Part shown: piece after piece, positions 1 to 36,266 of the stretch
Layout: each line of letters opens with the position of its first letter
How positions within the stretch are numbered: the first letter of the stretch is position 1
From: a virus
DNA: 36,266 bases
Reading direction: 5' to 3' (one strand)
Virus record (IMG/VR): IMGVR_UViG_3300030328_002343
Span: 1 to 36,266 of that record
Notes under the pieces: generated by a model
The model's database searches: none
What the model was told of the DNA's origin: nothing
Seen by the model: the letters and a program-made list of their open reading frames with translations, nothing else
Made by a program: the position numbers and the translations under genes

Positions 1-1
1 T

Positions 2-1219
2 ATACAACAACAAAGATTTGATGGAAATGCAACTACTTACAATTTATTATTACAACCAAATGGTGGTAATGTTGGCATAGGAACTACATCACCAAGTTAT
101 AAGTTAGATGTTAATAGAGCAGATGCAGGTATTATAGCACAATTCCAATATGGTTCTGATACTGATGGTAGAATCCAAATTTATGCAGATGGAAATGCAG
201 GTTCAATAGGAAACGATAGTGGATTAGCAGGAGAAACAATTTATTTCCAAGATGATTTAGGTATGAGATTTTATACTCACGGCTCTGAAGCAATGAGAAT
301 TGCTACTGCTTCTGTTGCAGGTACTCCAATTTTAAAAGTAGGAACAGGAACAGATAAAGGGAATATGGTAGTACAATCTGATGATTCCAGTTGGGATGGT
401 GGAATTACGATTACTGCAGCAGGTACAAGTGGTGGTGCTACTGGATATGGTGGACTATTTTGGAGTCAAGGTGGTTATGCTGCAGGTGATGTTAAATGGG
501 CAATGGCATTTTTAAATAGTACTTCTGAAAGTGGCGCTTATGATGATTTAGCATTAATTAATAAAGGGGCAGATACATCATTAGATGTTGGTGGTAGAGA
601 TGATGTTCAAGTTTGGTTTGATAAAAGTACTAATAATACAATGTTTGGTGGTAATGTCGGTATAGGAACTACATCACCATCAACATTATTACATTTTGGA
701 GGAGCACCTGATGCAAGAGTTATTACCTTTGACCAAAGTGGTAGATATAATGGCATTGGAACTTATTTTGCAGCAAATGCTACTGATAGTCAATTATGGT
801 TTTATTTATCAGATGGTGGAACTGATGGAGATACAAATAAAGAATTTGCTATGTATGCAAGTGGAGATTTCCATGCTGATGCAGATATAATTGCTTATTC
901 AACTTCAGTAGGTTCAGATAGAAAACTTAAAAAGAATATTAAAGATACACCTTATGGATTAGATGATGTTCTCAAAATGAGAGCAGTAGAATTTGATTGG
1001 AAAGAAAAAAGAAATGGTGTCCATGACATTGGTGTTATAGCACAAGAAATAGAAAAGATTATACCTGAAGTAGTTAAAGAAATTAGTGATTTAAAAACAG
1101 ATGAATCGCATAAAGTAGTAGATTATGGAAAACTTACTTCAGTATTAATAAAGGCAATACAAGAACAACAAGTTCAAATAGATGAACTTAAAACACAAAT
1201 AGGAGAGCAAAATGGCTAA
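2..1219 (+). CDS. Tail fibre/spike C-terminal part with S74 intramolecular chaperone (5' truncated)
   Basis: The frame is open from base 2, so the gene starts upstream of the window; about 405 residues are visible. Two copies of the peptide GGNVGIGTTSP (near nt 60-95 and 650-680) are the linker repeats usual in marine phage fibres. The last ~100 residues fit the peptidase S74 auto-processing chaperone: SDRKLKKNI, with the Ser codon at 914-916 and the Lys five residues on at 929-931 forming the expected Ser/Lys pair, then the GVIAQEIEKIIPEVV helix. In this family the domain trimerises the fibre and cuts itself off. The protein would be the receptor-binding part of the virion. It overlaps the next gene by 8 nt. 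Confidence 0.9.
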   Translation: MQQQRFDGNATTYNLLLQPNGGNVGIGTTSPSYKLDVNRADAGIIAQFQYGSDTDGRIQIYADGNAGSIGNDSGLAGETIYFQDDLGMRFYTHGSEAMRIATASVAGTPILKVGTGTDKGNMVVQSDDSSWDGGITITAAGTSGGATGYGGLFWSQGGYAAGDVKWAMAFLNSTSESGAYDDLALINKGADTSLDVGGRDDVQVWFDKSTNNTMFGGNVGIGTTSPSTLLHFGGAPDARVITFDQSGRYNGIGTYFAANATDSQLWFYLSDGGTDGDTNKEFAMYASGDFHADADIIAYSTSVGSDRKLKKNIKDTPYGLDDVLKMRAVEFDWKEKRNGVHDIGVIAQEIEKIIPEVVKEISDLKTDESHKVVDYGKLTSVLIKAIQEQQVQIDELKTQIGEQNG

Positions 1220-1451
1220 AGTAATAGCAGAAAAAGCAGTAGAGTCAGCAAGTGCAGAAAAGAAAGTTGAAATCAAACATCTTCGTTCAATGAAAGATGA
1301 AGCAGGTAAAGATGTTTCAGTAGTAGATTGGACTGAAACAAAACCAGTAGATGAAGCAATTTCAAAAGCAGAAGCAGATTTAGTAAATGCAGAAGCAAGA
1401 GTAACTGAACTTAAAGCAGATATCGCTGAATATAAAAAGATAAAGGGATAG
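1212..1451 (+). CDS. Small coiled-coil protein downstream of tail fibre
   Basis: A 79-residue, highly charged protein rich in Ala, Glu and Lys. Residues ~48-76 look like a continuous helix or coiled coil (EAISKAEADLVNAEARV). It starts inside the end of the fibre gene (8-nt overlap) with AGGAGAG before the ATG, so it is translationally coupled to the fibre. I do not recognise the family. Position suggests a fibre assembly or tail accessory protein; that is inference only. Confidence 0.75.
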   Translation: MAKVIAEKAVESASAEKKVEIKHLRSMKDEAGKDVSVVDWTETKPVDEAISKAEADLVNAEARVTELKADIAEYKKIKG

Positions 1452-1452
1452 T

Positions 1453-1806
1453 ATGGGTTTACCAGCAGTAGGAAATACAGATGTAGGATTGGCTTATAAT
1501 GGTTCAGCTTTATCAGAAGCGTGTGGATTAGAAGATACCGATACAGGAACAGGTGGAGACCAAATGACAAATATAAGTCTAAAAGGACTATGTACTGGAG
1601 TTTCAGGAGATAGTAAAACCTTTTCTTTTGAAAGTGCAGGTGGAAGTGCAGATAATTTTGATAAATTTGGTGGTTCTAATAATCCATTAGAGTCTTCAGC
1701 AGGAACAGATACAGATGCATCAGATAGATTAGATATAGGAAGTGCTCCATTTAATATGAGTCATTGCATTGGTGGACAACACGAAGATGGTGGACCAGGA
1801 AGATAA
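1453..1806 (+). CDS. Hypothetical Gly/Ser/Asp-rich protein, probable tail accessory protein
   Basis: A 117-residue protein of low complexity, rich in Gly, Ser, Asp and Thr, with no membrane segment and no recognisable motif. It starts one base after the stop of the preceding gene and lies in the same operon between the tail fibre and the ejection-type proteins, which suggests a virion or tail accessory role. The composition resembles surface-exposed beta-rich phage proteins. Function unknown. Confidence 0.7.
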   Translation: MGLPAVGNTDVGLAYNGSALSEACGLEDTDTGTGGDQMTNISLKGLCTGVSGDSKTFSFESAGGSADNFDKFGGSNNPLESSAGTDTDASDRLDIGSAPFNMSHCIGGQHEDGGPGR

Positions 1807-1866
1807 TATGATTAATAGTAGAAATGGGGATAATAAATTCATTAAACTTATGAGGGAATATACATT

Positions 1867-3318
1867 ATGAGCGATGGCTTTTCACAATATCAAAAATCAC
1901 AACTAGGAGTCTCTGCTGCTAAGGCTAGAGCTATATCTGAACGTAGTTACGCACAGTTTTCAACTGAAATTACTGCTTTAGAGGAAAAAGAAGCCTTAGA
2001 AAGAGCAGCAGACGAACTACAGCAAATTGCTCAAGAAGCTGAAAGAAATGCACGTAAGCGTGGAAGAAAAGCAGGATTTGGTAGATTTATTGGTAGTCTA
2101 GCAGGTTATGCAATAGGTGGACCAGCAGGTCAAGCAGCTCTAGGTACAGCTTTAGGTGGTTTAGCAGGAACAGCAGCAGCTGGTGGATTTAAAGAATATG
2201 GAGTAGATGTTCCTGATAGTTTAGTTCCTGGAGGTATATTCTACGGAAGAGAAAGGGATGCGTTTAAACAGCGTATTGACGACTTAGACGAAGCTTTTGA
2301 AGACCTAACAGACGCACAAAGACAAGGTATTGGTAAAAACGTTATTACTGACTATTTAACAGGAAGAGGTCTTGGAAAGCTAGGAGAAGCTAATATTGAA
2401 GGACTTGATGTTTCTTTAGACGATTTATTAGAAGCTGGAGAAATTAGTAACGTAGATTACTTAAAAGATATATTTAGAAGTGTTACAGGAGGAATTGGAG
2501 AAGATAGATTGTCTGTTCTTACAGAATTATCTGATAATAGCCCAATTCTATCAAAATTTACATCAGAATATACAGACCCTACAAAATTAATAGAAAAATA
2601 TTCATCTGGTGAAATACCTCTTGACAAACCAGAAGAACTAAAAAAACTTATGTACGGTATGACAGGATATAAAATAGACCCAGAAACAGGTAACATATTA
2701 GATGAATTACAACCAAGATTAAGAATCTCCAGCATGGAAGAACAAGGAGCATTAGCAGATTCTATAGATAATTTATTCCAATCAAAAAAAGAAAGCACAC
2801 TTCAACAATCAGATGAATTAGATGCAAGTAAAGGTTTCTTTGATGAACCTACAAATTTAATAGAAAAATATTCATCCCCTACAAATAGAGGTTTGTTTGA
2901 TATAAATTCAGTGCCTACTGTAGCAACAGAAATTGATTCATTGTCTACTATATCAGAATTTAAAAATCAAGCTACACAACAAAATCGCCCGTTTGATAAA
3001 ATGAATTATGAAATGTTTTTAGATGTAAATGAAAATCTACCAAGAGGGCTAAGTCAGTTAAACAAAGAGCAACAAAATACTCTTTATAATATAATATCTG
3101 ATAAGATAGTAGGGGGGAAATTAGGAGTAGATTACACTCCATACGAACAACAATTACTTGGTATGTTAAGTTTTGACCAAAGATATAAGGGAAGTCAATT
3201 ACCAGGATATTTTGATGATTTATATCAATATGAAAAAGATGCATATAAAACACATTCAAAAAATAGAGATAGTATTTTTAGTCAACAAACACCGTTAAGA
3301 TATTTACAGGGGATATAA
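1867..3318 (+). CDS. Probable internal virion/ejection protein, 483 aa
   Basis: No family is recognised with certainty. The first ~60 residues are a charged helix. Residues ~64-105 form a Gly/Ala-rich amphipathic or membrane-active stretch (GSLAGYAIGGPAGQAALG), as seen in ejection proteins of short-tailed phages. The 10-residue motif PT(K/N)LIEKYSS occurs twice, at residues 238-247 and 328-337. It is the first of four adjacent large virion-type genes and is followed by a TAATG stop/start overlap with the next. A role in DNA ejection is inferred from position and composition. Confidence 0.75.
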   Translation: MSDGFSQYQKSQLGVSAAKARAISERSYAQFSTEITALEEKEALERAADELQQIAQEAERNARKRGRKAGFGRFIGSLAGYAIGGPAGQAALGTALGGLAGTAAAGGFKEYGVDVPDSLVPGGIFYGRERDAFKQRIDDLDEAFEDLTDAQRQGIGKNVITDYLTGRGLGKLGEANIEGLDVSLDDLLEAGEISNVDYLKDIFRSVTGGIGEDRLSVLTELSDNSPILSKFTSEYTDPTKLIEKYSSGEIPLDKPEELKKLMYGMTGYKIDPETGNILDELQPRLRISSMEEQGALADSIDNLFQSKKESTLQQSDELDASKGFFDEPTNLIEKYSSPTNRGLFDINSVPTVATEIDSLSTISEFKNQATQQNRPFDKMNYEMFLDVNENLPRGLSQLNKEQQNTLYNIISDKIVGGKLGVDYTPYEQQLLGMLSFDQRYKGSQLPGYFDDLYQYEKDAYKTHSKNRDSIFSQQTPLRYLQGI

Positions 3319-4043
3319 TGGCACACGTACCAGGACATGCAGATTGGATTGCAGCGATACAACAGCAAATACAAAATCAATTAAGTAATAACCAACAAGG
3401 GTCAACAGGGCAAACCTCTCAGTATCAATCTCCTATGGATGCTCTTAGCAGTATGTTTTCACCGTTTGGAGTTTCAGCAGATGATTTAACAAAATATTCT
3501 GGATTTATTGGAGATATACCAGAAGAACTTTATGGACTAACAGACCCTAACGCAGATATATATAAACAGTTTAGAAGTGAAAGACAAGGAAGATTGTCAG
3601 ACCAATTAGGAGAATCATACTCTGGTTTGCAACAAAGTCTATTTACAGGGTCAAGAGAAGCAAGAGGAATGCAAGGAAGAAGTGGTTTAGTCTCAGGTAG
3701 AAATATACAAGCTGATATGAGTAGAGTTGCTTCTATGCAAGGAGAGAAGTTAGGCTCTGCATTTACTAGAGGGTTATACGATATTGAAGAAAGTATTGTA
3801 GACAAGGTGGGAGCAGAAAGAAAATACTTAGCTACATTAGAAGCACAAAGAAGAAGTGATGCACTTAAACTTGCAGGATTAGCAGGATTATTTGATGACA
3901 ATGAAGAAGAGGCAGTACCAACTGGAACACAAATGCCTGCATTTACTATTCCTGGTGTTTCAAGTACAGACATACCAAGTTTTAATTTTAACTTTCCAGG
4001 TGGGGGATACACTTATAATGGAGATGAAGGAGATACAGTATAA
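3318..4043 (+). CDS. Probable internal virion protein, 241 aa
   Basis: The start overlaps the previous stop (TAATG). The N-terminus is Gln-rich (residues ~14-40), the middle is helical and Arg-rich with a GRSGLVSGRN segment, and the C-terminal ~45 residues are Pro/Gly/Phe-rich and probably extended. There are no catalytic motifs. It sits in the ejection-protein block, so it is probably a structural component of the virion core or tail. The exact role is unknown. Confidence 0.7.
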   Translation: MAHVPGHADWIAAIQQQIQNQLSNNQQGSTGQTSQYQSPMDALSSMFSPFGVSADDLTKYSGFIGDIPEELYGLTDPNADIYKQFRSERQGRLSDQLGESYSGLQQSLFTGSREARGMQGRSGLVSGRNIQADMSRVASMQGEKLGSAFTRGLYDIEESIVDKVGAERKYLATLEAQRRSDALKLAGLAGLFDDNEEEAVPTGTQMPAFTIPGVSSTDIPSFNFNFPGGGYTYNGDEGDTV

Positions 4044-5308
4044 TGGCTAAAGATTATGTAGATAGTATATTAGATGCAGCAGCAATGGCTTCAAGAGCAG
4101 ATACGCTTGATGGTATGTTAAATCAATTACCAGGTCTATTGATGGAACAAGAGCAACAAAAAAGAGCTGAAGAAACAGAAGCTGAACGTTATAATGAGCA
4201 AATGGACCTTCAAAGACAGGCTCGTCTTGATAATATCAATAGACAAGAAGAGGCAGCAGACTACCAATTTTTAAACGTAGCTGCTAGTGTGGATGACCCA
4301 ATAGAAAGAGCTGCTATGTTAGAAAACTATTCTCCTAAAACAGATAGAGGAAGAATGGGATTTGATTCTTTATCAGCTTCTAATTCTATTGTAACTGGAT
4401 TAGATTCTAATATAAACGCATCAATGAAAGAGCTTAATGCTGAAAAAGCTAACTTAAGTGCAGAAGAATATAATGCAAGGGTTTTAGAACTAGAAAATGA
4501 AATTAATAAAAGCACTTACTTGCAAAACAAATATAAGACAGGATTAAAAAGTTATAAAGATTTTGGTATTAAAATTTCTGGAAGAGAATATGCAAATGAA
4601 TTAGTTGATTCAAATATTTTTAATATAACAGATGAAGAAAAGAAAGAGTTAAAAGAAACTATTCAGTTTTCTAGTAATCCAGTTAAAGATATTACAGCTT
4701 TACTTGATAAGCTTGACACAAAAGAAATGACTGAAAAAGAATATGCTAAAGCTATTTCTGATTTAGGTAACACTGCAGCTCAATTAGAGAATGCAGGTGA
4801 TACAGCAGGTGCTTCAACTGTACGTGCTTATCAAAATAGACTAATTTCAGAATCTTCTGGCTCTACTAAAGATGATGGAGAAGTAGGGGGAGTACAAAAT
4901 TTAACAGAATCAGAAAAAGCAGCAATGAAAAAACTATACGGAAATGAGTCTACGATTTTAATTCCTGACCCTGAAAACAACTCTCAAATTTTAGTAAATA
5001 TGGATGAAGGAACACAACAAGATGTTCCTTTAGATTATAAAATACCTGATTCTAATAAAGGAGTTAAAACTTTAGAACAAGAACGTGATGAATATAAACT
5101 TCTTTTTGATAAAGCTAAAACTCAAGAAGAAAGAATAAAGTATAAAAATCTACTAAAAGAAATCAATAAAAAGATTAAAGACAAACAAGAGTCAGAAAAA
5201 ACTTATGTTCAAAAAAGAAAAGAATCTTTTAACATTCCTCAATTACAACGTTTTGGTCCAGGAAAAGCATTAGGTCTTAAAATTCTTGAGCGTAGAACTA
5301 GACAGTAA
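4043..5308 (+). CDS. Probable internal virion protein, coiled-coil, 421 aa
   Basis: Almost entirely helical and highly charged. Residues ~30-75 (MEQEQQKRAEETEAERY) and ~330-400 are strong coiled-coil candidates. The start overlaps the stop of the upstream gene (TAATG), and the next gene follows after 5 nt. Length, composition and order (coiled-coil protein directly before a giant protein) resemble the internal core/ejection cassettes of podoviruses. Assigned by context, not by a family match. Confidence 0.7.
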   Translation: MAKDYVDSILDAAAMASRADTLDGMLNQLPGLLMEQEQQKRAEETEAERYNEQMDLQRQARLDNINRQEEAADYQFLNVAASVDDPIERAAMLENYSPKTDRGRMGFDSLSASNSIVTGLDSNINASMKELNAEKANLSAEEYNARVLELENEINKSTYLQNKYKTGLKSYKDFGIKISGREYANELVDSNIFNITDEEKKELKETIQFSSNPVKDITALLDKLDTKEMTEKEYAKAISDLGNTAAQLENAGDTAGASTVRAYQNRLISESSGSTKDDGEVGGVQNLTESEKAAMKKLYGNESTILIPDPENNSQILVNMDEGTQQDVPLDYKIPDSNKGVKTLEQERDEYKLLFDKAKTQEERIKYKNLLKEINKKIKDKQESEKTYVQKRKESFNIPQLQRFGPGKALGLKILERRTRQ

Positions 5309-5313
5309 CTTTA

Positions 5314-8300
5314 ATGCCAAATGGAACTCAATCAAGATTATTAAATCTAATAGGCTCTGAGCAACCTTCTGCTCAAAGTTCCCTACCTAAGCTACCTAGC
5401 TTAAATTCAGAATCTAGGCTATTAAGCCTTATATCTCCCCAAGAAGACTACCAAGAAGAGAAAAAGGATAGTAGGTTATTAGGTTTAATTAGACCAGAAA
5501 TACCTACATTTTCTGAAGCATTCTTTAGTAGCTTTGCAGAAGAACTTACTTTTGGTAAACTTTATAACGACCCAAGATTAGATGCAGATGAGCTTCCTTC
5601 AGGAGCTAAAGCAGGTAAAATGTTAGGTGCAGGTGCTGCTTTCTTTGGAGTAACAGCGTTAGCTACTGTAGCAACAGGTGGTCTAGGTGGATTAGCAATG
5701 CTTGGTTCTACTGGAGCTAGATTAACAAAAGGAGCTCAGATATATAACAAAGCTAGAAAAGCTGGTGATGTAAAAAAGATGGCTCATGGTGTTGCAGAGG
5801 CTGGTATTGGAACACGTAATTCTCTTTTATTAAGAGCGTTAGGTAAGAATGGAGTTCAAAAAGGGTACATAGATAAGTTTATGAAGCTTGCTGAAAAAGA
5901 TGTAGGTGCAGCAAGAAGGTTTGTTCTTGGTAGAGAAATGGGAAGAGAAGCTTTAATTTTTGGTACTACAGGACAAATGATGCAAGAAGATGACGCATCG
6001 TTTAAACAGCGTGCAGTAGCATTTGGACAAGATGCAGCAGCAGGAGCTTTATTTGCTGTAGCTCCAGCATTCCAATTTGCAAACAATCCTTACATTAAAA
6101 GCATGGGTAAGAGCAAGTCTTCAGAACTTGGTGCTTATTTTATGTCTGGTTTTATTACAAGTCTACCAAATGAAAATGGACTAGACTTAGGAAGTAGAGT
6201 ATTAACAGGAGCGTTGTCTACTGGAGTGGGAAAACTATTTGGTGGTGCATCAATAACAGCTTCTAAGTCTGATATTAAAAATGCCTTATCAAGAATAGGT
6301 ATTACAAACGAATCTAAATTAAGTGAATATGCTGATATATCTATGGGTATTATTAATAAAAATATTGTTAAGTCTGTAGATGAATTTTATAAAACAGTAG
6401 ACTTTACAAGCATGGCAAAAAGCAATGTAAAGGGTAAGAGACTTACAGGTTCACCTGTTAAAGTGTTAAGAGTTTATCTTGATAAAAAAGATGGATTGAT
6501 GAAAGTAGATTATCAAACATTATATAAAAATGGTAAAGTTAAAGACACAACAACATCATCATTTAGTGAATTTAGTAAAAAACATAAAAGAAAAGATAAC
6601 GACTTAGTACAAGATATTAAACATAATTTAGATGCTGATGGTAATGACTTTTCATTTTTTAAGAATCAAAAAGACTTAGAAACATTCCTTAACACAAAGA
6701 AGTTTGGTATTGTTACAGCAAATACCCCTAAATACTTTAGCAACAAAGCTTTAGGTTTATATGGAGAAACAAGAAACGAAGTTTTAATAAGAGAGTTACT
6801 TTCTAGGGGATATAAACGTAAGGATATTATGTCTTCAGAAGGGTTTTACTTAGGTGCTAGTGATGGAAGAGGATTTATTGTAAAAGGATTAAAAGAAAAA
6901 GACGCAGTAGAACTATCTAAAATATTTGGTCAAGAGTCTGTTACAACACATAAAGGTCTTCTTAATGTCAAGAGAGCTACAAGAAGAGTAAAAAAATTAG
7001 AGAACGGTCAACCTGTAAAAGATGAAAAAGGTAACTTTGTTTATGAGAATGTTGGTTATAAAGTTGGTGATAAAAAAAATGAGATTACTCAAGTTGCTTA
7101 CAACTTAAAACAAGCTATTAAGAATAATATTGTTTATGGAAAAACAGCAAAAGATGAAAAAGGATTTACAAGTGTATATTCTCAGGATGGAACTAAGCTA
7201 CATTTTAGTTATAAAGTAGACTGGGATACTGATGTAGGCTTAAGAAACCCTACAATGAATCAAACACAAAAGCTTGCAAGAGCAGATGAAATATTGCTTG
7301 AATCATCTAAAAAAGTAAAAAACAATACTCCAGAACGACAAGCTATTTATAAAGAAATTAAAAACTTAGAAGTAGAAGCAGGTATTGCAACAAGAGGAAA
7401 AGGTAAGCTTTCTAATACACAACACATAGCATTAAAGGCTAATACATTTGGTAAAACTTCTATAACTCAAATGACAGACGATGAATTAATTCAATATAGA
7501 AACTTAATTGACAATCAACCTTCATATACAACACATTTAGATGATGTTAATGGTGGAGTTGTTTATGACCAAGGTCCTTTAATAAGTGGATTTCAAAAAG
7601 CTTTAAATCGTGTGTTGCCAATTAGCACAAAGTATGGAAACTTAGGAAGACTATTAGGAAGTAAAGAACTGATTAAGATAGAAAAAGATTTAGATAAAAT
7701 GGTTCAGTTAAAAGAAGAATTAAAAGGTACTTATAGGACCGTAAGAGATGAAATGAAAGAAGGATATAGCTTTCATCAACTATCAAAATCAGAACAAGCA
7801 TTAGTTGATAAAGAGTTATTATATCATATTGACCCAAGGTTTAGTTCTTTAAAAAGCGATTTAAACAAAAGACAAAAAGCTGCATTAAAAAAAGCATTAA
7901 ATCTTCATAAGAAATATGTAAAACAAACATACAGACAAATGAAAAATGCATATAGAAAGAGTGATAAAATAAAAAAAGGAGTGCAAGAAAAGGTCTTTGA
8001 TGCTAAAAAAGGAAAGTTTGTAATGAGAGACATAACAGAAGTAGATAACTTTGTTAGTCTTACTATAACAGAAGAAGCAGCAGAATTATTCTCTAAACAA
8101 GGTGGAACACTAAGAGAAGAGATGTTAAAAAATATCATTAAAACAGATAAAAGATTTAAGAGAGGTGGAGAATTTTTTGAAGAAGCTTTAAAGGGCAAAA
8201 AATCTCAGTATGAAATAGCAGAAGAAATATTAGACGATACATTATCTCACAGTGCAAAACATGGAATATACGGTGCTCAATACTCACGTACAGGTAACTT

Positions 8301-10206
8301 AACACCAAAAATATTTTTAGATTCTGACGGAGCAATTATATCTGGAGTTGACAATATGAAGTTAAAAGTTGGAGATGAATTTAATGGAACAAAAATTGGA
8401 AAAGTTATTGATGTTTATGTAGAAGATTATGGTCAATTAATGGATTTATACGCAGGTAGGCAAGCAAATATTACAGCTACTACTAAATATTTTGGTGCTG
8501 ATGGAATTGAAGCTGGTGGTTTTGCTTCTAAAAGCTTTTCAAAAAGAATTAGACAAATAGAAAAAGAGTTGGGGAATAGAAAAGACATAGCATACGCTAG
8601 TGATGAGTTATTAAAAGATATGGATATAGTATTGCGTGGAGATTCTTATGATGAAGTTATATCTCCTGTATTAAGACAAGCTGTATCATGGACTGCAGCA
8701 ACTGGGTTAAGTAGCCCTAGGTCTGCATTAAAAAATATATTCTTAGGTCAAGTTCAAAACATTACAAGTTTTGGTGTAAGAAAATACTTAAGAACAATGG
8801 GTAAAATGATGACAGATAGCGACTTTCAAGACCAAGTATATAAAAGAGCAGTTAAGATTGGAGCAATGGATGCAGGTGAAACATTTGTAGAGACTGTTGG
8901 TATTAGAGGTCAAGGAGTTCAAGCAAGAATACAAAGAAATTTAACATACTTTATGAGAACTGCAGAACAAAAAAACAGATTATTTTCTGTTGCTGTTGGT
9001 GATATAGCTGCCGATGATGCACTAAAAGTTTTAGGTAATAAAACAGATGGAGTGTTTTTTCAAATGGATAAGTCTCAAGCAAGAAGAGTATTAGACGATG
9101 TATTGCAAGTAGAAGGATGGGAAAAGCGTATTAATAAAGGATTTACTGAGGCTCAAAAGAAACAGATATATTTCAAGGCTCACACAATGACTCAAGGTTT
9201 AGCAGAGGCTGCATACCTTCCAAAAGGTATGAGTCATAAGTATGCAAAACCATTTACTTTGTTTTATCGTATTGCTTATCGTGTAACAGAAAATGTTTAT
9301 AAAAATGCATATAGACCATTACTAGAAAATGGAGAAGTTGCCCCTATGATGAGATATATTGCAGCGTCAGCAGGTGCAGGATATGCTATTCAAAATATGT
9401 ATTATACTGTACATAACACTGACCCTGTAAAGTTTCTATCAGCACCAGAAAGATTTTGGAATTACTTTGTAGATGGTGAAGGTTTAGGTCTTTTCTCAGC
9501 ACTTGCAGAAACAGATAGACCTATTGCTCAATCCTTAACTCCAGCTATTGTACAGAATGCTCAAAAGCTTATAGGAGCTACATCGCTTGTTATTCAAGGA
9601 ACGTTTGCAAATGATACTCCAGGACAAAGAGAAGTTTTATTAAAAGAAGCTGGAAGACAAGCTATTCAAGCTGTACCAATAGCAAATGATATTGTAAGTA
9701 GTATTACAAAAAGAACGAATAGAGAAACACTAACAAGATTTACAACATTTAGACAAAAACAAGGTGCATACAAAACTGACATACTTGGAACTGACTATAG
9801 CACAAGAGCTAGCTTTAGTCCTGCTGTTACAAAAAGCTTAATGTATAAGCAATTACAAGCAAACCTTTATTCAGATAGAACTCCAGAAGAAAAAACAAAA
9901 GACTTTTACGCAGCAGTTGCTTATTTACAACATCAATATGAAATGGCTAACACTACAAGAATAAGTAAAGACAAAGCTTATAACTATGCGTTTAAACGTG
10001 CCTTAGCTTACCTAGAAGATTCTAAGCCTATAACATTATCTAAAAAGAAGACACAAGGAAAGACTTCATCTGATTATGATGACTTTACTGCTAGATTAAC
10101 TAATAAAGAATTAATGGAGTTAAAGAAGTTAGAGCAAGTTTATGCTGTTAAGTACAAAGAGATGCGTATAGCTATACTAAAGCAAAAAAATCAGCATCGC
10201 TATTAA
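5314..10206 (+). CDS. Giant internal virion/ejection protein, 1630 aa
   Basis: The largest gene in the window and the last before the terminator. The N-terminus holds three copies of the motif SRLLxLI (residues 7-13, 34-40, 53-59) in a disordered, Pro/Ser-rich stretch. A Gly/Ala-rich hydrophobic segment follows at ~100-135 (AAFFGVTALATVATGGLGG), and another hydrophobic stretch lies near 1345-1360. Most of the rest is helical and Lys-rich. Length and position match the giant ejection proteins of short-tailed phages that cross the host envelope. I see no clear transglycosylase or peptidase motif. The Shine-Dalgarno site is weak, so translation may be coupled to the upstream gene 5 nt away. Confidence 0.8.
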   Translation: MPNGTQSRLLNLIGSEQPSAQSSLPKLPSLNSESRLLSLISPQEDYQEEKKDSRLLGLIRPEIPTFSEAFFSSFAEELTFGKLYNDPRLDADELPSGAKAGKMLGAGAAFFGVTALATVATGGLGGLAMLGSTGARLTKGAQIYNKARKAGDVKKMAHGVAEAGIGTRNSLLLRALGKNGVQKGYIDKFMKLAEKDVGAARRFVLGREMGREALIFGTTGQMMQEDDASFKQRAVAFGQDAAAGALFAVAPAFQFANNPYIKSMGKSKSSELGAYFMSGFITSLPNENGLDLGSRVLTGALSTGVGKLFGGASITASKSDIKNALSRIGITNESKLSEYADISMGIINKNIVKSVDEFYKTVDFTSMAKSNVKGKRLTGSPVKVLRVYLDKKDGLMKVDYQTLYKNGKVKDTTTSSFSEFSKKHKRKDNDLVQDIKHNLDADGNDFSFFKNQKDLETFLNTKKFGIVTANTPKYFSNKALGLYGETRNEVLIRELLSRGYKRKDIMSSEGFYLGASDGRGFIVKGLKEKDAVELSKIFGQESVTTHKGLLNVKRATRRVKKLENGQPVKDEKGNFVYENVGYKVGDKKNEITQVAYNLKQAIKNNIVYGKTAKDEKGFTSVYSQDGTKLHFSYKVDWDTDVGLRNPTMNQTQKLARADEILLESSKKVKNNTPERQAIYKEIKNLEVEAGIATRGKGKLSNTQHIALKANTFGKTSITQMTDDELIQYRNLIDNQPSYTTHLDDVNGGVVYDQGPLISGFQKALNRVLPISTKYGNLGRLLGSKELIKIEKDLDKMVQLKEELKGTYRTVRDEMKEGYSFHQLSKSEQALVDKELLYHIDPRFSSLKSDLNKRQKAALKKALNLHKKYVKQTYRQMKNAYRKSDKIKKGVQEKVFDAKKGKFVMRDITEVDNFVSLTITEEAAELFSKQGGTLREEMLKNIIKTDKRFKRGGEFFEEALKGKKSQYEIAEEILDDTLSHSAKHGIYGAQYSRTGNLTPKIFLDSDGAIISGVDNMKLKVGDEFNGTKIGKVIDVYVEDYGQLMDLYAGRQANITATTKYFGADGIEAGGFASKSFSKRIRQIEKELGNRKDIAYASDELLKDMDIVLRGDSYDEVISPVLRQAVSWTAATGLSSPRSALKNIFLGQVQNITSFGVRKYLRTMGKMMTDSDFQDQVYKRAVKIGAMDAGETFVETVGIRGQGVQARIQRNLTYFMRTAEQKNRLFSVAVGDIAADDALKVLGNKTDGVFFQMDKSQARRVLDDVLQVEGWEKRINKGFTEAQKKQIYFKAHTMTQGLAEAAYLPKGMSHKYAKPFTLFYRIAYRVTENVYKNAYRPLLENGEVAPMMRYIAASAGAGYAIQNMYYTVHNTDPVKFLSAPERFWNYFVDGEGLGLFSALAETDRPIAQSLTPAIVQNAQKLIGATSLVIQGTFANDTPGQREVLLKEAGRQAIQAVPIANDIVSSITKRTNRETLTRFTTFRQKQGAYKTDILGTDYSTRASFSPAVTKSLMYKQLQANLYSDRTPEEKTKDFYAAVAYLQHQYEMANTTRISKDKAYNYAFKRALAYLEDSKPITLSKKKTQGKTSSDYDDFTARLTNKELMELKKLEQVYAVKYKEMRIAILKQKNQHRY

Positions 10207-10329
10207 AAACGGCTTACGAGAATGCCCCTAGAAGCTCGTAAAATAAATTCTTTGATATAACTATCGCCTAAATATAGAACGTTTTGTAGGCATATCATTA
10301 AATGTCTCATTTCAATTTTATACAAAAAA

Positions 10330-10346
10330 CCCCTCAAAAAGAGGGG
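10330..10346. terminator. Bidirectional intrinsic terminator between convergent operons
   Basis: A perfect 6-bp stem, CCCCTC/GAGGGG, with an AAAAA loop. It is preceded by an A run (10323-10329) and followed by CTTTTC, so it can stop transcription from both sides. It lies between the ends of the plus-strand virion operon (10206) and the minus-strand helicase gene (10370). A weaker hairpin (TTACGAG 10214-10220 with CTCGTAA 10235-10241) lies just after the virion gene. Confidence 0.85.
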
Positions 10347-10369
10347 CTTTTCGTTGGTTTTAGTGTATT

Positions 10370-11707
10370 TTATTCGTTGGAAGCGTTTAAACGGTGTCTA
10401 AATTTTTCCTTAGCTGCTTCTGGTGAATCTAATATTGAAGCACTATCTCCGTGGTATCCAACATCAAATTTACATGTTGTTCCATACCTGTTTTTAGCAA
10501 TAATAATCTGTTGACCAAATTGACCATGTTCTGCTTCTTCATATTCATATACATAAGGGTAATAGTTGAAGATTACGATTTCAGCGTCTTGCTCTAGATT
10601 ACCAGACTCAGCTAAGTCGCTGAGCCTTGGAATCTTATCTACACGATGCTCAATGTTCCTATTTAGTTGAGAGACTAATATAACTGAACAATCAAGTTCT
10701 TTTGCAAGCCATTTATATCTTCTTGTCACTTCTGCGATACGATGTCTAACTTCTCTGTTATCACGTGATGAAAACTCAATAAAACCAATGTGGTCATCTA
10801 TAATGACGTCTGGTCTTATCTTTTTAGCTTCGTTTATGCCTTCGTCTAGACTTCTTAAGTTATCAAATAAATGAAGCGATTTGTAATATTTTTTTATAAA
10901 AGTTAAACCTTTTTCTATTTCTTCTCTGTGGTCTGATGCATTGTTTCTCATTTGTTTATTAGGAACTTGTGTATGCATTGCTAGGAACTTTTTAACAATC
11001 TCTACTCTTGGCATCTCTCTGCTTATAAACATCACTTTCTTTCCATCAAGTATCATATTTTTTGTAATATTTAAAGCTAATGTACTTTTACCATTTCCTG
11101 GTCTACCAGCTATAATGCTAATTTCTCCTTTAGTCATACCGACAATAGCTCTATCTACTCTATCAATTCCAGTTTGTACTAAGTTTTTCTTAGCAAAGAT
11201 AGATTCTATAAGCTCATCATCTATACCTTCCATAGACTGATGTTCCATATTTATCATGTCTGTAAAATTCTCTGATATTTTTTCTAAATAATTAATGTCA
11301 GATGCTACATCTTTATATGATGTATCTTTCTCTATTCTGTCTTTAAATCCTACAATACGCTTCCATAGCTGTCTTCTTACATATAAATCATAAATTGTTT
11401 TACAATGTGTTTTGAAATTTCCAGTTGTTGCTATACCATCTAATAATCCAGTTAAATAATAAGTAAGCTTAAATCCTTTTTCTCCTAAAAAATTTGCAAC
11501 AGTAGTTAAGTCTATATCTTTATTAGATTTATGAAGATAATATAAAGCTCCCCAAATTTTTTCATGGTCTTCCATGTAGAATATTTTGCTAGTTGTTATA
11601 TATTGCATAGCAACCTGCATTAGCTCTGGTTCTTTTAGTATACAGCCTAAGACATCTTTCTCTGACATCCCACTATACATCTTTGATATTTCTATATTTT
11701 TATTCAT
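10370..11707 (-). CDS. DnaB-type replicative DNA helicase
   Basis: 445 residues, close to the usual DnaB length. It has an N-terminal helical domain (~15-110) and a RecA-type ATPase domain from ~178. The Walker A motif is GRPGNGKS (201-208), Walker B is VIIDDH (301-306), SQLNR lies at 346-350, and a DLAESGNLEQDAE segment at 364-376 precedes the DNA-binding loop region. The enzyme would unwind DNA 5'-3' at the phage fork. It starts after GAGGAG, 1 nt past the upstream stop. It is the last gene of the minus-strand block, ending at the shared terminator. The C-terminal HRLNASNE carries a copy of the dispersed GTTTAAAC palindrome. Confidence 0.93.
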   Translation of the reverse strand: MNKNIEISKMYSGMSEKDVLGCILKEPELMQVAMQYITTSKIFYMEDHEKIWGALYYLHKSNKDIDLTTVANFLGEKGFKLTYYLTGLLDGIATTGNFKTHCKTIYDLYVRRQLWKRIVGFKDRIEKDTSYKDVASDINYLEKISENFTDMINMEHQSMEGIDDELIESIFAKKNLVQTGIDRVDRAIVGMTKGEISIIAGRPGNGKSTLALNITKNMILDGKKVMFISREMPRVEIVKKFLAMHTQVPNKQMRNNASDHREEIEKGLTFIKKYYKSLHLFDNLRSLDEGINEAKKIRPDVIIDDHIGFIEFSSRDNREVRHRIAEVTRRYKWLAKELDCSVILVSQLNRNIEHRVDKIPRLSDLAESGNLEQDAEIVIFNYYPYVYEYEEAEHGQFGQQIIIAKNRYGTTCKFDVGYHGDSASILDSPEAAKEKFRHRLNASNE

Positions 11708-12058
11708 TTAGTTCTCCTCTAAATCTGGTGGCAAACTTTCTAATCTTTTCTTTTCTTTGATTAGTTTGCTTTCATACCTCTTATTTTCATTTCTTAATAT
11801 ACCTATAAAGTAATATACATCAAAACCCTTTTCATCTAATTCTTTCCTTTCCCATATATTTATACAATGGTTTATAATTTCATCTTCTATATCTTGACAA
11901 GATTTTAATAAAGTGTATGAAGTAAGTTGGTCTAAGGTAGTAAGGAATAAAGCGTTTAAACGCTCTAATGTATTGTCTTCTATATTATTTTTTAGCTTGT
12001 TAATCATCCTAGGATAATTTTTTAAGGTGTTTGACCACCCACAAGCTGGGCATCTCAT
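11708..12058 (-). CDS. Hypothetical protein with N-terminal CxxC, next to helicase
   Basis: 116 residues. The N-terminus MRCPACGW could be half of a zinc site; the rest is helical and charged (LIKEKKRLESLPPDLEEN at the end). It overlaps the upstream zinc-ribbon gene by 4 nt and abuts the DnaB gene. A helicase-loader or replisome role is possible from position, but there is no sequence signature for it. A GTTTAAAC copy falls in LERLNAL near residue 34. Confidence 0.7.
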   Translation of the reverse strand: MRCPACGWSNTLKNYPRMINKLKNNIEDNTLERLNALFLTTLDQLTSYTLLKSCQDIEDEIINHCINIWERKELDEKGFDVYYFIGILRNENKRYESKLIKEKKRLESLPPDLEEN

Positions 12059-12387
12059 TTAACAGCCTTACAAGGAAGTTCTTCTGGACAAGATTTATAA
12101 TCCATTGGAACTCTAGCACCTAAGAACTCCCTCATAGGAACTTTACCTTTAGGAAGTGTATAGAACCTCCAAGGTCTTTTGCATTCTGGACAGCGATAAG
12201 GCTGAAACTTTGATTTATTGCTGTAAGATACTTCATTTTTCTTACGCTTTTCTGACTCAATATATTCATCATCAAACCAGTCTTCACCAAAGTAATATTC
12301 AAGAGTTTCTTTAGAGTAAACAGACTCATAAATAAACAGCCAAACCTTCTCAACAAATTTACCTATCTTAGTCGTCACATACTTCAC
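12055..12387 (-). CDS. Zinc-ribbon protein, GTG start
   Basis: 110 residues. CPECKRPW (from about residue 70) followed by two later Cys (SCPEELPC) suggests a treble-clef or zinc-ribbon fold. The start codon appears to be GTG, inside the end of the upstream 49-aa gene. It overlaps the next gene by 4 nt. Together with its CPAC-starting neighbour it sits beside the helicase, so a replication accessory role is plausible but not shown. Confidence 0.65.
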   Translation of the reverse strand: MKYVTTKIGKFVEKVWLFIYESVYSKETLEYYFGEDWFDDEYIESEKRKKNEVSYSNKSKFQPYRCPECKRPWRFYTLPKGKVPMREFLGARVPMDYKSCPEELPCKAVK

Positions 12388-12517
12388 AGTTTGGATTCAC
12401 CTTTGATAGTTGCATTTGTTTACGTTTTTCTTCTTTGGATTGGTTTTTTTCTGTAGCTTCTATAATCTTTTTAGCTATAGATAGAATAGCTTCAATTTCA
12501 TGCCTATCTAAGACCAT
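12368..12517 (-). CDS. Small charged protein with C-terminal CxxC, 49 aa
   Basis: Starts at ATG 12517 after GGAGAAG with 6-nt spacing, and overlaps both neighbours. The first ~35 residues are a charged helix (ATEKNQSKEEKRKQMQ); the end is NCEVCDD. The tight ribosome site and coupled overlaps support a real gene. Function unknown. Confidence 0.6.
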   Translation of the reverse strand: MVLDRHEIEAILSIAKKIIEATEKNQSKEEKRKQMQLSKVNPNCEVCDD

Positions 12518-12731
12518 TGCTATCTTCTCCATTATCATAGCTGTATTCTGCTACAACCTTACCCTGTTTTGTTGATATATGTTTAGTTTTTATTGGATGA
12601 CCTTCGTTTCTTAAATCCCATATTCTGGCACTTAAACGAAAACAACCAAAACTCTCTAAAGCAGTTAATGGAGTAATACGCTCTCCATTTTTTAATGCTA
12701 CAAGTATCATATCATTTTGATTCATCGGCAT
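12504..12731 (-). CDS. Helix-turn-helix protein (HTH_39-like)
   Basis: About 75 residues from the start at 12731 (GAGG 9 nt upstream); an alternative start is 12725. The segment ITPLTALESFGCFRLSARI followed by WDLRNEGHPIKTK matches the small winged-helix family often listed as HTH_39 in phages, with the recognition helix around SARIWDLR. It is the clearest DNA-binding fold in the window, which makes it one candidate reader of the GTTTAAAC sites; that is inference. It overlaps the upstream gene by 20 nt. Confidence 0.75.
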   Translation of the reverse strand: MPMNQNDMILVALKNGERITPLTALESFGCFRLSARIWDLRNEGHPIKTKHISTKQGKVVAEYSYDNGEDSNGLR

Positions 12732-12972
12732 CTTTAACTTCCTCTTCATCTTTATTAAGTTCATTAATTACACTATTAACATAATTTGACGCAAGAAATC
12801 TTCTTTCATTAATTTGTTGCTCAAGATTTTGAATCTCTTGACCTAATTGATTAGCTCTAACAAATGACATCTGCCCTTCGTTACTTAGGTCACTCATAAC
12901 AAATTCTATTTCTTTGTCATTATGATTAATAATCATTTTTTGTTCTTCTTTTTTTTCTATTTTATCTACCAT
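12712..12972 (-). CDS. Small helical protein, 86 aa
   Basis: Start chosen at ATG 12972, which has GGAGGAG 6 nt upstream; an earlier TTG is unlikely. Residues ~40-75 form a Gln/Glu-rich helix or coiled coil (LGQEIQNLEQQINERR) and the C-terminus is acidic (DEEEVKDADESK). No family recognised. It is part of the overlapping early gene chain. Confidence 0.7.
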   Translation of the reverse strand: MVDKIEKKEEQKMIINHNDKEIEFVMSDLSNEGQMSFVRANQLGQEIQNLEQQINERRFLASNYVNSVINELNKDEEEVKDADESK

Positions 12973-12983
12973 ATACTCCTCCT

Positions 12984-13082
12984 TTATTTTTTGCGACAAG
13001 GTGATAGAAAGCGTTTAAACCCTCTAGCCACTCTATCCCAAAATGTTAACTCTGCTTTTACGTTTCTACTTTTCTTTTTCAT
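12984..13082 (-). CDS. Small basic protein, 32 aa
   Basis: Starts at ATG 13082 with GGAG upstream, overlapping the end of the nuclease-like gene. The product is strongly basic at both ends (MKKKSRNVK and SPCRKK) with an aromatic middle (FWDRVARGFKRF). The GTTTAAAC copy at 13013-13020 is read as Phe-Lys. The short length limits certainty. Confidence 0.5.
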   Translation of the reverse strand: MKKKSRNVKAELTFWDRVARGFKRFLSPCRKK

Positions 13083-13395
13083 GCGTAAACTCCTTTATAG
13101 TTGCAATTAAACTCAAGTAATAGTCTTGTGACATTATAGCCAAATCTTTACCCCTATCTTCACCAACAAATTGAACGTGAATTTCGTCAATAGGTTTTAA
13201 ATGTTCAGCTAATTTTTTTCTTTTTTTACATTGGACATAAATAGAATCTTCAATAACCATATCTACTTCTTGATGTAGACCTCTACTTCTTCCATCAGAA
13301 CCCCATGTTCTTTCTGCTTTCAAATCAAATTTTTCTGCTTTAGAAACACACTTTCTTTCATAATAAGTTCCTCTTAATTTATTCTTTGCTGGCAT
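13066..13395 (-). CDS. PD-(D/E)XK nuclease, Hjc/Mrr-like Holliday-junction resolvase candidate
   Basis: Start chosen at ATG 13395 (AGGAAG upstream), giving 109 residues beginning MPAKNKLRGTYYERK. The pattern RG-x3-ERK, then RTWGSDGRSRG, then EVDMV-x6-VQCKKRK fits small phage and archaeal Hjc-like enzymes. Asp of EVDMV and the QxK motif are the metal-site residues; Gln replaces the usual Glu, as in Mrr-type members. A role in resolving or trimming recombination intermediates is consistent with the neighbouring annealing protein, SSB and exonuclease. Confidence 0.7.
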   Translation of the reverse strand: MPAKNKLRGTYYERKCVSKAEKFDLKAERTWGSDGRSRGLHQEVDMVIEDSIYVQCKKRKKLAEHLKPIDEIHVQFVGEDRGKDLAIMSQDYYLSLIATIKEFTHEKEK

Positions 13396-13636
13396 CTTCA
13401 AATCTTCCTTTCCTGAATTGTTCAATCCATGTCTTTTCATATTTTTTAGGAGCTGATAGACCTGAAAATATCCACCATGCTCTACCATGCTCTTCATGAG
13501 ATTTTTTTTGTCTTAACATACCCTCTTTACTATAAGGGTCAATAGATTTAAAATTTTTATTTCTTTCCATAATACTTTCTTTAACTTTAGACCCATGTTT
13601 ATCATGCCAGCTTTTTTCTTTATTTGTTAATTTCAT
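13379..13636 (-). CDS. Hypothetical Lys/Trp-rich protein, 85 aa
   Basis: A basic, polar protein (NKEKSWHDKHGSKVKE at the N-terminus, EKTWIEQFRKGRFEDASKE at the end) with several Trp. It starts inside the end of the upstream 37-aa gene with AAGGAG in place and overlaps the nuclease gene by 17 nt. No family recognised; possibly nucleic-acid binding from its composition. Confidence 0.65.
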   Translation of the reverse strand: MKLTNKEKSWHDKHGSKVKESIMERNKNFKSIDPYSKEGMLRQKKSHEEHGRAWWIFSGLSAPKKYEKTWIEQFRKGRFEDASKE

Positions 13637-13733
13637 CTATTTCTCCTTCAATTTTATCTAATTCAATTATAATTCTTTTTGTAGCTAAATAACAACCATA
13701 TAAAACTACAATTAATACAAGATAATCTCCCAT
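13620..13733 (-). CDS. Small single-span membrane protein, 37 aa
   Basis: Starts at ATG 13733 with a perfect AAGGAG upstream. Residues ~4-17 (YLVLIVVLYGCYLA) form one hydrophobic segment followed by a charged helix (TKRIIIELDKIEGE). It overlaps the next gene. This is typical of phage micro-proteins that act at the inner membrane, but no function can be assigned. A structured RNA element lies directly upstream (13750-13818). Confidence 0.65.
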   Translation of the reverse strand: MGDYLVLIVVLYGCYLATKRIIIELDKIEGEIDEINK

Positions 13734-13749
13734 GTTTTTCTCCTTATTA

Positions 13750-13818
13750 AATTTGCGTGAGAATCTACAATGAGATGTCAGTCGTCTGGTAAGAGGTATA
13801 AGACTCCCACGCTAAATT
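13750..13818 (-). other. Structured RNA element in the leader of the 37-aa membrane protein
   Basis: GCGTGAGAATCT (13755-13766) pairs with AGACTCCCACGC (13801-13812): 12 continuous pairs including one G-T wobble. AATTT/AAATT (13750-13754 with 13814-13818) extends the stem past one bulge. The 34-nt apical part holds a small CAG/CTG hairpin. On the transcribed minus strand this lies 17 nt before the start of the membrane-protein gene and downstream of the SSB gene. It could be a processing site, translational switch or stability element. A second inverted repeat (TTAGGCTAG 13819-13827 with CTAGCCTAA 13875-13883) sits between it and the SSB stop. Confidence 0.6.
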
Positions 13819-13888
13819 TTAGGCTAGTTTTTTGTTTAACTTATATATTAATATACGGAAAATATTCAGTTAGCCTAGCCTAAGCTTG

Positions 13889-14413
13889 TTAAAATGGCAA
13901 ATCTCCATCATCCATTAAAGATTCTTTACTGCAAAGAGTTGCTTTAGTTATTGTTTTAACTCTTGGAGTTTTCATGTCGTTTCCTTCTCTTCCAACCCAC
14001 TCTTCAATAACAATTTCAACGTTAAATAGATAGCGTTTAAACGCCTCAACATCTACTTCTGGCAATAGAATCTTACCATCTTTCTCTTGAACCATACTCA
14101 TCATTTCTAATAGTGCATAATATCCTGCGTTACTTCCAGGATTTTCCTGCAAATCAGGGTACTTAGCTGGGTCTGGTTTCTTAAATCTAAAGACACCTTT
14201 ATGTTTTACTTTACTTCCATCAACATTAAATACAGGTTCATATATATCTGCTAGATACTTTCCTTGAACCTTTATGTCTTTTTTAATATTAAGTTCGTGT
14301 ACTGCGACATCTTCATACGTTCCTTCTTTGACTGAACTTAAAGAACTATCTTCTTTAGGTTCATACCAAGCATCTTCTCCGAAAACATCATTAAAATCAT
14401 CATTACTTATCAT
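13889..14413 (-). CDS. Single-stranded DNA-binding protein (SSB-like)
   Basis: 174 residues. It ends in DDGDLPF, the acidic plus hydrophobic tail typical of SSB proteins, which recruits partner proteins. The body is beta-rich (residues ~35-80, DIKVQGKYLADIYEPVF) and plausible as an OB fold. It follows the annealing-protein gene with an 11-nt overlap and has GGAGG before its ATG. Expected role: coat ssDNA in phage replication and recombination. A GTTTAAAC copy (14035-14042) is read as AFKR near residue 127. Not a close bacterial SSB by eye; a phage DUF669-type protein is the alternative. Confidence 0.75.
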   Translation of the reverse strand: MISNDDFNDVFGEDAWYEPKEDSSLSSVKEGTYEDVAVHELNIKKDIKVQGKYLADIYEPVFNVDGSKVKHKGVFRFKKPDPAKYPDLQENPGSNAGYYALLEMMSMVQEKDGKILLPEVDVEAFKRYLFNVEIVIEEWVGREGNDMKTPRVKTITKATLCSKESLMDDGDLPF

Positions 14414-15026
14414 CTTTTGCCTCCTTTTTAGGTTTTTTCTTTTTAAGCTGTTCTACATAGCCTTCAAAATTATTTGTATTCAGTTTTTTATTTCTTATTG
14501 CTAACTGAATGCTTTCTATGAAAGCTTTATCTCTACCTTTCAACAAAGTCATCAAATAATCATTTTGTTCTTTACTTATCTGATTAGGTTTATCTTCTTC
14601 TGGTAAATCTTCTCCCCTATAAATATATAGAGCAAGACCAAATAAAGCAAAACATTTTACCAAACATCTTTTAATAGAGTTGTTAACCTGTGTTGCCGTT
14701 GGTTTTGGAATAGCTTGATTGCGATTGTCCATGATAGCATGAATTTCTGTTCTAGTTATTCCATCAATAGTTACAGACACTTTAACAAAACATCCAGCAT
14801 CTGTTATCATATATGGAGATTTAACCCATCCCCAAGCTTCTGTGTTCTTTGCCTCAGAGGGATGGTCAAACTCATGAGTTTCCCAAGTAGTATCTGGGTA
14901 TTTTGTTAATACATATTGCACTGCATCACTCCAAGATAGATAGTCATAACTACCTTTCTTTTCTTTAAATTCATTTACATTTATTTTATTAAGTGTATCA
15001 AACACTGATAGTTTCTTAGTTGGCAT
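14403..15026 (-). CDS. Single-strand annealing protein, DUF1071 (Sak3 type)
   Basis: Start chosen at ATG 15026 (GAGGAGG, 6-nt spacing), giving 207 residues. YDYLSWSDAVQYVL near the N-terminus, TRTEIHAIMDNRNQAI, and KRCLVKCFALFGLALYIY followed by GEDLPEED are the hallmarks of the DUF1071 annealing proteins. The C-terminus is Lys-rich. The family anneals complementary ssDNA in phage recombination and repair. Its neighbours (SSB downstream, Fe-S nuclease upstream) make a complete exonuclease/annealase/SSB module. Confidence 0.88.
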   Translation of the reverse strand: MPTKKLSVFDTLNKINVNEFKEKKGSYDYLSWSDAVQYVLTKYPDTTWETHEFDHPSEAKNTEAWGWVKSPYMITDAGCFVKVSVTIDGITRTEIHAIMDNRNQAIPKPTATQVNNSIKRCLVKCFALFGLALYIYRGEDLPEEDKPNQISKEQNDYLMTLLKGRDKAFIESIQLAIRNKKLNTNNFEGYVEQLKKKKPKKEAKDDK

Positions 15027-15237
15027 TGTAGTCCTCCTCATATAGTTCAATAAATTTTTCTACACTGACCCAGCTATCTGAATTACCTTCGTGTACCATT
15101 GGTATTCCAGCTATATCTGGTCTCATTGTAAATTCTCCTAAGTCATTACTATTTGCCCAATCCATTAACATAAGGGCAAAGTCCTCTGACCTCACAATAT
15201 TTTTCACATTTTTTTCCGTTCCAAGTTTCTTCATCAT
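15016..15237 (-). CDS. Small acidic protein whose start is overprinted on the nuclease gene
   Basis: 73 residues from ATG 15237, or 72 from the adjacent in-frame ATG at 15234, which is better spaced from AGGAGG. Its first ~29 codons lie inside the 3' end of the Fe-S nuclease gene in another frame (stop at 15149). The product is acidic and polar (EFTMRPDIAGIPMVHEG, FIELYEEDYNAN). No family recognised. Coupled upstream of the annealing protein with an 11-nt overlap. Confidence 0.65.
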   Translation of the reverse strand: MMKKLGTEKNVKNIVRSEDFALMLMDWANSNDLGEFTMRPDIAGIPMVHEGNSDSWVSVEKFIELYEEDYNAN

Positions 15238-16027
15238 TACACCTCCTAGGTATTGTTTTATTATTTAAATGTTTTAAAAGAGCATCTCTCTTAGCTGTAA
15301 AGTACGAAACAATTTCCTTATTGTCAACAATAGGTATATCAACAAAGTAAATATTTTTATCTACCCCTCTAGAAACAGCTGAGTGAGTACCTGCGTCTCT
15401 TATGTTCATTTGTAGTTTCATTGCTTTAACTTTATGTCCTTTTTTCTCTAATAAATATCTATACATATTAACTTGATATAGCCAGTCTCCAAAGTCTGCT
15501 CTACTTTCATCTCTATGAAATACCTTAACCTGTTTAAACGCTCCCTTGTTCCCCCAAGCTCCAGACTTTTTATATCTTGCTCCACTTGGGTCTGGCATCA
15601 TTACATGAGTCATACCTAATACTTTAGATGCTTTAAAACTACCTGTGTTTTTATAGTCAATTAAGGTTTCAGTCTCTTTATCGTAAAAGTCTAAAATTCC
15701 AGTAATATCTAATCCTTCTAATTTTTCTTCTTGTATAGAGCTTTCATCAAGCTCTTGGCTTTCTAAATGCAAGTGATGAATAGTTCCCATAACAGCAAAT
15801 GCCATATCCTGTGGGTCAACATAATAGTCTTTAACTCTTTTAAGGTAAGCCTCACACGTTCCAGACAATAGCTCTGTCGTGCTTGGTGGTCTGTCTTTAG
15901 GTCTTTGGTCTGACATCATCTTTAGAGTAGCTACGCTCATGCAACGCTCTGACATACGACATTTTTTAAGACACCGTTTAAACGTTGCTGTATCTCCATC
16001 TGGGCAAATAAATCCTATTATTGACAT
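15149..16027 (-). CDS. PD-(D/E)XK exonuclease with Fe-S cluster cysteines (Cas4/RecB-like)
   Basis: Start set at ATG 16027, which has AAGGAG; an upstream in-frame ATG at 16054 has none. 292 residues. The nuclease core is LDITGILDFYDKETETLIDY followed by KNT: Asp of GILD and the Asp-x-Lys of DYK. Cysteines near the N-terminus (8, 19, 23, 29) and a C-terminal set in RRCNDEETW...KKCEKYC...GLC resemble the Fe-S RecB-family nucleases. It probably resects DNA ends for the annealing protein downstream. Two GTTTAAAC copies lie in it (15532, 15976), both read as Phe-Lys. Confidence 0.82.
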   Translation of the reverse strand: MSIIGFICPDGDTATFKRCLKKCRMSERCMSVATLKMMSDQRPKDRPPSTTELLSGTCEAYLKRVKDYYVDPQDMAFAVMGTIHHLHLESQELDESSIQEEKLEGLDITGILDFYDKETETLIDYKNTGSFKASKVLGMTHVMMPDPSGARYKKSGAWGNKGAFKQVKVFHRDESRADFGDWLYQVNMYRYLLEKKGHKVKAMKLQMNIRDAGTHSAVSRGVDKNIYFVDIPIVDNKEIVSYFTAKRDALLKHLNNKTIPRRCNDEETWNGKKCEKYCEVRGLCPYVNGLGK

Positions 16028-16042
16028 AAAACTCCTTATAAT

Positions 16043-16104
16043 AAAGCTGTCCAAACTTTTGCTGATTAGTGGATGAAAAGTTTTGCCACAAACACGACAG
16101 CTTT
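16043..16104 (-). promoter_or_regulatory. Structured leader upstream of the recombination operon
   Basis: Two nested inverted repeats: AAAGCTGTC (16043-16051) with GACAGCTTT (16096-16104), and inside it AAACTTTT (16053-16060) with AAAAGTTT (16076-16083). On the minus-strand transcript this forms a two-stem structure ending 15 nt before the ATG of the nuclease, next to its AAGGAG (16032-16037). It could control translation of the first recombination gene. It might also be a protein-binding site on DNA. Confidence 0.5.
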
Positions 16105-16286
16105 TGTTAAATTTTTTTCTGGAGCAGAAAAGTAGCCAACCTATATTTACTTATAATCTCTTATTAAAGTATTAAAAAGGTAAAAGTATACAGGATTAAT
16201 TACCTGCGACACCCCTTTAAAATGCCTTTATTTTTTTTTAAGTAACTCTACTCCAGATAAAAGAAAGTTAAAAATAAATAAACGAA

Positions 16287-16310
16287 AAGGCAAGAAATTA
16301 ATCTTGCCTT
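16287..16310 (-). terminator. Intrinsic terminator/attenuator
   Basis: A perfect 9-bp stem, AAGGCAAGA/TCTTGCCTT, with a 6-nt loop. On the minus strand it is followed by TTCG and a T-rich stretch. It would end transcripts from the promoter at 16375-16403 and from genes further upstream. Read-through would reach the nuclease operon. Confidence 0.7.
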
Positions 16311-16368
16311 CTCTAACAAGGAGTCCTAAAATGAAATACATTTTAAGATGTTAGTATGATTATACCAA
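16287..16368 (-). ncRNA. Candidate short RNA or attenuated leader (about 80 nt)
   Basis: Bounded by a promoter at 16375-16403 and the terminator at 16287-16310, with no minus-strand reading frame of note between. The predicted transcript starts near 16368. On the opposite strand there is an AAGGAG followed by a 7-codon frame (16331-16354), judged not to be a gene. Either a small regulatory RNA or the attenuated leader of the recombination operon. Structure-based inference only. Confidence 0.4.
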
Positions 16369-16374
16369 CGCTGA

Positions 16375-16403
16375 ATCTTAACACTATAACTATAGTGTGT
16401 CAA
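16375..16403 (-). promoter_or_regulatory. Promoter with palindromic operator in the spacer
   Basis: -35 TTGACA (16398-16403), 17-bp spacer, -10 TAAGAT (16375-16380), all on the minus strand. The region 16381-16398 is a perfect inverted repeat, ACACTATA-AC-TATAGTGT, filling the spacer: the classic place for a repressor to block RNA polymerase. Confidence 0.65.
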
Positions 16404-16410
16404 GAAATAT

Positions 16411-16602
16411 TTACAAAAAACATTTATGTCCTTTACTCTCATCATAATCTATATCATAGTCTTGCATTAACTTTACTATGGCATCTTCCTTGCATTTAGC
16501 TACGTATTGAGCTGTAAAAGAGTAGTCTTTTTTTGGAATTATAAAGATAAAAGAAGATAGTTTACCCTCTGTAATCTTTTTATAGGTTTTAATATCAAGC
16601 AT
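16411..16602 (-). CDS. Hypothetical protein, 63 aa
   Basis: Starts at ATG 16602 with GGAG 6 nt upstream. A short alpha/beta protein: ITEGKLSSFIFIIPKKDYSF, then a helix with AQYVAKCKEDAIVKLMQDY. No family recognised. It has its own promoter candidate (16643-16672) and ends just before the operator-promoter at 16375-16403. Confidence 0.65.
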   Translation of the reverse strand: MLDIKTYKKITEGKLSSFIFIIPKKDYSFTAQYVAKCKEDAIVKLMQDYDIDYDESKGHKCFL

Positions 16603-16642
16603 CTTAACTCCTCATATTGTTATATTTATAGTCTCTCATTTA

Positions 16643-16672
16643 AATATACCTATAAAACTCTTTTAAAATCAA
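16643..16672 (-). promoter_or_regulatory. Promoter with flanking inverted repeat
   Basis: -35 TTGATT (16667-16672), 18-bp spacer, -10 TATATT (16643-16648), minus strand. TATACCTA (16645-16652) overlaps the -10, and its inverted copy TAGGTATA (16695-16702) lies 50 bp upstream, a possible operator pair for looping repression. GTTTAAAC at 16711 follows. Confidence 0.5.
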
Positions 16673-16721
16673 CTATTATTTTTATATGGTAATGTAGGTA
16701 TAGAAAGACCGTTTAAACGCC

Positions 16722-16985
16722 TTATTTCTTATATAAGTCTTGCAGTTTAATTAGCTTTTCTAGAAAGTCTCTGCAAGTAAATCCAATGTCTAGAGTAATA
16801 GTTTTTAATCCTTTCTCATCAGTATTTATACAATAGAACAGCTCTTGTGTTATCTTTGGTATTCCATTTTTGTCTAACATACTTTCTATCTTATCGCCAT
16901 CCATGTCTTCTTTTGTGCATAAACTATTGTTATATTCTACATCTTCTAACATAGTTTCATACGCTATCTGTTTCATTTTTCCCAT
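16722..16985 (-). CDS. Hypothetical protein, 87 aa
   Basis: Start chosen at ATG 16985 (GGAGG with 6-nt spacing; the ATG 6 nt earlier overlaps that site too closely). An acidic alpha/beta protein with a central FYCINTDEKGLKTITLDIGF strand region and a C-terminal helix. No known family by eye. The initiation region (16975-16997) is duplicated almost exactly before the next upstream gene. A GTTTAAAC site lies 3 nt past the stop. Confidence 0.65.
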   Translation of the reverse strand: MGKMKQIAYETMLEDVEYNNSLCTKEDMDGDKIESMLDKNGIPKITQELFYCINTDEKGLKTITLDIGFTCRDFLEKLIKLQDLYKK

Positions 16986-17151
16986 TTTCATCCTCCTTAT
17001 CTAAATCATTTTCGTATATAAAATCTGCCCAGTCTTTACACTTACTACACAAAGCTATAATTTCATCATCCTCTCCTACTGGCTCACTTGCTGGGCTACT
17101 GGTGCAACAGCTAGAAAGCAATTCTCCTCTATCTTCATCCATTTTTCCCAT
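16957..17151 (-). CDS. Small zinc-binding protein, 64 aa
   Basis: Start at ATG 17151, with the same initiation sequence as the next gene. ELLSSCCTSSPASEPVGEDD followed by ALCSKCKDW gives a CC...CxxC set, the pattern of small phage zinc-ribbon proteins. The C-terminus is acidic. Overlaps its downstream neighbour by 29 nt. Probably a small nucleic-acid- or protein-binding accessory factor; role unknown. Confidence 0.6.
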   Translation of the reverse strand: MGKMDEDRGELLSSCCTSSPASEPVGEDDEIIALCSKCKDWADFIYENDLDKEDENGKNETDSV

Positions 17152-17305
17152 TTTCATCCTCCAATCTAGGATTATATTTATCTCTTATTCTCCTAATAGA
17201 TGATATGCTATTATAGAACATAAACTCAAATCCTAATTTTTCTAACTCATCAATCTTTTTTCCTATTTCTTCTTGTATTTCAAACGCTTTTTCTGCTTTA
17301 CTCAT
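17135..17305 (-). CDS. Small helical protein, 56 aa
   Basis: Starts at ATG 17305 with GGAGGAAAAATG initiation, the same cassette used by several neighbours. The sequence is a charged helix (AFEIQEEIGKKIDELEKLGF) followed by SSIRRIRDKYNPR. It overlaps genes on both sides. No family recognised. Confidence 0.6.
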   Translation of the reverse strand: MSKAEKAFEIQEEIGKKIDELEKLGFEFMFYNSISSIRRIRDKYNPRLEDENGKNG

Positions 17306-17532
17306 TTTTCCTCCTTGTATTTAATTTGATTTATAGGTTGTATTAGAAAATCATCTATAGGAAGTTCGTCATCTTTATCTCTTTGACTATTCCAATCCTT
17401 AATCCATTTTTTAGGATTGTTTGTAGTGCAGAAATATTCATCTTCATATACTTTAATGTCTCTGCATTTCTTTAAATACACATTAAATAGTCCTGTGTTT
17501 AAATCCACTTCTGCTTTTTCTAAATATTTCAT
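17302..17532 (-). CDS. Hypothetical protein, 76 aa
   Basis: Starts after GGAGGAAAAATG and overlaps its downstream neighbour by 4 nt. Mixed polar sequence with Trp and Tyr (KKWIKDWNSQRDKDDELPID). Possibly a short beta domain at the N-terminus (VDLNTGLFNVYLKKC). Not recognised. Confidence 0.65.
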   Translation of the reverse strand: MKYLEKAEVDLNTGLFNVYLKKCRDIKVYEDEYFCTTNNPKKWIKDWNSQRDKDDELPIDDFLIQPINQIKYKEEK

Positions 17533-17732
17533 TTTTCCTCCTGTTTATTATGTTTGTAAAAAACTATTCCAGTTGAATAATCAATTTCTTCTACTCCCAC
17601 AGATTCAAAATCTGGTGCAGTATCTATTTCTTCTCTGTCTTTGTCGCTTAAACTGCTTAAATACGACCAATCAGTATGACCGTAATTATCTCTACAATAA
17701 TCGTCTATATATTCTGTAATATCTTTACTCAT
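17529..17732 (-). CDS. Small acidic protein, 67 aa
   Basis: Start set at ATG 17732 because GGAGGAAAAATG lies there; the longer frame to 17804 has no ribosome site. Acidic and Tyr-rich (DITEYIDDYCRDNYGHTDW). Part of a chain of genes with 4-nt overlaps. Function unknown. Confidence 0.65.
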   Translation of the reverse strand: MSKDITEYIDDYCRDNYGHTDWSYLSSLSDKDREEIDTAPDFESVGVEEIDYSTGIVFYKHNKQEEK

Positions 17733-17932
17733 TTTTCCTCCTTTGTAAGTTGTTCTATAAGTTTTTTTTGCATTGATGCTGGCAATTCTGTGGTCTTGAC
17801 CCACTCATCACCATCATGTATTACCTCTTCATCTTTAGCACTTTCAGAATAAATAATATAATCTTCATTATCAAATTTTAGAAAATTATTATCTTTATCT
17901 TTCAGTAAATAATCTGTGTCATATAATTTCAT
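17729..17932 (-). CDS. Small acidic protein, 67 aa
   Basis: Starts after AAGGAGGAAGT. The first half is beta-like with repeated short strands (YLLKDKDNNFLKFDNEDY), the second an acidic helix. It lies directly downstream of the GroES gene with a 4-nt overlap, so the two are co-translated. No family recognised. Confidence 0.65.
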   Translation of the reverse strand: MKLYDTDYLLKDKDNNFLKFDNEDYIIYSESAKDEEVIHDGDEWVKTTELPASMQKKLIEQLTKEEK

Positions 17933-18198
17933 ACTTCCTCCTTGATTATAGCCATTACATCTAACTCTCTAAATATAAAGAATTCTTCATCATCAAACAA
18001 GAACTTAGTTGCTACGTGATTTTGAAACATAACATAGTCTCCTTTAGAAACATGTTTTGTTTTTTCCCCAACAGCCATTATAACTCCTCTAGTTTGCAAT
18101 TCTTTGTTTTGTGATGATATAAGAATTCCACTATCTGTAGTCTCTTTTATTGCATCTGGTTTTAATACTATTCTATCCCCTATTGGTGTTAACTTCAT
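17929..18198 (-). CDS. GroES/Cpn10-like co-chaperonin
   Basis: 89 residues, slightly shorter than bacterial GroES. MKLTPIGDRIVLKPDAIKE opens as in Cpn10; TTDSGILI is the mobile-loop region that contacts GroEL; GDYVMFQNHVATKFLFDDEEFFIFRELDVMAII matches the C-terminal beta barrel. Phage versions (for example T4 gp31) replace host GroES to fold the capsid protein in host GroEL. No GroEL gene is in the window, so host GroEL would be used. Confidence 0.88.
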   Translation of the reverse strand: MKLTPIGDRIVLKPDAIKETTDSGILISSQNKELQTRGVIMAVGEKTKHVSKGDYVMFQNHVATKFLFDDEEFFIFRELDVMAIIKEEV

Positions 18199-18506
18199 TT
18201 TTCCTCCAATCTATGTGGACTATCAAATTCATGTTTAAAATCGCAATCTACATCTTCTTGCTCTCCATCAATTATCATTTCTATATGTTTGCTTTTTATA
18301 CCCATTGCCTCTAACATGGTAACCCCGTTTAAACGCAGTTTCTGAGATTCCCATTTGTTAAGTTTTTCTATTAATGATATTGCTAACTCTTTACGACCTC
18401 TAACAATATCTTTAGTCTCGTCTGTGATACAATCTATGTCTGCGTCACTTACTAGCTCATCATCAAGCCAGTCTTTCATCTGTTGTATTATTAATTTTTC
18501 GTTCAT
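18195..18506 (-). CDS. Hypothetical acidic protein, 103 aa
   Basis: A helical acidic protein (DWLDDELVSDADIDCITDE; later IEMIIDGEQEDVDCDF). It overlaps GroES by 4 nt at its 3' end and starts inside the end of its upstream neighbour, so it is co-translated. The GTTTAAAC at 18327-18334 is read as LRLNG. No family recognised. Confidence 0.68.
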   Translation of the reverse strand: MNEKLIIQQMKDWLDDELVSDADIDCITDETKDIVRGRKELAISLIEKLNKWESQKLRLNGVTMLEAMGIKSKHIEMIIDGEQEDVDCDFKHEFDSPHRLEEK

Positions 18507-18889
18507 TTCTTATCTCCTTTTTTAAGTTTTAACTTTTCAGTTTTAATTTGTAAATAGTTTATCATATGACCATGAAGAAGTCTTTCCTGCCCCTCCAAAA
18601 ATTCGCTATCAGTTATTGTAGAATAACTATTTTTTTGTATTTCATTTCCAGACAAAACATTTAACCTTTGTTTCATTACCTCTGTATCATTGCAATAGTT
18701 ACAACATCTACCTTTATTTACTGGTTCTGAACTATGTCCTTTTGTCCAGACTGGTTTTCCATCTTTATATAAAACATCAAGTTCATCATAGCAAATAGAG
18801 CAAGTTAAAACAGGTTCTTTAATAAGGTCTCTGTTCCAACATCCCCATCCATATCTTATCTCGTTATGAAATATTGTTTCTTTACTCAT
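18503..18889 (-). CDS. Zinc-binding phage protein (CxxC ... CCxxC), 128 aa
   Basis: Contains LTCSICYDELDVLYKDGKPVW followed by TKGHSSEPVNKGRCCNYCN, a conserved layout seen in many phage early proteins: two Cys pairs around a GH..EP..GRCC motif, presumably one zinc site. The C-terminal third is a charged helix. Function in the family is not known to me. Confidence 0.7.
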   Translation of the reverse strand: MSKETIFHNEIRYGWGCWNRDLIKEPVLTCSICYDELDVLYKDGKPVWTKGHSSEPVNKGRCCNYCNDTEVMKQRLNVLSGNEIQKNSYSTITDSEFLEGQERLLHGHMINYLQIKTEKLKLKKGDKK

Positions 18890-19022
18890 TATTGTTTAAT
18901 CCGTTTAAACGCTCTGTTTTATTTTTCTTTTCGTGTAAATCCTTAATAGTTTTTCTTATCTTAATAGCGTTCTCGTTATATTCTTTTAACGCTTTTTCAA
19001 ATCGCATGTTTATTCTTTTCAT
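18882..19022 (-). CDS. Small basic helical protein, 46 aa
   Basis: Starts at ATG 19022 with GGAGG and 6-nt spacing; the end overlaps the next gene. A single charged helix (RFEKALKEYNENAIKIRK) followed by TERLNGLNNNE, whose RLN is encoded by a GTTTAAAC site (18903-18910) close to the stop. Function unknown. Confidence 0.6.
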   Translation of the reverse strand: MKRINMRFEKALKEYNENAIKIRKTIKDLHEKKNKTERLNGLNNNE

Positions 19023-19023
19023 A

Positions 19024-19275
19024 TTAAGCCTCCTTGTTTAAACGTTTTACATCTTCTTCTTCTGCCATCCTATTGATAGCCATTTTTTTTCTATCTGTTA
19101 TTTCAAATCCAAAATCAAGACATCCCTCTTGAGTTAATCCGTTAGAACAAATAACTTCTGGTGTTCCTAAATTAACATCTTCTTCATCAGTCCACTCTAC
19201 TCCAACAATATAGAATCCAATAGGATTATCGTCTGGAACATTTTTTAATAGTGTTTTTAGCTCTTTTGCTTTCAT
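19024..19275 (-). CDS. Hypothetical protein, 83 aa
   Basis: Start at ATG 19275, after GAGGAGGCGTAAT, the same initiation sequence as its upstream neighbour. Contains NPIGFYIVGVEWTDEEDVNL, then EVICSNGLTQEGCLDFGFEI, a compact beta-rich domain; the end KRLNKEA carries a GTTTAAAC site. Not recognised. Confidence 0.68.
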   Translation of the reverse strand: MKAKELKTLLKNVPDDNPIGFYIVGVEWTDEEDVNLGTPEVICSNGLTQEGCLDFGFEITDRKKMAINRMAEEEDVKRLNKEA

Positions 19276-19276
19276 A

Positions 19277-19453
19277 TTACGCCTCCTCATCTTTTTTTAG
19301 ATTCCATTGATTTTGTAGGTCTCTTGCTATTTCGTCTAGTTTTTCTAGACTCAATGATTGACTTAAAAACAAATCTAGAAAGTTTTCTAAATCTGCCCTT
19401 AGTTCGTTTGCTATTTGCTCAGCTGTGTTTGATGTATTATAAACTTGTTTCAT
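19277..19453 (-). CDS. Small helical protein, 58 aa
   Basis: Starts at ATG 19453 after AAGGAGGCGTAAT. Helical and acidic (AEQIANELRADLENFLDLFL, then LEKLDEIARDL). First gene after the promoter at 19500-19529. No family recognised; small size and coupling suggest a protein-interaction role, unproven. Confidence 0.62.
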   Translation of the reverse strand: MKQVYNTSNTAEQIANELRADLENFLDLFLSQSLSLEKLDEIARDLQNQWNLKKDEEA

Positions 19454-19476
19454 ATTACGCCTCCTTGTTTTGTTCT

Positions 19477-19529
19477 GCTAGCTATTGCTAGCTCTAGTTA
19501 GTTTAGTTATTATGTTATCAACTTGTCAA
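19477..19529 (-). promoter_or_regulatory. Promoter with GCTAGC repeat at the start point
   Basis: -35 TTGACA (19524-19529), 18-bp spacer, -10 TAAACT (19500-19505), minus strand, overlapping the 3' end of the ADP-ribosyltransferase-like gene. GCTAGC-TATT-GCTAGC (19477-19492) lies where transcription would start and may be an operator. It would drive the chain of small genes from 19453 down through GroES. Confidence 0.6.
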
Positions 19530-20009
19530 GACTTTTTTTTCCATGACATATTTTGGGGGAACAAATACTTCTTGTTCAAGTTCCCAATACGCCTGGAAGT
19601 TAGCCACGTTTAAACGACCTTGATATACTACTGGCGACTTATCTTTGTTCACACTTGCAAACCTATTTGCAAACCAGAAAGCTCTCTTCTTATCTAATGT
19701 CCAGCTATACCCATGCTCATGGTCTCCCAGAGTTCCTCTGTAGACAACAATTTCTTCATTGTCCATCACCAGCTTTTCAAACTCTGTATACTCTGACGTG
19801 TTCATTGAATAGCTCGCCATATCGTAGTGATACTCCAGTATCTCCTGTGCTACCTTATCTGTCATCAAAGGATAAACTTTATCAATGTCTTGGTAGCTCT
19901 GTTTAAACGCTGTCCAAAATATATCTTCGCCTATCTTGTTCTGAGCTATGTCCTCAAACAGAAGAATCATACCCTCTGTGCTATCATATTTATCTAGTAT
20001 TTCTTGCAT
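19518..20009 (-). CDS. Putative mono-ADP-ribosyltransferase (R-S-ExE type)
   Basis: 163 residues. The C-terminal two thirds show the order of an arginine-type ADP-ribosyltransferase: Arg91 in VVYRG, Ser-Trp-Thr at 102-104 (YSWTLDKKRAFWFANRF), and Glu145-Gln-Glu147 in ELEQEVFVPP. In this fold these bind NAD and catalyse transfer to a host protein; T4 Alt and Mod are phage examples that modify RNA polymerase. The gene has its own promoter (20043-20071) and AAGGAG. Assignment is from motifs only; the spacing is shorter than in toxins. Two GTTTAAAC sites lie within. Confidence 0.6.
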   Translation of the reverse strand: MQEILDKYDSTEGMILLFEDIAQNKIGEDIFWTAFKQSYQDIDKVYPLMTDKVAQEILEYHYDMASYSMNTSEYTEFEKLVMDNEEIVVYRGTLGDHEHGYSWTLDKKRAFWFANRFASVNKDKSPVVYQGRLNVANFQAYWELEQEVFVPPKYVMEKKVLTS

Positions 20010-20042
20010 ATCTAACTCCTTGTTAAGTGTTGATTACGACTA

Positions 20043-20071
20043 ATAGTAATGAATCCTAATGCCAATGTCAA
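20043..20071 (-). promoter_or_regulatory. Early promoter for the ADP-ribosyltransferase-like gene
   Basis: -35 TTGACA (20066-20071), 17-bp spacer, -10 TACTAT (20043-20048), minus strand. It shares TTAGGATTCATTA and the leader CACTTAACAAGGAGT with the promoter at 21416-21444. A GTTTAAAC site sits exactly 17 bp upstream of the -35 (20089-20096). Confidence 0.72.
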
Positions 20072-20108
20072 CATTTATTATTGACACCGTTTAAACGCCT
20101 TGTAAAAA

Positions 20109-20134
20109 AGCCCCAAAGTTTTATCCCTGGGGCT
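20109..20134 (-). terminator. Intrinsic terminator
   Basis: A 7-bp stem, AGCCCCA/TGGGGCT, with a 12-nt loop; on the minus strand it is followed by TTTTT. It ends the transcript of the membrane-protein gene at 20143 just before the next promoter. Confidence 0.82.
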
Positions 20135-20142
20135 ATCGCACA

Positions 20143-20427
20143 TTACAAGGAAAATACTTTTTGATTTTTCTCTATCTTTAATACCTTTCTAATTACGCTT
20201 ACTAGTGCCATACTAAAAAGCATAACAATAGAGAACCAACAAAAGAACAATAACCACCCCTCAATCATATAGTGAGCGTCATTAGTTAAATATCTATGTT
20301 TATGATTTCCTAATATCAATGTTAAAATCACACAAAATATTTGTGTCCTAAAGAACATTATAGCTGATGCTTTATTAATCTCTGTTAAGTTTTCTTTTAT
20401 TTCATGTCTGCATGTTAATTTCTTCAT
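20143..20427 (-). CDS. Two-span membrane protein, 94 aa
   Basis: Two hydrophobic segments: residues ~22-40 (AIMFFRTQIFCVILTLILG) and ~57-79 (GWLLFFCWFSIVMLFSMALV), with charged ends. Starts with GGAGGAG and an ATGA overlap with the upstream gene. It lies in the early block, so a host-membrane modifying role (such as superinfection exclusion) is more likely than lysis, but neither is shown. Confidence 0.72.
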   Translation of the reverse strand: MKKLTCRHEIKENLTEINKASAIMFFRTQIFCVILTLILGNHKHRYLTNDAHYMIEGWLLFFCWFSIVMLFSMALVSVIRKVLKIEKNQKVFSL

Positions 20428-21383
20428 ATACTCCTCCTTTTTTCTTCTTCATCTTGGTTATGAATTTGTTTTAAATGTTGATTTAATCTATCTAGACAGC
20501 TAGAAAGATAAGAGTGTTCAAATGCTCTATAAGTTTTACTCTTATAACCATTTCTTTTGTTATAAGCCTCAAACTCTTTTGTGTAAGACTGATAATTCTC
20601 AATTAGCCTAACGTAACTACTGGAAAACTCTCTTTTTTGGTCAAGAGTTCCATGATTAATATAATCTAAGCATATAGATTCAGCTTTTTTAAACTTATTG
20701 TAAATATTCATTGGGTCGTTTAAACGCTCTAAGAACCTATTGTATCTTTCTTCCATCATCTTAGACTTATAGTCCTTTTCGCTAATAAACTTAATAGCAT
20801 TATATTTTTCTTTCACTCTTTTATTTCTTTTATCAGACGCTTTCATATAAGGCATTGATGGGTCTAAAGATAGATGTAAATATTTAACTTTCAATCCATC
20901 TTCATAACAAGCCTCTTTAATACCTTTAAGGCTTTTTAGTCCAAACAGATTTTTCCCCCAGCTCTCTTTTCCTCCGTAGTTATTGTATTTTACTTTTCTA
21001 GCTGATTTGATTCTCTCTGGGTGCTTTCCTCTTCCGTAAGCAAATATCCAGCTGGTTTCATACCAGAGAGGCTTTCCGTCTTGAAAGATATTTAAGCATC
21101 CGTTCTCTATGGTAGCAATACGCTCTTGCCAATTATCTGTTCGTCTCTTGTATACTTTATATTCTATATGGTTTTGTGCTAAGACAAAATCAATACCACT
21201 CTTAGACGGGGAGTCGTTTAAACGTAAGTGTTCATCTTTTACTTTATTCCACTCTATCCCAAGCTCTCTAGCTCCGTAAGATACAAAGTTTTTTGGTAAT
21301 CCTTTTTCTCTTGCTCTGATAGGTTCTGTCTTAGTGTTCCAAGTTGACCAATCAAAAACTATATTATTTAATGTGTTATTCAT
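20424..21383 (-). CDS. Hypothetical protein, 319 aa, weak PD-(D/E)XK-like motif
   Basis: Largest early gene without a clear family. Residues ~60-80 contain SGIDFV-x6-IEYKVYKRR, an Asp-x(n)-Glu-x-Lys arrangement that might be a nuclease core; the rest is Tyr/Lys/Trp-rich and helical, with the C-terminal third probably coiled. It has the best promoter in the window upstream (21416-21444), so it is likely made early and in quantity. Two GTTTAAAC copies, both read as RLN. The nuclease idea is weak. Confidence 0.7.
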   Translation of the reverse strand: MNNTLNNIVFDWSTWNTKTEPIRAREKGLPKNFVSYGARELGIEWNKVKDEHLRLNDSPSKSGIDFVLAQNHIEYKVYKRRTDNWQERIATIENGCLNIFQDGKPLWYETSWIFAYGRGKHPERIKSARKVKYNNYGGKESWGKNLFGLKSLKGIKEACYEDGLKVKYLHLSLDPSMPYMKASDKRNKRVKEKYNAIKFISEKDYKSKMMEERYNRFLERLNDPMNIYNKFKKAESICLDYINHGTLDQKREFSSSYVRLIENYQSYTKEFEAYNKRNGYKSKTYRAFEHSYLSSCLDRLNQHLKQIHNQDEEEKRRSI

Positions 21384-21415
21384 ATTTCACTCCTTGTTAA
21401 GTGTTAATGTTTACG

Positions 21416-21444
21416 ATTATAATGAATCCTAAAACAAGTGTCAA
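21416..21444 (-). promoter_or_regulatory. Perfect sigma70-type promoter
   Basis: TTGACA (21439-21444), 17-bp spacer, TATAAT (21416-21421), minus strand: full consensus. The spacer end (TTAGGATTCAT) and the untranslated leader are shared with the promoter at 20043-20071. GTTTAAAC at 21462-21469 is 17 bp upstream of the -35. Confidence 0.88.
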
Positions 21445-21463
21445 TACTTTTCTTTGACCTCGT

Positions 21464-21682
21464 TTAAACGCCCTCTTGCATTTGTTCCAGTTGTTTATTT
21501 ATTGTGTCCAGAATAAGCTCTGCCTCTATGTTTTCAGTTTCAAGAATAGTATATTCTTCTCGTTCTTCGTCATAATATCTGCCATCATAACCTTTAAACT
21601 CTCTTTCCATTTTTCTTTCGTTGCATCTAATAGTAGTTTCGCAACTCTTTTTAATACTCATTACTATTGATTTATAATCCAT
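21464..21682 (-). CDS. Hypothetical acidic protein, 72 aa
   Basis: A charged helical protein (MEREFKGYDGRYYDEER, then LETENIEAELILDTINKQLE). Its stop codon TAA is the centre of a GTTTAAAC site (21462-21469). Starts after AAAGGAG. No family recognised. Confidence 0.65.
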   Translation of the reverse strand: MDYKSIVMSIKKSCETTIRCNERKMEREFKGYDGRYYDEEREEYTILETENIEAELILDTINKQLEQMQEGV

Positions 21683-21718
21683 TTTATTCTCCTTTGTTTA
21701 GTGTGTTTAAACGCTGTC

Positions 21719-22279
21719 TTACAACAGCCTAGTTCCCTCGCCAAATTTATCTTCTACTAACTCATTGATGCTTTTGACTAAATCCCTGTCAAATAAATAG
21801 CTATCATAACTACCATTGTCTAGTTTTTTTCTAGCATTATTAATAGTATTATAGTCTCTGAAAAATAGGTCAGCCTCATCCATTAGTTTTATTGTGTCGC
21901 TTATGACATCACTCATGCTGTCAAAATCTCCTCCATTGGCGTAAAAACCAATAACATAATATCCTTCCATGTCTTTGTGAAATCCATTTTTTTTGTCGTG
22001 CGCCCATTGATAACTATCTGGCTCTTTTACCAAGTGAAATCCAGCTGTTAGCTCTCTGTTATAAAAAGGTATTGGTTTTACTTTGTTTTCTTCGCCAGAA
22101 AAACTATCATAGTTGCACAAATCTCTGCTGTATGCAAATAAGTGTTCATTAGCCCAAGGGTGTCCTGGAGGTAAAGCGATATAGCCATTTCCCCATCCTT
22201 TACAGTTATTATTTTCTCTAATTATCCAGTAATATGTTGTTCCGTCTGCTTTTGTTACTTTGTTCCATTTTTGTTCCAT
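21719..22279 (-). CDS. Hypothetical phage protein, 186 aa
   Basis: The N-terminal part has WIIRENNNCKGWGNGYIALP followed by PGHPWANEH, a conserved-looking GNGYxALPPGHP motif found in phage proteins of unknown function, then a compact alpha/beta domain and acidic helices. Starts after AAGGAG. A GTTTAAAC site lies 6 nt beyond the stop. Role unknown. Confidence 0.7.
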   Translation of the reverse strand: MEQKWNKVTKADGTTYYWIIRENNNCKGWGNGYIALPPGHPWANEHLFAYSRDLCNYDSFSGEENKVKPIPFYNRELTAGFHLVKEPDSYQWAHDKKNGFHKDMEGYYVIGFYANGGDFDSMSDVISDTIKLMDEADLFFRDYNTINNARKKLDNGSYDSYLFDRDLVKSINELVEDKFGEGTRLL

Positions 22280-22280
22280 C

Positions 22281-22439
22281 TTATTCTCCTTTGTTTTTGT
22301 TAATACAACATTTTTTATATTTTAATCCACTACCACAATTACATTTTTCATTTCTACCTTGTTGCTTTTTAGGTCTAAATAATTGTTCGTAATACTTTTT
22401 ATAGCCACCTGCTAATCTAATTCTTTCGCCCTTAGTCAT
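22281..22439 (-). CDS. Small SEC-C zinc-motif protein, 52 aa
   Basis: Residues 33-45, CNCGSGLKYKKCC, are a complete SEC-C zinc-binding motif as at the SecA C-terminus and in many small phage and bacterial proteins. The N-terminal half is basic. The start overlaps the upstream stop (TAATG), with GGAG 10 nt before. SEC-C motifs bind ribosomes or SecB in known cases; the target here is unknown. Confidence 0.72.
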   Translation of the reverse strand: MTKGERIRLAGGYKKYYEQLFRPKKQQGRNEKCNCGSGLKYKKCCINKNKGE

Positions 22440-22738
22440 TATATACTGACTCCGTTTAAACGGTCTGTTTTGTTTTTCTTCTTATCTCCTTTGCCATCTA
22501 AAAAAGTTCCATCTTCTTTTCTGCCAAACATAATATTTTTGCTTTTCATGCGAATCTTTCTGCATGGTGTTACGGCAATAAAATATCTTTTTTGAGCGTC
22601 TGATAAAGGCATTGCTTTGATAAATCCATTACTATCATATTTAGTTGGTTGTTTTATCTGATAGTTTAAATCATCAATATCTTTCTGACTAATATCAAGA
22701 TTAATATTTCTTTTTAATTTATTACAATATACTTTCAT
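22439..22738 (-). CDS. Hypothetical basic protein, 99 aa
   Basis: Start at ATG 22738 (GGAGG then CGTG). Lys-rich, with AMPLSDAQKRYFIAVTPCRKI and a very basic C-terminal region ending in TDRLNGVSI, where GTTTAAAC encodes RLN. First gene downstream of the origin region, with its own promoter. Possible nucleic-acid binding from its charge; no family recognised. Confidence 0.65.
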   Translation of the reverse strand: MKVYCNKLKRNINLDISQKDIDDLNYQIKQPTKYDSNGFIKAMPLSDAQKRYFIAVTPCRKIRMKSKNIMFGRKEDGTFLDGKGDKKKNKTDRLNGVSI

Positions 22739-22770
22739 CACGCCTCCTTGTTTGCGTTAATTTATAAGAA

Positions 22771-22798
22771 CCTATAAATAAAAAATCCATATTGTCAA
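22771..22798 (-). promoter_or_regulatory. Promoter near the origin region
   Basis: -35 TTGACA (22793-22798), 16-bp spacer, -10 TATAGG (22771-22776), minus strand, 33 nt before the ATG of the 99-aa gene. A second weaker candidate lies upstream (TTGACA 22861-22866, 17 bp, TATGGA 22838-22843). Confidence 0.55.
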
Positions 22799-23047
22799 TA
22801 AAAAAAATAAAAATATTTTCATAGCTTTTAAAAAGTTTCCATAGCATCAAAAACGTCTTTTGTCAAGCTCTTTTTTTTCACTGGCTCAAAACTGCTTAAC
22901 TTGTTCAAATCAAACCCTCACAGAAAGCCCCAGGATACCCCTAGAACGCATTAAAAAAGTTTTTTAGTGTGAATATATGATTAAATGAATTTATAGAGGA
23001 GAAAGCTTTTTAATATCTTAGTAAAAAACCTCCATAGTTAATACGCT

Positions 23048-23141
23048 GTTTAAACGCTCTCTAGTTATCCACAAGTTATACACATAAAAGTTTTCCACAA
23101 GTTATACACAAAATGTGGATAAGTCTACACGCCGTTTAAAC
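23048..23141. other. Probable replication origin: five DnaA boxes framed by GTTTAAAC sites
   Basis: Boxes: TTATCCACA (23065-23073), TTATACACA (23076-23084), TTTTCCACA (23091-23099), TTATACACA (23102-23110), and TTATCCACA on the minus strand (23114-23122). Two are perfect strong boxes and three are one-base variants, all within 58 bp. Each side carries the identical 16-mer GTTTAAACGCTCTCTA (23048-23063 and 23134-23149). DnaA-box clusters mark origins opened by DnaA. No dnaA gene is visible, so host DnaA would be recruited. Confidence 0.8.
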
Positions 23142-23166
23142 GCTCTCTAAAAATAGGTAAAAAAAA

Positions 23167-23184
23167 AGGGCTATTTCTAGCCCT
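23167..23184. terminator. Intrinsic terminator next to the origin
   Basis: AGGGCTA/TAGCCCT, 7-bp stem with a 4-nt loop, A run before and CTTTTTCT after, so usable in both directions. It ends the minus-strand transcript of the 23207-25065 genes and insulates the origin. Confidence 0.8.
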
Positions 23185-23206
23185 CTTTTTCTGTTCTGGT
23201 TTTTAT

Positions 23207-23677
23207 TTACCAGGTCTTTTTGCTAAACTCTTCCACCTCTTCTGGCGTAACCCAGCCAGCTGGAGTGTCTATTGCCTCCGTGTTTTGAAAGTCCTTAACA
23301 ATGCTAAGGCTGGTGTTTTTACCTCCACCTATTACGTAGCTTTTATTTTCGTCAATCTTTACAAGCTCCGTTGGCGTTTGTATGTATGCCTCGCCCTTAA
23401 TCTGTCTGACTTTACAGGTTAAGTTGAGCGTTTGGAATAAGCCGTTTAAACGCTCTCTCGTTGTCGTTGTGTTCCATCCAGCTAAGGTGAACCATAGCCC
23501 TCTTCCAATAAAGTTGAAATTTGCTATCTCGTTGCCGTGTAAAAATAGCGTGCTTTCATTTATTGGGCTGGTCTTGTCATTATATGCCAAGTGTCCAACT
23601 GTTACTGATGTATTTCCTAGCGTCATAGGTTTTTTATTTAAAAAAGCCTCTGCTGTAGTCTGTGTTATTTTTCTCAT
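23207..23677 (-). CDS. Hypothetical phage protein, 156 aa
   Basis: Beta-rich sequence: SVTVGHLAYNDKTSP, ESTLFLHGNEIANFNFIG, GLWFTLAGWNTTTTRERLNG, then a helix ending VTPEEVEEFSKKTW. It resembles small phage proteins of unknown function that replace host metabolic control. Starts after AGGAGG, overlapping nothing, 3 nt after the upstream stop. GTTTAAAC at 23444 is read as ERLNG. Base composition of this and the next genes looks less AT-rich than the rest. Confidence 0.7.
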   Translation of the reverse strand: MRKITQTTAEAFLNKKPMTLGNTSVTVGHLAYNDKTSPINESTLFLHGNEIANFNFIGRGLWFTLAGWNTTTTRERLNGLFQTLNLTCKVRQIKGEAYIQTPTELVKIDENKSYVIGGGKNTSLSIVKDFQNTEAIDTPAGWVTPEEVEEFSKKTW

Positions 23678-23679
23678 TG

Positions 23680-24000
23680 TTATGCCTCCTGTGTTACTTG
23701 GTTAACTATTAATATTGAGCTAGGCAAATTTGCCTCTTCGTGTTCATAATACACAAAGAAAACAAACTTTACATTAGCCCTAGGTGTTTCTTGCCCATCT
23801 TCGTTGAGAGTGTAAAATTCGCCGTTCTCATCCATTTTTACTATTCTATCTTCAAATAAAATATCGCAATTTTCAGATAGTTGATAGTGTTTTTTTACTT
23901 GCCAAATACGATGGTTAAAAATCCTCGTATGTGAGGCGTTAAATTTCAAAGGTCTTTTAAGACATCCGAAAGTATATTCAGTTTCTCTATAATATCCCAT
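23680..24000 (-). CDS. Hypothetical protein, 106 aa
   Basis: Compact beta-rich protein (ENCDILFEDRIVKMDENGEF, VKFVFFVYYEHEEANLPSSI) with a basic N-terminus. Starts after AGGAGGCGAA with a TAATG overlap with the upstream gene. No family recognised. Same transcription unit as the SprT-like gene's downstream group. Confidence 0.68.
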   Translation of the reverse strand: MGYYRETEYTFGCLKRPLKFNASHTRIFNHRIWQVKKHYQLSENCDILFEDRIVKMDENGEFYTLNEDGQETPRANVKFVFFVYYEHEEANLPSSILIVNQVTQEA

Positions 24001-24146
24001 TATTTCGCCTCCTGTCTTCTAGCTTTCGCTACGTTTAAACGCTGTCTTATCTTCTTAGCGTCTCTGTTTTCTCTGGCTTGTCTGCCTTGCTCTGCGTCAA
24101 GTTCTAAGCCCTTAATTTGCTCCAAATTTAAGCCTGTGTATTTCAT
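24000..24146 (-). CDS. Small basic helical protein, 48 aa
   Basis: Starts at ATG 24146 after AAGGAG. A highly charged helix, QGRQARENRDAKKIRQRLN, ending KARRQEAK. Strong positive charge suggests nucleic-acid binding. The GTTTAAAC at 24033 encodes RLN. The leader before it contains the extended palindrome GGAGAGCGTTTAAACG then CCCTCC at 24190-24207. Confidence 0.58.
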   Translation of the reverse strand: MKYTGLNLEQIKGLELDAEQGRQARENRDAKKIRQRLNVAKARRQEAK

Positions 24147-24234
24147 GTTATTACTCTCCTTGTATTGTTAATAAAACCTAAGACTAGGAGAGCGTTTAAA
24201 CGCCCTCCCAGTTTCGCTGTTCTCAGCTCATCAG

Positions 24235-25065
24235 TTAGGATTTGGTTATAGCTCCAAATATCTCATCAGCTAGTTGCTCACCAGCTGACTGCTTAACATC
24301 CTCAGGCTTGATAGACCCATACTCTGTAACTTCTGTGTCTATTAAATCCCAAAGCTCCCAAGTTGGTCTGCCTTTAGCTATTGCCTCATTAAGAGCGAAA
24401 AACTTACTAATTGTAAGCTTATAAGCTCCGTATTTAGCTGGCAATTTCACGTGATATTCACCAACTCCACAACATAGGCACGTGTGAGAACTCATCTCTT
24501 GTATACGTGTCTTATTGATGTTAAAACCGTGGTCACAAGCTACTTCATCCGTTCCGTCACACTCTAGTTTTAGGTTACGGTTAACGTCTTTCTGTAGACC
24601 CTCTAAGCTAACGGCTTTGGTTGGAAATTTGCCAATTTTCTTGACAATACCATTAAGCGTTTTCTTTAGCTTTTTAGTGGCTACTGTTGCCGTCATTTTA
24701 CCCTCTAAACCAACAGCCAGAGCCATTTTCTTAAATTCGCCCTTATGTCCGTGCTTGTTGTTGTCAATGGCGTGTATTAATTCATGAACCAAAACATCCA
24801 AAACCCTAGCTGAATTTTTAGCCTGTGTCGTGGATATGTTTAGCGTTATCATGTTAACACCGTGGGCTACGTCTTTTCTGTAACAGCATCCTAGCGTGTG
24901 ATTTCTGTCACCTTTGCCTGTCATGCTCCCAACGTTTAAACGTAGTTTGTTTGGAACTCTCAATTTAGCTGGCGTAAATACCTGCTTTTGTAGCTCCTGT
25001 GTTGCTTTCTCTAACCAGGTAGAAATTTCTATCTCTATGTTGGTTATTTTTATTGCTTTTTTCAT
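24235..25065 (-). CDS. SprT-like zinc metalloprotease
   Basis: Start at ATG 25065 (AAGGAG), 276 residues. HELIH at 94-98 with His105/His107 in HGHKGEFKKMALAVGL is the SprT/Spartan active site; the C-terminal half has HTCLCCG, part of a zinc ribbon. Cellular relatives cut proteins cross-linked to DNA; phage versions are known but their targets are not settled. Here it is expressed from its own promoter (25100-25128) in the early block. GTTTAAAC at 24934 encodes LRLNV. Confidence 0.82.
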   Translation of the reverse strand: MKKAIKITNIEIEISTWLEKATQELQKQVFTPAKLRVPNKLRLNVGSMTGKGDRNHTLGCCYRKDVAHGVNMITLNISTTQAKNSARVLDVLVHELIHAIDNNKHGHKGEFKKMALAVGLEGKMTATVATKKLKKTLNGIVKKIGKFPTKAVSLEGLQKDVNRNLKLECDGTDEVACDHGFNINKTRIQEMSSHTCLCCGVGEYHVKLPAKYGAYKLTISKFFALNEAIAKGRPTWELWDLIDTEVTEYGSIKPEDVKQSAGEQLADEIFGAITKS

Positions 25066-25099
25066 TGTTCGTTCTCCTTGTTTTGTTTGAACTGTATTG

Positions 25100-25128
25100 A
25101 ATATAATCAATGTTTTGCATTCTGTCAA
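25100..25128 (-). promoter_or_regulatory. Early promoter of the SprT-like gene
   Basis: -35 TTGACA (25123-25128), 17-bp spacer, -10 TATATT (25100-25105), minus strand. GTTTAAAC at 25135-25142 is 6 bp upstream of the -35 and is flanked by G and C runs that extend the palindrome with one mismatch. Confidence 0.8.
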
Positions 25129-25168
25129 GGGGGCGTTTAAACCCCCTCAACATTTGTGCTGGTTTATC

Positions 25169-25585
25169 TTAATATAGCTCCCAGTCTAATGGTCCATATT
25201 CTATGCCATTTTCAATGGTTGAATAGTTAATATTTATTGAGCTTAGTTTATCGCCGTCAAACTCTATATTAACAAAGCGTATATCATAAAGCCAGTGGTC
25301 ACCATCATAATCTGGCGAAGATATAAACCACTCTAGCATTGGCTCTTCACCGTCTGAGTTTATATCTTTCTGGATTACTTTCACGCCGTCTTCAAATTCG
25401 CCAACTCTTGATAGAATTTTTAAGAACGTATCTATCTCTTTTTGGCTATATTCCCCAGTGCAAAACCTATTTTCGCCTGGGTTATCTGAAAAATAATGAC
25501 CCTGGATATTCTTAAATCCTAGCGTCAATAGTGCCTGCTTTATTTCGCCTGCTTTTTCGTATCTCTTTATTTGTGTGTTGTTCAT
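25169..25585 (-). CDS. Hypothetical acidic protein, 138 aa
   Basis: Start set at ATG 25585 (AAGGAG 9 nt before). Alpha/beta protein with HYFSDNPGENRFCTGEYSQKE, then EWFISSPDYDGDHWLYDIRF and an acidic Tyr/Asn-rich end. First gene of the leftward early block. No family recognised; an anti-host role is possible for a first early gene, unproven. Confidence 0.68.
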   Translation of the reverse strand: MNNTQIKRYEKAGEIKQALLTLGFKNIQGHYFSDNPGENRFCTGEYSQKEIDTFLKILSRVGEFEDGVKVIQKDINSDGEEPMLEWFISSPDYDGDHWLYDIRFVNIEFDGDKLSSININYSTIENGIEYGPLDWELY

Positions 25586-26249
25586 CTTATTATTTCTCCT
25601 TGTTTTGTGTTGTGTCATCTCTGACGTTTTTTATTTTTAATATACCAGGAATAGAGATAAAAATAAAGACTTTTAAAAAATAACCCTTTGACCCTCTACT
25701 ATATATAAGGCGTTTAAACGTTCTGTATGGGTTCTGGGATGGTTCTGGAAATAGCTACTATATACAGTTTCCAGCGTATGAATTGATATGTTTATTTATA
25801 AATAGCTTGACAAATGAATAATAGCAGTAGTAGAGGAGGATTTGATGATGCGTATGAATAATAAATGAGGGGATAGCATAGAAATAAATAATAATGCTTG
25901 ACATTGTCAGATAGCTGTAACTCTAGCAATATCAAGGGTTAATTTGGAATTTCAACGACTTTCTAGGAATCGTAACTAGAAAAAGACTGGGGGGCGTATT
26001 GAAAAAAAAGAACTCCACACAAAGTTGTGCTATTTTTTTAGTTTGTGTTGTTTCTGGAAGTGCTGATATTGTTAAAGATAGGGAAACTGATAACATACTA
26101 ACTATACTAGCTAGTAGGATTGCATAGTTATTCTAACTAGAAGTTAAGGAAAAAACAGTATGATGTCAAGTATAAAAAGGTTTAGGCTCTAGAAAATATT
26201 TTATTTTTTTTTTCTTGACTTTTTCAAATCTATAGCATTAAGCTCTATT
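25586..26249. other. Divergent non-coding region between early and late blocks, about 660 bp
   Basis: Contains one GTTTAAAC site (25712). Plus-strand TTGACA boxes at 25807 and 25898 lack good -10 partners. A strong GAGGAGG at 25833-25839 precedes a 7-codon frame. The palindrome TGACA-T-TGTCA begins at 25899. Two hairpins follow: TTTCTAG/CTAGAAA (25960-25982) and a CACAA/TTGTG hairpin near 26020-26035 followed by a T run (weak terminator). No real gene found. Expected to hold the early and late control signals. Confidence 0.5.
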
Positions 26250-26399
26250 ATGTTCAAAGGACCTAACGGAGCAGGAAAGGGAGATAAGCCAAGACCTACA
26301 TCCATATCTAGAAAAGAATACGAAGAACGTTGGGATAAGATATTCAAAAACAAAAAGGAATCGCATGGCAAAACAAAAAAAGACAAAACCGACAAATAA
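26250..26399 (+). CDS. Small GKGD-type phage protein, 49 aa
   Basis: MFKGPNGAGKGDKPRPTSIS, then RKEYEERWDKIFKNKK: a widespread phage mini-protein pattern (GxGKGDxxRP...EYxxRWDxIF) of unknown function. Weak ribosome site. Its end overlaps the next gene by 35 nt. First gene of the rightward block. Confidence 0.7.
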   Translation: MFKGPNGAGKGDKPRPTSISRKEYEERWDKIFKNKKESHGKTKKDKTDK

Positions 26400-26586
26400 A
26401 GAGCTAGTGTATAACATTGCCCTCTTAAGGAGAGAAATGTTCCAACTAATAGAAAGAGTAATGTTTAATGAATCATTCATTAATAAATATATAGAAATGA
26501 AGAAAGATACCAAAAAATTTAATAAATATTTACAAGATGAAATACAAAAGGGAGCAGATGAAAAAATTAAAGATACCAAAAAATAA
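26365..26586 (+). CDS. Small helical protein, 73 aa
   Basis: Starts after AAAGGA with 5-nt spacing. Basic ends and a long central helix (LVYNIALLRREMFQLIERVM). Overlaps both neighbours. No family recognised. Confidence 0.65.
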   Translation: MAKQKKTKPTNKELVYNIALLRREMFQLIERVMFNESFINKYIEMKKDTKKFNKYLQDEIQKGADEKIKDTKK

Positions 26587-26905
26587 AGAACTTATGCTTT
26601 CTATTAACGGTCACGAATACAATATTCGCTTTGTATCTGGAAAAAAAGCCGACTATGGCTCAAATGAAGGAGAGATACTAGGAGCAATATCTATGAGTAA
26701 TTGTGAAATTATATTAGAGCATAATATGAAAGATAGCAAAATACTAGAAGTTTTGTGCCACGAAATAATGCACGCAATAACATTTGGTACAAGCTTAGAA
26801 ATGACAGAAACACAAGTACAGGTAGTATCTAATAACCTTTATCAATTAGGCTTTGGTGACTATCTATGGAAAAAAGCAGGAGGAAAATATGATTCCAAAC
26901 TATGA
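26558..26905 (+). CDS. HExxH zinc metalloprotease-like protein, 115 aa
   Basis: Start chosen at ATG 26558 (GGGAG just upstream). The segment SKILEVLCHEIMHAITFG holds HEIMH, a zinc-protease motif following a hydrophobic helix; the N-terminal half is beta-rich (YNIRFVSGKKADYGSNEGEI). The size matches small phage Zn-peptidase-like (ImmA/SprT-fold) proteins. Substrate unknown. It is the second HExxH protein in the window. Confidence 0.72.
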   Translation: MKKLKIPKNKELMLSINGHEYNIRFVSGKKADYGSNEGEILGAISMSNCEIILEHNMKDSKILEVLCHEIMHAITFGTSLEMTETQVQVVSNNLYQLGFGDYLWKKAGGKYDSKL

Positions 26906-27239
26906 TGCAATAATTAAAAAAGCTAAATCGCTATGCGACAATAAGAATACAGATTATGCACAGACACAAGAACCTTTTTCTAACTTTCAAATGGTAGAAG
27001 CTCTTAAGATATGTGATACATCAACTGGCATTCTTGTTCGTATCTCTGATAAAATAGCTAGAATATCTAATCTCTTGAAGAGAAATGGAAATAGAGCCAT
27101 AGAAGAAGAAAAAGTAGAAGACACAATGCTAGATTTAATAAATTATAGCGTAATACTATTGAGTTACTATGCGTATGAACAAGAATATAAAATGTATACT
27201 GACTCAGAAAACGGAGATAAAAATGATAAATCCAGGTAA
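26889..27239 (+). CDS. DUF1599/MazG-like nucleotide-associated protein
   Basis: Start at ATG 26889 (AGGAGG, 6-nt spacing), 116 residues. ILVRISDKIARISNLLKR followed by EEEKVEDTMLDLINYSVIL is the R-x2-D-K-x-ARI...E-x2-DT-x2-DL-x-NY pattern of the DUF1599 / nucleotide-modification-associated family. Related proteins are tied to nucleotide hydrolysis or DNA-base modification pathways. No base-modification enzyme is seen nearby. Confidence 0.75.
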   Translation: MIPNYDAIIKKAKSLCDNKNTDYAQTQEPFSNFQMVEALKICDTSTGILVRISDKIARISNLLKRNGNRAIEEEKVEDTMLDLINYSVILLSYYAYEQEYKMYTDSENGDKNDKSR

Positions 27240-27966
27240 AATATTAGAGCACAACACAAAAAAAGCAAAAGTTAACTTACATTGTCTTACAGACATTCAT
27301 GTAGGTAGCAAGGTATTTGATAGAAAGTTGCTTTTAAAGGCAATAAAGACTATTCAAGAAGACCCAAACGCTCTTTGGTTCGGTAATGGTGACATGTTGG
27401 AGTTTATTCCACCAAATTACCATATACCAGAAGGAGACCAACTGTTTGATAATAATGAACAATACGCTCAATTTGTAAAAATGATAAGACCTATCATGAA
27501 TAAATGTATATTTTTACGTGGAGGTAACCATGACACTCTTCGTTCTGTTAGATTAGCAGGAATTGATATAATTCGTGTGCTATGTGACGACCTTGAAGTA
27601 CCATATTATCCATTTCCAGGGTATACTGTGATAAATTATAAACATAATCGCTTTACTTTTGCAAGTGGTCATGGAAAAAGTGGTGCAAAAAACGGAGATA
27701 TGGAGCTTATTAGGCTTAGAAACATATTTCCAGACGCAGATATGTATTATTTGGGGCATAATCACCAACTTTACGCAAAACCAGTAGATTCATTTGAAAT
27801 TATGCAAGACAGCGAAGAAGTTAAGCGACAATGGTTTGTTCGTGGAGGCTCATTTATAGGATATGCTGAATATGCACGATATGCTATGTTTGAACCACAA
27901 ACAAAAGGTTGGGTAGAGATAAGATTAAGCGACAAAGACCCAGAATACATTGTTCATCGTAAATGA
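27223..27966 (+). CDS. Calcineurin-like metallophosphoesterase
   Basis: Start at ATG 27223 (GGAG upstream), 247 residues. Complete motif set: DIHVG (24-28), GNGD (54-57), GNHD (101-104), SGHGKSG, and GHNHQ. Such enzymes use two metal ions; phage members act as nucleases or phosphatases in DNA metabolism. It overlaps the terminase small-subunit gene by 4 nt, which hints at a late or packaging-related role. Confidence 0.87.
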   Translation: MINPGKILEHNTKKAKVNLHCLTDIHVGSKVFDRKLLLKAIKTIQEDPNALWFGNGDMLEFIPPNYHIPEGDQLFDNNEQYAQFVKMIRPIMNKCIFLRGGNHDTLRSVRLAGIDIIRVLCDDLEVPYYPFPGYTVINYKHNRFTFASGHGKSGAKNGDMELIRLRNIFPDADMYYLGHNHQLYAKPVDSFEIMQDSEEVKRQWFVRGGSFIGYAEYARYAMFEPQTKGWVEIRLSDKDPEYIVHRK

Positions 27967-28745
27967 AGAAAAGAACTATAAAAGGTAAGGAGCACATTGT
28001 ATACGACAATATCAACGAGCTCAGGCAGGCTATGCCATTACAAGACGTACAAGATGATTGGAGAAATGCTCCATTAAGTTCATGGACCTTAACAGACGAT
28101 GGGCAGGTTTGTGAGGTGTTAGAACGTGGAACTATCAACAACCAACGATATGTACGCACAGCGATTGGTATGTTTAATTGTGCTCCTTCTGTTAATATGG
28201 AAGGAGAACTAAGAGAGAGTATATATGCGTTTAGTGGAAAGAATAGTAATAAAGTATTTAAAGAAAGAGTAAAACCTTCTAAGCAAGAATTTTTGTTTGC
28301 AAGATATATAGCAAAGGGCGAAGGAATAACGGAAGCGTTTAAACGTGCTTATCCCAGGTCTAAGTCTGAAAACTATATCAAAGAACAAAGCAGTATGTTA
28401 TTAAAAACGGAAAGGATAAAAACCTTGATTGATAAAGAAATAGAAAAAATATTAGATGAAACAGAGATTACTCCTAAGTATCTATTGTTAAAGACAAAAG
28501 AAATCGTTGATAACCTAGAAGCAAGAGATAGTGATAAAATATCTTCTCTTAAGATGTTAATGGAAATATCTGGATTACTAGGAAAGAAAGAACAAAAAAC
28601 AGAATCAATACAGTTGTTTAAAGGATTTAGTCCTAAGCAACTAGAAATATTAGAGGGGAATAATGTCAAAGAAATCGCAAGCCAAAAAAGAGAAGTATCT
28701 AAATTGCCAGATGTGCGAGAGGAAAGTGAAGATTCAGAGGTCTAA
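27963..28745 (+). CDS. Terminase small subunit
   Basis: 260 residues. Residues ~105-160 (KQEFLFARYIAKGEGITEAF, then KRAYPRSKSENYIKEQ) are the helix-turn-helix core of TerS proteins that recognises the packaging site; a helical oligomerisation region follows. The first ~100 residues are an extra N-terminal domain. The GTTTAAAC at 28337 is part of the conserved EAFKRAYP motif and may be coincidental. Followed by TerL. Confidence 0.8.
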   Translation: MKKRTIKGKEHIVYDNINELRQAMPLQDVQDDWRNAPLSSWTLTDDGQVCEVLERGTINNQRYVRTAIGMFNCAPSVNMEGELRESIYAFSGKNSNKVFKERVKPSKQEFLFARYIAKGEGITEAFKRAYPRSKSENYIKEQSSMLLKTERIKTLIDKEIEKILDETEITPKYLLLKTKEIVDNLEARDSDKISSLKMLMEISGLLGKKEQKTESIQLFKGFSPKQLEILEGNNVKEIASQKREVSKLPDVREESEDSEV

Positions 28746-28899
28746 GATAACATATAATGACTTTTTGTTGAATACTATCATGGGAGTACCAATGGAAAAG
28801 TACATTACTGTTGATTGCCCATGTCTTTGTATGTATGATGATGATATGGACTTAATTGGATTTAGCAAAGAATTTATTGAGAACAATGGAAAAGCTTAA
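28663..28899 (+). CDS. Small zinc-ribbon protein, 78 aa
   Basis: Overlaps the end of TerS by 83 nt in another frame and the start of TerL by 14 nt, with GAGGGG before its ATG. CQMCERKV near residue 15 and VDCPCLC near 51 give a CxxC...CxC zinc site. No family recognised. Its position between the two terminase genes suggests a packaging accessory role. Confidence 0.6.
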   Translation: MSKKSQAKKEKYLNCQMCERKVKIQRSKITYNDFLLNTIMGVPMEKYITVDCPCLCMYDDDMDLIGFSKEFIENNGKA

Positions 28900-30451
28900 T
28901 ATATCTGAAAAAGAGGTGCTACTTCATAAAGCATCTAAAGATTTAATACTGTTTGGTAAGTTATTTTTACCAAATGATTTTTTACATAAATCTGCTTCTC
29001 CTCCTTTTCACTACGAATTAGGTAAAAAATTAATTAGCACAAAACCTGGGGAACGTATTTGTAACGTTCTACCCAGAGGTTTTGGAAAATCTGTATTAAT
29101 GAAAGCAGCTATCATGCATAAGTTATGCTATGGCTCTAAAGAAGACTCTATGTTTATGGCATGGGTGGCTGAAGAACAAGGACAGTCTATTGACCATGTT
29201 AAGTATATTCGCTCACATTTAGAAGAAAACCATGCAATAAGATATTACTTCGGTAATCTATGTGGGGGTGATGAAGGCAAGAGATGGACCGAAAAAGACC
29301 TTATTACCACAAAAGGGCATCGTATCATAGCTAAAGGTACTTCGCAGCGTTTAAGAGGGCGTGCAGAGGTTGATACACGATACACTGGTATTATACTAGA
29401 TGACTTTGAATCAGAGCTTAATACTAAAACAGCTACAAGAAGAGATGAGATTAAGCAATGGATTGTATCAACAGTATACCCATCACTAGAAGAAAGTCCA
29501 GGAAGAGAAGGATGGATATGGTTATCAGGAACGATTGTACATTATGACGCATTCTTACAAAATATTGTAGATGGATGGAAGGAATCAGAAAAAAATAAAA
29601 AGAAATACCCATGGGATGTAACATTCATTAGAGCATTAGAAGATGGAAAAGCTACATGGGAAGAACAATTTCCAGTATCTAAATTAAATACAAAACGACA
29701 AGAGTACATAGAAGCTGGTAAAGTAGATAAGTTTGCTCAAGAATATCTAAACGATGCTAGGGATAGTGCTTCTGCTACATTCCAATTAGACAATATAAGG
29801 TATCATAATTATGAATTTTACTCAGATGGTAAGTTTTCTTATTTAAAGAATGACGAAGAAATGATTCCTATCTATACATACATGGGAGTTGACTTAGCAC
29901 ACACAGCTACAAAAACCTCTGACTATCAAGTAATTATGATAATGGGTATAGACTCAAAGAAAAATAGATATGTCATTGATTACTACCACGATAAAATACC
30001 AGCATTTGATATGCCAGAGCAAATTTTAAAGATGGCAAAGAAATATTCACCTATAAGAAGATGTTCTGTTGAAACGGTAGGTGCACAAGAGATGGTAAGA
30101 GATATGGTAGAAAGAATGGCACGAACAGAAAAAAGACTACTACCTGGAATTAATAAAGGAGTAAGACCTCCACATGGAATTAAAAAAGAAGATAGACTTG
30201 AGATGTCTATAGGTAGTATTGTTAATTCTAAGAAACTATATATAAGAAAAGAGCATACAGAATTGATAGAAGAGATATTTGAATTTCCAAAAGGAAGACA
30301 TGATGACTTGTTAGATGGACTGTATTATGCTGACTTTTTTGCTAAGCCACCACGTAGTCATGCAATGCAAAGCGATGAATATGAAAGACCAGACGATTTT
30401 TCTATAAAAACACGAACAAAAATTAATTGGATGACAGGATTAAAAATATGA
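28886..30451 (+). CDS. Terminase large subunit (packaging ATPase/nuclease)
   Basis: Start taken at ATG 28886; an upstream in-frame ATG at 28856 is possible. 521 residues. Walker A LPRGFGKS (62-69), Walker B GIILDDFE (168-175), motif III near SGT at 214-216. The RNase H-like nuclease has Asp336 in GVDLAHT, Glu396 in SVETVG, and Asp473-Asp474 in GRHDDLLD. It would translocate and cut DNA at the portal. Confidence 0.93.
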   Translation: MEKLNISEKEVLLHKASKDLILFGKLFLPNDFLHKSASPPFHYELGKKLISTKPGERICNVLPRGFGKSVLMKAAIMHKLCYGSKEDSMFMAWVAEEQGQSIDHVKYIRSHLEENHAIRYYFGNLCGGDEGKRWTEKDLITTKGHRIIAKGTSQRLRGRAEVDTRYTGIILDDFESELNTKTATRRDEIKQWIVSTVYPSLEESPGREGWIWLSGTIVHYDAFLQNIVDGWKESEKNKKKYPWDVTFIRALEDGKATWEEQFPVSKLNTKRQEYIEAGKVDKFAQEYLNDARDSASATFQLDNIRYHNYEFYSDGKFSYLKNDEEMIPIYTYMGVDLAHTATKTSDYQVIMIMGIDSKKNRYVIDYYHDKIPAFDMPEQILKMAKKYSPIRRCSVETVGAQEMVRDMVERMARTEKRLLPGINKGVRPPHGIKKEDRLEMSIGSIVNSKKLYIRKEHTELIEEIFEFPKGRHDDLLDGLYYADFFAKPPRSHAMQSDEYERPDDFSIKTRTKINWMTGLKI

Positions 30452-31023
30452 GATTTCGTGTACTTAGTGGCATTAAATTCTTTAGGGATATGGTATCTAA
30501 CTATACATTAGAAGAATACCTTGGCTACTTAAAAAGGGTAGAAGGGTTTAAAAATAAAGTAGGGGAAAATTTTTATCCATACGATTCTCCAGAAGGTGGA
30601 TTAAAAACCATAGGTTATGGATATAAGATAAAGACTCTTTCAGAGCAGAATGCTTTAGAAAAGGCTGGAATGTCTATACAAGAAGTGGAGAATACTTTAG
30701 AGATAGAAGCACAACTATCTTTAGTGAAAGCAAAAAAATATTGTATTGCAAAAGGTGCGAAATGGGATGAAGTAGACGATAGGCTAAAGTATTCTTTAGC
30801 TGACTACTGTTTTAATATAGGAAACTTAAGAGGGTTTCCTACTACATCTAAATGTTTAATGAACAATGATGTTGAAGGTGCTTTAGAAGATGACCCTACA
30901 AGAGAAGGGTTTAAGCACTATGAAAGAGTATATAAAGACCCAGAAGGCAATAGAAAGCCATTAGGTCGTAATAAAGAATTTTATAAAGAGTTTTTAGAAC
31001 CGTATTTAAATAAGGAAGTATAA
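30448..31023 (+). CDS. Lysozyme/endolysin (GH24, T4-lysozyme type)
   Basis: Start at ATG 30448, ATGA overlap with TerL. 191 residues. Glu32 in KRVEGF, Asp46 in PYDSPEGG, Thr54 in KTIGYGYK match the E-D-T catalytic set of GH24; ADYCFNIGNL matches the helical lobe. No signal peptide or membrane segment, so release would need a holin. The location between terminase and portal is unusual for lysis genes, so a virion-linked role is possible. Confidence 0.85.
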   Translation: MRFRVLSGIKFFRDMVSNYTLEEYLGYLKRVEGFKNKVGENFYPYDSPEGGLKTIGYGYKIKTLSEQNALEKAGMSIQEVENTLEIEAQLSLVKAKKYCIAKGAKWDEVDDRLKYSLADYCFNIGNLRGFPTTSKCLMNNDVEGALEDDPTREGFKHYERVYKDPEGNRKPLGRNKEFYKEFLEPYLNKEV

Positions 31024-31247
31024 TGCCAAAAATAGACCCAAGAAAAAAAGCATCAAAAGCAATACAAGTTGTAAAAAAGTTATATGATTACGTTGATAAA
31101 AAAAGAAAAGTATTTACTGCTGAGCATCAAAATTTCAATATTGACAGATACAATCTTAAGCATGGTACTAATATCAAACACATGAAATCTGCAAATGACA
31201 GAAGGCTAGAGGCTGAAAACAAAAAATTGAAAAAAGAGAGTAGATAG
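31023..31247 (+). CDS. Small basic protein, 74 aa
   Basis: Very Lys-rich, helical (RKKASKAIQVVKKLYDYVDK at the start, RRLEAENKKLKKESR at the end). TAATG overlap upstream and TAGTG overlap with the portal gene. Possibly a head-assembly accessory or DNA-associated protein. Not recognised. Confidence 0.65.
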   Translation: MPKIDPRKKASKAIQVVKKLYDYVDKKRKVFTAEHQNFNIDRYNLKHGTNIKHMKSANDRRLEAENKKLKKESR

Positions 31248-33238
31248 TGGCAATAAAAGAAGACCAAAGAGCAAGAGATAACAGAGATATATTTCAACGT
31301 TATTCAGACGCACGTAAAGATTGGGATGTTGAAGCAAGAGATGGAATAGATTTTACTTTAGGAAATCATTATTCAAAAGAAGAGTCAGAAATACTACAAT
31401 CCATTGGTCAAGCTGACTTTACAATAGATAGAATATATGCAGCTATAGATAAATTAAAATCTTTAATGACTTCAAGACCTGTAAAGTTTGGAGTTACTGC
31501 AAGAGAAGATTCAGATACAAAAATGGCAAATGTATGGAGAACATTACTAGAGTATATTTACGATATATCAGATGGGCAGCATCACTTTAAACAAGCTGTA
31601 CACGACTATGCTACTGCTGGAATTGGTTATTTTTATGCATACATAGAACCAGAAGCAGATTATGGTAGAGGAGAAGTCATGTTTACACATGTAAATCCAT
31701 TTAGAGTGTACGTAGACCCTGCTTCTAGAGACAGGTATTTTAAAGATGCTGCAAACATTTTGCTTTCTACAATATTAACACAAGAACAGTTGTTAGACTT
31801 ATATCCAGACGTAGAAGAGCATTTACCTAATATTGAAACATATACTTCTGACCATAATGATGATTACCCTAGTTCTCAACAAAAAAATTCACAACAAGTA
31901 TTTACTCCTGCAGAAGTACAAGATAAAGACTATGCAAATGGAGTAAACTCACGTTATCGTATTATTGAACGTTTTACTAAAATAAGAGTTCCTTTTTATA
32001 GAGTAGCCGACCAACAAAACAACTCAGAGACAATTATGAGTGAAGATGGATTTCAAGTGTTCATGGCTCAAAATGAAGCAAAGTTTGATAACAATACTTA
32101 CAATTTTGTAGAGATACCACAAACAAGAATTAAAGTTACAGCATCTTTAGGACAAGTCCTTTTGTATGAAACTATATTGGACACTGATACTTACCCTATC
32201 GTTCCTATACCAAATATATGGACAAATACACCATATCCTAAATCAGATGTAAATAAAGTAAAAGATATGCAAAGATTGTTGAATAAACTATTTTCTCTTG
32301 CATTGTCTCACGCTCAAACTTCTGCTGGACTAAAACTATTAGTACCACAGGGAAGTGTAGAAAGTATTTCTCAGCTTGAGAAAGATTGGGCTAATCCTAA
32401 TGCTGTAATTGAATATGACCCAAGTTACGGAGAACCACACTTTCCGTCTCCTCAGCCATTAACAAGTCAATTCTATGCATTAATTAATCAAGTAGAAAGA
32501 TATATTGACTTAAACTTTGGTGTTCCTGAACTATTGCAAGGATTTAAAGAAGGTGCTCATAATAGCGTAAGAGGAACTATGTTGTTAGCACAAATGGGAG
32601 AAGGAAGAGGAGCAAGTAAGTTAAGAGATATTGAAATGTCTTTACAGCAACTTGGTAAAGTTTTATATCAAATGTCTAAAGGGCATTATGATTTTGAAAA
32701 GAAATTTAGAATAGTACAACCTAATAATGATATTACAGAGTTTGCTATTAATAATAGATTATATGATGATAAAACAAAAGAATTAGTAAAAATTGAAAAT
32801 GATATTACTTCAGGTCAGTTTGACATTCGTATTGTTTCAGGCTCAACATTGCCTAACAACAAACATGCAGAATATCAAATGTATCTAGAAGCATATCAGT
32901 TAGGGTTAATTGACAAAGTAGAGGCGTTAAAGAAAACAGAAATCTTTGACAAAGAAGGAGTATTACAACGTACTGGAGAAGTACAGCGTTTACAACAAGC
33001 CGTTAGTCAATTACAAGAACAAAACAAAATTCTTTCTGGTGATTTACAAACTGCCCAAAGAGAGTCTATGTCTGACAGAAAACGTGTTGAGGTACAGAAG
33101 TTTAAATCTGAACTCAATAAAGTGGTTACTGGAGCACAGGCTCAACAAAAAGTAAATACAGAGCGAAGCAAACGTCAACAAGAACAACAGGTGAAGGCTG
33201 GAATAGATTCATTAATGTCAGAAGATATTGGTGAATAA
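31247..33238 (+). CDS. Portal protein, P22-like
   Basis: Starts with GTG at 31247, overlapping the upstream stop. 663 residues, near P22 portal length. Typical pieces: IDFTLGNHYSKEE, AAIDKLKSLMTSRPVKFGV, AGIGYFYAYIEPEADYG, HVNPFRVYVDPASRDR. The C-terminal ~80 residues are a coiled coil (LQQAVSQLQEQNKILSGDLQ), like the P22 barrel. It forms the dodecameric DNA gate and the base for ejection proteins. Confidence 0.88.
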   Translation: MAIKEDQRARDNRDIFQRYSDARKDWDVEARDGIDFTLGNHYSKEESEILQSIGQADFTIDRIYAAIDKLKSLMTSRPVKFGVTAREDSDTKMANVWRTLLEYIYDISDGQHHFKQAVHDYATAGIGYFYAYIEPEADYGRGEVMFTHVNPFRVYVDPASRDRYFKDAANILLSTILTQEQLLDLYPDVEEHLPNIETYTSDHNDDYPSSQQKNSQQVFTPAEVQDKDYANGVNSRYRIIERFTKIRVPFYRVADQQNNSETIMSEDGFQVFMAQNEAKFDNNTYNFVEIPQTRIKVTASLGQVLLYETILDTDTYPIVPIPNIWTNTPYPKSDVNKVKDMQRLLNKLFSLALSHAQTSAGLKLLVPQGSVESISQLEKDWANPNAVIEYDPSYGEPHFPSPQPLTSQFYALINQVERYIDLNFGVPELLQGFKEGAHNSVRGTMLLAQMGEGRGASKLRDIEMSLQQLGKVLYQMSKGHYDFEKKFRIVQPNNDITEFAINNRLYDDKTKELVKIENDITSGQFDIRIVSGSTLPNNKHAEYQMYLEAYQLGLIDKVEALKKTEIFDKEGVLQRTGEVQRLQQAVSQLQEQNKILSGDLQTAQRESMSDRKRVEVQKFKSELNKVVTGAQAQQKVNTERSKRQQEQQVKAGIDSLMSEDIGE

Positions 33239-33264
33239 TAAAGAGCACATCAAAGGAGAAAAAC

Positions 33265-34005
33265 ATGAGTGACGAATACATAAATGAACAAGCTTTAGAA
33301 GGTTCTGAAACTTCTGAAAATAATGATATAAGTGAGTCTGATAATCAAGAAATGGATTTGAGTTCTGACGTGCCACAAGAAGATGATGCACGTAAATTCC
33401 AGTCTATGTACGATAAAGCTCAGGCTGAGTTAGACAAGGTTAAACCAGTAGCAAAGCTATTTCAGGAAAATCCTGAATTGGTAGACGTTGTTAGAAACCA
33501 CTTATCAGGGGGTAAAGGACAGGACAAAGAAACTATAAATATAAATGAAGAGGAATTCAATCCTTGGGATGCACATACTAATCCAAATAGTAAGTCGTAT
33601 CAACTTAGAGAACAAGAAATTGAGAAAGCTGTAAATAGTAAAATGCAGGACTATATGGGAAGATTAGAAGCCCAGCGTGCTGTTGATACTTTAAAACTTA
33701 GAGCTCAAACTGAATATAAGTTATCTAATGAAGATGCGAATGAATTTGTAGAGTTTGTGACAAAGCCTAAAGAACAACTTCCTCTAGAGACACTTTTTAA
33801 CGTATGGAACACAAACAAAAATGGAATGCCTAGAGTAAATCAAAATATTGAAAGCGTGAAAAAAACTCAGCAAAAACCAAAATCTGCTGGTTTAGTTCAA
33901 GGTGGAGAACCACCTCAGTTATCTGATAATGATAATATGTGGAATAATATTTTAAAAGCTGGTAATCCTATGTCCATAGGTAATAAAGGTCTCGTTAAAA
34001 AATAA
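33265..34005 (+). CDS. Scaffolding protein
   Basis: 246 residues, acidic N-terminus (residues ~1-45, SETSENNDISESDNQEMD), a helical middle and a basic C-terminus (the last residues are GNKGLVKK). Size, charge pattern and location between portal and major capsid gene fit a scaffolding protein that is removed during maturation. Starts after AAAGGAG. Confidence 0.82.
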   Translation: MSDEYINEQALEGSETSENNDISESDNQEMDLSSDVPQEDDARKFQSMYDKAQAELDKVKPVAKLFQENPELVDVVRNHLSGGKGQDKETININEEEFNPWDAHTNPNSKSYQLREQEIEKAVNSKMQDYMGRLEAQRAVDTLKLRAQTEYKLSNEDANEFVEFVTKPKEQLPLETLFNVWNTNKNGMPRVNQNIESVKKTQQKPKSAGLVQGGEPPQLSDNDNMWNNILKAGNPMSIGNKGLVKK

Positions 34006-34022
34006 TCTGGGAGGATTAACAA

Positions 34023-35420
34023 ATGGCAATAACAAGTGGACAATTAAAAGCACAAAATCTAAGTGCTTCTACGACTGCTACTGGTGTATCAAACACTGGT
34101 GTTGCTCCAGACCAAAGACGATTATTTAACTTTTCTGAAAGGATTGCTGAATTAGCACCTGAAGAAAGTCCGTTTTTCGTCTATTTGAGCAAAACTGCTA
34201 AACTTCCTACTGATGATTCTTTGTTCCGTTACTTAGAAGATAGAACAAAAATTAATTATACAAGTAGAGAGTTTTACGTTGATGGTAATGTTGCGTCATC
34301 TGCACAGCTAACAGCTGGCACTGACTATTCATTTACTGTAGAGAGTGCAACAGGCTCATCAACAACAGCAGGTCGTGTAGATTGGTTAGTAAAAGGAATG
34401 GTAATAGCAATTAGAACATTAGGAAATGCAACTGGTGCTGCAGGTTACGGAAACGTAATTGTGCGTGTAGAAGGTGCTCCTAGTCATAATGCTGCTGATA
34501 CTTCATTCACAGGTAAAGTAATATCTGTTTCAAGTACAGCTTCCAATATGGATAAAGTGCTTGACGAACAGAGATGTCAGGTAATCGGTTCAGCTTACGC
34601 TGAAGGAACTGGTTCACCAGACGTATTCTCAGACAGCTTAGACGATGGATTTGGATATACTCAAATCTTTAAGACAGCTGCTGAAATAACAAACACTGCT
34701 CATGCTACACAATTACGTGGCGTAAGTAATGAGTTTGATAGAGTCTTAGCCCAAAAACTAAGAGAACATAAGATAGATATTGAAAGAGCTATGCTTTTTA
34801 ATCAAAAAGCAAGAATTGATGGCGTTCAATATTCAGAAGGTCTAATAGGACATATCATAAAAAACAGTACAGTAGTAGACCGTAGTTCTGCTTCATTAGC
34901 TTACTCAAGTGGTAAAGCTTATTTCAGTACATACGCTGAAGCTGAACTTACTTATGATAACTTACTTGCTGACTTTGAAGTGGTATTTGACCCAGCTCGT
35001 GGTGGTTCTAACGAACGACTAGCGTTGGCTTCTTTACCAGTGATGTCTTATTTCAATAAGATGGGTGCTGTGAGTTTTTCTGAAAACTCAACAAATGGCT
35101 CACAATATCGTATTAACATGGATGAACTAAGTGGTCAGTTTGGTCACAAATTAATGCAACTTGACACAATACACGGTTCAGTGTATATGGTTAAAGAACC
35201 ATTATTTAGAGGACATTCATCTGGTATGATGGCTATGGCTGATATGAGTAAAGTATACTACAGACCATTAGTAGGTAACGGAATCAATCGTGATACTCAA
35301 GTAATGACAAATGTACAAGGTGCAGATGAAGACTTGAGAAAAGACATGATTCTTACTGAAGCTGGACTAGAAGTATGTTTACCAGAATCACATTATCTAA
35401 TTAACCTAGAAAACGTATAA
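34023..35420 (+). CDS. Major capsid protein
   Basis: 465 residues directly after scaffold, with GGAGG before ATG. NFSERIAELAPEESPFFVYL near the N-terminus, a beta-rich middle, and KVYYRPLVGNGINRDTQVM near the end. It fits HK97-fold capsid proteins; the N-terminal pattern is like the SU10/DUF5309 group. Expected to be the most abundant late protein and a likely client of the GroES-like protein. Confidence 0.87.
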   Translation: MAITSGQLKAQNLSASTTATGVSNTGVAPDQRRLFNFSERIAELAPEESPFFVYLSKTAKLPTDDSLFRYLEDRTKINYTSREFYVDGNVASSAQLTAGTDYSFTVESATGSSTTAGRVDWLVKGMVIAIRTLGNATGAAGYGNVIVRVEGAPSHNAADTSFTGKVISVSSTASNMDKVLDEQRCQVIGSAYAEGTGSPDVFSDSLDDGFGYTQIFKTAAEITNTAHATQLRGVSNEFDRVLAQKLREHKIDIERAMLFNQKARIDGVQYSEGLIGHIIKNSTVVDRSSASLAYSSGKAYFSTYAEAELTYDNLLADFEVVFDPARGGSNERLALASLPVMSYFNKMGAVSFSENSTNGSQYRINMDELSGQFGHKLMQLDTIHGSVYMVKEPLFRGHSSGMMAMADMSKVYYRPLVGNGINRDTQVMTNVQGADEDLRKDMILTEAGLEVCLPESHYLINLENV

Positions 35421-35434
35421 GGGGGATATAGAAA

Positions 35435-35866
35435 ATGAGAAGTTCATATTTAGAAAAAAATAGTAGTGTAAGTGACTTTAAACTAAAATACGAAGTAATT
35501 GCAGCAGCTAGAACATTAACTGAGCTAGATTCAGGGAAAGTATTCGGTATTAATCAGGCATCTGCCTACGAAATTACTTTACCTTTAGCAGCTACAGCTG
35601 GTGAAGGCTGGAATGCGAAATTCGTTTTATCAACAGTTGCTGCTAACGCAGTTACTATTGCTAATAATACTGACGAAGATACTATCGTTGGTATTGTTGT
35701 TGGAGCAGATGCCTCAGGAGGTAATTCTACCAACTCAACAGCAGTTGATGAAATCGTATTCATTAGTGGTGCACAATTAGGTGATACAGTAGAATTATTT
35801 TGCAACGGAGTAAATTACTTTGCAAAAGCTGTAACGCACGATGTAGCACACGTTACTATATCATAA
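35435..35866 (+). CDS. Probable capsid decoration/head protein, 143 aa
   Basis: Directly after the capsid gene (GGGGGA before ATG). Beta-rich, Ala/Thr/Val-rich (SAYEITLPLAATAGEGWNAK, then VGIVVGADASGGNSTN), typical of small beta-barrel decoration proteins or head fibres. No enzyme motifs. Function inferred from position and composition. Confidence 0.68.
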   Translation: MRSSYLEKNSSVSDFKLKYEVIAAARTLTELDSGKVFGINQASAYEITLPLAATAGEGWNAKFVLSTVAANAVTIANNTDEDTIVGIVVGADASGGNSTNSTAVDEIVFISGAQLGDTVELFCNGVNYFAKAVTHDVAHVTIS

Positions 35867-35891
35867 AACAATCCGTGAGGATTAGCAGTTT

Positions 35892-35935
35892 GGGTACTGT
35901 GGGGTTATTCGTAAAAAGGTGTAACCCCAAACACC
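35892..35935 (+). terminator. Strong hairpin after the capsid genes
   Basis: TGGGGTTA (35900-35907) pairs perfectly with TAACCCCA (35922-35929), and outer GGGT/ACCC (35892-35895 with 35932-35935) can extend it. It lies in the 94-bp gap after the decoration gene. The downstream T run is poor, so it may be a partial terminator or an mRNA-stability hairpin that raises capsid output. Confidence 0.6.
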
Positions 35936-35960
35936 CTAAAAATTTTAATTAAGGGATATT

Positions 35961-36176
35961 ATGTGGGCAATATTTAAAGATGAAAATGAGTATAACGAAA
36001 AATCAATTATTGGATTTATTTCCTTTACTTTGATGTGCGTATTTGGAATTGTTGATTTAGCAATGGGTATTATTGGAATTGAATTGCTAGTTAATGACTA
36101 TATTTATAATTCATTTGTCTGGGTAACATTAGGTAGCTTCGGAATAGCTGGAGCAGAAAAAGTTTATAAAAAGTAA
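35961..36176 (+). CDS. Two-span small membrane protein, 71 aa
   Basis: Hydrophobic segments at residues ~16-38 (IIGFISFTLMCVFGIVDLAM) and ~48-66 (YNSFVWVTLGSFGIAGA), short charged N-terminus and VYKK end. The size fits a class II holin, but the position in the head operon also fits other phage membrane proteins. Weak ribosome site. Confidence 0.65.
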   Translation: MWAIFKDENEYNEKSIIGFISFTLMCVFGIVDLAMGIIGIELLVNDYIYNSFVWVTLGSFGIAGAEKVYKK

Positions 36177-36190
36177 AATAGGAGAAAAAA

Positions 36191-36266
36191 ATGGCAGATT
36201 ATGGTGCAGCTAATGTAAAAGTAGTAATACAGGATATAAGTCCAGCAGCAGATAGTGTTAGTGGTT
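36191..36266 (+). CDS. Start of a further late protein (3' truncated)
   Basis: ATG 36191 follows AGGAGAAAAAA. 25 residues are visible, MADYGAANVKVVIQDISPAA..., before the window ends. Probably a head-tail or tail gene by position. Too short to identify. Confidence 0.6.
   Translation, partial: MADYGAANVKVVIQDISPAADSVSG

Follow-up and report, generated by a model that had tools for sequence, protein, structure and literature searches.

A tandem-promoter unit appears to head the recombination operon of an uncultured phage: a first promoter (P1) would make a short RNA, the terminator of this RNA includes, within one arm, the -35 box for a second promoter (P2), and an exposed linker in the RNA would act in trans. 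We give this reading as a whole a probability of about 0.6. The two promoters, the RNA fold and the overlap between terminator and -35 box are the parts supported by comparison with related phages.

The DNA analysed, here called the window, is a stretch of 36,266 nt that forms part of a 39,184-base virus record with genes for DnaB, an exonuclease, a Sak annealing protein, portal, terminase and head proteins. Relatives were sorted into identity classes of 87-92% (group A, within which clade 2 is the set around L003), 66-70% (group B) and 45-54% (a further group). An earlier, sequence-only reading of the window had picked out a promoter, an operator and a terminator at this place; it missed two extra hairpins, the CUCCUU linker and the second promoter that is built into the terminator. 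The features are as follows.

16411 to 16602, minus strand: upstream gene of 63 aa, with its stop 7 nt before the P1 -35 box; similar text lies upstream of the unit in relatives
16375 to 16403, minus strand: putative promoter P1, TTGACA (16403-16398) and TAAGAT (16380-16375, extended -10 with TG) on either side of a 17-nt spacer
16381 to 16398, no strand assigned: inverted repeat ACACTATAGTTATAGTGT, candidate operator in the P1 spacer, recurring at P1 in group A
16280 to 16372, minus strand: predicted short RNA of about 85-93 nt, its start (16372-16368) estimated from the -10 box and its end from the terminator
16350 to 16369, minus strand: hairpin 1, GUUGGUAU-AAUC-AUACUAAC, with compensatory changes in relatives
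16324 to 16348, minus strand: hairpin 2, UCUUAAAAUG-UAUUU-CAUUUUAGGA, with compensatory changes in relatives
16314 to 16323, minus strand: single-stranded linker CUCCUUGUUA between hairpin 2 and the terminator, unpaired in the fold and complementary to Shine-Dalgarno sequences
16284 to 16313, minus strand: predicted intrinsic terminator, GAGAAGGCAAGA-UUAAUU-UCUUGCCUUUUC, with a 3' arm that is invariant in group A
16265 to 16293, minus strand: putative promoter P2, -35 TTGCCT (16293-16288) within the terminator 3' arm, 17-nt spacer, -10 TAACTT (16270-16265)
16119 to 16256, minus strand: 5' leader of the exonuclease mRNA, structured, with a closing stem formed by CTGGAGTAG (16256-16248) and CTGCTCCAG (16127-16119)
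15149 to 16027, minus strand: PD-(D/E)XK exonuclease (PF12705, phrog_2139), first gene of the recombination operon, ATG at 16027 with a Shine-Dalgarno sequence
14403 to 15026, minus strand: Sak-type single-strand annealing protein (PF06378, E 7e-42) in the same operon as the exonuclease, ATG at 15026

The unit recurs in related phages

Relatives were collected by an exonuclease protein search, which gave 16 loci, and by an alignment of ten exonucleases, which gave 39; L004, L009 and L017/L095, whose contigs end before the unit, were dropped before counting. P1, a terminator containing CTTGYCT and P2 occurred together in 10/10 testable group A sequences (the window included) and in 9/9 testable group B sequences, counts that are not independent, the relatives being few and related. 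The promoter boxes, the ACTCCTT linker and the terminator were nearly invariant across the ten group A sequences. In the group at 45-54% identity, the terminator was found in 0 of 18 sequences and a P1-like match in 6 of 18.

A phage collection held no close record, either by DNA or by exonuclease protein, and the best phage match of the terminase reached 26% identity. The exonuclease alignment had no match in 397 genomes of one phylum. When viral sequences were scanned for the pattern of the unit, 11 stretches were returned, 10 of which lay on contigs already found by the exonuclease protein search. The stretch in L021 was judged a chance match when its sequence was read, and 47 scattered matches in bacterial genomes of unrelated organisms were read as chance from their list.

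Dispersed motifs also mark these lineages. GTTTAAAC occurs 30 times in the 39,184-base record compared with about 1.5 expected, 21 of these as CGTTTAAACG; its sites are found in both coding and non-coding DNA and span 2262-28337, mostly 9990 to 28337. Every one of the ten group A records is enriched for it, at 9-30 copies, and the nine group B records have 0-2 copies each. The group B phages G010-G018 (L135-L149) are rich in GTGCTC/GAGCAC, a lineage-specific dispersed motif present at 39-86 copies per record compared with 4.5-14.5 expected.

P1 is conserved and carries a candidate operator in group A

The TTGACA-17-TAAGAT promoter described by the sequence-only reading is present where it had been placed, but on the minus strand. 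Its form, TTGACW-17/18-TANNNT, was found in all 19 unit-bearing upstream regions (the window and groups A and B). Promoter-like matches as such are not above chance in this AT-rich stretch (62 compared with 74.2 +/- 8.3 in shuffles), a count that would suit ordinary AT-rich sequence with consensus matches and no transcript. Against this explanation, two promoters, their spacing, the fold and the linker are all conserved in relatives; RNA folding and this conservation lift the unit above chance, and we regard a chance origin as very unlikely.

A perfect inverted repeat had been reported to fill the P1 spacer, and we found it at 16398-16381 as ACACTATA-GT-TATAGTGT, with 8-bp arms. The site is unique within the window at up to 3 mismatches, and at least one such inverted-repeat site arose by chance in 28 of 100 shuffled windows. 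Its symmetry is weakly above chance, in that shuffling the 14 middle bases reached it in 2 to 95% of trials, depending on the sequence; part of this symmetry arises because the ACA of TTGACA and the TGT of the extended -10 belong to the promoter boxes. In relatives, ACAC[CT]N8-10[AG]GTGT was present at P1 in 10/10 group A genomes, with one stray copy in G003; none of the 9 group B records has it at P1, though G010 and G018 carry strays elsewhere. In group A the spacer repeat is a plausible candidate for a protein-binding site.

The P1 transcript would fold into a conserved structure

Folded as 16278-16368, the predicted ~90-nt RNA forms three hairpins at -30.3 kcal/mol, compared with -12.2 +/- 3.0 in shuffles (z -6.07, with 0/200 shuffles as low), and six group A relatives gave z values of -4.6 to -6.8. 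Covariation of the stem in relatives had been proposed as a check on the short RNA, and between lineages hairpins 1 and 2 do stay paired through both-side base changes: each has 4 positions of this kind and zero broken pairs, counted on 6 distinct sequences that were placed by hand. For the terminator, whose arms fall out of register when the window is set beside the other sequences, both-side changes were left uncounted. The linker ACTCCTT, which includes the CUCCUU of the RNA, was invariant in 10/10 group A sequences.

In group B, RNA length is different, and a shared fold is confined to the last hairpin and the terminator. L087, the sole group B RNA folded, gave a weak z of -2.7, and inspection by eye showed no linker resembling CUCCUU in some members of group B, such as L015 and L114.

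The region had been described as lacking a coding frame. This holds for frames of at least 50 aa, but a 37-codon ATG frame without a Shine-Dalgarno sequence begins inside hairpin 2. On reading the relatives, this minus-strand frame was not conserved, clade 2 (L003) having no ATG there, and neither was a small plus-strand frame (MKYILRC) that we also considered; both were rejected as genes. Rfam 15 gave 0 matches at the gathering score in the window and in 14 relatives, and solely matches far below the gathering score when E values up to 1 were allowed.

Taken together, the joint conservation of P1 (19/19), the hairpins with their compensatory changes and the terminator supports the short RNA proposed by the sequence-only reading, and P1 probably makes this RNA as a separate transcript. 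At the sequence level the unit has the own promoter and own terminator, with no coding frame of at least 50 aa between them, that mark a phage trans-acting small RNA, while conserved secondary structure, a further mark of such RNAs, is present in group A and weak in group B.

A probable second promoter has its -35 box within the terminator arm

The terminator, described earlier as a perfect 9-bp stem, proved to be a minus-strand stem (16313-16284) of nine Watson-Crick pairs, one G-U pair and two further pairs around a loop of 6. Terminator-like sites are enriched in the stretch (15 compared with 7.5 +/- 2.8 in shuffles). The U tract of the window terminator is interrupted (CGTTTATTTATTTTT); it is better in relatives. 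Within group A, the 3' arm UCUUGCCU is without variation and the 5' arm drifts between A and G via G-U pairs, as a constraint on the 3' arm at the DNA level would predict.

This arm contains the putative -35 box of P2. TTGYCT-17-TANNNT was found in all 19 upstream regions, or in 14/14 distinct sequences once identical downstream stretches had been merged for the spacing test. The spacing was noticed by eye before testing; 20,000 shuffles of the downstream bases, each free to use its best spacing between 12 and 24, reached at most 7 and never 14. The 14 cases are not independent because the sequences are related, yet their spacers have widely diverged. The 19 phage records contain 85 terminator-like sites; P2 was present at 16/17 of those with a CTTGYCT arm and at 0/68 others, the single miss being the reverse-strand reading of the G010 unit. 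The window P2 is itself weak by consensus (TTGCCT, TAACTT). These comparisons make it probable that the recombination operon is served by a promoter of its own, P2, which starts inside the terminator. What is unusual about the unit is this conserved sharing of sequence between terminator arm and -35 box: a literature search by title or abstract start found no description of a terminator/-35 overlap in phages, which is weak evidence of absence, as some queries came back empty.

These observations bear on the other possibility raised by the sequence-only reading, a regulated leader or attenuator of the recombination operon. In such an arrangement, as at lambda pR'-tR' or in the greA leader with GraL, P1 would drive the operon; the terminator would halt most transcripts, and passage of polymerase would be enabled by an antiterminator or ligand. 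Promoter, terminator and operon do lie on the same strand and in the same order in all 19 upstream regions, the consensus scan lists no same-strand promoter of at least 9/12 between terminator and gene (two weaker scan sites are not displayed), and GraL, in the E. coli greA leader, is reported as a dual-action case (PMC6829880). The conserved P2, with its -35 box inside the terminator arm, sits downstream, so that the operon need not rely on read-through, an argument drawn from promoter sequences rather than transcripts; upstream same-strand genes could also provide read-through, and by eye neither the fold nor the alignment offers an alternative partner for the terminator arm. With a promoter of its own, as the operon appears to have, a discrete small RNA is more likely than an attenuated leader, and we consider the leader unlikely.

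The overlap could also serve transcriptional interference, with a functionless RNA and with P1 firing to occlude or feed P2 as polymerase stops on the P2 -35/-10 region. The exact overlap of terminator and P2 in 14/14 distinct sequences is consistent with this, as is the in vitro finding that RNA polymerase can slide after termination and reinitiate at a nearby promoter (PMC6978380). Hairpins 1 and 2 and the linker look constrained in group A, however, and interference alone needs no such constraint; we consider pure interference, with a functionless RNA, quite unlikely.

The putative P2 precedes a structured exonuclease leader

The predicted P2 start (near 16258) lies just ahead of the exonuclease leader, and the mRNA made from it would start with the 5' foot of the closing stem. 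Both-side changes were present at 3/22 pairs of the leader consensus fold. The closing stem is kept in group A; L014 combines a closely similar inner part with another closing stem. In L087, L088 and L094, the exonuclease ATG follows the P2 -10 box by 5-6 nt, placing the predicted mRNA start within a base or two of the ATG, which fits a leaderless exonuclease mRNA in these three relatives.

Several further structures and genes were observed around the unit. Hairpin-like inserts before the exonuclease Shine-Dalgarno sequence differ between phages, with AGCTGTC..GACAGCT in the window (16102-16045, minus strand) and GGTATAGGCGTAT..ATACGCCTATC in L002 and L009. L088 and L094 carry a second hairpin, GAGAGGCGAG..CGCCTCT, which resembles a copy of the terminator stem and is located upstream of P1, just after the upstream gene. 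The 63-aa upstream gene of the window had no Pfam or PHROG match. The early block encodes a Cpn10-like co-chaperonin (17929-18198, minus strand; PF00166, E 1e-18).

The linker may pair with early ribosome-binding sites

The linker sequence CUCCUU is complementary to Shine-Dalgarno sequences. With G-U pairs included, the longest matches to the window linker lie before the genes at 20009 (13 nt) and 21383 (12 nt), and these genes rank first and second of 65 in duplex energy with the linker. Near-repeat blocks that are 78-79% alike precede the same two genes (19990-20099 and 21364-21472).

Linker-target tests used 15 of the 19 records, G011, G012, G013 and G018 being left out for want of a clear linker, and linker tails were shuffled for 11 of these 15. 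In double-centred data from the 15 records, ribosome-binding sites on the same strand (early genes) preferred the linker of their own lineage, while sites on the opposite strand (late genes) did not, a contrast that partly reflects the stronger Shine-Dalgarno sequences of early genes. Shuffled tails paired more weakly with same-strand genes on average in 10/11 genomes, with G010 neutral and single-genome fractions of 0.03-0.25. Nearly every Shine-Dalgarno sequence would form pairs with the CUCCUU core. For in-register pairing beyond the Shine-Dalgarno sequence, with lineage motifs that were chosen after inspection, the own linker was best in the window lineage only; the cognate linker was worst in clade 2, and another linker did better in group B. 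Exact covariation between seed and target in clade 2 was not found beyond general Shine-Dalgarno matches.

One candidate target was Gene X, which encodes a 50-aa membrane-type protein (the window homolog starts at 13733, minus strand) and was the rank-1 target in 7/7 clade-2 genomes. It failed the cross-lineage test: the window and L010 targets preferred the clade-2 linker over their own, and the L010 linker was worse than most shuffles (1785/2000 as low). The CCCACGC in the Gene X leader belongs to a local hairpin. No conserved single linker target survived testing. A leader hairpin, GCGTGGGRGTCTTATACCTC..CATCTCAT..AGATTCYCACGC, precedes Gene X at 13812-13755 (minus strand) and is conserved in the window, L010 and clade 2; it looks like a further structured RNA. 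We rate a trans action of the short RNA on early genes as possible to likely, with the own-lineage preference and the shuffled tails speaking for it and the in-register and cross-lineage tests against it.

Discussion

In the model that we favour, P1, perhaps controlled in group A by a protein that binds the spacer inverted repeat, would produce a discrete ~90-nt RNA in which two hairpins are followed by an exposed linker with CUCCUU and then by an intrinsic terminator. At the DNA level, the terminator 3' arm would double as the -35 box of P2, so that the end of the short RNA coincides with the beginning of the recombination promoter, and P2 would start the structured exonuclease mRNA, apparently leaderless in some relatives. 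We infer that the linker may cover the Shine-Dalgarno sites of early genes in trans, damping their translation, and that P1 traffic may affect P2 because polymerases would terminate on top of it.

A relay would couple these effects: the polymerase that releases the short RNA would terminate on the P2 -35 box and be handed over to P2 while the RNA covers early ribosome-binding sites, turning recombination on and early translation down, with linker and sites co-evolving by lineage. Sliding of polymerase in vitro (PMC6978380) makes a hand-over from P1 to P2 a reasonable idea by analogy. The complete relay is, in our estimate, decidedly doubtful.

A terminator arm that is also the conserved -35 box of the next promoter would allow polymerase occlusion or hand-over between adjacent units to be tested in a natural setting. 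If the linker does silence early genes, the unit would act as an RNA timer of the switch from early functions to recombination in this uncultured group of phages.

Small phage RNAs transcribed from promoters of their own are already known, and lambda OOP and P22 sar are phage antisense RNAs that block ribosome-binding sites. In the lambda pR'-tR' 6S leader, a strong promoter, a short RNA and an intrinsic terminator are followed by an operon on the same strand. The window unit shares this order of promoter, short RNA, terminator and operon but differs in that its operon has its own conserved promoter, which overlaps the terminator. The c4 RNA of phages P1/P7, which blocks a ribosome-binding site, is likewise a phage-encoded short RNA proposed to pair around such a site (PMC12197685). 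Unlike c4-type antisense RNAs, the window RNA is not antisense to one neighbouring gene, has several early-gene sites as candidates and matches no Rfam family.

GraL, for which both cis and trans roles are reported, is a short RNA with an intrinsic terminator upstream of greA, and the window RNA would similarly end at an intrinsic terminator upstream of a gene (PMC6829880). Two overlapping promoters are described as driving greA with GraL in its leader, in contrast with the window, where the second promoter lies inside the terminator (PMC6829880). Lastly, RNA polymerase that has released its RNA by intrinsic termination can, in vitro, slide along and restart at a promoter in the vicinity, and the window similarly has a terminator a short distance upstream of a promoter on one stretch of DNA (PMC6978380). 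That work used designed templates in vitro, whereas the window presents a conserved natural overlap (PMC6978380).

Follow-up and report, generated by a model that had tools for sequence, protein, structure and literature searches.

A conserved, palindrome-framed DnaA-box array as a candidate oriC-like replication origin in a tailed phage

The sequence analysed here (the window, 36,266 nucleotides, part of a 39,184-bp IMG/VR record of an uncultivated phage) has genes for DnaB, a Sak-type annealing protein, an exonuclease, terminase, portal and capsid; in a 43-kb relative (G007), the matches further specify a P22-like portal and an SU10-like capsid protein. The largest gap within its leftward early block, at 22742-23206 (465 bp), is gene-free, and the only repeats in it are DnaA boxes (TTWTNCACA) and the palindromes that frame them, five boxes in 58 bp lying between two identical copies of GTTTAAACGCTCTCTA:

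23048-23063, plus strand: left framing palindrome GTTTAAACGCTCTCTA, 9 bp from its GTTTAAAC core to the first DnaA box
23065-23073, plus strand: DnaA box TTATCCACA, perfect
23076-23084, plus strand: DnaA box TTATACACA
23091-23099, plus strand: DnaA box TTTTCCACA
23102-23110, plus strand: DnaA box TTATACACA
23114-23122, minus strand: DnaA box TTATCCACA, perfect, inverted
23134-23149, plus strand: right framing palindrome GTTTAAACGCTCTCTA
23444-23459, plus strand: third GTTTAAACGCTCTCTA copy, with one mismatch, within gene 23207-23677

This layout agrees with the original prediction, which had placed here, in the largest gap of the early block, five boxes (two perfect, one inverted) framed by identical 16-mers at 23048 and 23134, with a third near-copy at 23444. 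The cluster goes beyond chance, as is characteristic of a DnaA-dependent (oriC-type) origin, the largest in 400 third-order Markov simulations of the same composition being two boxes per 58 bp, and it is conserved (see below).

The array is surrounded by the following features:

22757-22860: most A/T-rich stretch of the sequence, overlapping the promoter region and about 200-300 bp from the array
22838-22866, minus strand: leftward promoter-like site, TTGACA-N17-TATGGA, at the same place in 8/8 genomes
22915-22956: conserved non-coding block with a CCCTAGAACGCAWTAAAA core, from alignment conservation
22950-23047: stretch of 78% A/T adjoining the array on the left, a candidate unwinding region
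23159-23192, minus strand: terminator for leftward transcription arriving from the right, its core identical in 8/8 genomes

In the alignment, the -10 element of the promoter-like site reads TATGGA in the window and TATGAA in the other genomes (consensus TTGACA-N17-TATGRA). Given the terminator and the outward-facing promoter around it, the array likely lies outside transcribed units, a location that would favour an origin over an operator. Rfam returned no match, and consensus folding found little covariation support, mainly for the terminator and the opposed DnaA boxes. The A/T-rich stretch that had been noted near the array is also present (the most A/T-rich 60-bp segment starts at 22757-22773), and A/T content within 350 bp to the left of the array ranks among the highest in each genome tested. 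Examined as an unwinding region, the DNA directly to the left has 78% A/T, the A/T peak lying 200-300 bp off within the promoter region; the overlap of this peak with a promoter counts against an origin.

That this gap also has a conserved promoter-like site fits a regulatory island, in which DnaA, as a host transcription factor, would control the promoter at 22838-22866, the palindromes would serve as operators and replication would start elsewhere. DnaA does regulate promoters in bacteria, and palindrome orientation follows leftward transcription (87 versus 25, see below). However, the array lies about 200 bp upstream of the promoter, past the usual reach of a repressor, typical DnaA operators are smaller than arrays of up to eight boxes, and the switch in corrected GC skew described below maps near the array. 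We consider this explanation unlikely.

No DNA match to a close cultured relative was found among 50,697 phage records, terminase and DnaB matches in cultured phages were below 60% identity, and a host search with portal and terminase against genome contigs gave no match. DnaB identity divides the IMG/VR relatives into clade 1 (85-93%) and a sister clade (64-69%); seven clade-1 records (G001-G007) span the site, and an eighth, G008, stops short. In all eight genomes covering the site (window included), the array is framed by two GTTTAAAC copies and sits downstream of the homologue of gene 23207-23677. The left gap from palindrome to box is 9 bp in 8/8 and the right gap 12 bp in 7/8 (11 in the window). 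Strict boxes range in number from two to eight, with five in the window, G002 and G003, which share an identical box spacing of 11/15/11/12 bp, and eight in G005; G001, G004, G006 and G007 each have two strict boxes and one degenerate box. Fixed gaps and this box pattern are as expected if the boxes and their distance to the frame were under selection, and the presence of only two strict boxes and one degenerate box in four relatives counts against an origin.

Box numbers that expand and contract between relatives, as binding capacity might, would suit a site that titrates or captures host DnaA, with neither array nor palindromes initiating replication; box clusters also control DnaA in bacteria, DARS1 and DARS2 being examples (PMC11853086). 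Two or three boxes per genome are nevertheless few for this purpose, and neither the fixed spacing to the palindromes nor the conserved terminator would be expected of such a site, which makes titration improbable.

Within the sister clade, G009, G010 and G011 have an unframed three-box mini-array in non-coding gaps, in different gaps, which counts in favour of an origin. No array was found in the parts read of G013, L126, L128 and L129; DnaA use is on this evidence not ancestral or not universal, which counts against an origin. A 29-bp three-box unit, TGTGGATATGTGTATAAAATTGTGGATAA, occurs in different gaps of the related G009 (near 20678) and G010 (near 3665-3700), as if mobile. Some genes also differ in distribution: the GroES-like co-chaperonin gene of the window (17929-18198) was not found in clade-1 relatives, and of two SprT-like metallopeptidase genes flanking a divergent region (24235-25128 and 26537-26905) only the second is present in the sister clade.

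The framing palindromes belong to a phage-wide set. GTTTAAAC occurs 30 times in the window against 1.25 expected (24-fold enrichment), and between G007 and the window its aligned copies are identical in 17/17 cases, compared to 23% of control 8-mers. The palindromes are concentrated in the leftward early block (~25 sites), at positions conserved relative to the array. Of 27 palindromes 11 are intergenic, in a block that is ~14% non-coding, and more than half lie within genes; a flank, CGCYYTCT, is found on one side relative to transcription (87 versus 25), the pattern of many sites in one orientation that marks L5-type stoperators. By score, the framing palindromes are ordinary family members, which rules them out as the best sites of the family; they stand out by their fixed distance to the boxes instead. 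The proposal that the framing links the palindromes to replication control thus stands in part: the conserved 9/12-bp spacing hints at such a link, but most palindromes occupy other parts of the early block, over half of them are within genes, and they are oriented with transcription. The pattern of sites resembles operators or stoperators more than components of an origin.

The sister clade is almost without GTTTAAAC and is enriched for YGAGCAC instead, a motif switch between clades that suggests a co-evolving binding protein. Its GAGCAC core reaches 39-69 copies in 21 kb, on both strands, in L019, L022 and L024 (the sister-clade contigs L019-L024 are G009-G013). In the gene upstream of dnaB (window position 11954; L066), clade 1 has GTTTAAAC (encoding ERLNALF) and the sister clade has GTGCTC (EHLKHLF) at about the same place. 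A search for the palindrome-binding protein did not find it, the only HTH found being HTH_39 at 12504-12764. This winged-helix protein is strongly conserved in both clades and is unlikely to be the binder, because it is equally conserved in the sister clade, which lacks the palindrome and has another motif.

A whole-genome skew check had been suggested for the site. In raw GC skew the sign flips near 10 kb and 25.5 kb, at the points where gene direction changes; because it tracks gene direction it is uninformative on the origin, and was rejected as evidence. With four-fold sites, a gene-strand term in the model and the eight genomes pooled, the strand-corrected leading/lagging effect was positive in 8/8 genomes, with the best switch 1.5 kb to the left of the array (permutation p = 0.016, or about 0.02, at the array; 0.04 for the best position in the scan). 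This agrees with an origin near the array; given the modest effect, the relatedness of the genomes and a second maximum at -13 kb, we take it as no more than supportive.

Two features bear on replication proteins:

10370-11707, minus strand: DnaB-like replicative helicase
11708-12058, minus strand: conserved all-helical protein of 116 aa, encoded immediately upstream of dnaB, a helicase-loader candidate by position only

The 'primase/helicase' PHROG match of the window DnaB spans the helicase part. The product of 11708-12058 yielded a confident helical model (pLDDT 88) with no PDB or viral fold match, and was discarded as a known loader; it had one sub-threshold Rep_1 match (18 bits). None of ten genomes has DnaA or DNA polymerase A, and the G007 families include no initiator, polymerase, primase, integrase or partition protein among the matches listed, in a scan that omitted some proteins, the largest virion protein included. 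There was no Rep family above the cut-off and there were no iterons, as an iteron plasmid origin would have. The numerous early proteins without assigned function could include an initiator that escaped recognition. Gene 23207-23677, next to the array, gave a poor structure model (pLDDT 59). Elsewhere in the window, a 1630-aa open reading frame at 5314-10206 probably encodes a large virion protein.

Two DnaA-array patterns match 26 viral contigs each, the second matching none when reversed. Genes near 15 of these arrays include those for terminases, portal, DnaB and primase, with no DnaA or Rep family near the 15 in the Pfam list. In a search for palindrome framing among the other DnaA-array contigs, an enriched palindromic 8-mer was present in only two. 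Other viral contigs (L033, L029, L031) have 8-11 DnaA boxes, many at 11-bp spacing. In the open literature searched, DnaA boxes in phage genomes were mentioned no more than briefly. A DnaA-type phage origin had been called unusual, but similar arrays in ~50 other viral contigs make the trait wider than this phage, and under-reported rather than unique.

Altogether, the conserved array, its terminator and promoter bounds, the lack of another recognisable initiator and the agreement of corrected skew leave a DnaA-using phage origin, as originally predicted, the best-supported reading, and 23048-23149 is probably the core of an oriC-like phage origin opened by host DnaA. From the sites, their conservation and their layout, we infer that host DnaA would occupy the inverted box as well as the head-to-tail boxes, which are spaced at about one helical turn, A/T-rich DNA beside the array would melt, the phage DnaB helicase would be loaded and host polymerase would then copy the genome. 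The right-hand terminator would keep transcription from entering the array, and the left promoter would fire away from it. A protein, probably phage-encoded, would bind the two framing palindromes among its ~25 early-block sites and may tune the origin. If so, phage DNA copying would be tied to the host cell-cycle initiator, coupling infection to host growth state, and origins in uncultivated phages could be located by a simple sequence signature; through the palindrome set, a connection between the control of early genes and that of the origin would be open to test. With more doubt than conviction, we also envisage a tailed-phage family that lacks its own initiator and mimics oriC, a palindrome-bound phage protein gating host DnaA, and, given the ~50 contigs, a common but overlooked strategy.

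Among known systems, the phage lambda origin, like the one proposed here, is a phage theta origin that relies on host replication proteins. It differs in that the lambda initiators are its own O and P proteins, not DnaA. Nearby transcription matters at the lambda origin (PMC5043065). Phage T5 has an injection stop signal in which palindromes and repeats accompany DnaA boxes, the same parts as here (PMC13250531). A comparable stop signal for DNA entry would, however, need a fixed genome end and staged entry, whereas contig ends vary from relative to relative and give no hint of a fixed terminus, and the array falls within the early block; we regard this role as very improbable. Mycobacteriophage L5-type stoperators share the ~25-30 short sites per genome, mostly in one orientation relative to transcription, and there too the motif differs in a related clade (PMC6550527); here no repressor or integrase was identified, the core is palindromic, more than half of the sites are in genes and two copies frame DnaA boxes. 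Finally, oriC and DnaA-box origins of plasmids and prophages, such as the P1 plasmid origin, share head-to-tail boxes about one helical turn apart, an A/T-rich neighbour and an intergenic position. Compared to these, the array described here has no adjacent dnaA, iterons or Rep initiator, and is set in a tailed-phage genome within a phage-wide palindrome frame.
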